Below, piece by piece: positions 1 to 64,000 of a DNA stretch of 64,000 nt (positions are counted from its first letter, which is position 1; each line of letters begins with the position of its first letter). The notes under the pieces are model-generated. The model saw nothing but the letters and a program-made list of their open reading frames with translations, ran no database searches and was not told the origin of the DNA. Both the position numbers and the translations under genes were made by a program. The stretch is from Amanita rubescens (Eukaryota; Basidiomycota; Agaricomycetes; Agaricales; Amanitaceae). The stretch lies in assembly GCA_015039365.1 (NCBI GenBank), contig WION01000002.1:1240001-1304000 (forward strand), written 5' to 3'.

Positions 1-2287
1 TTCGCCGTGTCACGCATGTTAGCAATCGATTCATCGCAACCTCACCTTGAGATTTGTGCCCGATACCTTCTGTCATCTCTGCATGATGGATTTTTGCACA
101 TTCGAGATTCTGAATCCGAAGGTCCTCAGCTTTTCAACGCGACTCCATCTGCCGCCGTATCTGCGCTTGGTAATCTCGTCTCGAATATGGACCCACACCC
201 CGCCTCCATTTCCCGTCTTCTATCTCCAATTGTCTCGCAATTGTACTCACTTCTGCATCACCTTGATAAGATCAAGACCTCGGACCCAGGACCACGAGAG
301 TCTTTGAACGGTTTGTTGATAACATGGGGAAAGATCGTAGAAAGTTCAGAGGGTCTCGACTGCCTCTGGTCTATATACCAGGCTGAAGAAATTCATTGGA
401 AGGTGGATATTGCTGGCGACATACGAAGAGTGCACAGGTGAGCTTGAACGCACTATGCTTTCGCTACCCGTTCATCTCTAAAAAGGCCTCCCGAAGCATC
501 TCCCTTGTCACTTTTCACCCCAGAAAGTCTTGAGGAGGCAGAGAAGACTGGGTCCTTGGACGAAGACGCTAATATTATGGATTTATATCCAGATCCAAGT
601 CACTATGTTCGTTTCCTCAAGGCAGTTGATAGGCCCGACATTACTTCCAATCTGTTCATAAAGTTTTTGGAGACTTATCGTGACCAAAGATTAACAGTTG
701 ATGCAAGCCCTGTTCGGTAGGATAACAGTCTCCGCCCGCGCCATTTTTTGACACCTTCATGATCAGGACGTTACTTACGCTGCAAATTGTCGTACAAATG
801 CAGAAACAGTTATCAACAGGTCCATCTTCATCGAATTTACTGTGCAAACCGGGGCACATGTTGCAATTCATCAAGCACGTTCTTGAATCATCGGAAGAAC
901 CACGGTCACATCCGATAGAGCCAAAAGCAAGGAGGCAAAGAGATATACAATTCACTAGACGACCAACGGAGCTTGACATGACTGGATTTGAAAGTGAGGA
1001 TAGTGACGATGACGTCTCTGGCTCAGAGACGGTGACACCGAACAACGAGATGGTAGAAACTGTAATCAACTTATTATTGTCCATATTAGAAGGTACGTGC
1101 CTTGATATCTATGGTGAATATCAGTTAGCTTAATGTTGCAGAGAACGACGATTTGTCCGCTCGCACCGTGCCAATCCTGAACGACATCTACTCACTACTG
1201 GAGCCGATATCGCGCGACGCGCCATCAGGCATACGTTCAATAGCGCGTGAGGCTAGGATGGTGATGACAGCCCGTTTAGCTTCCACATCCGTACCGAGGA
1301 AGTCGCGTTCGGAAGACGAAGAGTCTTCACAAGAAATTTATCAGAAGGCACTGAAGCTTCTCCAAGATCCCATTCTTCCCGTCCGCGCCCATGGTCTTTT
1401 GCTATTGCGGCAGCTGGTCACTCGGTCTAAAAATGAAGTTGAACATGCTTTAATTCCCGCTATTCTGTCTATTTTTTTGCAGTCTATTCAAGATGACGAA
1501 TCATATCTTTTCCTACAGTCAGTCCAAGGCCTGGCTGCAATGGTAGACTCCTACGGTCAAGACGTCCTAAAGGCATTAATAAGGGAATATACAGACGGCC
1601 TTGTTACTACTGTGGCCAGCAGCATGTCGCAACATGATTTGGACATTCGCACACGAGTAGGTGAAGCGCTGGGAATAGTGATACGGCGATGTGGATCCAC
1701 CCTCGGTATCTACAGTGAGTCCTTTAGCTCTGTTTTTTTAAAACTTTAATCAAGGGTATTCGACGCAGGCGACCTTCTAATCCCACCACTATTCGCAGTA
1801 GTTAGGTCTCAAAGTGTTCCGACGGCCCTGAGGACTTCAGCATTGTCCCTACTTGCGGATTGTGTGAACACATACACTCTGGCCGTCCTGCCTTACGTCG
1901 TCGACCTGACCGACGCCATGATAGATCTCTTACAAGTTGAGAGTGTCCCGGCTAGAGAGATATCCTCGCAACCAGAGGAGCCTGAAGCAGACACAAAATC
2001 GGATAAAACTGCCACCAACCATGGACTCGAAACCATTATCCGCGGATTCCAAATTTCCACCATTACGGCGTGCTGCGCTTCACTTCCTGTCCTTGTTAAC
2101 CCGCTCATTGATGGAGCAAGCTTATGAGAAGTCTTTCGATGTGCATATGTACATGGCCATTCTGCAGCGGGCAAAAACTACTTTGGCGTACGTCGCATCG
2201 ACAGACGCGGATACGCTTGTACGTGTCATGGCGCGGGAAGCAGGAGAAGGACTTGAGCAACTGCAGCAGACACTCTTAGGGTTTTGA
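1..2287 (+). CDS. RTP1: RTP1/TANGO6-like HEAT-repeat protein, C-terminal part
   Basis: The reading frame is open at base 1, so the 5' part lies outside the window. Exons run to a TGA at 2285-2287, with introns near 438-505, 718-770, 1095-1141 and 1713-1768. The exon at 1153-1713 has the RTP1_C1 signature, a helical repeat with motifs LQDPILPVRAHG and LFLQSVQGLAAMVD. The last exon has the RTP1_C2-like motif PPLRRAALHFLSLL. In yeast Rtp1 helps import RNA polymerase II into the nucleus, and the animal relative is TANGO6. Between about 1925 and 2050 the frame must change by one base. Either a weak GT..AG intron of about 52 bp (1937-1988) is used, or there is a one-base frameshift. Product call is firm; that junction is not. 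Confidence 0.75.
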
Positions 2288-2509
2288 TCTTGAAGGCTTT
2301 ATTTAAAGATTCATTCATTTACTGTACTTAGTACTGTAATGTCAACCCCGTATCTGTCTCAGATGTGGTGATCTTCATACGTCTGAGTCAATAGAAAGGT
2401 TGATTTTTTATCTTGGTCCGACTTGCTTCTGCAATTGCAAACCGTGAGTTAGATTGATCAACGGTGCAAGTGAGAGGACCGAGAGAATCTTCCTGTCCAT
2501 TCGGATTCT

Positions 2510-3108
2510 CTACGAAACAGTACCAACACCAACCGCTCTGCTAATCTCATCTACGCGGCGTCTGAATGCTTTCCACTTTGAGCTCCCAACTTGCAAATAA
2601 GGTGAATGGGCGGCTTGACTCGCATCAGGCGGGAGGTTTAATTTGAGGAAAGGATTGGCGATTGCTGAATAATAAGCCATGTGTAGCGCCTTGAAAATCT
2701 GTTGGTAGTGAGAGATTAAACAGCAAAGAGAGTGGTGAGAGCGGACTTACCAAGTTGACTTCGGCGTCTTTGATGATGATATCGGTCAGAGCAAAAGCGA
2801 CGATGATTTTCATTTTGAGAGGCGTAACATAGCCGTATACTGCCACATCCTCCATTGCATACAAAAGTCCAAGGTAACAATCGGCGGATTTTCCACACGA
2901 CGTTACTGGTTTTCGTCGGAATCTAGTTGTTTGAACTGCTTCTGCACAAGGAAGGCTTACCACGTTCTTCAATGATATCCAAACTCGTATGTGCAATATA
3001 GTGATACTTTATAGCATATTCCTCTTGTTTTATGAACGTGCGGATTAAAATGGGATGATTCAGAGGAGAAACAAATGCTACAGCATTCAGGCGTAAATTG
3101 GGAGCCAT
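2510..3108 (-). CDS. TRAPPC2L: TRAPP complex subunit 2-like protein (TRAPPC2L/Tca17)
   Basis: A small longin/sedlin-fold subunit of the TRAPP vesicle-tethering complex at the Golgi. The N-terminus starts MAPNLRLNAVAF and reaches the family motif YHYIAHTSLDIIEE. The second coding part holds YLGLLYAMEDVAVYGYVT, the most recognisable part of the family. The last exon (from about 2703 down) contains MAYYSAIANPF and ends at a TAG at 2510-2512. Predicted length is about 150 residues, normal for the family. The ATG is only 36 bp downstream of the eRF3 stop on the same strand, so there is little room for a separate promoter. The frame stays open upstream of this ATG for 12 codons, back to a possible splice acceptor inside the eRF3 3' end. 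Confidence 0.85.
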
Positions 3109-3144
3109 GGGCAGTGACACAAATACAAGCAAACTTCTACTAGG

Positions 3145-5122
3145 CTACAGTGGTATGTTTCGTTGGTTTAGGCCCCAACCGATAAGGTCCCTTACGCCGT
3201 CTGTGACCTCTTCTACGTTTTTTTCTACGAGTCTTGTGATCTGTAATGGTTTTAGAAAGCATCCAAAGATGGAATTCATCATATACCTTGCCGATAGCCA
3301 CTGTCCTGCCTGTGATTGCACAATGTAAGTAAACTTGTATCGATGTACCTACAAGGGATGCATACCCTCATCGCGCAATGTGAAGCGGCCTAGTTGAGGA
3401 TAAGTCGACGAAACGCTCCACGCAAACCGGAGCTGTAGTCTCGATCAAGGCAACAATTTTCTGGCCTAAATATCATGTTAAGCAGTGTAAGGGAGGAAAA
3501 AGGAATAATGTAACCTTTCTTTGCGAATTGTGGTGGCTTTTTCGACTTTCTCCCAGTCGCCCTATCGAAATAATGAAGAAGTGCCTAGTGCGACATATCT
3601 CAGTTGATGTACTCTATGTTGGAGAGGGACGTACGCTCAGATTCACTTCTTCCGCCAAAGTGTGAACGTGCATGACGGCCGAGTAGCCAGCGCAAATGAT
3701 ATTTTTGTGTTCTAGAACCGCAAGTTGGGCTTCAAATCGGCGCACAGCGTGGATTGGCTTCTGATGACTCGTCAGCACAAAGCCTGGACTGACATCTTCG
3801 TCTTCTACGCCGCGCAGGCGAAGTCGAACGTTATCTCCACATATCGCCTTCGTTACTTCATCTTCCTGCTCGTTGTAGACGGCCATGATTTCCACTTCAT
3901 TTTTGTTTGGCATGAGACTAAGCATGTCACCTTTAGCTAGGTGACCGGATTCGATTTTTCCGACTACGATGGTACCCATATCCTTATATTTTTCTGATAT
4001 GGGCATCATGAGGGGTGCATTGACTTTGCGATCGACCATCGGCATTTTGTCTATATGTTCTAAGAAGGAAGGTCCACTGGTTGGGATAATTGAATTGTGG
4101 ATGACGCAAGAGCAAATGAAATACTCACTCCCACCATGGACACACAGAAGAGGAAACGCGATCCTTCAAATTGAGACCAGTGTATGCAGACACAGGTATA
4201 TAGGTGACGTCGGTTTTCGGGTTGTAACCAGAGGCTTTGACAAAAGGAGTCAGTTTATCCTTGATTTCATCATAGCGGGCCTTGTCCCATTTAACGGTGG
4301 GATCGTCCATTTTGTTTACTGCGATAATAAGTTTTGAAACGCCTGCGGTCTTGACGAGCATGACATGCTCTCGTGTTTGACCTCCTCGTTCAAAGCCTGT
4401 TTCAAATTCACCTTTGCGGGCAGAAATGACCAGAATGGCGACATCTGCCTGGGCAGCGCCTGATATCATGCTGGGAACGTATGTCTTGTGCCCAGGCGCG
4501 TCGAGAATGGTATAACGACGTGCGGCTGTTTCAAAGTAGGCGCGACCTACTTCGATTGTCTTGCCCTTGGAGCGTTCCTGAGGAGTCGAGTCAAGCGCCC
4601 AGCTGAGATACCATGTTTCTCTGCTAGCATCCTTGGCTTCTTTCTCGTATTTTTCCATAGTACGTTTGTCCACCATTCCAGTAAGGAATAGCAGATTTCC
4701 TCCAAATGTACTTTTGCCCGCATCGACATGACCGATGAAAACGATGTTCAGATGCTCTTTGACTAGACATAGATAAGTAAGGACCCCTACTGGCAGAGTG
4801 AGATCAACGAACCATCGCCATACAGATCTTTCAAGACTTCATCATCTGCGACAGCCTTGACCTCCTTTACAATAGCAGACGTGTCTGATTTGGATTTGTC
4901 TGTTGTGAAGGTGCGAGATGAGCCTGCGGTAGTAGGCTTTACAGAGCTTGATTTTGCTTTTGGAGCGGGCGATTGAGAAACAGGGGGTTGCGAGGGTTGG
5001 GCGGGTGAAGCGGTGGGTGGGGGAGCTGTGGGCTGAGGGGGATCTTGACGCTGTGGCTGCTGTGGGATCGCAAAAGCCTTGCCTGGAACAAATTCATAGG
5101 CGCCTGGGTTGAGCTTGCTCAT
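3145..5122 (-). CDS. SUP35: Translation termination factor eRF3 (Sup35), GTPase
   Basis: eRF3 is the GTPase partner of eRF1 that drives polypeptide release at stop codons. The GTP-binding P-loop reads GHVDAGKST (about 4710-4740). Also visible are DAPGH, NKMDDPTVKW and the later EF-Tu-like domains (MGTIVVGKIESGH, SPGFVLTS, CAGYSAVMHVHT). The C-terminal core RFTLRDEG..TVAIGKITRLV is rebuilt across two introns (about 3326-3380 and 3245-3288). A further 26 residues or so follow the usual end. The N-terminal domain is only about 110 residues, rich in Pro/Gln/Ser, with no yeast-type QN-rich oligopeptide repeats. It begins with a PAM2-type motif (SKLNPGAYEFVPG) that would bind poly(A)-binding protein. 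The start is 55 bp from the divergent SLA1 start, suggesting a shared promoter. Confidence 0.93.
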
Positions 5123-5177
5123 GGTGAGAGCGAGAGTTAAGAAATTTTAGACGGAACTCGCTCCAAGCCGATCCTTA

Positions 5178-8100
5178 ATGAGCGACCACCATGACTACTT
5201 CGCCATCCTCAAAGCCTCGTACGACTACGAGCCTCAATCAGAAGACGAATTAGCTATTTCTGAGAATCAAGTCCTTCTCCTCCAAGAACGCGTTGATGAC
5301 GAGTGGGTTCTTCATTGCCTAATTCCTCGTGCCTGCCTCACCTGTCCATAGCTGGTGGAAGGTCAGGATCAAATCACATTCTGAAGACGAAGAGGCACCA
5401 TCCGGCCTGGTCCCCGCTGCTTACGTTGAGCCTGTTAGCCCGGGTTACACTCCGTTCCTCGACTCATTTCTCTAACTATAGTCCTTTAGGCCGACCATGT
5501 TTCCGCGGTCAAGGTTCTATATGACTATGAAGCCTCTGCACCAGGAGAGTTGACTGTGAAAGAAGACGAATTGCTGTTCGTATACGAAACAGACCAGGAT
5601 TGGCTGCTTGTTCAGAGCCAGAAGGATGGTGGCAAAGCTGGTTATGTACCCGGCAATTACGTCGAAGCGACGAGCGATGCATCCGCACCCACTGTCGATG
5701 TGCCCTCCGTAAGTCGCATACTACCAATAAAAATACCACCAAGCTCATATGCTATTCAGGCCCGGCCTGTCAGTGTATATGTTGATCCTGCTGACAGAGT
5801 TGCCTCTTCCAAGGCATCACAGTCTAATGCCGATCCCATCAAGACGTGGTCAGTCACAGATATTGACAAAAAGGGCAAGAAGAAAAAAGGGACGCTGGGT
5901 ATTGGGAATGGATCTATATTCTTTGCCAGCGAATCGGATAAGGTGGGGAAATAATTCTGTGGCACATCCTATCTCTGTTTATTCTCTTTAGACACCAGTT
6001 CAGAAATGGCAGACGAGCAATGTTCGGGATGCTGTCCTTGAGAAAGGCAAGCAGATTCGCATAGAAATTGAGGGATCCAATCCAGCGAATCTACATTACA
6101 ATGCCGGCTCGAAAGACAACGCAGAGGCGATTCAAGAGAAATTAAAACTTTCCATGTCACTATCTAGCCCGCGGGCCTCTCAAGATTCAGCCACCGAGGC
6201 TCCGCAGTCGTACTCACCGCCTCCCACTTCTTCAGGGCGCAAAATAGGCAAGAAGGCGTCTGTTCATTTTTCACAATCGGATCCCGTGATTATACCCCCC
6301 AGAGAGGAAGACGAAGAGGAGGATGCGGAAGAAGATACTCAGTACGAGAACGGTGAAGCGGGGGAGCAAGGCCAGGACTACGCTGTTGCGCTCTATGATT
6401 TCACAGCTGACGGCGAGGACGAATTGACCGTCCAAGCTGGTGAGCAGCTCGTCATTCTCGAGAAGGATGGTGACGAGTGGTGGAAGTGTCGAAATTTGGG
6501 GGACGAAGAAGGTGTTGTACCTGCTTCTTATCTCGAGGTAAGTATATCACTGTTTGTTATTCTAAGGATGCTGATTCACGTAGGAAACTACACAACCTAC
6601 GACCGCGCCTTCGCTACCTGCGCGACCAAACGTCGATGCGGAAAGAGAAATAGCAGAGGCTGCTGCTGCCAAAGCTGCCCGCGAGGCTGAAGAACGGGCG
6701 GAGAAAGAACAGGTTAGGAAAGAACAGGTGAAGAAAGAACGAGTGAAGAAAGAACGGGAAGAAAAAGAACGGGCAGAGAAAGAACGACGTGAGCGGGAAG
6801 AAGAGCAGGCCCGGGCACGCAAGAAGCAGGAACTTGAGGCAGAGAAAAAGAAACGCAAAGAAGCTTCCTCCCCGTATGTTCTCGTCCCCACGGTGTCGGT
6901 ATTTTACTGAACATGTTTAGAGTGCCAGAACCCAGAAAGAGTAGTGATAATGGAGCAGCCAAACCATCTACCGAATTAAACCGTAAGTCACAGATTCTGG
7001 TGAGCTACAAAATTGGATGTTGACCAGAATGTGCAGGTCCTCCGCCAGACCAAGTCCGCACTTGGCACGATAGAAGCGGACAGTTCCGTGTCGAAGCAGC
7101 TTATCTTGGTCTGAACGGTAACAAGGTCAGATTGCACAAGGTCAACGGTGTTATAGTTGAGGTCCCAACGGAGAAAATGTCCTTCGATGATGTGCGTTAC
7201 ATTGAGAAACTTAACCGGAAGTCATCTAAATCGTCGTCATCCAACCGAGTTTCCGATGACGACGTACCATTGGCTCTTTCTCGCAATCAGTCGTCTTCGA
7301 CACCCCAAAGAACCTCTACCCCGAAGAAATCAAATATCGACTGGTTTGAATTCTTCCTCTCCGCAGGGTGTGACGTAGATGACTGCTCGCGTTACGCTGG
7401 TTCATTCGAGAAAGACAAGATTGATGAGACATTATTACCAGATATCACTGAATCTACACTGCGTACACTTGGGTTGCGAGAAGGGGATATCCTTCGAGTA
7501 TTCAAAGCCATCGAGAAGAAGGGACCTGGAAGTCGTAATAAATCTAATACACAAACTCAGGAGCAAATCCGGCGAGATGAGGAGCTAGCGAAGCAATTAC
7601 AAGCTCAAGAGACCGACGGAAGCTCACCAAGGAGTCCAGCCCCAAACCTATTCGCTGGTCCAGGGGGTGTCCTCAAAGCACCACGCCGTCGCCCTCAACC
7701 AACCAAATCCTTGCCTCCATCTGTTGACATCAATGCCCTGTCTAGCGTATCAAGCTCTCCTCCAACTGCTAGCCCGGCCGCTCCTCCGATTTCGGCGCCA
7801 GTGCAACAGCCAGCGAAAACTGGTTCAGCTACGCCCCCTGTAAGCAGATTCGAGGATGACGCTTGGACTAATAGGCCCAGCTCCGCTAGGCCTGTCATTG
7901 GCACTCCGCCATCTGCAACTCCAAGAGCGCCATCTGCGCCGCCTGCCTCTAATGCCACGGCACCTCTTCCTACCGTAGCTCCCCCTGTTGCTGCTGCTCC
8001 TACACCACCACCGCAATCAAATCCTGCGAATGCATTGGCTACAACGGCTGACACGGGCTCCCTCGCAAAGACAACTGAGGCCGATATTTTTGATCAATTG

Positions 8101-9167
8101 GCACGGCTCAGTGAGCTTCGCAAGTCTACAACACCAACTCCTGCCGTTTCAACCGCCTCTCCAACTACAATTGCTCCACCTCCGATTGGTTATCATGCTG
8201 GTCTTGGTATGGGTTCTTCTACCCTTCCTATTGGCCAGCACCTGCAAAATCCACAATTGCAGAGTCAATACCCTATACTATCCACGCCTTCTCCACAGCC
8301 GCAGCTTCAGACACAACCACTAAATGGCCCAAGGGGACCGTTTGCCCCTGTCCCTGCGAATCAAAGTTTGCTGCAGCCCCTCGTTCCAACTCGAACAGGC
8401 TTTACTGGGTTCATTCCGACTCGCCCTGTCAGCGTCAACGCCCAAAGTTCACTAGCCTTGCCCTCACTTCAACAACCGTTCCTTTCACAGCAACCTACCG
8501 GGATTCCGAACCAACTCCAATTTCATCCGCAACCGCACCTTTCACAGCAGCCTACCGGGATTCCAAACCAGCTCCAGCTTCACCTACAGCCGCTCCTTCC
8601 ACAACAGCCTACCGGGATTCCAAACCAAGCTCTATTGCCACAAGCGACAGGAGTGCCATTTAATAGTTTCACATCTTCCCCCTTTCAAAGCAGCGGTAAC
8701 TTTGGTCCTAACCCTGCGCCAATGCAGCCGCGTGAGTGAGACTTTTTCTGTGCGCGACTTATTGCTGACGGTAAAGAAAACCATAGAATTTACTGGATTT
8801 AGTCCCAGTGTGGGACCGTTAGCACCTAATAATTTCTCTGTGCCACCTGTACCCCCACTTCCGATTTTACCTAGCTCTAATAGTAATAATACTTCGCCGG
8901 CCAATGTGTTCGCCCAGATGAAGTCGGGGACTTTCGCAAATGAAGATCATTCTCAACCTCAGCCCGCAGGTTCGTTGGCACATTATAACTCTTTGAGACA
9001 CTTTTTGAACAGCAGATCGCAGACAAATATAGTGCATTGCGACCAGCCCGTAAGCACTCTAGCTACTTCCATCAGGCTGATATTGATTCCAATTTACAGC
9101 TATAATTTCCCAGTCAACTGGGTGGACTCAGCCGTATCAGAACCAATTCATGGGATACCCTCGGTAG
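5178..9167 (+). CDS. SLA1: SLA1-like actin cytoskeleton and endocytosis adaptor
   Basis: SLA1 links cargo sorting to actin assembly at cortical endocytic sites. The start ATGAGCGACCAC opens the first SH3 domain (LKASYDYEPQSEDELAI). A second SH3 (VLYDYEASAPGELTV) starts near 5510, and a third (ALYDFTADGEDELTV) at about 6385-6535. A Lys/Glu/Arg-rich coil at about 6640-6870 follows. Next come SHD1 (VRTWHDRSGQFRVEAAYLG, about 7050-7210) and the SAM-like SHD2 (IDWFEFFLSAGCDVDDC, about 7337-7530). The Pro/Gln-rich tail holds several near-perfect QQPTGIPNQ repeats (about 8490-8630), the target-type repeats of Sla1. After the family motif SPANVFAQMKSGTF, the end was built with three small introns to a TAG at 9165-9167. 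Length is about 1150 residues, typical. Confidence 0.92.
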
Positions 9168-9224
9168 ATTTTCGTAGCTCCTTTGACGATGGTACAATGA
9201 ATAAAGATAATGCTAGTATGAAAA

Positions 9225-12200
9225 TTACGAAGAACGCTCTGTGATGCCCTGTGCATATCCTACTCGAACAAAGTAAGTCTGAAGCGGCTGTCGCACCTCC
9301 GATGCAACGTCGCGCGATAGCAAGTCTGTTACCAATGGATATATTGCTGGTAAATAAGTGGTGAACTAGGCCAGGGATCTAATTAGCACGAAATGACGTG
9401 TATTTGGGAAGTCACTCACAGCCTTCTCATCGAAACGGCAGAAGCCATCCAATATTTCAGCAACCACAGGCGTCCATGCCAGTACGTTTTTTGCTTGCGT
9501 ATCGGGCCTTAGCTTGTTGTAATCCTGCAAAACACCTAGTCCTAGCCTGCAGAGTGGTTAGATGAGTTGATTTTTATAACCGTCGAGAGAACACGAACGG
9601 CATGAGACGTTCTGCAATCTGGGGTCGAGCAGCTTGGTGTTCAAGTCTGTTGTCGTAGTACATCCGCAACAGAACATGGACGAGAGTGGCAGCGCTACTG
9701 GATTCCTGTTTCAACAAATTCGGCAGGTGTTTCATGAAACCTGACATAACCTTAGCGGAGGTTGTAAAGTTCAAGAAGGATGTACGTACCAACTTTCCAA
9801 AGCCCTGTTCGTAATTCTTTGTCTTCGTTAAACATGCGCGCGAACTGATAGCTATGATCCAGGACGCCCATGAGGCGTAATAATTGCTCCGGTGGAATCG
9901 TGCGATAGACTCCGTCGTTTCTTAGAAGATCATTTGTAGTCTCAATGAGCAGTAGTTGAAGGACGCATTTCACAATTATTTGCTTGAAAATGCGACGACG
10001 GTCGCTCAATGACGTTTGTACACCGTTCTTCGCCTGTTCACCATTTGATAGCAAGGGGGCAGGAAGTATTGCGGAGCCATTTGTGTCTGTTGACAATTTC
10101 AGTCAAACGCATATATTACCGCAATCTTTTTAATTTATACCTGCTGTCTCGTTTGTTTCTGCGACATTTCCATCTATCTCTACACGAAGACTTTCATCAA
10201 AAAGTTGATGTGGTGTAGTTGTCCTGAATAACTTGACGAAAGTTGTCGCAATTCTCTCCCAGCGCGCAGGACTTAATTTTTTGACATTACTCTCCAACAG
10301 CTGTTGCAAGCAGGATGTTCCGATTCTTGCGAGTGTATCGTTTTCTGGATAAAAACGTTGCGAAGGTTTGTCCGACGTGCATTTATGTTTAATAAACTCA
10401 CCTTGACAAATGCATACACAGAGCAGGTCCAACAATCCATCAAGGAATCGTTCCAGAATCTCAAAGTAATATGTATACAGATCTATAAGGTTCCTCAATG
10501 CTTGTATCATCGTCGTCGATAGCCAGACGCTCATATCTTCTTGCGTACTAAACCGTGATAGGTCTTGACTGGATTTGAGGACGGCAAATATTGGAAAGAG
10601 TAGTTCTTGGCAGACTGTGTCCCAAAAACCGACGGAATATGTTGACCCATATTTCTTGAGAGTTGTAAACAAGGAATCCAGAGCGCTGTAGTCCGGCACG
10701 AAAATAAGACATTATTTGATACAATGATTTTCGCCACCTACAGTCTTCGTACTTCAAGATCTTCGCCGTTCATTATGATATCATAAAAACCAAAATGCAC
10801 CGGGAACCAATATCGAATCATAGAATCATCAATTGTTTGCTGCGGACCCGTGAACGAACATTCAGGACATTGGAGCATTACCGGAATCACTCCGCGCAAC
10901 ATGGCAATAGCTAGCAGACTGATCTTCTGATACTTGCTAACTTTGCAAAACTCTGTGATGCAGACAGTGAGATCTGCAAAAGAGCCGTATCGGACTATAG
11001 AAACAAAATGATCTCGGTTGAGTCTTGTGACGATCTCAAAGGCGGAGTTTGCAATCTTTTCTATGGGACGCATGAATATCGAATGTGCAGATGTAGCCGT
11101 TTAGCATACCTGTTAGGACCTTAGAAGCAGCCGAAAAGACACCGAACATGGTTCGCCAGCCTGATCGCATATTTTGTACTCTTGCCTGAATCATTTGTTG
11201 CAAGCACTGCAAAACCTGCACAGACGTCAATAAAAGCATCAAGCGTATGACATCTAACTTACCATATCACGGACTTCGGGGTTGTGATTGTGGATCATGG
11301 TGTATTCAAAAGGCTTTAAGAAATCTTTTTGGAACTTGAAATGCGGTAACTCCTCTTTTTCAAGGAAGCGCATCGCCAGTTGCCGAAGAGAGTCCAAAGC
11401 GAAGAAACAAACATGTGGATTACTATGGCAGCAAACCTTCTGGATTTCAACAAGAATGGTCACTTGGAAGACATGAACTCTTACCTGATTGAAATGCTCT
11501 CCTAGAATATCCCACAAATTCGACCACTCCAGACGAATACGTGACATATTATAATATGAGATTTCCACCAGTTTTTGAAGACTGAATACCCGAGGATGCT
11601 GTGATAGCCCAGACGATTGAATCTCTTCCCATGATACATCACACAAAGCGCGAACGAAATCCACTATTGCAATCTATTGTGTTGCATTGTTAATGACAAT
11701 TTAGCTTTCCAAAATCCCGACTTACTCCAGACAAATAATGGCTTAAAGAAAACACCATGTCGGCCGCGACAGTGATGTGTGTAGAACGACTTTCGTTAGC
11801 TAACTCTTCCGTAGGAACTTTCCGAGTGCGTCTGTTTGAAAAAGTTGTTATAAACTCTTGAAAAAGATAAGAACAATCATACCCTTTTTTCCCAGACTCT
11901 GGCACATCTACCCCACTACTAATAAGCTGCATATGCTCCAATTGACTGACACAAGTTAAAACTTCGCGCCATGATCCTTTGAGATGATTACCTTCAGTGA
12001 CGGCAACATCTAGGAGAGCTTTAATGGCTTCCATATTTTTAGTTCTCATCTCCCCTAGATTGTTCAAGAACGTGAACTTTCCCAGCGTCGTCACAAAAGC
12101 GTCTCGCTGAAGCTCAAGCTCAAAAAAGCAAACGATGCGAATTGCACTTTTGAACCCGTCCAAGCAGAGCTCAACAATCTCAAGATCATTTGTTTGTTGC

Positions 12201-15200
12201 AGGGGCCCCGACAATCCAGCCAAAAACGGAATCCAAGCAACCTCAAACATGGGCCGAACGTGGACGAAATGAGAGGCACTGAAAAATTGCTCGCCGCTCT
12301 TTGAGCCTTTACGCTGAGAGCGCATCATGGTTTTGAACAGAGCCTGGAGTATTTAAGCATAATGTATCGGACATTTGGAAGGACGAACAAACCTCTGTCT
12401 TATTAGCCATACCATTTGACTGCAGAGCATACGCTTCCTTTTGGAGATCTCTTCCCACATTTGCGATGGCCCCGGTAAGTCCAGGGCCAGAAGCCAGAGC
12501 TAGGCCAAGATCAGCCTGGTCCTGCATTCGGATCTCGTTGTTGACAATATCATCGTATATATCAGACAGGAACTGTTCGGGAAGGTCTGCATTGTCGTTT
12601 ATGCCCTTGTTATTCTTAATAAAATCTGCCTTAGTCATGCGTTTCTTTACTCGCGGATTATGAGCATCCGTGTTGAGCATGATAGCCGAGTACGCCAGAA
12701 CATAAGCGGCGTCTAAATAAGGCAAAAAGTGGTCAACCATGAGAGTCGCCGTAAGGTAAAATACGAACCAGCATTGGCGAATGGTGTTTTGGGATTTCCA
12801 GCAATATATCGCTCGGCAAACTTGAGCATGAATCTATCAATTTTTTGCGCCTCTCCTGGTAATCTGAATGGCTGCAGAAATGTTCTCAGGGCGTCAACGA
12901 AAGGGTGATCTTTGAAATCCAGCATGTTCACGAATGAATGCATTGTAGCAATATTATCTTCATCACTAATAATTGTCAGGACTGTGTCGAAGCTGGACAT
13001 GATGATTAGCCTTCTTACCCGTCGCCCAAATATTCTCCTATCATGGTCTTGCTTAGACCATCCGTAGTGAGAAGAAACTTTGCCACGTCCTCCGGCGCCT
13101 TGCTTGGGATGAAACCGGTGTCGATCAAGAAGTTTATCCCCTATATGAGTTCAGCTTTAGAAGGCAGATATCCTTCTGAGGACGTACACGCTTCGGTTTG
13201 AAGTTGAATTTCTTGATACCCTCCAAGAACGTGGTTTTTTTCTGTTTTGCACTCTCGAACTTGGTAGGGTCATCAATTGTGTCGGGGGTCGGTTGACGCA
13301 AGATTTCTACACTGCCGCCTAGCGATAGTTTATCGTACGATATATCTGGGGTAACTGGTTCACGCCGGTAATCATCTCCAGAGAGTGATTTCGCTGAAAC
13401 CGGTGGCTGGCTATCTTCATTAGTTCGATCAGGAGCAATGCCCCATGCAACCAAAGACCGTAACACAGTTACAAGACACTCCAATCCTTGTCTTCGATAC
13501 TGGCTCTCAGATTGTCCCAAAGCAGAAGTATCCATGTTTCCGGGAACTGATAACGCCGCAGCAGATAAAGGAATTGGACCGCCCGCGGTTTGGCCTTTGG
13601 ATGTAGTACTAGATGGTTGATTGGGAGGTTCGGCGGCTTTTTGTTGAGACGCTGCTATGGGTGCCGTCCCGACTTTCGAAATGATGTTCATGAGGCTGAT
13701 ATAGCAGTTAATTCGTAGACGGAGGGAAAGCGAACATCAATCCTACTGTTCGTAGATATTGTCCACAGCTTCCCCGTCACAGTCATAATTAAGGTATATT
13801 TCTACTAAAGCTTGGGGATCTTGACACAGTCTGGAGAACATGCCGAGGATGATGGCCTTCTGCTTGAGTGTTGAGGTTTTCATTTCGAGGATGGGAATAA
13901 AGATTTCGTGGAGAAGTACTTCCGTCTCTTTCTAAACAAAAAAGTGAATAAAGATCAATAACTGCAAGAATGCAGAAGACCTTGAGCTTCGTTCGCATGC
14001 CAGAAAGGACACGCCAGAATATTTCAACGCTGATCTCGAACACTTGAGGCACAGGGCTAACAGCATTGCGGCTTAAGCATAGGCAAAGATACTGGTTAAT
14101 AGCTTGAATGAAAGTAGTGGCTTCATTGGACGAGCTCGAATATATGATGGCGGTTGGATCAACGAAAAGTGGCATGTGAGAGTTCAAAACTGTCAGAACA
14201 AGATACAGCGACAACAGCTTGGAACGCATGGCGTGTGATTTGGGATCTCTTTCACTACGAAAATGCATTATACAAATGTTCATATCGAACGGCAGCGACA
14301 AACCTTTCCGTGTTCAACGGCTTCATCGTTAGCTTGCAGAGCGAACGGAACACCAGGAATGCATCTTTGACAAACATGTCACGAAGGGTCATAAAGCGGC
14401 TACTTTGGTCATGTTCTGATATGGCATCAATGTTGTTGCTGGAAATATAAGTACATCAGCTTTGCCATTCGATAATCGAGTGCGGCACGACTCACAGGTT
14501 AATTTGAGATTGATGTGGGTCATCATTAGGGGCGGGATCCTGGTCCGGCACCGCATCCTCCGCGGGACGTTGCAGCGGCAAGGAGGCTAACGAAGCGTTA
14601 CTTTTCGACCTCTCTGGGGCACCAACATCAATATTTGCAAGTGTCCTGGCATCCTCGGACGGAATGGAAAACGATGTGCGACTTGCAGCTATTGCATCAG
14701 GACTGAAGATGTCGGGAGTCGCTGATATCAACGGCGTTTTTGCGTCTCTCCGACACCGCGTGAAAACATGATGAACCATCTGCGTTAAGCCACCTTGCGC
14801 TACCATTTGATTGACGGGATCGTTGCTAAGTAAAAAGACATTGTATACGGTCCTGACCGCTTTTAGCAAAGATGAGTGGTGAACAAGAATTGTCGGGGAT
14901 AAGACAAGTGATAGAAGTGCCTTGACTACCTGGAGCGACACTGCCTCTGGCGTATTTTCACTATGGCATGCAGTTATTGTATGGGCAACCAAGTCTACGA
15001 GAGAGGGTTGTGGTATATGAGTTTGCGAGGCATCGGCATTGGAGTCAAGAGCAGAGGGATGAGGAGAAGGTGGCGGAGATGGGATATGTGATAACGGGTG
15101 CTCGGGTTCCGCAAAGAACGAGTAAGAGATAAGTTTGGAAATGCAATCGAGGCTCGCTGTCATTAATTTTTCATTTCTGGTCTCGCAAGCAAGGCGTAAT

Positions 15201-15862
15201 GGCTCAAATATTTCGCGAGGAGATTCACCCCCCTGGCTAGACCGAATTAGATCTAAGGCGCGCTGTGCGCTGTCGCGGAGGGGGTTAGATCGCTTGGCTT
15301 CCCGCGATGCCACTATGGTTTCCAATGCAGAGCTGATGAGAACAATAGAAACATTATGACCCCGTGATAAGGTAAGAGACCTTTTGTGTGTTTTGGGTGA
15401 GGGAGTCTGAGAACGAACAGGTTCCGTATTCCTGTGTTGCGCGTCCTGGGACCGCCCAACCGACGACGAAGTCGAAGTACGCGGCTCATGAGATTCCGGT
15501 TCGCTCTGAGGAGTAGGATGTTCCACAGATGGCGCAGAGGACAAAGGCTCGTCTTCGTGACAAGGAGAAGCTACTACTTGCGCATTTTCTGCACCGTCCG
15601 CCGGGGTTACTACTTGCTCGTCTGTCTCTGGGTCATCAGAGACAGAAATATGCCCAGGGTGGCTTTGGGTAGCTCGCTGATCTGGCTGTCTAGCTTCGTC
15701 AGCATCGGTCGCTTCCGTTACAACGTCTATGACAGCAGACGGTGGTATGGCTATCGGAGACTGGTCAGCGGTATGGAAGTGACTTGACCGTGGGCTTTGG
15801 GAGTCCTGCGACGGAGGCGAGGATGGTAGTGGAATGGCTGAAGCATCCGTGACCTCGTACAT
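9225..15862 (-). CDS. SEC7: SEC7/BIG-type ARF guanine-nucleotide exchange factor
   Basis: A large (about 1800-1900 residues) Golgi exchange factor that activates ARF GTPases for vesicle budding. The Sec7 domain (about 12500-13140) contains the catalytic glutamate motif [12 protein letters not shown] and the second motif [16 protein letters not shown]-terminal of it is a DCB/HUS-type helical region. C-terminal HDS domains extend to the family ending [11 protein letters not shown], with TAA at 9225-9227. I chose the ATG at 15862 ([13 protein letters not shown]). The frame stays open further upstream but has only a GTG there. The first about 130 residues are Ser/Pro/Glu-rich and probably disordered. 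The gene has many short introns. It is divergent from DHS (114 bp between ATGs) and convergent with SLA1 (57 bp between stops). Confidence 0.92.
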
Positions 15863-15976
15863 GATGGCACTGGGCGCAGGAGAGCCAGTGTTCTCAACCG
15901 TGGACTTTGCGTAGTCGGCGGCGCCACGTGCTCGATATATCACTTGCTATTTCAGGAAATGCATTATTTTATCACC

Positions 15977-17297
15977 ATGACCGATGCACCAAAGGGCGCA
16001 TCAGCCGCTGTACTGCAGCCTTCGGAACCAGTGCCAGACAATGCTGTCTCGGTACAGGGTCCAAACTTTGACAACTCTTTATCTCTGCAGCAGTTTCTTG
16101 CTTCCTATGAGCGCGTCGGGTTTCAAGCAACCAGCCTTGGCAAAGCGATCGACATTGTCAATCGCATGGTAGGCCTCGTCGAATTAACAGTAATTCTTTT
16201 CTTACTATCAAATTTTAGAGAAAATGGCGGTTATCCGACGAACCGATAACGGAAGACGAATCAGAGCAATACACTTCGCCTTCCGTCCGTGCAGAGACGC
16301 GTTGCAATATCTTCCTCGGCTATACTTCAAACCTCATATCGTCTGGGCTTCGAGAAATAATACTATATCTCGTAAAGCATAAGCATGTTGCTGCAATAGT
16401 TACAACTGCGGGTGGCATCGAAGAAGATTTCATAAAGTGCCTCGGGAAAACATACCTTGCTGATTTTAATCTGGACGGTGCAGACCTACGAAGACGCGGA
16501 ATGAATCGGATAGGAAATCTGATTGTGCCAAACGACAATTACTGCAAGTTCGAAGACTGGCTTACTCCTATTTTGGATCAAATGCTTGTTGAACAAAAGG
16601 CGACCGGAAATGTCTGGACGCCTAGTTCTTTCATTCGACGGCTCGGGAAAGAAATAGATAATGAAGAATCTGTATATTACTGGGCATATAAAGTAACAAG
16701 ATGCACTGCATCTTGGTCCATGCTGATCTATCTTGAGTTTTAGAACGATATTCCCGTCTTCTGTCCTGCGCTCACCGACGGTTCCATCGGAGACATGATA
16801 TATTTTCATTCCTTCCGCTCTCCTGGTTTGATCATCGATATCGTACAAGACATTCGATCGCTGAATGAGCTAGCGAGGAAATCACGCAAGGCTGGGATGA
16901 TTATCTTAGGTGGGGGTGTCGCCAAGCACCAAATAGCCAATGCCATGCTGATTGTACGTAATTCATTTTCCCGTTCGCTTATCACTGACATGGCACACAG
17001 CGCAATGGAGCCGATTTCTCTGTCTACATAGTGCGTTTCCTGTTGCGTATCTACTTTGCGAAGATCACATTTTTCATTAGAACACTGGGCAAGAGTTCGA
17101 TGGGTCAGATTCGGGCGCTCGACCTGATGAAGCTGTATCCTGGGGAAAGATCCGAGCAGGGGCCGAATCCATAAAGGTAATCTTTATAACATTAAACCCA
17201 CTGCGATGAATTGAGTAAACATGATCAAAAGGTCTTTGCTGATGCGACGCTAGTCTTCCCACTTATAGTAGCGGCGACGTTCGCACAGGGGAATTAG
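15977..17297 (+). CDS. DYS1: Deoxyhypusine synthase
   Basis: It transfers an aminobutyl group from spermidine to one lysine of eIF5A, the first step of hypusine formation. The start [12 protein letters not shown] is followed by [16 protein letters not shown]. The core includes [29 protein letters not shown] and [10 protein letters not shown]. The C-terminal region [20 protein letters not shown] carries the catalytic lysine that forms the enzyme intermediate (Lys329 in human numbering). The last exon encodes [17 protein letters not shown] and a TAG at 17295-17297. Five short introns are visible. Oddity: the usual GGGVVKHHIANA motif reads [12 protein letters not shown], so the second histidine is glutamine. 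The catalytic lysine and the first histidine are present, so I expect activity. Length about 360 residues, normal. Confidence 0.93.
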
Positions 17298-17428
17298 TAG
17301 CTTTGTTTCAAGTGAGCATACCACCAAAATGATATTGGTGTTCATATCCAGTAGATACATCATGTGGTGCAGAGTAAGTTCCATATAGCTTTCGCCCCTC
17401 AATCTATGGTTGATCGATGATCAGCAGA

Positions 17429-18384
17429 CTAGTAAACTAATATAACTGACGACTCGTGCTCACCCTGTATTTCACGCGACCATAAGATGAGGTCGTCTTT
17501 CAACAACTGCAAAATCGTCAAAGAATCTCGTATAAGTTGGTCCAGGCCATTTTCATAAGTTGGCAAACAAGAGACCGCATCGTCAAATGCACTCTTTGCA
17601 AGATGGCAAGCTCTTTCGGGGCTGCTTTTCACGTCTAAAACCGGCAGACTATGTATCTAACGTTTCCATGCAATTGAACGGCTTACCATGATAAAAGACG
17701 GAAAAATTCAACGCAAGACCTAATCTTGTTGGGTGAATAGGATCAAGCGTTGCCAATGCATGTTTGTATGCCAACTTGTATGCAGTAAGCGATAAATCGC
17801 CATACCGCTCTCTGTCATGTTCGTTCGCAAACTCAGCCATATATCGATAATAATCGCCTTTCCTGGAAGTGGGTGATTGTTACTCCGAGAAGCACATTTT
17901 GAGTGGAGCTAACCTACATTTTAGAGTAGAACACGCATTCTTCACCGGATCTGGCGGCAGGCTGAAGCCGTTTTTCGAGCAATGTTACGATATCCTTACA
18001 CGCATCGGTCAGTTCCCGCTCTATTTTCTGGCGCTGTCCGCGTATGAGTTCCAACTGTCGTGTAGTCAATGGCGATCGATCTGACTTCTTAGGATCGTTC
18101 AGTCGTGATGACTGTGCCCTTTTATCCATGAGGTCCATGTTTCTCCAACTATTTCGGAGATTGTTTGTTATGTTTTTATAAGCAACGGAGAGCAAATTGC
18201 GCTCCTCAATCGTGAGTTGTGCGCCGTAATTTTCAACGATGGTTTTGATGTACTTCACCACATCTGGATCGACGGCGTCAGACTCCGTCTTTGGTTGAAC
18301 ATAATGCAAACCTTGGTATCTTTCTGCCTCGTTTGCCACGTCTGCCAGTACGAGGCACTCTGCGCGGGGAGGTCTTTTGTGCAT
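17429..18384 (-). CDS. Divergent 14-3-3 family protein
   Basis: 14-3-3 proteins bind phosphoserine/phosphothreonine motifs as dimers. Family blocks are clear: [25 protein letters not shown], a YYRYMAEF block, [31 protein letters not shown] and [15 protein letters not shown]. The phosphopeptide pocket (human zeta Lys49, Arg56, Arg127, Tyr128) appears kept. The segments between are far from canonical 14-3-3: a [10 protein letters not shown] insertion in helix 2 and a basic [15 protein letters not shown] stretch after helix 3. This looks like a fast-evolving paralog rather than the main cellular copy. The start at 18384 is conservative. An ATG at about 18439 with a 53-bp intron (ending TGTAG just before 18384) would add three residues. 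The C-terminal tail after WSREI is unusual and ends at 17429. Confidence 0.85.
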
Positions 18385-18439
18385 CTACATTCATCATCAA
18401 TCGATGTGGTCACATGTCAGGACGTACGTACAGGTGCCA

Positions 18440-19360
18440 TTGCTAGTGAAGCTTCAAGTTGTAAGCGATGCACGAGGACGACCATAAAGTACTTTTCTAA
18501 TGCCAATAGCTGGGCAGAGGGGACGGGTAATGCATGGTTTAAATGCGGCCTGATTGATACATCTAGTACTGTACAGGGTGTTTACACGTTTTCACGTTCC
18601 CATAACTGTGGAAAGGTAGCATTAATGTGCACCGTGAACTCGGACTCCCCAGAGTTGCGTCATTGATCACGCCCGCATGAAGGAAACTTCCAAGGTTGAG
18701 CTCATGTGATACTCGATAGAATTAGCACGAGTTCCTCGCATGTTTTCAGAACGCCCACAAAGTTGTAGTCTTGTTCGACTCCCAAGATTCGGTTCAATCA
18801 GACTTCTGACTGTGCCATTCACGTGAAATACTCCCTGAAGCTTGGACAAAAGTGCCCCTTCTACTGTTCGAGATGCAACCCTTAAATTTAGTTGATCGTT
18901 TCCAGAAGGTCCAATACAGTCTCCTCCTGAGGTGCCCATACCTTAACTTCGGAACCAGGCGATAATGTGAAATGTGTTCTAGATGTGAAGTTTATTGTTA
19001 GCTATGACGCTCGTGAAGTAAACCTGTACGACTAACCCCAATGGATATTCAGGTAATTATTTTTCAGCTATCCCTGAGAAATAGGCTCGACTGGCATCTG
19101 ATTTCCTCCGAGGCCGGCGGTCAGGCCTTTCACGACCGCGAAGATGACTGTTGACGCACCATATGGATGAGATTCATTGGATCATGATGTCACATATAGA
19201 CAGACAGCACTATCCTGAAAGGTGTCTTCGGCCAGAAAAACAACTCCAAGCTTACAGACTGTTCCATTCGATTAACACACTAAATAAAAGCTCTCAGTTT
19301 CAAATCGAGGTGAAAGTGAAGTGTATGCGCATACGTTCCCACGCGACTCCTCCCACCATC
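18440..19360. other. Spacer without a confident gene
   Basis: No open frame here has recognisable homology or a convincing exon structure. A minus-strand frame of about 90 codons (18667-18939) has neither family motifs nor a good start context. The stretch probably holds the divergent promoters of the 14-3-3 gene and the CRN gene. Confidence 0.5.
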
Positions 19361-22300
19361 ATGGCAAAGGTGCCAGGCTCTTTTGAGCTTAATTGTCTTA
19401 TCAAAGACGAACCCCCCGTCTTTGTAGTTACCGTGGAGCACGATGTTAGGGTCAGCAAATTGAAGGAAGTTGTACAAAGCAAGCGAGCATCGGGTATTTT
19501 AAGGGGTATTGATCCTCACTCTCTGGAATTGTGGAAGGTGAGCGTCATTGATGACTTACGATGTGAACTGACATTGCTTTTCTCAGCTCAAGGGCTCCAA
19601 CTCTATCGATTCAAGGCCAGGCGCCACTCTGCTTGAACGTATCAAGTCCCTGGGAGATGACCTTTCGACATTTGCGGACAAATTAGAGCCCACGAACAGT
19701 ATCTCTTCAGTGACGCCTTCCCTCCACGACGTCCACATAATTGTAGAGCTCCCGGCCACTGGTGAGTGGGAGCGTTACTGAGAAAATTCTGTCTCGTTTG
19801 CTCCTTTTTTCTACCACCCTCAATCCTGTCACGGTTGCGAATCCTACGTGCCACTCCCCCCTCTCTTGCCACTTTCCATGGCTTTCATTTATTGCCTACT
19901 GATCCACCGTTTCCCCGCTACCAATATCTTGCCGGTTCATCCCCTACTTTCCCTTTCTATGGTTTCTCTCCACCGTTCGTATTCACCATGTTTTCTGCTC
20001 TTCTGATTTTGTCCATCATCTACTCCTCACCTTTATCACAAACAATCCAGTCCCTCGTACACGTCCCCCACAAACGCCCGAACATTCTGCTAAGCGGCGC
20101 CGTCTGGAACGAAATGAAACGCTGTGCACGCCTCCTAATACGACCCAAGCAGCATCGCAGGGTGCGTCATGTATCTCTCACCTTAACTGTTCTGAGCACG
20201 TTCCTCGTTAGTGACGTCCCCACGCATTATGGCAGAAGAGATCGAGCCCGCAATGCGTACAGCGCTCGAGCCCTTCGCCCAATACATCACCTACTTGGCG
20301 CAGGGGAAAATGGACGGATATTTAGACTCCATCCGACCTGAGGAATTGGTTACAGATCTCCAGGTGCGGCTACACACAGAGCCAATGCTTCTTCTCTACG
20401 ACCTGGGCAACAACATGGAGGAGATTGAAAAGTTGTTCCTCTCTGATACAGTGTTTGTTGTCTTCCTTGCGTCGCTTTCATACTAATCCCGATTTCGCTT
20501 GGTGCAGCCATCTATTTGCTATCTCTGGTTCTGGAAAAACTCGCCGCACACTCGAGGGGCTCTGCCACCACTGGGGATTTTATATTTCATCACAGAAACA
20601 GGGAAAAATTGGCTCCCGTGACTTTGAATCAGTGATTAGCACAATGACATTTATGAGTGGGTGGGATCCCGACACTGACACGTGCAAGCCGAACAAGCAC
20701 AAGAACGTCTCTATTGCAAATCGTGCCTTTGCAATGCTACTATGTGCTCGTGTCTTCGTTCTAAAGCAGCTCTTGGATAGTCTTCCCATCAACACGGACC
20801 CGGAGGTAGCCCGAAAGCGATGGGTCCTTGCTCAAGTCTTGCCTCCCTCCCTTCAACATGACGAAGACATGTTTACCATCATCACTAACAGCCTCCGTCG
20901 TGCCAGAGAAGAGGACATGCTTTCTCTTGCCCACGCCATGATACGCCGCATGGATATGGTGGTAAATGAACGACTCTTCGTTGTGATCGACGAAGTCCAA
21001 GTGGCTGCCGTGTATCTGAATGATTCTTTTCGTTCTTTCACCACAGGCGTGGATATGCGCCCTGTCCTGCATGCGTTCTACAAGTTCCTTCAGGAGACTC
21101 GAATGTTTGATGGGATCATACTTGCTGGAACTGGTTTATCTATGAATATGGTGAAGAATGCACTTTCGTCTCAAGTTGCAAAATTCTTGGGCAATCGCCA
21201 AGAACCAATTGTCTCCGTTGAGCTTGGGCGATTCAAGGGGGACCTGATACATGAGAACTATATTCGCAAGTATTGCACTTTTTCAGCCCGCAGCTCTGAT
21301 CGGCGGTTGATAGAACGAATACTGTATTGGTTTTCCGGACGGTGAGTATAGCTTTTGATCTTGTGAGGCATCACTGATATTTAACCCATAAAGTTACCGG
21401 TTTACAGCCAGCCTGATTGAACTTTTACTCTACATACAACCAGGCTCACCCCACCGCATTCTCAGTGCTTTTGCCAAATCAATGACTCAGTTCACTATCA
21501 CGGATGCGATTGATCTGGAAGAAGAAGAACCGCCCCTTACTGATACGACTATCGATAAGATAAAAGGCTATGGACAACTCGGTGCAGTAGATCGTCTCTT
21601 TAAGGATGGCAACCGTACGTGTAATGTCTTATTTGTCACAGAGTTCCTGACACTCGATTCATAAAAGAGGGCTTGATACAGTGCCTGTTCCAAGCTCTCA
21701 TGAGGTGGAGAATAGGAAGTGAGCCTACGTGGATTCCCATCGAAGGCGACATGCACGAGCTAGTTGCATTGGGTATCGGCCACTTGGAGAAGGTTGGATC
21801 CTATCGAACGTTGGATCCGAACACCAACTATCCTGTTTATCTTTGCGAGCCATTAGCCGTCTTAAATCTATGTTCAGGCTTTAATAAGCACCTCCTTACG
21901 CAAGAGACATGGATTACCGAAGCATTCCGTACCGCTCGCAACACCTCGGCGCGAGGAACCATATTTGAAGAGGCTGTGCTTTTAGTGCTCTTGCGGAGCT
22001 TCGGAGGCAAATCTTGCGCTTTATCAGATGTCTTTCACACCAATCAGCCCTGGGGTTCGAGAAAGGTGACCTTGGTGGCATTGAAGCGCACAACCGAAGG
22101 TTCAATGCAATGCTGCCCTGTATCGTGGACGACCGGCAGCTCCGATCGCTTGGGATTCAAAGCTGCATCTCCCGAACATGTTCTTGAATTCATGAATAAT
22201 CCCAATGGAAAGTGTTTCGTTTTTCCCGATGAACATATGGGTCCCGATCTTTCGTTTTTCTTTCAAGACGTGGAAACCAAGGAGCTGATTCTTGTTGGAT

Positions 22301-22777
22301 TGCAAGGCAAACTTGTCCTTAAACCCCTTAATGTGTCTGGCTGGCTGATGGCATTAAAATCCATTACGCCTCAATTCTTCTACACGATCAATGTGTGTAT
22401 CATCTGAGTTTGCATTCCTGCGCTTAGTTTTGTAGACAACGAAGAACGACAGGGTTCAATATGCTCCATCAAAGTATTCCGGACTTTCGGATGAACTCAT
22501 GGATGCAATGCAGTCGATGCTAGGGTATGCGGAATACAAACCTGTCATTGAGGAGTATCGGAAGAAACTTCGCAGTACTACAGCCCTCAATGAGCGGTTT
22601 GAGTCCCAACCGTCCCGGAAAACGCCGAAATACTTGCGTATTATTGCGACTCGACAAGCACACCGACGGTGGGAATCGGAGTGCTCAGGCGATGTGGGGG
22701 TTTTGCGATACAACCTTGTGGAAGCGTATCTTGGCTCAACGGCAGATGTCGTAATGGGGTCACCCAGTGTAGCTTGA
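19361..22777 (+). CDS. Crinkler (CRN)-type protein: header, NTPase, nuclease-like
   Basis: The start ATG has a good context (CACCATCATGG). Residues 1 to about 110 form the ubiquitin-like CRN header (FELNCLIKDEPPVFVV, LELWKLKGSNSID, DVHIIVELP). A short exon near 20050-20160 then encodes a Pro/Arg linker with an NLS-like SAKRRRLER. The NTPase part has a Walker A-like FAISGSGKTRRT, reached through an intron at about 20454-20509, and a Walker B-like FVVIDEVQ. Further on, GRYRFTASLIELLL is rebuilt across an intron at 21342-21392. The C-terminal part has an acidic FEEAVLLVLL helix, then GPDLSFFF and LVGLQGK, resembling the PD-(D/E)xK-like nuclease of CRN proteins. All exon joins stay in frame to the TGA at 22777, so it looks intact, about 870 residues. 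CRN proteins are known from oomycetes, chytrids and basidiomycetes as nuclear effectors or genome-conflict proteins. Confidence 0.8.
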
Positions 22778-23552
22778 CGTTTCGATGATGATATGCATAA
22801 TCTTGTACTTCAACGTCTTCAATCTGCAGCTGATTCGCGTGACGCCGTGAATCGTGATTATCCTTTAAGGGATGAAGGAGATGATAGGGATAATGTAGTT
22901 GAGGCAGGTATGACGGGGGGCGATAGCAAAACCCACTAGCCGACTTCAACGACTGACCTCATCATTACATACTGAGCTAAGCAGGACTGTGGCGAAGACC
23001 CTTGTTAGTCATCACATGTATATCTTGACATGGGTATATAGAATATAGTTCGTACGAAGGCTTGTATAGGTGCTGTAGCATCTCTCACAATATATATGCT
23101 ATACCGTAATGAGCGAGGCTATGCAGCAGTCCATTGCGCTACAATGTACTATGGGGGAGTCTATGCTGGCTACATTGCACATAAATTCAAAAAGGTGTCG
23201 ATGTCCAGGGCTAAGTCATGTCCTCCCTCGGAATCAAGTCATGGGCATATATCCGCGCCAGGAATATCGGATTGCATTTAGCTGTTGTGAAACATATAGG
23301 CACATGATACATTTTCAGGCACCTCTCCACTTGTTTAGGGCCGGCAATTCTGTCATATGGATCATATTAGTCAGTAGTCGCTGTCCAAACGAGTACAACT
23401 GTCACTCGTAACCAAAGCTCTCATCTTCGTATCACGGAGGTGGCAGAGAAGTTTTGAGGAAGAAGGCAGAGGGAGAAGCGAGGTCCGTGGCCCTTCCCTT
23501 CTTGGGCTCATCATTCATTTCAATCTAGTTCAGAAGTTTAGTGTTTTGAGTT
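22778..23552. other. Spacer, nothing recognised
   Basis: I see no gene, repeat or RNA here beyond short random frames. It holds the 3' flank of the CRN gene and the promoter of the zinc-knuckle gene. Confidence 0.5.
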
Positions 23553-24323
23553 ATGGCGTATCAGCTTTCTAGGAAAGGATGTTTCAAGTGCGGAAACCGT
23601 ACGTCGTCACATCCTCACAACATTACTCCTTCATTGGACATGCTTAGTTGGCCATATCGCCGAGAATTGCTCATCGGAGCAGCGATTGTGCTACAATTGC
23701 CGACAGCCTGGTCATGAATCATCGGCCTGTCCATCTCCTCGTACTGTTTCAGCGAAGCAGTGCTATTCATGCGGCGGTGTCGGCCACATTCAAGGTTTGA
23801 CTTCAATTACATACCTTTTCTTGCCGCTGATGTCATATCCGCAGCTGAGTGCCCAAGTTCGAGGGGGCCAGCTGGTGGTCAAAAATGCTATGTATGTATT
23901 CTCAATGGACAAGATTCTCGAGGTTGTTGACTTTGTCTCAGAATTGTGGCCGAATCGGACACTTTGCCCGCGCTTGTCCGAATGGACAAGGTGGTGGATT
24001 CGCTTCCCGGGCTCCGCCGCCTGGCCGGGGGCTTAATACGTCTACGTTACCACCTGTCAAATGTTATCGTTGCGGAGGACCGAATCACATGGCAAGGTGC
24101 GCAGTCTGGTTCATGAAATAGTAGTTAATATCAAATGACACATGCAGGGACTGCCTTGCTCCCTTTGATTCGTCTGGGAATGCAGCGAGCAGGAACAAGA
24201 CATGCTATAAGTGCCAGCAAGAGGGCCATGTAGGTCTATCTGTATTTCCAAAGTCTAGCTCTTATCTATTTCTCCCCATAGATTGCCAGAGACTGTCCCG
24301 AAAATCCTAATTTCGAGGGTTGA
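23553..24323 (+). CDS. GIS2: CCHC zinc-knuckle protein (GIS2/CNBP-like)
   Basis: A cytoplasmic single-stranded nucleic-acid-binding protein of the CNBP/Gis2 family, linked to translation and stress-granule mRNAs. Joining five or six small exons gives six C-x2-C-x4-H-x4-C knuckles: CFKCGNLGHIAENC, CYNCRQPGHESSAC, CYSCGGVGHIQAEC, CYNCGRIGHFARAC, CYRCGGPNHMARDC and CYKCQQEGHIARDC. A Gly/Arg-containing linker lies between knuckles 4 and 5. The protein starts MAYQLSRKGC and ends ENPNFEG with TGA at 24321-24323, about 175 residues. Several introns fall inside or right next to knuckles. Confidence 0.9.
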
Positions 24324-24633
24324 GAATATCAATATGCTTGCTTTTGCTAGTCCAGAATATCTTTGTTGTCTATGACTTCCTGGCAATTCATTCTTATGTG
24401 TCCTTGAAGCATTCTGCGCTGATACGTGGCGATGCGTAGTTGAGTTCATAGATAGTGTCGATATTGCGGCCTGGATTGTGCGTCTCCCTGCTCACACTCT
24501 GTGTGATAGGGGACGTCGAGGGGGGCCAGGAGATCTAATGTCATCGTATCACCATGCCGTAAAGCTCGAGCGTGGTGTAAAAACGGATCAATAATAAATT
24601 AGACTACTACCAGCTAGTTGCATTCGGCTTGCC
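24324..24633. other. Spacer between GIS2 and COQ10
   Basis: No gene seen. It serves as 3' flank of GIS2 and promoter of COQ10, which are on the same strand. Confidence 0.5.
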
Positions 24634-25341
24634 ATGTCCCTGCTACTACCCCCTCCAGCTAGCCGCCTATGTCTTTCCTTGTCGCGTCCAACTCTCCGAC
24701 GAACCTTGTTTTCTTCACCTTTTCAAACGGAACCACATAGTTATCGGGAGCAGAAGGTATTGCCGTACGTGTGCTATGATTATTATTTTTCTTCGCGATC
24801 CTCAATGTTCGAAGATTCGGGCAGGCACAGCTATACAATGTCGTTTCGGATGTCGCTTCGTACCCTCGCTTCGTCCCTTTTTGCACTACATCGCGCATAA
24901 CAAAGCCGCTAGCCGAGAATCAGCAAGGAAGTGGCGTTCACGTCATGGAGGCTGAGTTGACAGTTGGATTCCCCCCCTTGGAAGAAAGCTATGTGAGTAG
25001 GGTGACATGTATACCTTATACCTCCGTAATGGTATGATAATTCTCTATTGACGTGTTTTTGACTTTTGACGCGTAAGAAACAGGCAGAGGCGTCCTCCTC
25101 AACGCCGTTATTTAAAACGTTAAAAACATCGTGGACCTTTCAACCTGTAACCTCTCAGGCCAATGCAGACGTGGAGAATCGAGAACAATGGGGCCCGACG
25201 CTTGTCACATTGGACCTAGTCTATGCCTTTGCAAATCCGTTACATGCTACCATGTCAGGCGCGTTCTTTGGCAAGGTCTCCAAGAAAATGGTCAGGGCAT
25301 TTGAGGACCGATGTCACCAAGTCTATAGTCAAAACAAATGA
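24634..25341 (+). CDS. COQ10: Coenzyme Q-binding protein COQ10 (START/polyketide-cyclase fold)
   Basis: A mitochondrial inner-membrane lipid-binding protein that helps coenzyme Q reach its respiratory sites. The N-terminus MSLLLPPPASRLCLSLSRP is rich in Arg/Ser/Leu with no acidic residue, as expected for a mitochondrial targeting peptide. Exon 2 starts after a small intron (about 24764-24808). It carries QLYNVVSDVASYPRFVPFC and MEAELTVGF, the typical COQ10 blocks. The last exon has FKTLKTSWTFQP, TLDLVYAFANPLHA and AFFGKVSKKMVRAFEDRC, and ends at TGA 25339-25341. Length about 195 residues, normal. The join between exons 1 and 2 gives VLPY+AQLY, about three residues short of what I expect for the family, so that boundary may be slightly off. 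Confidence 0.88.
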
Positions 25342-26721
25342 TATTTCATAGCAAATGGGTATTACATCGACGACTGGCTACTGTGAAAGACAAACGACCT
25401 AGTTCGGGTATCTTGAAAAGTATCTTTTCAGAGGGTATTCTTCGCCGGTTTAATGGAGAAATAAAGACAAGGGAAATGTCATCGAATCATGCCCCTTGCC
25501 TATAGTAAGCACATGAACTTGGCAACAGTTTCATTTTACCAACCAGTCTCGGGGTGACCAAGACAAAACAAAATCGTATTTCTGCACTCCAAGAAGGGAC
25601 GCTTCTCGGACGTCGAATCCGATAGGATTCAAAGTCGGATGGTGTAATAATGTCACAGGCTTGATCACCAGTAAGCGATGCTGGAGTTGTTCGCTGGGAT
25701 TCACGTATGGCTAACAATGCCGAGAAACGAGCTAGCCACTTGAAAATTGTTTATCCGGGATCCACGGATAAAGGGAACTTACGTTGGTAACGTATGGAAA
25801 TTCTTAGACCATCCGCAGCAGGAAGGCTCTGTAACCAAGAAAAGAATCCATGTCGGTAAGGCCAGGTGTTTCCGTATTGAGTATTGAATATTGAACAACC
25901 ATTCCCGGTCATCATTCAATTGCTCTTCCAATTGTTGCTACTAAGAAGGTTTTAGTGATAATAAATAAAGCACAAAAATCAGACTGACAAGATGAGAGGC
26001 AAAAAAGCTTAGTGCTTTGCCCGTTGAAGTAGAAATCTGTTTCGAGTTGATTGTTATTCCCAAGAACGCGTTTCTATCCTGGACGAGAGGTATAGACAGG
26101 TCACGCCACGGCACAAGAGTTACAGCCTGGCTGATAATTCCGGACTCGACATGGCCACTGATTTTCACTTTAGGTGGAAGCGTAGGATGCTGCGCAGACA
26201 GTAAAATGCCGGTCGAGGGCTATTACTATGAGGCTATTATACACAGTAGGCGTCTTGATAAGTTTCAGGTTGGTGTCACAGACTCACAGTGCACGTCTCT
26301 GCCGATCGAGAGAATGGACAAACGGCGATATGTGATGCCGAGCACATCGGCAAGAAGGGACATTTGTAACCTGCACGCAAGCGTATCAGAAGATATGTAT
26401 AGCGAGTACGTAACGTACATCAAACTGGAAGTGAGGCACGTCCTTAAAAAGAAGGGCATTCTCTATTTTTAAGCAAAAAGGAGAGCTTGTATAACTATAT
26501 AAGAAATGTACTTAGTGGAATTGGATGGATGCGGAGTCGAGAACACGCACTGGTAAAGGACCGCAGGGGGACATGCTATATATACCTGTGCTTTGTTGGG
26601 CGGAGGGTGATCGGGGACCGGGGACCTTCCATCACCGTTGCGGCATCGCCTCGCGTTGTTCTTATTTGCTCAAAAAAACGAGCCTGCGCTAGCCTTTCTC
26701 TCTTCCTCATCCTTCAATCTC
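25342..26721. other. 1.4-kb interval with an unassigned frame at about 25985-26472
   Basis: The longest open stretch is on the plus strand, ending at TAA 26470-26472, about 160 codons. It has no ATG near its 5' end, and I recognise no domain. Its visible segments include a Trp/Ile-rich TAWLIIPDSTWPLIF and a lysine-rich end. It could be the last exon of a lineage-specific gene or chance. Minus-strand frames at 25487-25717 and 25941-26168 also lack ATG starts. A TATATATA at about 26577-26584 lies 138 bp before the chitin synthase ATG and may be its TATA box. Confidence 0.35.
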
Positions 26722-29700
26722 ATGGCTGATCCCCGTCCTCCCCATTCTGTCTCCTCTCATGAGTCTGAAGGGTACAACGATCCGTTCGCTGATCGTCCGG
26801 GACGCACTCGTTTCGTAGAACCTGAGATCCCAAGGTCCCCTAGTCTACGCGCCTATGACAGCGTAACGAACCTCCAAACCGAGGGCCAATATGAAGATGA
26901 TGAGTATATTGAGAAGCAGCCCCTCACTCACACTCAAGTACATGGATTTTATCCCCCAAGGTAAGTTTGTGAACGCCCATCTCAAGTGTCTTCTTCACTT
27001 TCTGCCAGTCAATTGAACCCTGATATGTATGGAGATCCCTATGGGGATTCTCGACCCATCTCCATCGCGTCGACGTCGACGAGTGGGGTCGAATCAGGAT
27101 GGCGCCGTCGCCAGACCATCAAGCGTGGCGTTACTAGGAAGGTCAAGCTCACTCAAGGCAACTTCATTGCTGAGTATCCGGTGCCGACGCCCGTTGTGTC
27201 GGCCATTGAAGCCAAGTACACGTCCACCAAGTCCACTGAATTCTCGTAAGTGGGCATACATGGCATTCGGAATGTTTCTGATGACTGCGCACAGTCATAT
27301 GAGGTATACAGGCTGCGACGTGTGATCCCGACGAGTTCACAGAAGCGAATGGCTATTCGTTGCGAACTACAAAAATGTACAATCGCAACACCGAGATCCT
27401 TATTGCTGTCACGTCCTACAATGAAGACAAGACTTTATATGCTCGCACCTTGCACGGTACAATGCTCAACATACGTGACATATGCAAGACCAAACAGTCA
27501 AAGTACTGGCGTAGGACCGCGGAAGAAGGCACTCCTGGATGGCAAAAGATCGTCGTGGCCCTTATTGTAGACGGACTCGAACCGATGGACAAGAGCGTCT
27601 TGGACATCCTTGCTACGGTCGGTGTATACCAAGATGGTATTATGAAGAAACAAGTCGATGGCAAAGATACGGTGGCTCACATTTTCGAGGTAACGTTGCA
27701 GCGCTCGACATCTAGAATACGGATTCTGATCAACTTGAGACAGTATACCACCCAGTTATCTGTGGACGCAACTCCCCAGCTGGTTTTGCCGCAAGCGAAT
27801 GACCCAAATAATTTGGTTCCTGTTCAAATCATATTCGTCGTGAAAGCGAAAAATCAGAAGAAAATTAACTCTCACCGATGGCTCTTTAATGCAATAGGTA
27901 ATATGTTGAATGTGCGTCATGATCGCCTTCCATCAACCCTTGTATGCTGAACTTTTGGCAGCCCGAGATTTGCGTCCTCCTCGATGCGGGTACCAAACCT
28001 GGACATAAATCAATCTATTACCTCTGGGAAGCCTTCTACAATGATCCAAACCTAGGTGGCTGCTGTGGTTCGTTCCTTGTCACATAATACAATTTCTTGC
28101 ATTGAAGTATTTGAAGGTGAAATTCATGCCATGATTGAGGGTGGAAGAAAGCTTTTGAATCCCTTAGTTGCTGCGCAAAACTTTGAATACAAGATGTCTA
28201 ACATTCTTGGTAAGGCACTGCATTGAATAAGAGTATATCATACCAATGATGTCACAGATAAACCGTTGGAGAGTAGTTTCGGATACGTATCCGTTCTCCC
28301 AGGAGCCTTCTCTGCATATCGTTATCGCGCCATCCTAGGAGTACCTCTTGAGCAGTATTTCCATGGTGACCATTCCCTTGCTGATCGCCTCGGTTCCAAA
28401 GGCATTTACGGCATGGACATCTTCACGAAGAACATGTTTTTAGGTACGCTTACAGCACGAATTGGCAGATGCAATAGCTGATTTGATTAGCTGAGGACCG
28501 TATCCTTTGTTTCGAGCTAGTCGCAAAGGCTGGTGATAAATGGACGTTAACCTATGTCCAACCAAGCAAGGCTGAGACCGACGTGCCCGAATTTGCTGCT
28601 GAATTGATCGGTCAGCGCAGACGTTGGCTCAACGGTTCTTTCGCAGCCTCAGTGGTACGTAGAAGTTGGTCTTTTGTAAGGATCTTCTAACTCGTGATTA
28701 GTATGCGCTCGTTCACTTCTTCAAGCTTTACAAGTCTGGACATGGCCCAATACGCATGCTTTTCTTCCATATCCAAGGCATTGTACGACCAACATCTTTC
28801 GCGCGCGCATTGTTATTCACAATTTTACAGTACAACGTTATCTCTCTTGTCTTTTCTTGGTTCGCCTTGGCCAATTTATGGCTTACCTTCAGCATTATTA
28901 TCGGGTTGCTTCCAAATCAAGGTATCCACATATTCGGAACTGATACTATCGTGAGTCCTTTCCATACATAATTATTAGTCAAGCTCACGAAGGAGTAGAC
29001 CATTTGGATCAACACTGTATTCCAATGGATATACCTTGCTTTTCTCGCGTTGCAGTTCATCCTTGCTTTGGGAAATCGGCCGAAGGGAGAAAGAACGCTT
29101 TATGCAGTTACCTTGTGGTAAGTTTCCGCTTTTATTCTCCAGGATGTGTTGACATGTGTCTTGAAAGGGTTTATGCGTTGCTGTCTGTTTACCTCCTTGT
29201 CTGTTCATTCTGGTTGACCGCCATTTCATTCGCTGTGAGTACTTTTATGCGCGTTTTGTTTGACATGCACATTCAGTTGAATATATAGAACATCCCCAAT
29301 GACCTTAAAAATAAAACAACGGCGCAAGTTATCCTCAGCTTCTTGACACCTCCCATAGGCGCTTTGATAGCAGCAATGATTTCTACGTTTGGTATGTCAA
29401 AAGCACTCGTGTCAATCATTTCAGACTAATTTGACCAACAATTTGTAGGCATATATTTCATAGCATCAATCCTCTATGTGAGTGTTTAACAAGCAAACTT
29501 GAAGCAATTTCTGACGAGTTCGACCACGTAGCGCGATCCTTGGCACATCTTCTCTAGCTTCTTCCAATATCTTTGTCTCGCTCCTAGCTTCACAAATGTA
29601 CTCAACGTGTATGCCTTCTGCAACTTGCACGATGTGAGACAAATCATGGTGTGCAAGTCCGTCGAACTGAATTCCTGTTAGGTGTCTTGGGGTACGAAGG

Positions 29701-30196
29701 GAAGTGACAAGGCGGAGGCTCTTCCCTCAATCAAATCTTCGAAACCTAAGGACGCTGATGGTCCGGTTGTAGAAGACACAACCAGGATGCAGGAGGACGT
29801 AGATGCCGCGTTCAAAGAAACAGTAACCAGAGCGCTGACCAAGATTAACAGCGAAGAGGTCTTAGAAAAGCCTACGATGGACGATCAGAATAAGACGTTC
29901 CGAACAAGACTAGTAGCCATGTGGATGCTATCAAATGCGATCCTTGCTATTGGTATTGGGACTGTCAGTGGCCCAACGAGCAGTACCATTACAATAGAAG
30001 AAGCGGACTTGGAAAACAAACAGCACATTTATTTCGCCGTCATTTTGTACTCAACCTTTGGCCTCGCTGCTGTGCGTTTCATTGGTGTAAGTAAATTCAG
30101 TAATAGTGCACATTGGCCCATCTCAATTCTTCGGAAAAACAGTGTTTGTGGTACCTCGGCAAGAGGGGCTTGTGCCTGTTCTTCCGCCGGAACTAG
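26722..30196 (+). CDS. CHS: Chitin synthase (GT2, division I)
   Basis: A plasma-membrane glycosyltransferase that polymerises GlcNAc from UDP-GlcNAc into cell-wall chitin. The N-terminal region is hydrophilic ([19 protein letters not shown]). It is followed by the Chitin_synth_1N-type motif [16 protein letters not shown] and the catalytic start [18 protein letters not shown]. Downstream are [43 protein letters not shown], the EDR motif ([13 protein letters not shown]) and the signature QRRRWLNG (about 28614-28637). Several hydrophobic membrane segments follow (28700-29600 and about 29920-30100). The last exon ends [17 protein letters not shown] with TAG at 30194-30196. About 15 short introns. 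Length about 900 residues, typical of class I-III fungal enzymes; I cannot fix the class by eye. Confidence 0.93.
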
Positions 30197-30445
30197 TGTC
30201 ATTTTTTGGTCATCTCATGTCAATCAAGGACGAATTTAAACATAGTTGATTCATTTAATCTATTCTGGCTTGAGCCATGTGTAGCACATTGCTAATATAC
30301 CTAAGTAGAGGACGAATTTCAATGGACTCACGAACGAGAATATATTACAACGTTACATATCTGGACAGAAAGCAAAAGCAAAGCGAGAGACAATACTGAT
30401 AAGCATCCGACGAGGTCATGAATAAGGTACAAGGATTCAATAACA

Positions 30446-30949
30446 TTAGAAAGGATTATCGTCGTCAATGAGGTCTTTCTCTTCACTTTCATTTGAAGTC
30501 TTGGGATCCGCTTCATCGCCGTTATCCAGATTGACTTGATCTCTCTGGGCGAAGAGTTGCACTGGCTTGGGACCTCTCCTATACCATCATGAACATGCTT
30601 ATTTACATTACGGGACATTGGACGCAACGTACTTGTCGAATTGTTTCTTTTTCGCCGCTGTCAGCTTCCGAGTACATGGAGTCATCATATGATCGGTGGG
30701 GGAAACCGTATCGCTTGGATTGCTAAGACTTGAGTTATTAAAAAATGGTAGTCTACCGCCCAATACGTACCGGCCTTTGGCCATCTTCTTAGCAAGGAGT
30801 GCTTTCGCGCCCAATCCAGGGGCCGCATTCGACGCACCACCTCCTACGGGCGCTTGAGGAACGACGACCTGCGCTGCTTGCGAAGGGTTGTGGAGGGGTT
30901 GAATGGGTGTACCAAGAGGGCTGTCGTCAGGGACTGATGTTGCAGACAT
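30446..30949 (-). CDS. Small disordered protein, possibly Spo12-like
   Basis: Three exons encode about 130 residues starting MSATSVPDDSPLGTP. Introns near 30724-30772 (GTACGT..TTAG) and 30580-30616 join cleanly. The middle has SPTDHMMTPCTRKLTAAKKKQF, which looks like the short Spo12-family motif (SPTD..L.SPCS.KL) of mitotic-exit regulators. That match is from memory and is tentative. The protein is otherwise Pro/Ala/Asp-rich with a KGR basic patch, and ends IDDDNPF. TAA at 30446-30448. It is transcribed away from the chitin synthase end. Confidence 0.55.
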
Positions 30950-31147
30950 AATCTATGTGATATGCGTTGATATATGTACAGAGAAGTTGAAATCTGTCCG
31001 CAGCGGTGGTGGTTGCGAAGTGGATGAAGATGAACTTGCGCGTGGCGGTGGAGCGCGTTTCGACAGGTCATCATGTGATCGTGAATGCGTGTTTACCTAA
31101 TCTCGGAGCTCATGTGCACTAAATGCGGAAATTGATGCTTTATATGT

Positions 31148-33123
31148 TTACAGTATATGTTGGAACGTCTGGCCTCCTCCTACTGTCCCCTTGAAAGCTG
31201 CCGCGCGATTTAAAGATATCAGTTGTCTTCGGAATATATAGCACATGATAATGCAGATGGCAGTCATAGCAGTGCAAAATGCATAGGATTTCCAGTAACT
31301 TGGACCCCACGAAGAAGGCCAGGCATAGCTATCCATGCGTCAATATCATTTTATGATCAATGAGAAGTAAACGGACATTCCGAAAACGTTCCCAAGTTGT
31401 GCAAAACAGTTTATGAGTGCGAGTGCGACCGCACGTTTGGATGCTGAATCAGGTATTGATCCGCTGACCCATGCCCAGAAGCAGACAAAGCCAGCAAACA
31501 TTTGAGCCATGAGGAAGCTGGGAATTGGTCAGTTAAATGATCCAAGCACTGTGCTAGACAAAAACCTACAGCGAAATGTATCGGACCATTGTATTCATGG
31601 TCAACATTGCGATGAAAAAGCCGACACAGCCCATGGATAATGAAAATGTTATGTGCCAAAACCTTTCTTGTGCGTTGTCCGAGTGCCTGATGCGTTATTC
31701 ACAACTCAGTTATTTGCTTAAAATACTCCGTCTGAACCCACCTTGACAGAAGCAATGCGACGGCACTTGCGAAGATCCACGGCGGGACACAAAGAAGTAA
31801 TGTGATGGTTCTATTGTAGCCCATAGTAGCAGATAGCGTCGGGAAGTAAACATGATAGGACAGAGCTGCGAAAAGAGCCATCATCGAAAATGCGAGCCAC
31901 CAAACCTTCCAATCAGCCACTGCTAGTATGAAACCGTCGTGTTTCTTTGTGAGCATCGGAGAGGTTTCTGCTCCCGTATCTTCTATCATGCGCATTTGCG
32001 CCAGTCGTTGCTCAGAAAACGATAACCAGCTTGAAGGGCTTTCTGGGAAGTCGGGCAGAATTTGCATTGCTGCCAAGGCAACTACCATCGTCATCCCACC
32101 TTCTAAGAAGAACAACCATCTATACCAGGATTCTCAGCACTGACAACATCAGCAGTTTGTTCACTTACCGCCAGGCGGTATAGCCACCCCAATTATCAGC
32201 CATACGCAGAATGAGAGATGCAATGAGTGAACCGAATGCATTGCTAATTATGCTGCCACACGTCAAAAGAGCCATTCGAGTTGACAGCTCATTTCGCTTG
32301 TACCACTTTGATATTAGAAACTGGCCAAATGCTTGTATCATCACTCTCGACTACCTGGCAGAGCACTCACTAATGCACCGGGAAAAAATGCGGCTTCTAC
32401 GAAACCAAGCAGGAACCGAGCGCAGAGAGCCTGATAATAACTAAGCGCCTATTTAGCGACCCTCATTATAAGGTATGCTTAGCATACTGACCTAGTGACG
32501 AACCCTGTAAACAGAGGTTTGTTATGGCATCACGAATGTAAAATCGACCCAAACCTGTAGAAATGGATATTGCACCCCATAAAAACATACATGTTGGTAA
32601 ATGGAGGGATGGTTTTCCCAAATGGTCTAGGAACATATTGCTACCGAGATACTGTAAGAGCGTGTCAGTGTGATAAACAGCTGGTAAGACCTACGAAGGT
32701 ATCTGCATGAGTATATAGCCGATGTACATGATTGACAATATGGTAGCATATTGGTGGCCTTCTAATTTGAGGTCTTGTTCAAACCCACGGAGGCGAGCCG
32801 CGCTATCATTTATGGAGTGAAAAGGCCGCTTCATTATCGGTTCTGACATACGCAACATTGTTCCTGTCAATATCTGAATTTGTGAGCTTCGTGGATGGAT
32901 ACGCGAGATCATGATGGACTCAAGTACTTACAATTGAGGACGTAAATGAGAACCAGAATTGACATTCTCTTGTCCAGTTTTCTCAAGAAACGCCTTTCCA
33001 ATTCTTTCCTGTCTGGGTCTTCTGTCGCTTCATCCCATATTAAGGTCAAGGTCCCGACTCAACTGGATCACCCTCACCTATACCATAGCCGAGCAGAGGA
33101 TCTCGCCCGCTCTCCAATGCCAT
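31148..33123 (-). CDS. MFS transporter, allantoate/nicotinate permease (Dal5/Tna1-like)
   Basis: A plasma-membrane proton symporter of the anion:cation symporter branch, usually for nicotinate, allantoate, pantothenate or other small anions. The start MALESGRDPLLGYGI is joined through a 50-bp intron to ATEDPDRKELERRFLRKLD. TM1 follows (MSILVLIYVLNYIDRNNVA), then ARLRGFEQDLKLEGHQYATILSIMYIGYILMQIPS, the family's hallmark. Later exons give FFLEGGMTMVVALAAMQILPDFP, DWKVWWLAFSMMAL and the C-terminal SYAWPSSWGPSYWKSYAFC. It ends at 31148. About a dozen small introns, about 490 residues. It is a paralog of the transporter at 36540-38468 and lies in the opposite orientation. Substrate unknown. Confidence 0.88.
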
Positions 33124-33310
33124 GACGTGTCAAGGCGCTGGCTGGTCGAATCGTGAGATCAAGCTGAGGTGAGAGTATCTAAGCACAGGACGGCAGCCCT
33201 GTCGTCCGGATTCCGGAACTTCATATCCGCCTATATCAATAACGTTACTACATCTGATTCGGGGATCCTTTAACTAGCTGCTGTTGTCCGAAACTACATA
33301 TCAGATATCA

Positions 33311-34995
33311 ATGGCCACATCAGGGATCTTTTCCTTACCTGCTACTACGGATACTGACAGTGGTTACTTGCGTATTGTTTCACCGGCGTTGTCCATACCT
33401 TCGGATCCACAGGTCGCCATCCCTGTTGGGCTCCTGGCATGTCAACGTAACCAAATCTTGTTTTGCTGAAGTTGAAGTCATTGCCTGATAACACCACTTC
33501 AGGAGACCCTCTTATCAGACAGCTCGAGACGACAGTTGTCAGTTGCGAACTATCACAACCTGTTCAGGCCAATGGCAAAAAGACGAAGAAGTCCGTTATT
33601 GCGCCTGATCTACCGTCAGATCCCTTGCTGGAGATCGTGTTACACGATACAGTGATATTCCCTGAAGGTGGTGGACAACCAACAGACACGGGCATCATTA
33701 AGACTTTTCGCGACGGGATAGAATGGGAGGTTGTACAAGCAAAGCGACACGCTAGTCGCGCTGTCCATTATGTTCGTGTGCCAGATGGAAACGTCGACGC
33801 TGCGATCTCTGCCTTCACTCCCGGCGAGAAAGTAGTCGTCTCACTCGGGCAAAAGGGATGGACTAGACGCTATGACCACGTATGCTGCTATGTCTATACT
33901 TTCAGGATGCTTCCTCACGAAAATGTGTTCTAGATGTCCATGCACACTTCCCAACATCTACTCTCAGCGCTTCTTGAAACACATCTCAATCTTCCTACGC
34001 TATCGTGGTCTTTAACAAGCCACCCTAATCCTTGTTATGTGGAAATACCTCGAGGCATGACACAGGAAGAGATCGTGTCCATTCAAGATGAAGCGAACCA
34101 ACTTGTATTTGAAGGCCGAAGAGTGTACGTCGAGGTTCAAGAGCTGGATCAGGTCCTCGAGCAGTCCAAGGGACAACCCAAACTAGAGAATGGCCGTGCC
34201 GTTGGAAAAGCCCTACCAGCCGATTACACTGGTGGTGTAAAAAGAGTGGTCATTATCGACGGTGTCGACCGAAATCCGTCAGTGCCATACTTTCTTCACT
34301 CTATAAAATGCTAATCCGGGTATAGATGCTGCGGTACTCATCTTCCTAGTATCCACAATCTTCAACTTTTCCTGCTTCCCCATACAGAGGCCTTATCTCG
34401 CTCAGCGACAACGTCTGCGAGGCTTTACTTCTTGTCAGGTCCCAGGCTCATATCACACTTGTCCAGCACACATGATCTTCTTACGACTACAGCCTCGACG
34501 CTTAGCTGCGGGGCACCATCAGTGCCCGAACGTGTTACCCAAGTTGTTGAAGAACGAAGACGTGCCGAAAAGCGCGTTGCAGATTTAGAAATCGAAATCG
34601 CAAAGAATATCGCTCACGGGATGATGCTAAACATGAATACAGTGGCAGATGATACCAGGACTATATACACTGAACACATTCATAGAGTGGATGACACAAT
34701 GAATGCACTGGGTTTCTTGAATGCGATATCCCTTGCTTTTGTCGCTGAACAGCCATCATCTCCATATCTCTTTGTTTTATCCTCTTCGCCATCCGTACAG
34801 ACATCTACAAGCACGAGTGTGATCCTCGTCTTTGGTTGGGACGAGAATAAAGTAAAAGACGTCGGCGAAGCCTTGAAATCCGGACTCGGAGTGAAAGGTG
34901 GTGGAAGAGGTGCAAGATGGAGCGGGAAATTCACGGGAGTATGGAAGCATGGAAGGGAAGATAGCATGATTGAGGATATGCTAAGAAACGTCTGA
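33311..34995 (+). CDS. AARSD1: Alanyl-tRNA editing protein (AARSD1/AlaX-like)
   Basis: A free-standing editing enzyme that hydrolyses Ser- or Gly-tRNA(Ala). The start MATSGIFSLPATT is followed, after an intron at 33449-33502, by a beta-barrel domain with FPEGGGQPTDTG, the AlaX signature. The catalytic domain has the zinc-ligand motif HTSQHLLSALLE (about 33943-33978). A second zinc-ligand pair, CCGTHLPSI, follows after an intron near 34277-34327. The C-terminal part has a coiled region (EERRRAEKRVADLEIEIAK) and a DHHA1-like GWDENKVKDVGEALKSG. It ends TGA 34993-34995. Length about 510 residues, usual for eukaryotic forms. Confidence 0.9.
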
Positions 34996-35268
34996 TATTG
35001 CGCTAGTGGTACATGTGACAAACGCGACGCATGTTTTCTTTCAGAAGCCTTTCCGTCAACACCGTGGCCGACGTTTAAGATGATGATATCCTTGATGCTA
35101 TCCATTTATCACTTGGCTTTTAGAAAATTCGGTGTACCTTGCTACCTTGTAATAGATCTAGTTGCCAGCTGTAACAGTGCAAGTGGAGGACAATAAATCA
35201 ATAAGTGAATAATACAACATCAATAGACGAGTCTGAGATGTGCTAAAATATCTAAATACCGTGGAGAG

Positions 35269-36126
35269 CTACTTCAATTCAGAATAATCTGAATGTCGTA
35301 TGTCATCATGCACCTCGTCGTTATCCAATGATTGAACAAGGTCGGGAGCTGTAAAAGCGATGGTCAAACTGTAGTCTTGCGATGGAATACACAACTTACC
35401 AAAATCGGACTCATGGTAGACTTCAAAACTTGTACACCCGTCGGACATGGATCCCGAGTCTCCCTCTGTCAGCCCCCATTCTTCCTCCATGTCAAAATTA
35501 TCGTCCACGCCCTCTTCATATATAGGACCAGCCACACCCACGTCGTATAAAGGACTAACATCCTCGTCCCCGCCCACCTCGCGTAAGGGAGCCTCTTCCT
35601 CGGCCCACTCATCTTCCGCGTCGGCGTCCGTAAATCCGTCCGTATCCAAGAAACCGTCATCCTCGTCTTCGAAATCGTCAGAAGGCGGCATATATTCACC
35701 TCCAGTCCGACGACTCGTCGTCCGATTCAGACCGCGGCGTAATATTCAAGAATGTATGACGACAAGCAGGACAGCTTCCATGCTAACAAAAAGCGGCTGT
35801 AACATAAGTAAAAAACGGACGAACGAAAGCGGCGCACCTGACCCCTAATCCACTCGGTCAAGCTATATAAGGAGTAAACAACCCAAGAAGCTGTACGGTA
35901 ATAATTCATACTCTTTCCTGCAAAAGGCGTGACCGCATTCTGTCAATTTCGTGATGAGCCCTCGGGTGTTCGGATCGTTGAGAGACGCGAACGGCACAAG
36001 ACATATCGGACAGGTGTCTTCGGCGAACGACGCAAGTTCATCGTTGGACAGAACAGGCATGTCTTCGATGAACAGCTCAATGCGCTCGTGAACGGTGAGG
36101 AGCTCCGTCGAGTTGGAAACGGCCAT
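35269..36126 (-). pseudogene. RING-finger protein with an acidic tail, frameshifted
   Basis: The N-terminus (MAVSNSTELLTVHERIELF) leads to a RING: CPICLVPFAS, ECGHAFCRKDLTEWI and SCPACRHTFL, joined over introns near 35875-35924 and 35785-35838. A likely E3 ubiquitin ligase. One zinc-ligand position (CRKD) is Asp instead of Cys/His. After the RING the frame reads SESDDESSDWR and stops (TGA at 35696-35698). Skipping one base near 35704 would restore the expected DESSD-GGEYMPP and open a further 140-residue acidic tail (Asp/Glu-rich, 35269-35694). No intron can fix it. This is either a real one-base insertion giving a protein truncated after the RING, or a sequencing error. The RING itself is intact. 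Confidence 0.7.
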
Positions 36127-36539
36127 GGCGAGCGCCCAGCTCGAGGCGACGGCGGGTGAGAATTGGGATCAACAAGAGCACGTTCAAGAGGCGCGTCGGT
36201 CACGTGGCATGACGAATGTGGGGAATTAAACCATCATGCGCGTGGACCAACGATCTTCAGCTGATGACATGAATTATGAATCGACACCACTTCGATATCG
36301 CATGGTTATTCGCAGGACCATGCGGTACGCTCACGAAAAATTTCCGTTCTCAGGTAATCAGAACCTCACGTTTTGTAATGCAATCATGCGATTTGCAAGT
36401 CATTCAACAGCAAGACCATGCCATAGCTATATGGAACCTATTTACAGCACAGAAGAAAAAAAGCCTTATTAATAAAGACCAATCTACTTGCAACCTAGCT
36501 TTCTTCTTCTTCCCGTAACGTGAGAGTTGCAAGTCGCCA
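36127..36539. other. Divergent promoter interval
   Basis: No gene seen. It lies between the divergent RING and MFS genes and should hold both promoters. Confidence 0.5.
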
Positions 36540-38468
36540 ATGTCCGCAACCGACAAAGAGAAGACAATCGTAGAAGAAAGCTCGTCTGCGGACCATATTG
36601 AAGAAGACTCCAATGTGGAATTTGGTGGAACAGACGCCCGAAAAGTGCTCGAGAAGAGATTATTGCTTAAACTTGACTTGCGAATGAGCATTATGGTTGT
36701 CATTTACATCTTAAACTATGTAAGTGTGCCTCTCTACTAGTGGCCCATTCCATTGCTCATCCCCCCCCCAGATCGATAGAAACAATGCCAGGTATGTGTT
36801 GTAACATTGAACCGAACAAGGCCTCACCAGCAAGCAGCGCGGCAAGGTTACGTGGCTTGCAAACTGACCTTCACTTGCATGGTACGCATTGTTGGATCCC
36901 TGTCCTGTCGCAGTCCTTTTTATTATTACGCGTAGGTCAAGAGTTTGCGACTCTTTTATCAATATTGTATGTTGGGTATATTATCATGCAGATACCATCG
37001 TAAGTACCTGTCTTAATTTGGCCAACATACTGTCAATATATTTGTAGGAACATGTTTCTAAACTACATAGGCCGACCTTCTCTTTACTTGCCCTTATGCA
37101 TGATGGTTTGGGGAATGATATCTTGCCTGACAGGTAGGCTATATGACTGCTACGTGCATTTCTGTCTGATCTTAATGGAATGGAAGGTATCACGAAAAAG
37201 TAGGTTAAAGGTGGTTAGGGTTTACTCAATCTGATTGCTTTGTAGCTTTGTCGGAGCTTTGCTTACTCGGTTTTTACCTTGGGTTTGTGGAAGCAGCCTT
37301 CTTTCCCGGCGCACTGGTAAGCAAATATACTGCCAAGGAGCATCATGTCAAGTGTTTTCCCACAGTTCTTGCTAACCAAATGGTATAAACGTGATGAGCT
37401 AGGTCTTCGCACCGCCATTTTAGTATTGCGGCAATATAATCAGTAATGCATTCGGCGCGCTAATCGCATCCGGAATCCTGGGAGGTATGCAAGGGAAGCT
37501 CGGGCACGCGGCATGGAGGTGGCTCTTCTATATTGAAGGGTCTTTGACCATTTTCGTTGCTGCTGTAGCCATTTTCGTCCTTCCGGACTTTCCGACCACG
37601 ACCCGGTGGCTCACGCCTCAGGAGAGGGCGCTCGCCATCAAGCGAATGGAAGAGGATGTAGGAGTCAACGACCATGAGGAGACCGGAGAACAGGGGAATG
37701 GGCTATGGCTTGCCATTACAGACTGGAAGGTGTGGTGGCTGGCATTTTTATTGACATCCCAAGTCGTCGCCTTGTCGTTCAACGCGTACTTTCCGACGTT
37801 GACCGCCACGCTGGGCTATAATCCGACAATATCGCTGGTGTTGGTTGCCCCACCCTTTTTGTTTACAACCATACTTTCATTCTTCTGGTCACGGTGCGTG
37901 AATCACTTGGCGGATAGGAGTACGTACTGATCGGAGCATTTTAAAGGCATTCGGACAAGACCCAGGAACGTTTCTGGCACATGTCGCTGTCCTTTGGCAT
38001 TGGAATAGTGGGTTTCATTATTTCCATAGCGACGACAAATATTGCTGCACGATATGTATCAATGTGAGTGACAAGCAACATACATGCGGATGCAGCACTG
38101 AGCATAGTACATCAGGTTCCTGATGGCGCAGTCGTATGCGGGATTCATCGTACTGTATGCATGGGTAAGCAATACGATAGCGCGACCAGCGTCTAAGCGG
38201 GCGGTGTCGCTTGCGTTGATTAATGCGTTCTCGCAGTTGGGGAACGTGGCAGGGTCGTAAGTGCGAAAAATTGGGGCAATATGGAACGTGGGACTAATGA
38301 GTCAGCAGATATGTATGGCCTTTGAAGTGGGGACCAACGTACCGTAAGTCGTACGCGATTTGTATTGCGACGAGTGGATGTGCGATAGTGATGGGATGGA
38401 TGTTCCGAAAGCATCTTGAGATGTTGAACAGACAACAGGAGAGATCAAGATTCCGGTACATCTTATAA
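36540..38468 (+). CDS. MFS transporter, allantoate/nicotinate permease (Dal5/Tna1-like), second copy
   Basis: Start MSATDKEKTIVEESSS. The cytoplasmic N-terminus is acidic, then KLDLRMSIMVVIYILNY+IDRNNAS (intron at about 36720-36771). Next are ARLRGLQTDLHLHGQEFATLLSILYVGYIIMQIPS, FLNYIGRPSLYLPLCMMVWG and FVEAAFFPGALFLLTKWY. The 37440-37900 exon holds WRWLFYIEGSLTIFVA, VLPDFP, DWKVWWLAFLL and FNAYFPTL. The C-terminus has NAFSQLGNVAGSYVWP and ends RFRYIL with TAA at 38466-38468. About 490 residues with about 12 membrane segments. It shares most landmark motifs and intron positions with the minus-strand paralog at 31148-33123. Its stop is only 54 bp from the NEM1 start on the same strand. Confidence 0.9.
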
Positions 38469-38522
38469 TAAAGCCGAGTATACGAAATATAATAATTGAG
38501 CTTACGCGCCAAACTGCTCGCC

Positions 38523-39714
38523 ATGAATTCACTTGCTTTTCTCTCCCGTCAACTCGATACTCGCCGTCCTTCAGCGCCAACTCAACCGCGCCCATTTAAC
38601 CGTGTTCCGACATGGGCTGCGTTCCCTCCAGTTAAGACATCTTTCTCCAAGACGTTCAAGCTCTTCTCCAGCTCTTCTCGTCCCTGCCCCGGGTCATCCT
38701 TCCCCTCCTGCTCCATCCCACATCGACTCTTTCCTCCGTATCCTCCTCATCGTTTGGACAAGACTCACATTCATCTGGTCTACTCTCAGAGCTCGTCTAT
38801 CCACTCTTTATCGTACTCCAGTCAATGTCTCCCCTGCACTTCACTCCTCGCCTCCCCCTCGATTTACCATCGATCCCCCCTCTCAGACATCATCTGCCCC
38901 CGCCGACTCTCAAGATGACTCGTCCCGCGCAAATACACCTCCCTCGCGGAAGCCAGGCATCCGGCAGCCCAAAACCCTCGTTCTTGACCTCGACGAAACG
39001 CTCATTCATTCCACTTCAAAGCCAATGGCTTCCGGCGCCGCAGGTCTGTTCGGTCGCCTAAGTTCCCTCGGAAGACGGAACTCTAGCGCTGGCCATATGG
39101 TCGAAGTGGTCCTACAAGGCAAAAGCACTTTATACCATGTCTATAAGCGTCCTTTTGTCGATTTTTTCCTCCGCACGGTACGTCATTTATGGTTTTACGT
39201 CCCCCTCTCGTCTCACCGGACCGATCTCCAGGTCTCCGGATGGTACACGCTCGTCATATTCACCGCCTCCATGCAAGAGTACGCAGACCCAGTCATTGAC
39301 TGGCTGGACGCTGGTCGTGGCATCTTGGCTCAACGTTTCTTCCGAGATGTCAGTTCTTATACTCGTGCGCAATAACCGCGCTCATAGTTTATTGCAGTCA
39401 TGCACTCAACTGCCAAATGGTTCATACACAAAGGACCTAACCGTCATCGATCCGGATCTTTCCCGTCTCTGCTTAATTGATAATTCCCCTATTAGTTACA
39501 GGGTCAATGAAGGTCGGTCCTATGTGCGTTTGTGTTGCATTTCGTTGACACGCACACAGCAAATGGGATACCCATCGAAGGCTGGACTCAAGACCCCGCC
39601 GACGAGGCATTGTTGCACCTGTTGCCCATCCTCGATTCGCTGCGATTCACCTCTGACGTCCGCCATGTGCTTGGCCTGCGAACAGCGGGCCTGTACAAAC
39701 CAGCAACGTCGTAG
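38523..39714 (+). CDS. NEM1: NEM1-like nuclear envelope phosphatase (HAD/FCP1 type)
   Basis: Nem1 with Spo7 dephosphorylates the lipin Pah1 at the nuclear/ER membrane, controlling phospholipid and triacylglycerol synthesis. The ATG gives [12 protein letters not shown]. An intron from about 38602 to 38671 (GTGTTC..CTCCAG) moves the frame into the segment [17 protein letters not shown], a membrane anchor. The catalytic FCP1-like domain starts [14 protein letters not shown], with the DxDxT motif. It continues [37 protein letters not shown] and [11 protein letters not shown]. The end is [11 protein letters not shown] with TAG at 39712-39714. Length about 330-340 residues. Two other introns sit near 39178-39232 and 39349-39398. 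Without the first intron the ATG frame would not reach the phosphatase. Confidence 0.88.
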
Positions 39715-40033
39715 CGTTGCCAAGCTTTATTCTTGTTTATAGAAGTAACTAATGCTCTTTAACCTCTTTCTTGCATTTGCATTCATTAATTTAGTGTCAT
39801 ACATCACCCATCGTTTCTTGATACCACAGCAAAGAACATTACCAACTGCACAATGTCTAACAAATGTCTTAATTACATGTACACTTACGCATATCGTTGC
39901 TCGTTTGAATTACAGATGCATCATCAGTGATTAAGATCAGGTTGTACATTGTTGTTGCCAATGAATGGGATATCGAACAGGAAAAAATCAAAGCAAAAAA
40001 AAAAAAAAGTGAAACCCGTAATAATGTCGTAAT
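39715..40033. other. Convergent 3' interval
   Basis: No gene. AT-rich spacer between the convergent NEM1 and SNF7 ends, with a 13-base A run near 39998-40010. Confidence 0.5.
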
Positions 40034-40986
40034 CTACCCCATCGCCAATGATGCTTGCAACTCTCTGAGTTGCGCTTCCTCGTCGTCTTCCACGACAGCC
40101 TTGGGCGCTATATTTACAACACATAAGCTGTGCACCCCGTGAGGTAATTACAGCACGTACCAATAGTAGTCTTCTGAGCCCCTGATGGAACGTGTATTGG
40201 AACATGGTCCGCTTCCGCGAGTCTTTCGTTCAGCGTCTCTTGTTCCAGTTCTTCCAATTCTTGCTGAATATCGTCCTACAGACATCCCCATTTAATCAAC
40301 GGCGAGCTACGATGAAGAAGAAAAAAAGACCTCACCTCTTCGAAAGGCATTCCAAAAGGTTGTGAAATCGTTTCGGCAATCTCTTTAGCCAATTCACGTT
40401 GATCATTTATAGAAACCATAGTATCGTCCACTTTCTGTATATTTCTAAAATATGACCAGTTAGAGGGGGTGTTGTGTGTAACAAACGAGAGGGAACGCAC
40501 AGAGAACCATGGATAACCTTGAGCGCATCGGATGCCTTCTTCATAGCCGCTATAGTCTGCGCATTGAGGTTGGCAGATTCCAGTGTATGTATCTGCATCT
40601 CTAGTTGCATCCTTGTACCCGCCAGCCGCTCAAGCTCGGTTTCGTTCATCTTCTTCCGTTTCAATGCCGCACTGGCAACTATGCATTACGACCAGAATAA
40701 GTCATCCAGAGAGAGAGAAGAGCGTTCGGAAAGACAAAAAAAACAGTCAGCCGACCCGAACGCTATAGCTAACACCGCAAGTCCCAAGGAGAGAAAAGAC
40801 CCTACCTGCCTTATTCGATACGGCGTTCGCCTTGGCTTTCTTGAGGTCCTCTTCAATCTTCTTCTGAAGATACTCCTCTTTCTTGTCAATCATCTGGACA
40901 TGCTGTCGTAGGTCAACGATAGCATCCCGGGTGCTCTGTTTCGGATCTCTGCGACCACCAAAGTAGCTCATGAAGCTGGCCATCAT
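40034..40986 (-). CDS. SNF7: ESCRT-III subunit Snf7/Vps32 (CHMP4)
   Basis: The main filament-forming subunit of ESCRT-III, needed for multivesicular-body sorting and membrane scission. It starts MMASFMSYFGGRRDPK; the second Met at 40983 is an alternative. Helix 1 is basic and the coil reads MIDKKEEYLQKKIEEDLKKAK. After an intron at about 40681-40806 come LKRKKMNETELERLAGTRMQ and MQIHTLESANLNAQTI, then DDTMVSINDQRELAKEIAE. The C-terminus ends with a MIM1-type helix, AQLRELQASLAMG, which binds Vps4 and Bro1-type partners. TAG at 40034-40036. About 220 residues, four introns. Some of the introns are long for this genome. Confidence 0.92.
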
Positions 40987-41227
40987 CTCTCGAGATATGA
41001 GGCGGTAATGAGGAAGGACAGGGAGTTGGTGCTGCTGCTGCGGCAGAACAGAACAAGTGATTGGGGGGCTCGGGTGAGCAACTATGCAAGCAGCCCAAAA
41101 AGGTAATTATGACTCTATGCACGTGAATGGGAAGTAAGATAGTCTCTATATAAGTAGTAGCGCTCAAGGCTAGGGTATTCAATAACGGGTATCCCTAACT
41201 ACACATCGCCCACAGAGCACGCAGGCA

Positions 41228-42482
41228 TCAATCGTTTTTATCGTCACTGCAAAAAAAAGCAAGATAAGCGTTCCATGGCCCTGGAAGATGATTGTTTCGA
41301 ACTTACTCTTCATCTTCACTGCGTTCATCTGCTGCACCCCTTCCCGAAACGACACGCCATGCTACCCTACAGATCATCCAGAACCAAACTAGTTGAAGGA
41401 CCTGAAAGAGGATTGATGAACTAGCAGTGTATCAGAGAAACGTTCGACATTACCTGTAACGACCACAATAAAATATTGAACCACATGAGGACAGTTGAGT
41501 TGAAGCCTTCGAGGAACTTTGGGAGATCATAAACCGCCTTGATAACGAATATAAACAAAACGTGTCGTGTAATAAACCAAGAAACCAGGAAGACACCAAA
41601 AGTGACATCGCAGGCGAGTTGGCTGATTTTTGTATAGCGAATCATTTTTGCCAGCTAATCAAGTTTGAGTACCTCTGCATCAACGTATACCGCGTGAAGC
41701 ACTGACTGGCAAAAATATGTCACACCAATCCATCAGCACTATGGTCAAGCACCCAACGCGGGTAAGGTTCATACGATAGCTCAGAGCCATAAGAATAATT
41801 GTGATGACATGGTGGGCCAACATCTGGAAGTGGTCCTTTCGTCTGGCCTCCGCGTGTAAGATTAAGATTTGATGTAGATAGAAAGCAAATTGAGTTAGAT
41901 AGTAGAATTTAACTGGACCGGGCAACGGGGTGTGGGGATACCCCACCCAAAAGGTTGGTGCGTCAAATAGTCGCGTCGGGAGACTCCAGTTGACATACTG
42001 TCAATCAAATAATTAGGCTCTGTAAATCCATATATTCAAACACGTACCAATCCAAATAAGCATAGCGCAGCGTAATATACAAATTGCCAGCCTTGCTCAG
42101 CAAAACGAAGTACGCTCCGATGAATATGTCGGAGCTTTTTTTGATAGCTTAAATTATGAGAATGTCCATTCCCGTTGACATGGGGTTTAGCGGAACCGTT
42201 GGCTTTTGCTTCTGCTTTCCGTTGTCTGCGGCGTTCCAATCCCCTCATCAACACCCACCGCGCAAACGGCTCAAACAGGCATAGCCGGAACGCGTCGCGA
42301 AGGATGGCAAGAACAGCTATGACACCGACGACAAAGCAAAGGTCAAGCGGGCCGATGCCGAAGTAGGAAGAGTCTTGAAATGAATCTGGGTTCAACGGTG
42401 CCTCCGCCGGATATGAAAGGTAGAAAAACGGGGTGATATAGGAAGACATCCGGTCTTTAACGGGCAACCAGAGAGCGTCCAT
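41228..42482 (-). CDS. LAG1: Ceramide synthase (LAG1, TLC domain)
   Basis: An ER acyltransferase joining a sphingoid base to a very-long-chain acyl-CoA. The chosen ATG gives MDALWLPVKDRMSSYITPFF. The open frame upstream has no ATG and looks like a 5' UTR intron ending GGACAG. A TRAM/LAG-like N-terminal part holds GPLDLCFVVGVIAVLAILRD and a basic linker. The TLC domain includes FYYLTQFAFYLHQILILH, the two-histidine motif MLAHHVITI, and CDIFLP. Further membrane segments occur near 41450-41640. The last exon adds an acidic SEDEDDDKND tail, common in yeast Lag1, with TGA at 41228-41230. About 360-370 residues. Confidence 0.9.
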
Positions 42483-42737
42483 TAGCCTGTCCACAAAAAC
42501 GTACGATGCACGTTCGTCGCTATGTGTATCGCTTACCAAGCCCGAGCTTGAACCTAACGCGGGGGAAAGAGCGTGTAGGTGTGAGAGTGCGAGTTCCAAG
42601 AAACTTGGAAACTTGGTGGCGTGGCAGGAATAAGTGGTTAAAAAGAAAAGCCCGTGGTTCGAGTTATGTATGCCAAGTGAGGGCGGCCATGGAAATCCGT
42701 GGGAAATTGCAAGGTTCACCGTCCTCTTCGCGTCCAC

Positions 42738-43655
42738 ATGTCCACTCAACCGAATTGTACCCTCTACATCAATAATCTCAATGACAAAGTCAACAAGGAA
42801 GAGCTACGCTCACAGCTATATGCTCTGTTCACCACCTACGGCAAAGTCGTCGATATTGTCGCTTCTAAAAGTCAAAAGATGAGGGGTCAGGCTTTCCTTG
42901 TCTTTGCAGATCAGGGAGGTGCAACTTCTGCTATGCGTGCATGTGAGGGCATAGTGTTCTACGATAAGCCAATGGTACGTTTCTCTGGGATCTCGTATTT
43001 GTTTGAGTTCTGGAACTCGCTATTCTTAGCGTATTTCCTATGCAAAGACAAGGTCGTACGCAACGCTACGAAGAGAAGATCCCAATTTTATTCCGCCAAA
43101 CGCAGTAAATGCCAGCCCCCTTGCTATGCAAATGCAGGCGTCAAAGCGGCCGAGAGAGGAGACGGCAAAGGGGGGTGCGGAGAGACAAGCCAAGCGTGGA
43201 AGAAGCGAAGAGGACGAAGAAGAAATGGAAATCGATGAGGACGAGGAAAGCGGAAAGCCAGGTTTGCCGTTCACTATTTTTAGTTGCACCTGTCTATTTA
43301 CCGAATCTTAAGCATCCCCACCCCCTGTACCTGCCCAAGTACAACGGCCATCAGCTAGGCTGATGTGCACAAACCTCCCACAAGAAATCACAGAAGACAT
43401 GTTAGCTGTCCTCTTTCAACAGTGCGTCCTTGGTCCTGATTACGCGCTCAGTGGCAGTCCAACGGTGACTCCATCAGGTATCAAGGTTTTCAAACAACGC
43501 AAATTACTTGGTCTTCTACACCCGGGCCTGGTGGTGCCAGGTCAAAAATGGCGCAGGTCTTTTACGAAACACCAGAACTGGCGACGGTGGCAAAAGGAGC
43601 GCTGGACGGATTCTCGATCAAAAAAGGATGGGAAATGTCTGTTGTATACATTTGA
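42738..43655 (+). CDS. U1A/U2B''-type spliceosomal protein, two RRMs
   Basis: A snRNP protein that binds U1 or U2 snRNA stem-loops. RRM1 starts MSTQPNCTLYINNLND, with RNP2 LYINNL and RNP1 MRGQAFLVF. The linker contains KRPREETAKGG and an acidic EEDEEEMEIDEDEE stretch. RRM2 (RLMCTNLPQEITEDMLAVLF) continues after an intron at about 43421-43476 into YQGFQTTQITWSS and AQVFYETPELATVAKGAL. It ends GWEMSVVYI with TGA at 43653-43655. Basidiomycetes often have one gene serving both U1A and U2B'' roles, so I do not choose. Divergent from LAG1; its stop is 67 bp from the convergent Hsp31-like gene. Confidence 0.9.
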
Positions 43656-43722
43656 AATTTCACTTGTCTCTCGTTATCGGCTACTCCTAATGAAAGACAA
43701 TCGTGGAAGCGAATCGCTCTCA

Positions 43723-44706
43723 TTATTTCTGCAAAGCCTTGAGAATCTCTTTCCCGACTGGACCGGCAGATGCGGGGTTTTGGCCAGTGATCAAGCGACC
43801 ATCCACAACTACCTTGGGCTGTACGCTCCATGGTCATTTTTACTTCTACTATCCCGTGCAACAGGACTTACCCCCCAAGCTTCTGCAGCCTTTGCGTACT
43901 TGCCTCCAAGAGCCGTAATCCTGTCTTCAAGTAGGAAAGGAATGTCCTAAACGATTGAGTATATGCCAGTAACCCAACAGTCGGAATGCATTACCTTTGT
44001 CATACCCACAGCCTCTTCTTCAGCATTCGAGAACCCGGTAACAGCTTTTCCGCTGAAAATAGGCTTTCCATCACGGTCTACTGCGCCAACAAGTGCGCTA
44101 TTTGCGTAGTAAATAACTGGAGTTATCAACAACCAAGTATAACGCACGCAGGTCCATGACAAACTGCCGCCACGATTTTGTTGGATTGATAAAACTATTC
44201 GGGGTTGGTCCAGAATCCGCAGCCACACTGTGAAACTTACCTGAGAAGCGAGCTTAATGTTGACTGCGTCTTGTGCAAGGTCAATAACGGGGCCATGACC
44301 TCCGACGTAAAAGATGGCATCGTAGCCCTCTGCTTTGACGTCTGACAATTTCTTGGCGCTGGCTAACTTTCGTTTGACGGTTTCATCGTTCAAGAACTTG
44401 ACGCTGTCGTTGTCATTTTCATATGTCTTTTACGAGGCATCAATGTTTCAGACAAGGTAGAGTGGACGCGTGAATACCTTTACGCTTTCTCTGGCTACCG
44501 GAGGGTTAGGACCTGCGGGTGAGGCGAAATCGATATTTGTGTGAGGCTCGAGAATGTAATAAGGGTGTGCTGCCTCTGGCAAGTACCACCCCTAGATAAG
44601 ATAATATGAAATAAAGATAGATGTACTTCCATTTTAATTTGCGTACTGTTTGATTTCCGGTAAGAGTCTCGTTGCAAGAGGTAAAAACGAAGAGTACAGA
44701 AGGCAT
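43723..44706 (-). CDS. DJ-1/PfpI superfamily protein (Hsp31/glyoxalase III-like)
   Basis: A class I glutamine-amidotransferase-fold protein. Hsp31-type members act as glyoxalase III or stress chaperones. Start MPSVLFVFTSCNETL. After small introns the core reads GWYLPEAAHPYYIL and DAIFYVGGHGPVIDLA. The nucleophile elbow AAVCHGPAALVGA, with the catalytic Cys, is split by an intron at about 44097-44150. Near the end are FSNAEEEAVGM, GRLITGQNPASAGPVG and KEILKALQK, with TAA at 43723-43725. About 245 residues, typical. Divergent from the broken kinase, with 77 bp between ATGs. Confidence 0.9.
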
Positions 44707-44783
44707 GGTGGTGAAACGGAGCGTTGGAGTAATAGCTAAACCGGCTAGACTGGCTCTTGCTTTATCCGGTCACTCATGTCTTC

Positions 44784-45257
44784 ATGCTTGCTCTCCTCCG
44801 ACTTGGAGGAAACCGGCTTCATTCACCCACTCTAGTTCTGCGTCGTACATCCATCACAGCCCCTCGTTTCATTCCTTCGCGTCTTGATGCAATCGAGGAC
44901 ATTGAAGATTACCGACCCGGCGGTCATCACCCCATATCTGTTGGCGACACCTTTGACCATGGACGTTTCAGAGTCCTTCATAAACTCGGATTTGGAGGCT
45001 CTTCTACTGTTTGGCTGGCGCGCGACCAGCGGGAAGACGGAGACCTCGGTAGAATTGTCACCCTTAAGGATGGGCTCCGATTTTTCCTCATCCAAGGCCC
45101 CGAGCGAGATCCCCGAACTGGCTATTTCCCAAAAACTTAGAGCGTCCCTCCGTCCTTCCGACTCTGTCGACTTCCAGACTGTCGATCACCATTTCTTCGT
45201 ACAAGGTCCGAACGGCTCCCATCTATTTCTCATATTCCCTCTTGCTGGCCCCAGTAT
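44784..45257 (+). pseudogene. SRPK-like kinase, 5' part, frameshifted and split by a transposon
   Basis: The N-lobe of an SR-protein-kinase-like enzyme of the type expanded in Agaricomycetes. Visible are EDIEDYRPGGHHPISVGD, the glycine loop LHKLGFGGSSTVWLARD and GRIVTLK, with the ATP-binding lysine. Right after VTLK (about 45066-45070) the sequence continues in another frame: MGSDFSSSKAPSEIPE, then VDHHFFVQGPNGSHLFLI and FPLAGPSI. No intron fits, so about two bases are missing or one is extra. The reading frame is then cut at 45257 by the left end of the 7.2-kb element. The remainder resumes at 52453. The kinase cannot be made as a whole. Confidence 0.8.
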
Positions 45258-45308
45258 CATCAGGAAAAACGTCGTTGGCCATTTAGACCCAATTATCTCT
45301 ACTTATGT
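45258..45308 (+). repeat. Left terminal inverted repeat
   Basis: 51 bp, paired with 52400-52450. Only two adjacent positions differ (TT here, CC in the other arm read inverted). Confidence 0.92.
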
Positions 45309-45362
45309 CTAATCTGACTAATGATATCTAGTCTTGTCTAGCTACGCAAAGTTTGAACTAAG

Positions 45363-48300
45363 TTATATTAGAACTGCTGAGTTGAAAAGGATATAGGTAT
45401 CTGACACGTTGAATGGATTAACAAGGAAAGAGTCCGTTTCCTCCAACACCGTATCACTACTTAAGTCACGAGATATAGCATGTCCAACCAACGGGAAAAG
45501 GTGTATACTTTGGGAGATTTTTGTAATGCAGATGATGCTTGCCACCCTTGAAGCGCCTTGACGCGCACGTGAGACCTTATACATGCCATGATTTGGTTCT
45601 GGATGTGCCCGAAATTCTGTAAACCACTCGACATATGCAAGGTATAAGGGCGCCAGGGTAGGACCGAATAATAGCTTGGCAGCTGTATCTTGAATGGTGA
45701 ATACAACACGAACTTGGGCTACACGATAGGCTAGAAGTGCAGAGTTAAGACGCTAGCCTGTAGTAGTAATAGTAGTAAGACGATGTACGTACCATGCGGC
45801 ACTGTATTTCCTTCAGCCTCATTTATACGGACTAAGACGGTGTCGAATCGCGCGGGTATTGCCTGACCTCGCTTGTTCTTCCTGTTTGGCTGAACATGGA
45901 TAGCATCGATAATGCTATTGTCGTCCTCGGGAGTAAACTTGATGCGATGATATGCTGAAACGTAAACGAAAGGCATGCTTATGTTGCAGGCCTCCCGTTC
46001 TACCTGCGTTCGGCTCAACTGTGGGTTCCGCCATTGTGCCACAAAGCGCGCCATTGCATCCCTGAAGTATGTAGCACCATAGCTTGAAGTCAGCGCATCA
46101 AGTGAGACACCACGTGCTGATGGACGGCGCGTCATTTTTAAACGCCGTTTTCTTTGTACTAGCCGGGGTTGAGGCGCTGGCGTGGTATGGGTCGTCCTGC
46201 CATTTGCATTGTGCCACTGAATGAAGTTTGCATGTCGATGTACTTTGTCGTGTCTTTCTAACCATGTTGTCATCTGGGGTAGCTCATCTTTCCGGTTTGT
46301 GGTACGATAGGGACCCTTCGCAAGCTCGCAGTGTAATCTCTCCGTATGTTGTGAGTTATAATTGTCTGTGGTTCCAAAGAGTTGGATGGATGACGTATAA
46401 TGTCGGCACATATGAAGTTTAGGTATATTGAATTGCTCGCGAATCCCGAGTTCAACAAAAATGGTCTTGTTGTCATGAAATTCTTGTAGAGAAGTGGCGA
46501 GCGCTCGCAAGGACCCACTACTATGAATGGGAAACTGGGCTAGATAGAGGAAGTCCATTATTGCACGAACGGCACGTATTAGACGAGATGGGTCAAGGTT
46601 CCCTGGTAGGCGCATGTCGACAACAATACCCATCAGGATACGACACATCTGGTCATGCTCTTTTCCCGTTAACCGAGATAGGCCGGAAATTCCACTCTTA
46701 AATATGCGAATGTGATGATTTGGGGCAACGCGCTGAAAGCGTGCATCAAGCTCGGCTGCACCATATGCAGCCTTAAGCCATGTTATTAGATGCTTGACAA
46801 GTCCTTGGTGGAGTTGATGTAGGACATCGGGCGTAATAGACTGGAAGATATTGACAAGCGGGAGATGTTGCCAGAATGGGTGGTGAAGGGGCTTGATCTT
46901 CTCTGCCTCGCAGGCGGTGAGAAACTGACAAGGGTCGCTATCCGCCTTTTCGAATGCGTTGAGGACCGCAACAATGTTCCGGTTTTGAAGGGGAATGTCG
47001 ATTGAACCGAGCTCCTTGGAATCTATCATACACTTGGGGCATTCACCCTTCTTCACTCCTGCAACTAGAAGCTGTTCGGGGTAGTCACCTATATAAATGG
47101 CGAGTATAGGGTGGACACGTCGCAATACACCGTCGCCACTCCTCATTATCTTTCCTCGGAGCCCAAGCTTCTCAAGTGGTGACAGAATATGCTGTAAGCA
47201 GGAATGAAATAGGTTCGCCAGGCAACGGCGACGTGAAGCTGAATTTGAGATATGTTTGAGCTTGCTGGTTGGCAAATATGCTAAGAGAGCTTGGCCACGC
47301 TGAGAGGGCTTTCGACGAATGTGTTTTGGGAGGTTGCCAATAGTAAGATAAAACGGATAGGCAGATTTGCTGCCAAATTGGGTAACTTGCGTTTGGTCTG
47401 TGGAGACGATGAGGGGGATGATTGTAGCACCACGTTTATGTTGCTCAAGTTTAATCTATTATGTTCTTTAGTAACTGATAATGTTTGTTGCGTTATTGCC
47501 TACCTGGGCTTCCCACCACCACTCTCCTGTATGTAGCTCATGGTAAATGCGTTGTGATTTATCGCGTGAAGTATAGTGACGCTCTGGACTAAATACAAGG
47601 TGGCTTGCGAACTCGGCATCGCCATAAAGTGCCTTGATACACTCCACAACATTGCGCGAGTACAATGTCACCGACTCGCCTAAGATTGAGACTTCGTCTT
47701 GTTGAAATTTTGGGCGACTGGGTAATTGAGTATCAATAATCTTGTTTAGTTCTCGACTGTTCTTGTAAGAGAGTCCCAGGTCTTCAGCTATCTATGAATG
47801 ATATTAGACTTGAGACACACAATATTAAACCTAACTGACCTCATTGAGAAGCTCGTCTAATGCCGATACGGCTATCTTATGGATCTTCGCCCAACGTGCT
47901 ATCACCCAGTTGGCTTTGGATGTAAAAGGATAGTAAATGTCGCTACCACTTGCAGGCTGGGACAAACGTTGTTGATAGATGTCGTAATCCCTATTAAATG
48001 GCTCTTGACTCTGTATTGGTGAACCAGCCGAGCTATAAATAAAATTTTCGATGTATACGTCGCCTCCATGATGGGTGTCCGCTGCGCCTGGGGAAGTTTC
48101 ATGACTGTGTTCCTGGGAAGTAGCGGCTTCTGGTTGGGGGTATTGCTCCGTAACATCAACATGGGTACTGTTTTGCGCTACTTCACCCTCGGCGGTATCA
48201 TCCTCGGGATCCTCCTCCTCCTCCGAATCTTCGCATCCATCACTCCCTGCAATTTTTAGGCGAGCAAGTCAGTGATCATATCTAATTAATGCTATAAGCT

Positions 48301-48547
48301 TACCTTCAGCATGCGGAAATCCACGGTCTTCATCAGGCCAATCCAGATCACCATCCTCGTAATTGCCAAAAAAGTCCCCTTCAAACTGAGGTACATCATT
48401 TGTGTTATCTTCTTCCTCTTCCTCCTGCTCAACCTCTTTCAGGTGGCTGTAGTGTGCTGCCAAACAGAGTAAATTTTTGCTCCGTTGAACATGCAAGCTA
48501 AACCCCGACGGCTTGAAATTTCGATAACAACCTGCACAATACACCAT
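45363..48547 (-). CDS. Plavaka-family transposase
   Basis: Exons join without a break from MVYCAGCYRNFKPSGFSLH (a C-x2-C..H zinc-finger-like start) to a stop at 45363. Landmarks in order: an acidic Glu/Asp-rich region; SKANWVIARWAKIHKIAV; AEDLGLSYKNSRELNKII; TLYSRNVVECIKALYGD and LHTGEWWWEAQ; LTIGNLPKHIRRKPSQRG; YPEQLLVAGVKKGECPKC; TPDVLHQLHQGLVKH; GLSRLTGKEHDQM; GIREQFNIPKLH; NSQHTERLHCELAKGPYRTTNRKD. After an intron at about 45681-45791, the C-terminal exon holds AYVEWFTEF and SDTVLEETDSFLVNPF. These are the conserved blocks of the Plavaka (CACTA-superfamily) proteins of basidiomycetes. About 950 residues. I do not assign catalytic acidic residues by eye. Confidence 0.9.
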
Positions 48548-48634
48548 GGAACTGGCGGCGACGGGTCAGGGGATTCGACAACAACCTGCACAATACACCA
48601 CGGAACTGGCGGCGACGGGTCAGGGGATGATGGG
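48527..48634. repeat. 54-bp tandem duplication over the transposase start
   Basis: Two adjacent copies of a 54-bp unit (from 48527 and from 48581) each contain the start-codon region CCRTGGTGTATTGTGCAGG (minus strand). The proximal copy has ATG, the distal one GTG at the same place. 54 bp is 18 codons, so the frame is kept between copies. Confidence 0.85.
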
Positions 48635-49324
48635 TGATTACACGTAAGACCAAGGGTAGCTGAAACCAACCCCCAAAACTGACTGCGGTGAAAAAATGAA
48701 GAAAACCCTGTAAGAATGTAGATTAGAATCGAATAGCAACGCTTAGAACTTTGATTTAGACTTACCTTATTTAATCGATGCAAAAAAGGAATAGACTCGG
48801 GCTTGATGCATATCATCTCATCGGGGATCAGGACAAGATTGGCATCTGGAGTTATATGTCTGAGATCCACCTCAGCTGAGGTGGCCTATGATTGCGGTTG
48901 AAACGGTCTTCATCCACAAGACCATACCCAACTAGATGCCACCAAATAAGAGGCAGATATATTTAAATTTTACAGAAATCTGACCTGCTTCAAGCGAAAT
49001 CTTCAGGCAGCCAATAAAAGGGGTAACGAGTCGCAGTACCTGAACTATCAGCTTGCCCTGGCACATAAGCATCAGCGGTCAGGCTAAAAGAGGTCGAGCG
49101 AAGGAGTTGATCACCTTATCCGGAAACCCCGCCAGTTGCTAACGAAAAATTACGGGGTGATGCATGGCCACGCAATGGCTAGCGGTGGGGCCTGGTGTTG
49201 TCGGCCGAACGGGGGCATTTGTGCCACATAACTGCCGAAATAGGCAGAGGATGCCATATAAAAGGCACGCTCTGAATACAATTGAGCACACATACCCTAC
49301 TCCTGAGCTCGACTCTGACCCACC
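48635..49324. other. Central promoter region of the transposon
   Basis: No gene. It lies between the two divergent element genes. A TATAAAAG at 49257-49264 is 61 bp upstream of the DUF6532-like ATG and is a good core-promoter candidate. Confidence 0.5.
49257..49264 (+). promoter_or_regulatory. Putative TATA box of the DUF6532-like gene
   Basis: TATAAAAG in correct orientation about 60 bp before the ATG. Sequence match only. Confidence 0.45.
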
Positions 49325-52083
49325 ATGGCTAAACGCGTATCCAAAAAAAGCAAGAGCACAGTTGCTGTCACCGATAATCGCCCAGACGTTGAATCTGCCG
49401 GACCGGCAGGTGATACTACTAGCGGTCATGGGCACTCCACCACCCAAGGGAGTGCTCCAGTGATTCCTGCTGAAAAACGGGCTAACAGCCCATCTGCCGC
49501 TCAAGGTTAGTCACGATTTTTGTGATTAAGTCCAAAAAATGACTTACAATTCGGGTTGTGGTGCAGCGGTAAAGCAGGCACGCAAAAAGGCAGCAGCTGA
49601 ACAAGCTGATCAAGAGCTAATAACCGAGGGTAAGTGACTTGAAGTATAGTTCTAAGAGCATATTGTTGCTCACCTCTATCGTCGTGAAGGTCCTCGTAGG
49701 GCGAAGACAACGGCCCTTGCTAATGCTGGTGAGTCACCGGAAAGAAGCTCAGGCGCAATTACAATCTCTTACCTTTAGTGTGGTTGCAAGCGGATGGAAG
49801 TGGCACCAGGCCACGCAAGAGGCCAGCTCCTGCCACAGCGGCAACTGTGAGTAAGAAGGCGAAAGGCAGTGCGTTGATTTCTCACAAGTCTCACTTCTCA
49901 CGATCACTGACGATCACAACTTGTTTTACTTCACACGGTTCAAATTCAACGTTCAACACCCTTTGCCCACTGCTGACTCCCTCTTCAACTTTCAATTCTC
50001 TATGTTGCTCCACTCGTTAACGGTCCTCAGATAAAAGTAAGTCATTTATTTCTGTTACCTTTAATACTGACAAACTTCGAAGAAGAGACTCCACAGCGCG
50101 CCCAAGGTCAGACCACTGCGCAGCGTGGTCCTGTGGCCCCGCCAGCACCGCGTAAGCCCAAGGCTCGAAGAGTTACCAAGAATACCCGGGCCACTACTGG
50201 CAGTCATGGTTCGTTACGCTAGTACTATCAATCGGTTCTGTTACTGATCTAGATATTTTCTCACTTGTTCAAAGATGATGTGACGGTCAGTCTACCTCCC
50301 ATCCCTCCCAAGACCCGGAAAACTCGCACCAGTGGCAGAGAAGGTTAGTATAAACTTTTCTTGCGTCCTTGATGTTCAACTCACCACTGGGTGTGATGCA
50401 GTTACTAAACAAATTACGGTCCGTCACTCTGAAGTTGAGGATGATGTAGATGGTTCCTGCACCGAGGAAGATACGGAGCTGGCGGATGATGAGTCCAATG
50501 GCGACCAAGATGAATCAGCTGATGAGGCCTTGGAAGAGCTGAAGAAAAAACCAACGCGCTTAATGAACGCGCTTGTGAACGAAGTAAGTGAACTTTTTTC
50601 CCAGTCAGATGAGCTTACATGTACTATACACTTAGCGTCCTACGTTGAATCCATCCACTTCTGATGGCAAACGCAAGGCTAGTGTCATCGTCCGCAATCA
50701 ACCCATTGAGATTTCGGAGACTGAGAGCGACGAAGAGAGTTCGCCGACTCTCCAGGTCCAAGGTGACCATAAACCTAAACCCAAAGGTTTGTTGACCCTT
50801 CTCGAGCTAAAGCGAGGACACTTATGCGGTTGTGCCGATATAACAGAAGCCAACATAATGCTTGCTAGTGAAAGTCAAGAGGACGACAACAGTGAGTCAT
50901 AGACTCATAGCCCGCAGCTACTCCTCATGGTTGCAACAACACAGATTCCTTTCTTGAGCTCTCTTCATCTGTAACAGAAGAGGATAGTGGCTTTGAGTCA
51001 GTAGAATGGCCGGCATTCACGCTTATCAGATACAACGAGACTGGGAAGATAAATTTAACCAAACAACAGATTGAGCTTAAACTGGTCCTTCGTCGAGCGA
51101 TAACAATTGTTGAAGGTCAAATCATTTTTGAAAATGCATTCGCAGATCTTGGCAGGCGTGCTGTTTGGAAACGGAAGGCCCTTCTCGAGGCAACTTCTTA
51201 TGTGATGAACATGCCAAACACGGCAGCAAAGCGGAAGTATGTCATAATCAAGAATCGGCTTAAAGAAGACTCGGAATATGTAAGCGAACTTTCAAAAGTG
51301 GTTCGTCGCCCTTTCCTTTCCAACTCTATGTGAACTAATATGGAGTTTGTCAAAGCTTGAGGTGCGTATATCAGGCCTGCGGAAAAACTTTAAACAGGCA
51401 GCGAGCATGGCTATTCTATCTGAGTTTGGATTGAAGAAGGGATGTGGGGATGTGGTGCGCGCTCTCGTACGCGATATGCAATTCATTTACCCAACCACGC
51501 CAAATGTAAGTGAAGGTCACGAGAATGGCATGATGCTGATACCATGGTGATGATATAGGGAGGGCCACTCGTCGGCAGTCCATACCAAAACCAAGCCATT
51601 ATTTCGGTCATCAAGTATGAACTTTTTTGCGTGAAGAGCATTGTTAAACGATACCCGAAACAATTTGCAAACAAAAAAGAAGTAACGCCACCGGTTCTTG
51701 CATTTGCGGCCACGGCGGTAAGGATTCCCGACAATGTATGTTTGGTACTAACTCCAATGATCCTGTATGACAGATTCGTGCAGCGCTGGATGAATGGGTT
51801 TCAGGCGAAAGAAGGCCAGCCGTTTTCTCGGCTGATTCATATACGGACATTTATAAGGATCACCTCGACTTCATGAAGCACCGGATTGAAAAAGAAAACC
51901 TGGTGGGTTATGCGGCAATGTTACATCGAGTATACCGTTTCGCGTCGTAAGCTCTATGCTACCTTTGTCGTCTACAGGTACTCATAACTTTGCAGTGACG
52001 GTGTGGCTTCTGCTCTGAACCATTCCGCATTGTTCAATGCCTCGGCAATGGTTGTTGAGATAGATGATTCCGAAGAGCCTTAA
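49325..52083 (+). CDS. DUF6532-like transposon accessory protein
   Basis: Starts CACCATGGCTAAACG (MAKRVSKKSKS). The N-terminal half is spread over many tiny exons (about 30-180 bp) separated by 50-100-bp introns, many in phase 1. It encodes a basic, AT-hook-like, low-complexity region (KQARKKAAAEQ, RPRKRPAPATAAT, KPKARRVTKN), then an acidic stretch (EEDTELADDESNGD). The C-terminal domain includes WPAFTLIRYNETG, LRRAITIVEGQIIFENAF, KRYPKQFANKKEVTPPVLAF and, after splicing, AIRAALDEWVSGE. It looks like DUF6532, a domain common in Agaricomycetes. It ends DDSEEP with TAA at 52081-52083. The gene lies wholly inside the TIRs, so it belongs to the element. A DNA-binding or transposition-accessory role, like TNPA of plant CACTA elements, is my inference. 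Exact exon joins in 49510-50340 are uncertain. Confidence 0.75.
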
Positions 52084-52399
52084 GTTGGGCCTTGATTGCT
52101 TCCTGCATTTTTAACCTCCACTCCGTCATATACCTGACTCGTATTATGCTCTTACTATGTATCTCCCTGATTTATATGCTAGTATGTTACTTGGATACCC
52201 ACTTTAATGATAATATATATAGTTTTTTCGTTGTAACCCGGGAAAATTAAGGAGGATGAGCCAATGTAAGTCATCTAATCCTTTCTTTTATGACTAAAGC
52301 AGACATAATCACGACAAAGTAGACATAACTTATACGAAAATAATGGGGGGGTGATCTTATCTAATCCTGGGATAACTAGATCAGATTACGTCTATACAA
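52084..52399. other. Right subterminal region of the transposon
   Basis: AT-rich, no gene. It contains repeated AGACATAA motifs (about 52302, 52322), the complement of TTATGTCT next to the left TIR. These may be transposase-binding sites. Confidence 0.4.
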
Positions 52400-52450
52400 A
52401 CATAAGTAGAGATAATTGGGTCTAGGTGGCCAACGACGTTTTTCCTGATG
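52400..52450 (-). repeat. Right terminal inverted repeat
   Basis: Inverted partner of 45258-45308, 49 of 51 identical. Confidence 0.92.
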
Positions 52451-52452
52451 AT

Positions 52453-53451
52453 CTATGCCATGTCTGACTCGCCTGGGCGAGCTGCCGGCAGTCGGCGACT
52501 ACGTGCAGACTTGGCTAGGAAGGTCGCGAAACAAACAGCGATGACGATACACCACATGCACTGCGCAGGCGTCGTTCATGGAGGTAAGCAGTCTTCTGAA
52601 CGATGTGCGTTGTCGACGAATGATTCCATCTAGACCTGACCACATCGAACATCTTGTTTCGTCTGTCGCCTCACGTCATCAAATGGTCGGACGCCGAAGT
52701 TCACGCCCATTTGGGCGACCCCAAGACAGAGAATGTCAGAACCCGCGACAGACAACCGTCCGGCCCTCATGCACCAGCCACGCTCGTCGCACCCATCGAG
52801 AACTCCAAGATGTCGGACGCAATGCTTCTTCAAGAAAGCATTATCGTCAGTGACTTTGGCCAGTCCTACATTGTCGCCTCTCCACCATCGTCCTACGAGC
52901 CAGGTACGGTGCTGAATTACCAGTCGCCGGAGGCACGGTTTGAGGGGCGCGTGGGCCTCGAGGCGGACATCTGGGCGCTCGGATGCGCAATCTTTGAAAT
53001 CCGCGCGGGCTTTGCCCTCTTCGAATCGTTCTTGGGAAGTGACGTCGACATTCTCAGGCAGACGGTTCAGACGCTAGGGCGACTACCCGACTCCTGGTGG
53101 GCTGCTTTCAAACAGCGTGAGCTATGGTTCGAAGGGGACGGGCAGCCGAAGAGCGAACAGGACCAAGAACGCGCTGGCGTGCTTCTGAAAGCTTACAGAA
53201 GCTCCATTAGGGCGAAGTTGCTCGACATAGGCAAACAGGACGATCCGCCGTCTGAAGACGAAGGTCCGATGATCGAACAGCCCGGGGTGCAACTGCATGA
53301 GGAGGAAGTTGGACTGTTGGAGGATCTTTTGGAGAAGATGTTGAAGTATCTCCCGGAGGAGAGGATTCGTATACAGGATGTCATTCTCACAGGATACAGA
53401 GAATCACAACTGTATCGCCCACCTCGCTGCTTTCTTTGCGTGTTGGACTGA
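52453..53451 (+). pseudogene. SRPK-like kinase, 3' part
   Basis: Continues the kinase right after the transposon: YAMSDSPGRAAGSRRL, then DLARKVAKQTAMTIHHMHCAGVVHG. A 50-bp intron (52585-52633) completes the catalytic loop HGDLTTSNILFRLSP. The loop is HGD rather than HRD, usual for these fungal SRPK-like proteins. Then come the DFG motif (IIVSDFGQSY), the APE-like QSPEARF and DIWALGCAIFEI. The C-lobe continues to LLEKMLKYLPEERIRIQDVI. After that the family's usual HPWF-type ending is not seen; the frame runs another 20 residues or so to a TGA at 53449-53451. Apart from the transposon this part has no visible damage. Confidence 0.8.
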
Positions 53452-54047
53452 GTAAATTGACGCGGCTGGAACTTGAGTTGTGTCTAGGCGCGTCATCTGG
53501 CATGCTGGGTCGAATGGTGCATTCACGACGCTTTCTACCAGGTAAACACGGGGTAGAACGACTGAAATATTTTTCGGTTACATACCAAGAGCTCTACTGG
53601 GCAGATAAGGGTTTGATTAACAAGGCAGTTTTAGATGGACTTCAAGTAGAATTTTTGGATAGGGTGGTTGCCATTTCACGTAGAGAACCGCCATCACCAT
53701 TCTTGAACTTCTCAATGTTCTACGAGTATTAACATACACTGTCCACATGTCATGCTAGGATTACTACTAATAGGACGATTGGTTGAGAGCGCCGAAGTGG
53801 CGATATATAACTTCTCTCAGCTTCAAATTTTGGCCTGTTGGCACATCTGCATGCGCAGAGATATTGCTGCGAAACTTATTTTCCCCGACCATGGCACACT
53901 GATACCCATCCCCCTTGAGAGCCTAAAATCCCTGATTCAGATAGACAGGGTCAAGTACAGAGAAATTTAGCTGGAATAGAAATAAACTGAGCTCGACGGT
54001 AGAGATGCCGCATTGCCGAGTAATCTAAACCAGGTCTTGCTTTATCA
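53452..54047. other. Degenerate or unassigned interval
   Basis: Short open frames at 53436-53732 and 53752-53970 give no recognisable protein. Their density suggests decayed coding sequence, possibly old repeat remnants, but I cannot name it. Confidence 0.3.
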
Positions 54048-54222
54048 GGCTGTGGTGCTATGTCTGGGACATGGACCAAAAATTATGCAAAAATCAAAAA
54101 AGCCTTGGTCCAGGCCTGTAAGGATATATGGTACATAGCATTTATGTACCATATATGGGCGTCTCAGATTTATGTACCATATAGATTCATACATGGTACA
54201 TAAATTGTCCCGCACCACAGCC
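54048..54222. mobile_element. MITE-like hairpin element
   Basis: About 175 bp bounded by an imperfect inverted repeat: GGCTGTGGTGC..GGGACA at the left and TGTCCCGCACCACAGCC at the right. The flanking ATCA (left) and ATCA (right, 54226-54229, a few bases beyond the end) may be a target duplication. The interior holds four alternating copies of a GGTACATA/TATGTACC core, able to form nested hairpins. There is no coding capacity. It ends 38 bp before the MOB1 ATG. Confidence 0.65.
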
Positions 54223-54259
54223 CTCATCAAGCCCTCATCGTAATCACCGCTTTCTGGTC

Positions 54260-55330
54260 ATGTCCTCGTTCTTCCACCTGTAAGCGGATCCCGCCACCCA
54301 CACTAACTTGGTCACCATAATCACACGGCTTATAGTGGAAAGACGCGCACTTTCAAGCCGCGCAAAGACGTCCCAGAAGGCACCAAACAGTATCAACTTC
54401 GGAAGTATGCTGAAGCCACGCTCGTCAGTCGATCTCGCCCCTTGTCTCGCAATTCTATCTATAACATGATTACAGGGCTCGGGAAACCTGTGGCAAGCTG
54501 TTCAGCTGCCAGATGGCGAAGATACCAGCGAATGGCTCGCGGTACATGGTACGTCGTGCCCTACGCCACTGTCCCGTTACTCAATGATTCCGGCAGTGGT
54601 GGATTTCTTTAACCATCTCAACATGCTATACGGGACAATAACGGAGTTCTGCACCCCTCAAGAAGTGCGTTAAGCTCTCCCTCTTCACGCAATCGCTGAT
54701 CCCTCTGAAATGGCCAGTGTCCCATCATGTCCGCCGGTCCGCGGTCTGTGTACTAGTAGTAATCGCCGTCTTCCGAATCTTACCTCGTGGTCAACAGATA
54801 CGAGTATCTCTGGGAGGATGGGGTCAAATACAAACGCCCCACAAAGCTTCCTGCACCCGAGTATGTAGACGCGTTGATGAACTGGGCACAAGGCCTTCTC
54901 GATGACGCAAACGTCTTTCCGAACAAGATCGGTAATGTCATTTGTCAAAATGATTGGTGACTTTCTTGACGGCATCGGCAGGCGTCCCATTTCCAAGAAA
55001 CTTTCGTGAAACAGTCAGAACTATCGCACGTCGACTGTTTAGGGTATACGCGCATATATATAGTAACCATTTTGATCACATTTGTGCTTTGGGGATTGAA
55101 GGTAATTTCGAGCATCTGTGATGAAGGTCGAACACTCATGTGTCTCGTAAGCGCACCTCAACACAAGCTATCGCCATTTTTTCCTTTTTGTTCACGAGGT
55201 ACGCTTTCACTCACCTTTTTCAGTGACTGATTCACCTGACATAATCAAGTTTGATTTGGTGGATAAAAAAGAGTTGGCGCCTTTGGATGAATTAAATGAT
55301 GCAGTACTTGCAGAGGGCAAGCATCGGTGA
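54260..55330 (+). CDS. MOB1: MOB1 kinase activator
   Basis: Mob1 binds and activates NDR/LATS-type kinases (Dbf2, Sid2) for mitotic exit and septation. A short first exon, MSSFFHL, is joined over an intron (54280-54336) to [19 protein letters not shown]. Then come [56 protein letters not shown] and [20 protein letters not shown]. The zinc-binding set is visible: two Cys in TEFC and CPIM, and two His in AHIYSNHFD. It ends [17 protein letters not shown] with TGA at 55328-55330. About 215 residues, normal. The promoter region is largely taken up by the MITE-like element. Confidence 0.92.
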
Positions 55331-55788
55331 CAATCGTTTTGATAATGTACCAGTATACCTTCCTTCGACATACCTGTATCAGAGTTGCCTCATTAAAGAC
55401 ATCCACCGGTTCGCGACGTCACTGAATTTGAATACATTCATCTCGGTACGTGTATAAGAGACGGGCGAGCTGCTTCGTGTATGAGCTCGTAATGATCCCT
55501 AATGATCCTCCCAATAAAACCGAAGTTAACGATACAGAAATGCAAAACAGCGAGAAACGATGACAGAGTCTAAGGCAACGAATAACGACGGCGTATACAG
55601 TAAACATGCATTGTAATAGCATATCGGGTATCGAGTGTTCGTGTGATGCATGTGGATTGAGTGTTCGTATAATGTATGTGGGTTGAGTTTTGTACAATTG
55701 ATGATGGCATTAAGGGATTTTTGATCTACGGGAGAATGACGAACGGTAAAAAATTGCATTTTGACGAAAATGGCCGATTCTTTGGAAT
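55331..55788. other. Convergent 3' interval
   Basis: No gene seen between the MOB1 and BTB gene ends. A short repeat, CATGTGGATTGAGTGTTCGT / CATGTGGGTTGAGT, occurs twice (near 55650 and 55675). Confidence 0.45.
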
Positions 55789-56982
55789 TCATATAGTTCT
55801 CTAGAATGATGGATGTAGCTCCGCTTCGAAAGTCGAGGCAAAATCGGAACCCTACCTTCACAATAGACCATTGTACAACAAGATTTTTAATCCTCTCTCG
55901 CAAGACACTTTGACACTGTTCGCACGTCAAATGGTCTGTCAATGGACGAAGCGCCGATTCCATGGTACCGGTAGAAAGATCTAGCGATGGGTGAGAATCT
56001 AGGTTCCAGTTAAGGTTTATTCTCAGAAGCAAACGACAAACCTGGCCGAGCATCCCACGCAAGGTACGCAGAAGCCAGAGCCCAGGCCCTTGTTAGCTTT
56101 TTCTGTTCGGTGAAGTCGCACCACGGAGTAGGAGGATGGGGATGAGGCGGGGGAAGTAGCACACGCTTTAACGCATCAGAGCGGCCAAAATGTAGAAAGA
56201 ACAAGCGCTTCAGATATACAGGACCCATGCGCTCTGCCATTTCGTCGGAAAGCGAAGCCAAAGGGAATGATAGCAGATGGGACGACGTTGCCACGGCCAA
56301 ATCATAGAGGTCATACGCTGCTGCAAGCGCATACAGATCCAACGGAACGAGAGGCGCATACGATAAAAGAATGGCATATAGTGGGGTAGAGGGCGTGATT
56401 CGCATCTTGGGACTGATTCCATATACTGCCAGGCGGTCAATTGCATCCACGAGAAGGGAGAAAGGTGGGGAATAATGTGCGCATGACATGTTGTACATGG
56501 CATGCAAAATTATGTTTAGAACAGCCGAAGCTTCAGGGACAGTAACCATCAAATGTTGATCTCCGGTGGGAGGCGGAAGCGACGAAAGCAACGAGTTGAA
56601 ACCATTTTCTGACGCATCGAGCAAGACGTGAGAGTGAACATAGAAAAAGACGTGATCAGAAGACAGGAGGGCCATATCCGTCTGCGTGGAACTGTGTTGA
56701 GCACCTGGATAGAACGTGGTGGAGACAGAGACAAGAGTGTTGGTATCGTGTTGATCATCGACAACGGGTGAGCCATCATTCGAATGCTATTAAATTAAAT
56801 ATGCAGCATATAAGAGAGTGCGCATACTAGGTACTGACCGGCGGAGTAGGGACCTGAAGAGTGGTGTGGCTGAAAGAGAGTTTTGAAGCTTGGTCGTCGT
56901 CGCGCTTGTCTGATACTAAGTCAAGGTTAAGGGGATCAGCGACAAAATGGAGGACAGAATCCCAGTCTGGGCAATTGTCCAT
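55789..56982 (-). CDS. BTB-domain protein of the agaric type
   Basis: Start MDNCPDWDSVLHFVADP. After an intron at about 56792-56850 comes a BTB/POZ-like fold: SSDHVFFYVHSHVLLDASEN, then TVPEASAVLNIILHAMYNM and LYALAAAYDLYDLA. The C-terminal helical part includes DHLTCEQCQSVLRERIKNLV and QWSIVK. A last intron of about 54 bp (55801-55854) splices to AGA ACT ATA TGA. This gives the tail VKRTI, which I remember as typical of a large agaricomycete BTB family. TGA at 55789-55791. About 330 residues. Function unknown: possibly a Cullin-3 adaptor or transcription-related. Confidence 0.8.
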
Positions 56983-57116
56983 GGGAGGAAGAGAAGTGGT
57001 GGCAGAAAGAAGGAAAATCGGAAACTAAAATCGGAATTGAAACCCTTGGAACATTGTGTTGTAGCAGTGTAACCAATTTAAGTCACTACTCAAAATGGGT
57101 ACAGTCGATCCTCAGT

Positions 57117-59073
57117 CTAGACCTCTCTCTGACGCTTGATTCTTTGAGTCCTCTCCCGCTTCCCAAAGTCGGAATCATGTAATTCCTAGTAATTCACCGT
57201 CAATCAGGGTCACAGTCCTACGTCATTTTCTCACCATATTCGCAAGTCTTTTTGCCGTCGACACCGCATTCAGCTTCTCCAGCACTGCGTCTTCTGGTAG
57301 CTTCATCTCCTCTAGCTTTGTGTCTACTTCTTTGTCAGCATTGTGTTTCCTTACTCTTTCCTTTACTTACTTATCCGTCCTTCAATATTCAGCACTTTTT
57401 CTTCGTCCCTTTCTGTCACAAAACTCACAGCAACACCACCCCGCCCCGCTCGTGCCGTACGTCCCACGCGATGGGTATACTCTTCGGGCTCTGATGGTAA
57501 GTCCCAGTTGATCACGATTGCAACATCTTCTATGTCCAACCCACGTGCGCCAACGCCCGTTGAAACTAAAACAGGCACAACCGACGCTCGGAACAAAGAA
57601 AGGGATGATAGGCGCTCTCTTTGCGTAAGGCGCGAATGCAGTGCCGTGCTTCGGATATGCAGTGTTTTTAGTAGAGTGGTGAGGTACGCAGCCGTCTTTG
57701 CACGTGCACAGAATATAATTGTTGGAGGCGGTTGTTCCACTTCTTCCTCTGTTGTCTTCTTGACTTTGGTCTTTGATGCCTTCTGACTTTTCCGGGAGGT
57801 ATCTACCGAATCAGGAGGTGCCCGACGCAAATGAAGGGTCGACTCGGGAGGGTGGCAAAGAAAGTGGTATAAATAAGGTTCCCGGACATGAGATGGAACT
57901 AGGAGATAGTACTGTCTGAGGGTGACGACGGTCTCGATGCTGGAGAAATTGTCAGGAACCGATTTCCTTGGTGAGACGCTCTAAATATTCACCTTTCGGT
58001 CATCTTGTGTATGAAAGGCCGCTGTTTTCCTGGCCTTGGCGGGGCATCAGCAAGTGTTTCTATCGAAGGCGTGAGAGTTGCTGTGAAGAGACATGTTTGC
58101 CTATCCCTTGGTAGGATGTTAAACAGATAAGATAATTCGGGAGTAAACGTCGGTGTCAGCAGTCGATCGGCTTCGTCAAGGACCTGAATCAGCAATCGTT
58201 CATCTTCACGGCACCAGAGATGAAAGCAATGCTTACTAGGAATTTCACTCGAGAAAGATTCCAGACTCCACTGCTACTTCGAATGTGATCCACAATCCGG
58301 CCAGGAGTAGCAATGACAATATGTGGCAGGCTATCAAGCTCCAGGGCCTGCGCCATCATATCCATGCCTCCAACAACGACTGCTGTTCGGGCATTAAGTG
58401 AACCGCCGAGAACAGCAAATTGCTCTGCTATTTGAAACGCCAATTCCCTGAAAACATATTTCACTGCTAATATAGTGCATGAATGACGGATACGTACCTC
58501 GTAGGGGTCAGGACGAGCGCATATATACCATATGGATCAATTGATAATCTCTGCAAGATAGGAAGAGCAAAAGCTATTGTCTTTCCTGAACCGGTTTTTG
58601 CATTTCCTATGCAGTCTCTGCCTTTATGAACGAGAGTCAGGTGCATTTCGGTACATAGGTGTGGTTAACTCGCCGGCTAAGAGGGGCGGTATACAAGCAG
58701 CTTGCACTTCTGTGGGTTTTTTTATGGACATGGACGCGAGCGTTGCTTGGAGTGGGGCTGATATTCCTAATGACGCAAACGACGATAATGGAGTTGGTGT
58801 ATGAGCATTGGTTGACTTTTGGTCCACGTTATCTTTCGCGAGTCTCCTTGCGAGGGATATACGTTCAATGGATGTGGGACTGGGAAGTGTGTGCACCTTG
58901 TCTTCGTCACTCTCGTGCTCTAAACTAGAATCGTCAGAACTTGAGCCGATATCGTCGCCCTCTTCCTCGTCTGACTGTGTTCGTATATGGTCTATCTCCT
59001 GCTTCTTCAGCAGTTCGTCCACGCTGAATATACCTTGATTTCTTTTTCGTTTTTTGCCACTTTTTGCCAGCAT
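57117..59073 (-). CDS. DBP8: DEAD-box RNA helicase DBP8 (DDX49-like)
   Basis: A nucleolar helicase for 40S ribosomal subunit processing. The ATG at 59073 gives [12 protein letters not shown]; the frame upstream has only GTG. The acidic N-terminus is followed by the Q-motif region [17 protein letters not shown]. Helicase motifs follow: GSGKT (about 58587), [41 protein letters not shown] and [14 protein letters not shown] Lys/Glu/Pro-rich insert ([14 protein letters not shown]) precedes the second RecA domain. Two last introns lead to [15 protein letters not shown], then [19 protein letters not shown], the DBP8-type ending. TAG at 57117-57119. About 560 residues. Confidence 0.92.
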
Positions 59074-59265
59074 GATTACGAGGGATTCAGTAGGCACATA
59101 TCAGGACTCCAAAAATAGATGGAAATGATTTGTTGTGAAAAGTTTGTTCTACGGATTGTTGTACAATATTCCTTCAGGCATACTTACTTGGCCTAGCGTA
59201 AAATCTGGCGAAAAGGCAATGGGAACCGATTTTATGGTTTCCTCTTATCCTTTTCCTCGGCATCC

Positions 59266-59949
59266 ATGAAGAAGACAACAACGAAATTTTCTGCCCAGCT
59301 CGTTACGTTGGAAACATCCGTTCCGTTCACTGAAGTCATTGCTCGCTTGGACAGCGCGGTGAACAAAGAGGGCTCCAACCAGATCATATCCCAGCTCAGA
59401 AACGCGAGTACTCGAGAACAACTTGAAAAGATAGTGAATGATATCCGTGGAGAAAGTGATTTCTTGTAAGTTTCAGCTGCGACTTTAAAATATGCGTTCA
59501 ACTCGTTTCTGATGATGCTCATTGTCAGGTATTTTCTCGAGTTAAACCACCATCGATGGCTTAACGTTTACGAGGGAAAACGTCATCCTGCTATCGTTGC
59601 ATACACCATAGGCAACCCCTTGATAGCACAGACTATCGTGAAGCACGACGTCCGTGCCGCCTTAAACATTCCCCTTCGATTACTGATTGTGGAGAATCCT
59701 GAGGGACCTAGCACTAGTATAATCTACCAGCTTCCATCGTCTGTCATGGTCCTGGCGGACGATCCAGAACTACGAGACGCAGCAGAAGCTCTCGACTTGA
59801 AGTTGGAAAATCTGCTGACCCGAATAGCACAACCATCGGAAAAGGCAAAACTCTGTAAGCGCTATTTTTACTTCAACCAGACTTCTATAATAACCAATAC
59901 GACAGAAGGAATGAGAGTAATCTGTACGAGCCAGACTGTTGTACAGTAG
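59266..59949 (+). CDS. DUF302-like domain protein
   Basis: Start MKKTTTKFSAQLV. Exon 1 encodes VPFTEVIARLDSAVNKEG; after an intron (59466-59528) comes YFLELNHHRWLNVYEGKRHPA, then YTIGNPLIAQTIVKHDVRAAL and YQLPSSVMVLADDPEL. This is the layout of DUF302 proteins with the TT1751-like fold; no biochemical role is established that I know of. The reading frame can end two ways. Unspliced it runs to a TAG at 59949. If a clean 50-bp intron (59856-59905, GTAAGC..GACAG) is removed, T joins AA to make a stop at once, ending SEKAKL. I favour the spliced, shorter end. About 185 residues. Confidence 0.75.
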
Positions 59950-60341
59950 GATGTGCAATCCGGTAGACGAAAGGAGCATTCGAGTGAATCCATTAATCTT
60001 AATCATAAAGTTAATCCGATATCAATACTCTACTTATGAGGGTGATGTCCATGCAAATAAATAGCGCCGACCGTCTTAATGATGGTAGCGGTTAGTTGGT
60101 CGACAACCCGGTAAAAAGGTCCATTTGAGGAACGAAGTGCGAAAGTGAATCTTGCCGTTATGTAGAGTTGGGTGGTTGGGTAGGGATGGAACATCCTTTT
60201 GTGCACAAATGATGTCCACAGAAGTCCTGGGGGTTGGTGGGATGATAGAAGAAAGATCGTTGCACAGTATGACATGAGGCAATTGCAAAGCGGTGGGTGA
60301 GGATATGGGTTGAATGTCGAAGTAAACAGGCTACTGCCTTT

Positions 60342-61082
60342 CTATTGAAAATGCGATTCCTTTGGTCGGCGGTCGGCCAACGAGCAAGTAGAATGCGCAG
60401 ACCTGGTAGACTGTTTCTGAATGAATCGGTCAAGCTCGTCTCCAGGGTTAGAGTTCTCTGCCTGGCTCACAGTGGCTGCAGACAGATATTTCTGACACGG
60501 CCACTGCAAAGGACTACGAGCGTTCGACGTTGGATCTTCGGCTCCGAGTGGCCCTACCCACAAATGGTGCGCAACCCAGCCGAGATTCTGTTTCTGGCAC
60601 TCAGCTTTAGGGGGTACGAGGTGGGTGTCGGAAAATTGCATCCTGAATGAAGTCGTAGCAGGTTCGATATCATCAAATATGTGCTCACCCGCATCCACTA
60701 TGGAATGCAAAGGCGAGCAAAGCGTTTTGGGAATGGATAGACGAGGAGCAAAAGAATAAGACGAGAGTGGATGGGAAGTGCGACCATCCTCTCTTCGACT
60801 CCTAGATATTCCTTGAGACGTGGAACCAGTCTGTCGATTTATTGTCCCATCAGAGACGTGATTGAGTAACGGACCACTTGGATCCATTCCGAGTTCATGG
60901 AGGAGATCGTAGAGCTAGAAGGGCCAATACGGATACCCGTAGAGCACGTCCCCATGAATTTTATATGCGTATGCTTCAGCTTCTCAAAGGCGAGCAACAA
61001 TGGAGATCACGAGACTAGGAGACCCATACCATATAAGCGGAAAATCAGTTTGCTGTGAATGCAGAGCGCCATAATTGGCCAT
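60342..61082 (-). CDS. Hypothetical protein, two exons
   Basis: A possible first exon begins MANYGALHSQQTDFPLIW and joins, over a 50-90 bp intron, to LYDLLHELGMDPSGPLLNHV at about 60915. The second exon is Ser/Pro/Arg-rich (GISRSRREDGRTSHP) with a middle segment LHSIVDAGEHIFDDIEP. It stops at 60342 or splices further. I recognise no domain. Frames between 60030 and 60340 on the same strand are open too, so the 3' end is uncertain. Coding status is plausible but not proven. Confidence 0.4.
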
Positions 61083-61238
61083 TGTCAAGCAGAGAATGCA
61101 AGAATATAGGGATACCTCCGTGGCGAGTCGTGAATGTATTTCATCGTAAATCTGTGCTCAGCGCTGGCTAGGAAAACATATAAGTTTCAAGCGATCTGCT
61201 TTATTACCGAAGCAAGGAGAAACATTTCAATTTATTGC

Positions 61239-61634
61239 TCATGTAGATCCCAGTGCCTTGGGCATGTTTAGTCCGACTCGGTTCGCAGTCGCTTTGATCC
61301 GTTCTTCAGACGTATAGTCGGACAAAGGGTTGTAGCGGTGCAATAAGACCTGAAAAGTGAGATAAAATAGGAAAGAAATGCATGCCAGCCTACCTTGTGC
61401 TCCCTTTGTGAGCGCAGGAACAGAACAGCGCTTTCGAGGTCTTGAACGCTTTCCGACTTTCGAGCAAGCTCGACTATCGACCGCATTTGCCTCTGTACAT
61501 CCTGGTTCTTTCGGCCTGGTGTAATAGCCTGAGTAAAGTTAAGCGGGAGGCAATTTGTAGTTGACTATGATGCAACGCACAGATCTTTTGAGCTCATTCA
61601 GGATTCCGCGGTACAGCTGAGCATGCCGAGACAT
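61239..61634 (-). CDS. FMC1: FMC1-like mitochondrial complex V assembly protein (LYR type)
   Basis: Starts MSRHAQLYRGILNELKRS, containing the LYR tripeptide of the LYRM family. Fmc1 helps assemble the F1 part of ATP synthase with Atp12. An intron near 61527-61580 leads to GRKNQDVQRQMRSIVELARKS, then LESAVLFLRSQREHK. A second intron (about 61349-61395) leads to VLLHRYNPLSDYTSEERI and RVGLNMPKALGST. TGA at 61239-61241. About 105 residues, usual for the family. Divergent from the RRM gene. Confidence 0.85.
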
Positions 61635-61873
61635 CTTCAATGATGTGGCTGTGACAATAGTCACGTAAGTTGATGGTCACAAAGGAAATGCAGCGCTTAA
61701 GCGCAGGCTAGTGAATCAAAGCAGGCAACCATCAACCAGGCTGGCCGCGAAGCAGCTTAGGCCGCCCGCAGTTATTTAAGCCTGATTTGATTCCCTGCCC
61801 AACATTGAGATCAGGTCCGGATCTATTTGTACATCCAACATTTATTCTCACTGTTTATTACCACACACCACCC

Positions 61874-62582
61874 ATGCGATACGGCTGCAAACATATTAGT
61901 GACGTGAGCTCCGAATCCTCTTCTTCGAAGTCCACAGGATCAGTCAGTGCCCAAACATCATCCATCATTCGATTTTCTAAGACGCAAAATAGCAAACACG
62001 CAAGAACAATCGCAAGACCATTAAACAAAGGAGGCGTAGTAAATCGCGCGACGTGGAAACAAAGCGAGGTGCTGCCAAAGACGCAGCAAAGCGGAGTCAC
62101 CGAAGAGAAACAATAAGCAAAGTAAAAAGATGGGACTATACATTCGTGTATGTCGGTAATGTTAGTGTGGCCGCGTTTATTTTTCTCTTGTTTCGGAAAT
62201 TGATCGCTATTGGTAGATTGACCCATCCATTGGCGAGCGTCGGCTACATGAATATTTCTCGAAATGTGGGAAGGTCTACCGTATACAACTTCGTTGTAGC
62301 CGCGGCCAAGCAATTAATATAGGCGTCCCGGTTCCCAAAAACGTACGGACGAGCAGGGACCGTCAATACGCCACCATTGAATTCAAGGACTACCGGGGAG
62401 CTAGGAATGCCCTGCATCTGAACGGTAAGGAATTAGACGGTTGCGAACTTGTCGTGAGTCATTTCAAACCTCTCTGTGGTCACTTAAAGGGGTCTGGATG
62501 AATGTAGGTAACGATCTCGCCAACGGACCTTCCAGAGGTGCAGGATATTGTTGATAGTGAGCCAAGACTTACTACCACGTAA
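61874..62582 (+). CDS. RRM-domain RNA-binding protein
   Basis: Four exons give one frame. MRYGCKHISD and a Ser-rich stretch are joined by an intron (about 61939-61990) to a very basic region, RKNNRKTIKQRRRSKSRD. An RRM follows: FVYVGNV (RNP2-like), an intron at 62166-62217, then IDPSIGERRLHEYFSKCG and QYATIEFKDYRGARNAL (RNP1-like). The last intron (62454-62507) starts at GTGAGT and joins ELV to VTISPTDLPEVQDIV. TAA at 62580-62582. About 180 residues. I recognise the layout as a recurring agaric RRM family with no known role. On the opposite strand an open frame of 150 codons overlaps it; I treat that as a shadow. Confidence 0.75.
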
Positions 62583-63213
62583 CCCCTTGATGATCGGTCT
62601 AGTGCGGATTTCAGAAATTAAGAAGAGAACCTCCAAGACAAATGTGTCAGACGAGCTACCTCGAGCGAGCGCAAGGTAAATCAAATCACGTTGAACATAC
62701 GTCATGTTGAAGCGGAGCATTTACTAGAGCACTCGAGAAGCGACCTACGGAAGAAGTCATAGATGTAGCACAGAAATGTCGGGCTGATCGCCATCGAGTA
62801 TTTGGTATTTCCTTCGCCAAATGTGTAGCATAATACCCGCGGCATGTATTCGTACGGGATAAAATAGGATCGTCTAATGTGGAGGCAGCTTACTACTAGC
62901 ACTAAGCGCTAAAGCGCGCGCTAACCGCTTACTCGGCGACTTAAAACGAGTAAAACGGTCCCAGGACGCTATTGGACTTAAGTTTGTCCCTCTCCACTCA
63001 CTGACTCATTTGTCCCACCATCGGTGGATCCTTTTATTCTATCCTCCTAATTGCATGGCAGCCGCCCAGTGACCTATCTTTTAGAGGTGAGGTTTCTATC
63101 GTGCACTCTTTCGAATTCACCATTCCGGCTTACCAACCATCATACATCATGAACACTATTACCAGTTTCGTCCACCGATTGTTGCGAAACATTAGCATTT
63201 CCCTTGTTCCGCT
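62583..63213. other. Promoter/leader interval of the last gene
   Basis: No gene seen apart from the small upstream frame at 63149. A GC-rich partly palindromic stretch, AAGCGCTAAAGCGCGCGC, is at about 62904-62921. Confidence 0.45.
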
Positions 63214-63235
63214 ATGGCAAGGAGTGCTACTTTGA
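63149..63235 (+). promoter_or_regulatory. Upstream ORF overlapping the last gene's start
   Basis: A 28-codon frame (MNTITSFVHRLL...) begins 65 bp before the main ATG and ends at TGA 63233-63235, 19 bp inside the main coding region in another frame. If it is in the mRNA it would reduce translation of the main frame. Confidence 0.4.
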
Positions 63236-64000
63236 ATCCTGCTTCCGTTCCATTCTTTCCCGGGGGCATGCGTGGCGGGGGCGAAGAGAGTGGTGTGGGC
63301 TTGCGGTTTAGCAACCAGCCGGCGCAGGGACCTAGGGAGCAAGATCAGAATTCTATCTCGTCCTTGTCTATCTCTCCTACAGAGTATCGCTCAGTCACAT
63401 CTTCTCCTTCGCCGTCGGCAAGACGTGACTATGCTCTCGCTCAATCACCAGAACCACTCGACGTATCTCAATCATCAGCGGCCAACCGGCAGGCGAGTAA
63501 CTCGAAATATACCGCATTAGAGCCGAAGACGCAGTTCGATTCCAGCATAGCGACCATGCTGACCGCGATTCCCACCGACTTTGAGGTAGGGGAGAGCACA
63601 TCAAGTCCTAACGTAACAGGGACGAAAATGCAAATGTCAGGATCCATTATCCACTCCTTGCAGCACAACCATGAAAATACTGCCACACCGCCCGTATCCG
63701 TCAGCTTCAGCGGTACCTCTTCTCAGATTAGCGGATTTCATTCTGTATCCCCAGTTTCGTCCTTGGATTCAGGTAGTCACTTCTCTGCGGCTTATGATAA
63801 CCAGACTAGTGCCTTTGATGCTCAGCTAAGAACGTCTCCCTTGATTCGAGATATACTAGATCGCCTCAATCGCTGCGAAACGTTTGCAATCGAAATACAA
63901 CACGACCTTGGCGAAGTCCATAGGAAAGTTAACTTGCTTTTAGAACGTGCTCTGGTTACAAATGCTCAGCCGGAGTTCAAGGATCCATTCGCCCCTAGAC
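63214..64000 (+). CDS. Disordered protein with PAM2-like motif, 5' part
   Basis: An uninterrupted frame of 262 codons from ATG 63214 to the window end, so the 3' part is missing. Near the start is ATLNPASVPFFPGG, which fits the PAM2 consensus (L-N-P-x-A/S-x-x-F-x-P) that binds the MLLE domain of poly(A)-binding protein. Most of the rest is Ser/Thr/Pro/Gln-rich and probably disordered. The last visible part, LIRDILDRLNRCE to HRKVNLLLERA, has a heptad pattern suggesting a coiled coil. No catalytic domain in view. I do not recognise the family; an mRNA-linked role is inferred from the PAM2 match only. Confidence 0.65.
   Translation, partial: MARSATLNPASVPFFPGGMRGGGEESGVGLRFSNQPAQGPREQDQNSISSLSISPTEYRSVTSSPSPSARRDYALAQSPEPLDVSQSSAANRQASNSKYTALEPKTQFDSSIATMLTAIPTDFEVGESTSSPNVTGTKMQMSGSIIHSLQHNHENTATPPVSVSFSGTSSQISGFHSVSPVSSLDSGSHFSAAYDNQTSAFDAQLRTSPLIRDILDRLNRCETFAIEIQHDLGEVHRKVNLLLERALVTNAQPEFKDPFAPR

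What the first reader, a model, noticed from the sequence alone, without database searches (positions are those of the whole stretch)
45256..52452. Two-gene Plavaka element with a DUF6532-like partner inside the TIRs
Precise ends (51-bp TIRs, AT duplication, host frame restored on removal) show that the many-exon DUF6532-like gene is part of the transposon, not a neighbour. The product has a basic AT-hook-like N-terminus and a compact C-terminal domain, a plausible TNPA-like accessory. If general, the large DUF6532 family of mushrooms would be mainly transposon accessory or domesticated transposon proteins.
Basis: partly seen in the sequence, partly recalled or inferred. Interest (0 to 1): 0.75.

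Follow-up and report, generated by a model that had tools for sequence, protein, structure and literature searches.

The report
Mushroom transposon carries a partner gene
A jumping gene in a mushroom genome moves together with a second gene of unknown function, and most members of that gene family found in this genome sit inside elements of the same kind, which gives the family a likely job as a transposon helper.

Summary
A 7,193-bp Plavaka transposon (45258-52450; 51-bp TIRs; AT duplication) carries a transposase and a divergent gene for a DUF6532 protein (129.9 bits). A homologous empty site exists.

The link is general in this genome (Amanita rubescens, inferred). Of 14 DUF6532 loci, 11 lie between PlavakaB-type ends with a transposase in the same divergent order; 10 of 11 have identical 2-bp duplications. 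One more has a single such end; two are unbounded. Near-identical elements at unrelated sites show that the gene moves with the element. Six subfamilies (transposases 51-67% identical) share the arrangement, and DUF6532 is under purifying selection.

Not upheld: an AT-hook, and enriched subterminal motifs in the window's family. The role is inferred: a nuclear, TNPA-like accessory is likeliest. Whether DUF6532 genes of other mushrooms are transposon-borne was not testable. My paper searches found no report linking the two.

The parts
45256..45257 (.). left copy of the AT target-site duplication
   Evidence: single AT in the homologous empty site C371
45258..45308 (+). left terminal inverted repeat, CATCAGGAAAAACG... 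(PlavakaB-type terminus)
45460..45733 (-). probable C-terminal exon region of the transposase (LAYVEWFTEFR... resembles LAYVEWFTTFR... of a minus-strand ORF at C80:9851-10222); splice sites not modelled
   Evidence: ORF; similar peptide; inference
45734..47455 (-). main exon of the Plavaka transposase (574-codon open frame)
   Evidence: PF18759 285 bits; 53-89% identical to the transposases of the ten other two-ended elements
47471..47791 (-). transposase exon, start of the Plavaka domain
   Evidence: PF18759 87.5 bits
47834..48565 (-). N-terminal transposase exons, acidic stretch and CxxC..H zinc-finger-like start (finger recalled, no Pfam match); boundaries approximate
   Evidence: ORFs; the finger piece has tblastn matches in all ten other two-ended elements
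48566..49324 (.). region between the two divergent genes; a 54-bp tandem duplication at 48520-48627 overlaps its edge
49325..52083 (+). DUF6532 gene, 15-exon model, 622 aa. Exons: 49325-49505, 49567-49629, 49690-49728, 49779-49865, 50031-50036, 50086-50208, 50275-50343, 50402-50583, 50636-50786, 50847-50891, 50945-51279, 51356-51505, 51559-51735, 51774-51946, 51996-52083. The fourth/fifth exon junction is unsure (non-GT donor, 6-nt exon). The database model P0001 (643 aa) differs at four places; at the 51735/51774 junction the other subfamilies fit P0001 better than my model
   Evidence: open in C112, C495 and C78
49690..49865 (+). exons coding the GPRRAKxxALxNA peptide and the VWxx... basic, bipartite-NLS-like patch
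50945..52083 (+). region coding the DUF6532 domain
   Evidence: PF20149 on P0001 residues 386-592; genome search
52400..52450 (-). right terminal inverted repeat
52451..52452 (.). right copy of the AT target-site duplication

Best explanation
This is a two-gene DNA transposon of the PlavakaB type, presumably cut-and-paste. The transposase gene and the DUF6532 gene are read divergently from a shared central region towards the two ends. SHOWN: both genes lie between the TIRs, move as one unit, have stayed together while the transposases diverged to 51-67% identity, and are both under purifying selection. INFERRED: the DUF6532 protein is a nuclear partner of the transposase. A conserved basic (bipartite-NLS-like) N-terminus, an acidic linker and a conserved C-terminal domain would bring it to the element's DNA or chromatin and help the transposase form or regulate the excision complex, much as TNPA serves TNPD in the related En/Spm (CACTA) elements. 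My probabilities: integral and functional transposon gene 0.97; transposition accessory of the TNPA kind 0.55.
For: 11 two-ended elements with both genes in the same order, 10 of 11 with identical 2-bp duplications. Near-identical elements at unrelated sites, with alignments ending at the TIRs. Homologous empty sites for the two elements tested. Among C112, C495 and C78 exon lengths differ only by multiples of three and splice sites are kept apart from the unsure fourth/fifth junction. dN/dS 0.28-0.30 for the whole DUF6532 gene and 0.17-0.22 for its C-terminal part, against 0.15-0.17 for the transposase. DUF6532 and transposase identities correlate (r 0.965 over 55 pairs, Mantel 0 of 10,000). 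A VW[LKM].. peptide followed by a basic patch occurs upstream of the domain in all 11 elements. Plavaka belongs with En/Spm (PMC12730594, passages), whose TNPA is a multi-exon DNA-binding partner that is less conserved than the transposase (PMC2613891, passages); here DUF6532 is 28-56% identical between subfamilies against 51-67% for the transposase.
Against: No DNA-binding domain matched in Pfam and no relative in the PDB by sequence. The structure model is too poor to read. Repeated subterminal words, expected as TNPA targets, do not exceed interior controls in the window's family (controls as strong: C112 92, C495 102, C78 92 of 200) nor clearly in C148 (32), C67 (45), C91 (21), C557 (18); only C109 stands out (4 of 200). 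No sequence relation to TNPA was tested. Between six subfamily representatives alone the correlation is lower (r 0.69, 15 pairs), and within the window's trio the two gene trees pair the copies differently. Two transposase relics (C80, C439) have no recognisable DUF6532 nearby.
Confidence: 0.6

Rival explanations
1. DUF6532 is an anti-silencing factor like VANC of Arabidopsis VANDAL elements: it binds the element's non-coding DNA and removes or blocks repressive chromatin or DNA methylation, rather than helping excision itself.
For: Several fungal DNA transposon lineages, some PlavakaB families among them, carry TET/JBP dioxygenases (PMC12730594, passages). VANC is TE-encoded, and its targets vary considerably between related TEs (PMC5735166, abstract). 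SIM-like motifs (recalled consensus) upstream of the domain in 7 of 12 sequences scanned would suit a chromatin partner.
Against: No enzyme domain matched; no methylation data; no specific test here. That all 11 two-ended elements keep the gene fits a core role at least as well.
Confidence: 0.22
2. DUF6532 is a captured passenger or self-limiting regulator (copy-number repressor) not needed for movement.
For: Biochemical role unproven; transposons do capture genes (general knowledge).
Against: Retention across six diverged subfamilies in one position and orientation with purifying selection is unusual for a passenger.
Confidence: 0.12
3. The gene is a host neighbour or cargo of one copy caught between TIRs by chance.
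Against: 11 two-ended copies, near-identical elements at unrelated sites, homologous empty sites.
Confidence: 0.01

Closest known systems
PlavakaB DNA transposons of Agaricomycotina (PMC12730594)
   Same: Plavaka transposase; termini CATCA..TGATG; 2-bp duplications
   Different: In the passages and section I saw Plavaka families carry a transposase with or without a TET/JBP dioxygenase; no DUF family is named in the main text. Its supplement with the family sequences was not readable here
En/Spm (CACTA) tnpA-tnpD two-protein elements (PMC2613891, passages)
   Same: Related transposase clade; a multi-exon partner less conserved than the transposase; non-autonomous derivatives that keep the ends
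   Different: Here the partner is a separate, divergently transcribed gene with its own domain, not an alternative splice product; subterminal repeat arrays were not shown in the window's family
VANDAL elements with VANC (PMC5735166, abstract)
   Same: Transposon encodes a partner protein without a recognised enzyme domain (inference)
   Different: Different transposase superfamily (recalled: Mutator-like); anti-silencing not tested here
Harbinger/Nuwa elements with a Myb/SANT partner (PMC12730594, passage)
   Same: Two-gene transposon with a DNA-binding helper
   Different: DUF6532 protein had no Myb/SANT match
Pfam DUF6532 (PF20149)
   Same: Domain match, 129.9 bits over 192 of 194 positions
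   Different: Function unknown; one Ganoderma paper lists it beside PF18759 among additional domains of two species without linking them (PMC8955403, passage)

Membership tests
PlavakaB transposon | Plavaka transposase domain (PF18759) | tested here: met
   285 and 87.5 bits on two exons; 370.8 bits read through in the genome search
PlavakaB transposon | termini 5'-CATCA..TGATG-3' (PMC12730594) | tested here: met
   CATCAGG...CCTGATG in the window element; among the relatives C109 has CATCGGG at one end and C92 at both
PlavakaB transposon | 2- or 3-bp target duplication | tested here: met
   AT/AT here; 10 of 11 two-ended elements with identical 2 bp; C284 is the exception (GT/GA)
PlavakaB transposon | position in the PlavakaB branch of the published transposase tree | not tested
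   the published tree and sequences are in supplements that could not be read
DUF6532 (PF20149) | match over the curated cut-off | tested here: met
   129.9 bits against 24
TNPA-like accessory (function) | encoded inside the element and maintained by selection | tested here: met
TNPA-like accessory (function) | repeated subterminal binding motifs | tested here: inconclusive
   not above interior control in C112, C495, C78; 18-45 of 200 controls as strong in C148, C67, C91, C557; 4 of 200 in C109
TNPA-like accessory (function) | binds element ends and is needed for excision | not testable with these tools
   needs bench work
AT-hook protein | RGRP core or Pfam AT_hook match | tested here: not met
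   none in P0001

The most novel reading that the evidence does not exclude
DUF6532, an uncharacterised family of mushroom proteins, is at root the accessory protein of PlavakaB transposons, so most DUF6532 genes annotated as host genes are transposon genes or recent descendants of them, and some were domesticated as nuclear regulators.
Probability: 0.45. Interest if true: 0.75.

Novelty: new variant of a known kind. Interest (0 to 1): 0.6.

Why it matters
It gives a Pfam family of unknown function a concrete context and a testable role, extends the transposase-plus-helper plan of En/Spm to the fungal Plavaka branch, and warns that DUF6532 counts used to compare mushroom genomes may be counting transposons.

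Full report
OBSERVATION. The window holds a sharply delimited element. Inverted repeats of 53 nt (96% complementary) lie at 45256-45308 and 52400-52452. Their outermost AT is the target duplication, so the element is 45258-52450; it starts CATCAGGAAAAACG and ends CGTTTTTCCTGATG. On its minus strand is a Plavaka transposase (PF18759; 285 and 87.5 bits on two exons). On its plus strand is a gene, 15 exons in my model, whose product matches DUF6532 (129.9 bits on the annotated protein P0001, cut-off 24). P0001 is recorded as a hypothetical protein of Amanita rubescens on a contig of the same length as the window's contig, so I take the genome to be that species.

EMPTY SITES. A DNA query made of the two flanks joined with one AT matches C371:2711-3313 over 600 of 600 bases at 95%, and the alignment shows a single AT at the junction. 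C371 also matches the left flank over about 1.8 kb at 96.7% and the right flank over 934 bases at 96.5%, with further pieces beyond. C371 may be an allele or a paralogue of the host gene. The window's host copy and C371 differ by further small indels, so 'host frame restored' is true at the junction but says nothing of the whole gene. The joined flanks of a second element, C557, match C746 and C321 at 99% over query bases 3-247, across its junction near 151; that site lies in a repeat (46 matches), so these are homologous repeats without the element rather than alleles. Empty sites were sought for these two elements only.

OTHER COPIES. A search of the whole genome with the DUF6532 profile gave 25 exon matches (32 of 32 candidates scored), which I group into 14 loci. 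I read at least part of the surroundings of all 14. Eleven lie between two PlavakaB-type ends with a transposase in the same divergent arrangement: C112:1285258-1292450 (AT/AT; this element), C495:173282-181288 (TC/TC), C78:48006-56845 (CG/CG), C148:48628-56869 (TT/TT), C268:287386-297437 (TT/TT), C67:80600-88045 (AA/AA), C284:415-7860 (GT/GA), C91:79854-86710 (TG/TG), C557:83317-90138 (AT/AT), C109:65998-72930 (TC/TC) and C92:708-20167 (CA/CA). C92 is about 12 kb longer than the window's element and its stretch 6001-14000 was not read, so it is the least secure of the eleven. Ten of 11 duplications are identical; with a 1 in 16 chance each, that is about 1e-11 by my arithmetic. The twelfth locus, C4, has one such end and a DUF6532 gene with a stop codon, and aligns to the right part of C67. 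The last two, C599 and C651, have Plavaka sequence within 7 kb but no bounding ends in what I read.

CO-MOBILITY. C67 and C284 are 99.8% identical over 7,446 bp, exactly from end to end, with unrelated flanks. C148 and C268 match at 98.7-100% in three main blocks, the outer ones reaching the TIR ends; a repeat array in the middle is arranged differently and C268 has a nested insertion. C91 and C557 match at 85% from end to end. These are separate insertions of one unit that includes the DUF6532 gene.

LINKAGE. The 146 Plavaka matches form 64 loci; about 1% of the genome lies within 6 kb of one. Twelve of 14 DUF6532 loci are within 7 kb of one, binomial p about 1e-21. Collapsed to eight groups (my grouping by subfamily; seven near), p is about 3e-13. 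C92, inside one pair of ends but 16 kb apart, and C4 count as not near here.

CONVERSE. Ranked by identity to the window's transposase (76 of 178 candidates scored), 13 loci, the window's included, align at 51% or more over at least 200 residues. Eleven are the two-ended elements above. C80 has no recognisable DUF6532 or end in 9001-19000, and C439 is a broken relic without one in 363001-370000. Three further fragments of about 98 residues at 51% were not examined. The other loci listed are at 45% or less, and of these only C599 and C651 have a DUF6532 match within 7 kb. A short copy, C228:40219-42391 (CC/CC), shares only terminal pieces with the window element and has neither gene, as expected of a non-autonomous derivative; nine other two-ended candidates were not read.

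SELECTION. In C112, C495 and C78 the DUF6532 frame is open (622, 623 and 613 codons) under one exon model. Exon lengths differ only by multiples of three, and splice sites are kept except at the unsure fourth/fifth exon junction. Nei-Gojobori dN/dS is 0.28-0.30 for the whole gene, 0.17-0.22 for the C-terminal part and 0.35-0.38 for the N-terminal part. For C91/C557 the domain gives 0.22 and for C67/C4 0.17; the transposase main exon gives 0.17 (C112/C495) and 0.15 (C91/C557). C148/C268 and C67/C284 have too few differences to use, and C148/C92 is saturated at silent sites. The exon models outside the window's own family come from a home-made spliced aligner and may be off at some junctions; my own model of the window gene differs from the database model P0001 at four places.

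CO-EVOLUTION. Over the 11 elements, pairwise identities of DUF6532 and transposase correlate at r 0.965 (55 pairs; 0 of 10,000 permutations as high). Among one representative of each of six subfamilies r is 0.69 (15 pairs). DUF6532 is 28-56% identical between subfamilies, the transposase 51-67%. Both trees group C148/C268, C67/C284 and the window's trio; C91 and C557 stand together at an unresolved fork of the DUF6532 tree and as a supported pair in the transposase tree. Within the trio the trees differ (C112 with C495 for DUF6532, 82/43; C495 with C78 for the transposase, 92/90), and several deeper forks are weak.

THE PROTEIN. Residues 1-195 of P0001 carry a net charge of +24, residues 195-356 -26, and residues 357-643 +11. 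Sense-strand ORFs upstream of the domain share short peptides across subfamilies (12 sequences scanned): VW[LKM] followed by a basic patch that by eye resembles a bipartite NLS, in 11 of 12; GPR[RH]AKxxALx[NK]A in 8 of 12; SVTExDS in 7 of 12; a SIM-like hydrophobic-acidic motif in 7 of 12. C4, truncated, has none of the four. NLS and SIM consensus forms are recalled, and the patterns were written after inspection. No AT-hook was found.

MECHANISM. Published work places Plavaka with En/Spm (CACTA) in one clade sharing CA..TG ends in most cases and 2-5 bp duplications, and describes PlavakaB by CATCA..TGATG ends and 2-3 bp duplications (PMC12730594, passages). In En/Spm, a transposase (TNPD) works with a multi-exon DNA-binding protein (TNPA) that recognises subterminal repeats; such partners share little similarity while the transposases are conserved (PMC2613891, passages). 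The DUF6532 gene fits that place by position, persistence, exon-rich structure and faster change. I could not show its binding sites: repeated words in the ends are no stronger than in interior controls for C112 (92 of 200 controls as strong), C495 (102) and C78 (92), not clearly stronger in C148 (32), C67 (45), C91 (21) and C557 (18), and stronger only in C109 (4). A VANC-like anti-silencing role (PMC5735166, abstract) remains open.

NOVELTY. In the paper library, DUF6532 and PF20149 occur in one paper, a Ganoderma comparison that lists both PF18759 and PF20149 among additional domains without linking them. Searches for Plavaka and related names brought up no report of a DUF6532 partner in what I read; the PlavakaB paper names no DUF family in its main text. 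Supplements and Repbase could not be read, so a second ORF may have been recorded there without a name. I file this as a new variant of a known kind: a PlavakaB transposon with a previously unassigned accessory gene.

LIMITS. One genome only. Locus counts are lower bounds. Function is inferred.

Noticed in passing
48520-48627: A 54-bp tandem duplication (96% identical) at the 5' edge of the transposase gene, near the divergent promoter region.
   Followed up: no
44836-45257 and 52453-53460: The element sits in an exon of a host gene that reads like a protein kinase (my reading); a homologous copy without the element at C371 is 95-97% identical and the two differ by small frame-shifting indels, so one or both may be decaying.
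   Followed up: partly
G000 C268:287890-289639: A nested insertion inside the C268 element with inverted repeats of about 43 bp (86%) and an apparent 9-bp duplication, absent from its near-identical partner C148.
   Followed up: no
G000 C148 about 51900-53700 and C268 about 292300-294300: An internal repeat array with a spacing of about 180 bp between the two genes, arranged differently in the two elements.
   Followed up: no
G000 C599:85001-87000, minus strand: The best-scoring DUF6532 locus is preceded by an RS-rich repeat stretch unlike the transposon copies, lies between two Plavaka pieces and is not bounded by ends I could find; a candidate for a diverged or domesticated copy.
   Followed up: partly
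45734-47455, C-terminal part: A sub-threshold match to DUF6830 (17.2 bits, cut-off 24.3) at the C-terminal side of the transposase; perhaps that family is also a transposase tail.
   Followed up: no
G000 C228:40219-42391 and candidates on C650, C568, C168, C71, C255, C673 (two), C557, C190: Relatives sharing the element's ends; C228 has a CC duplication and no gene. The candidate C673:139444-147238 is 7.8 kb long yet matched neither profile.
   Followed up: partly
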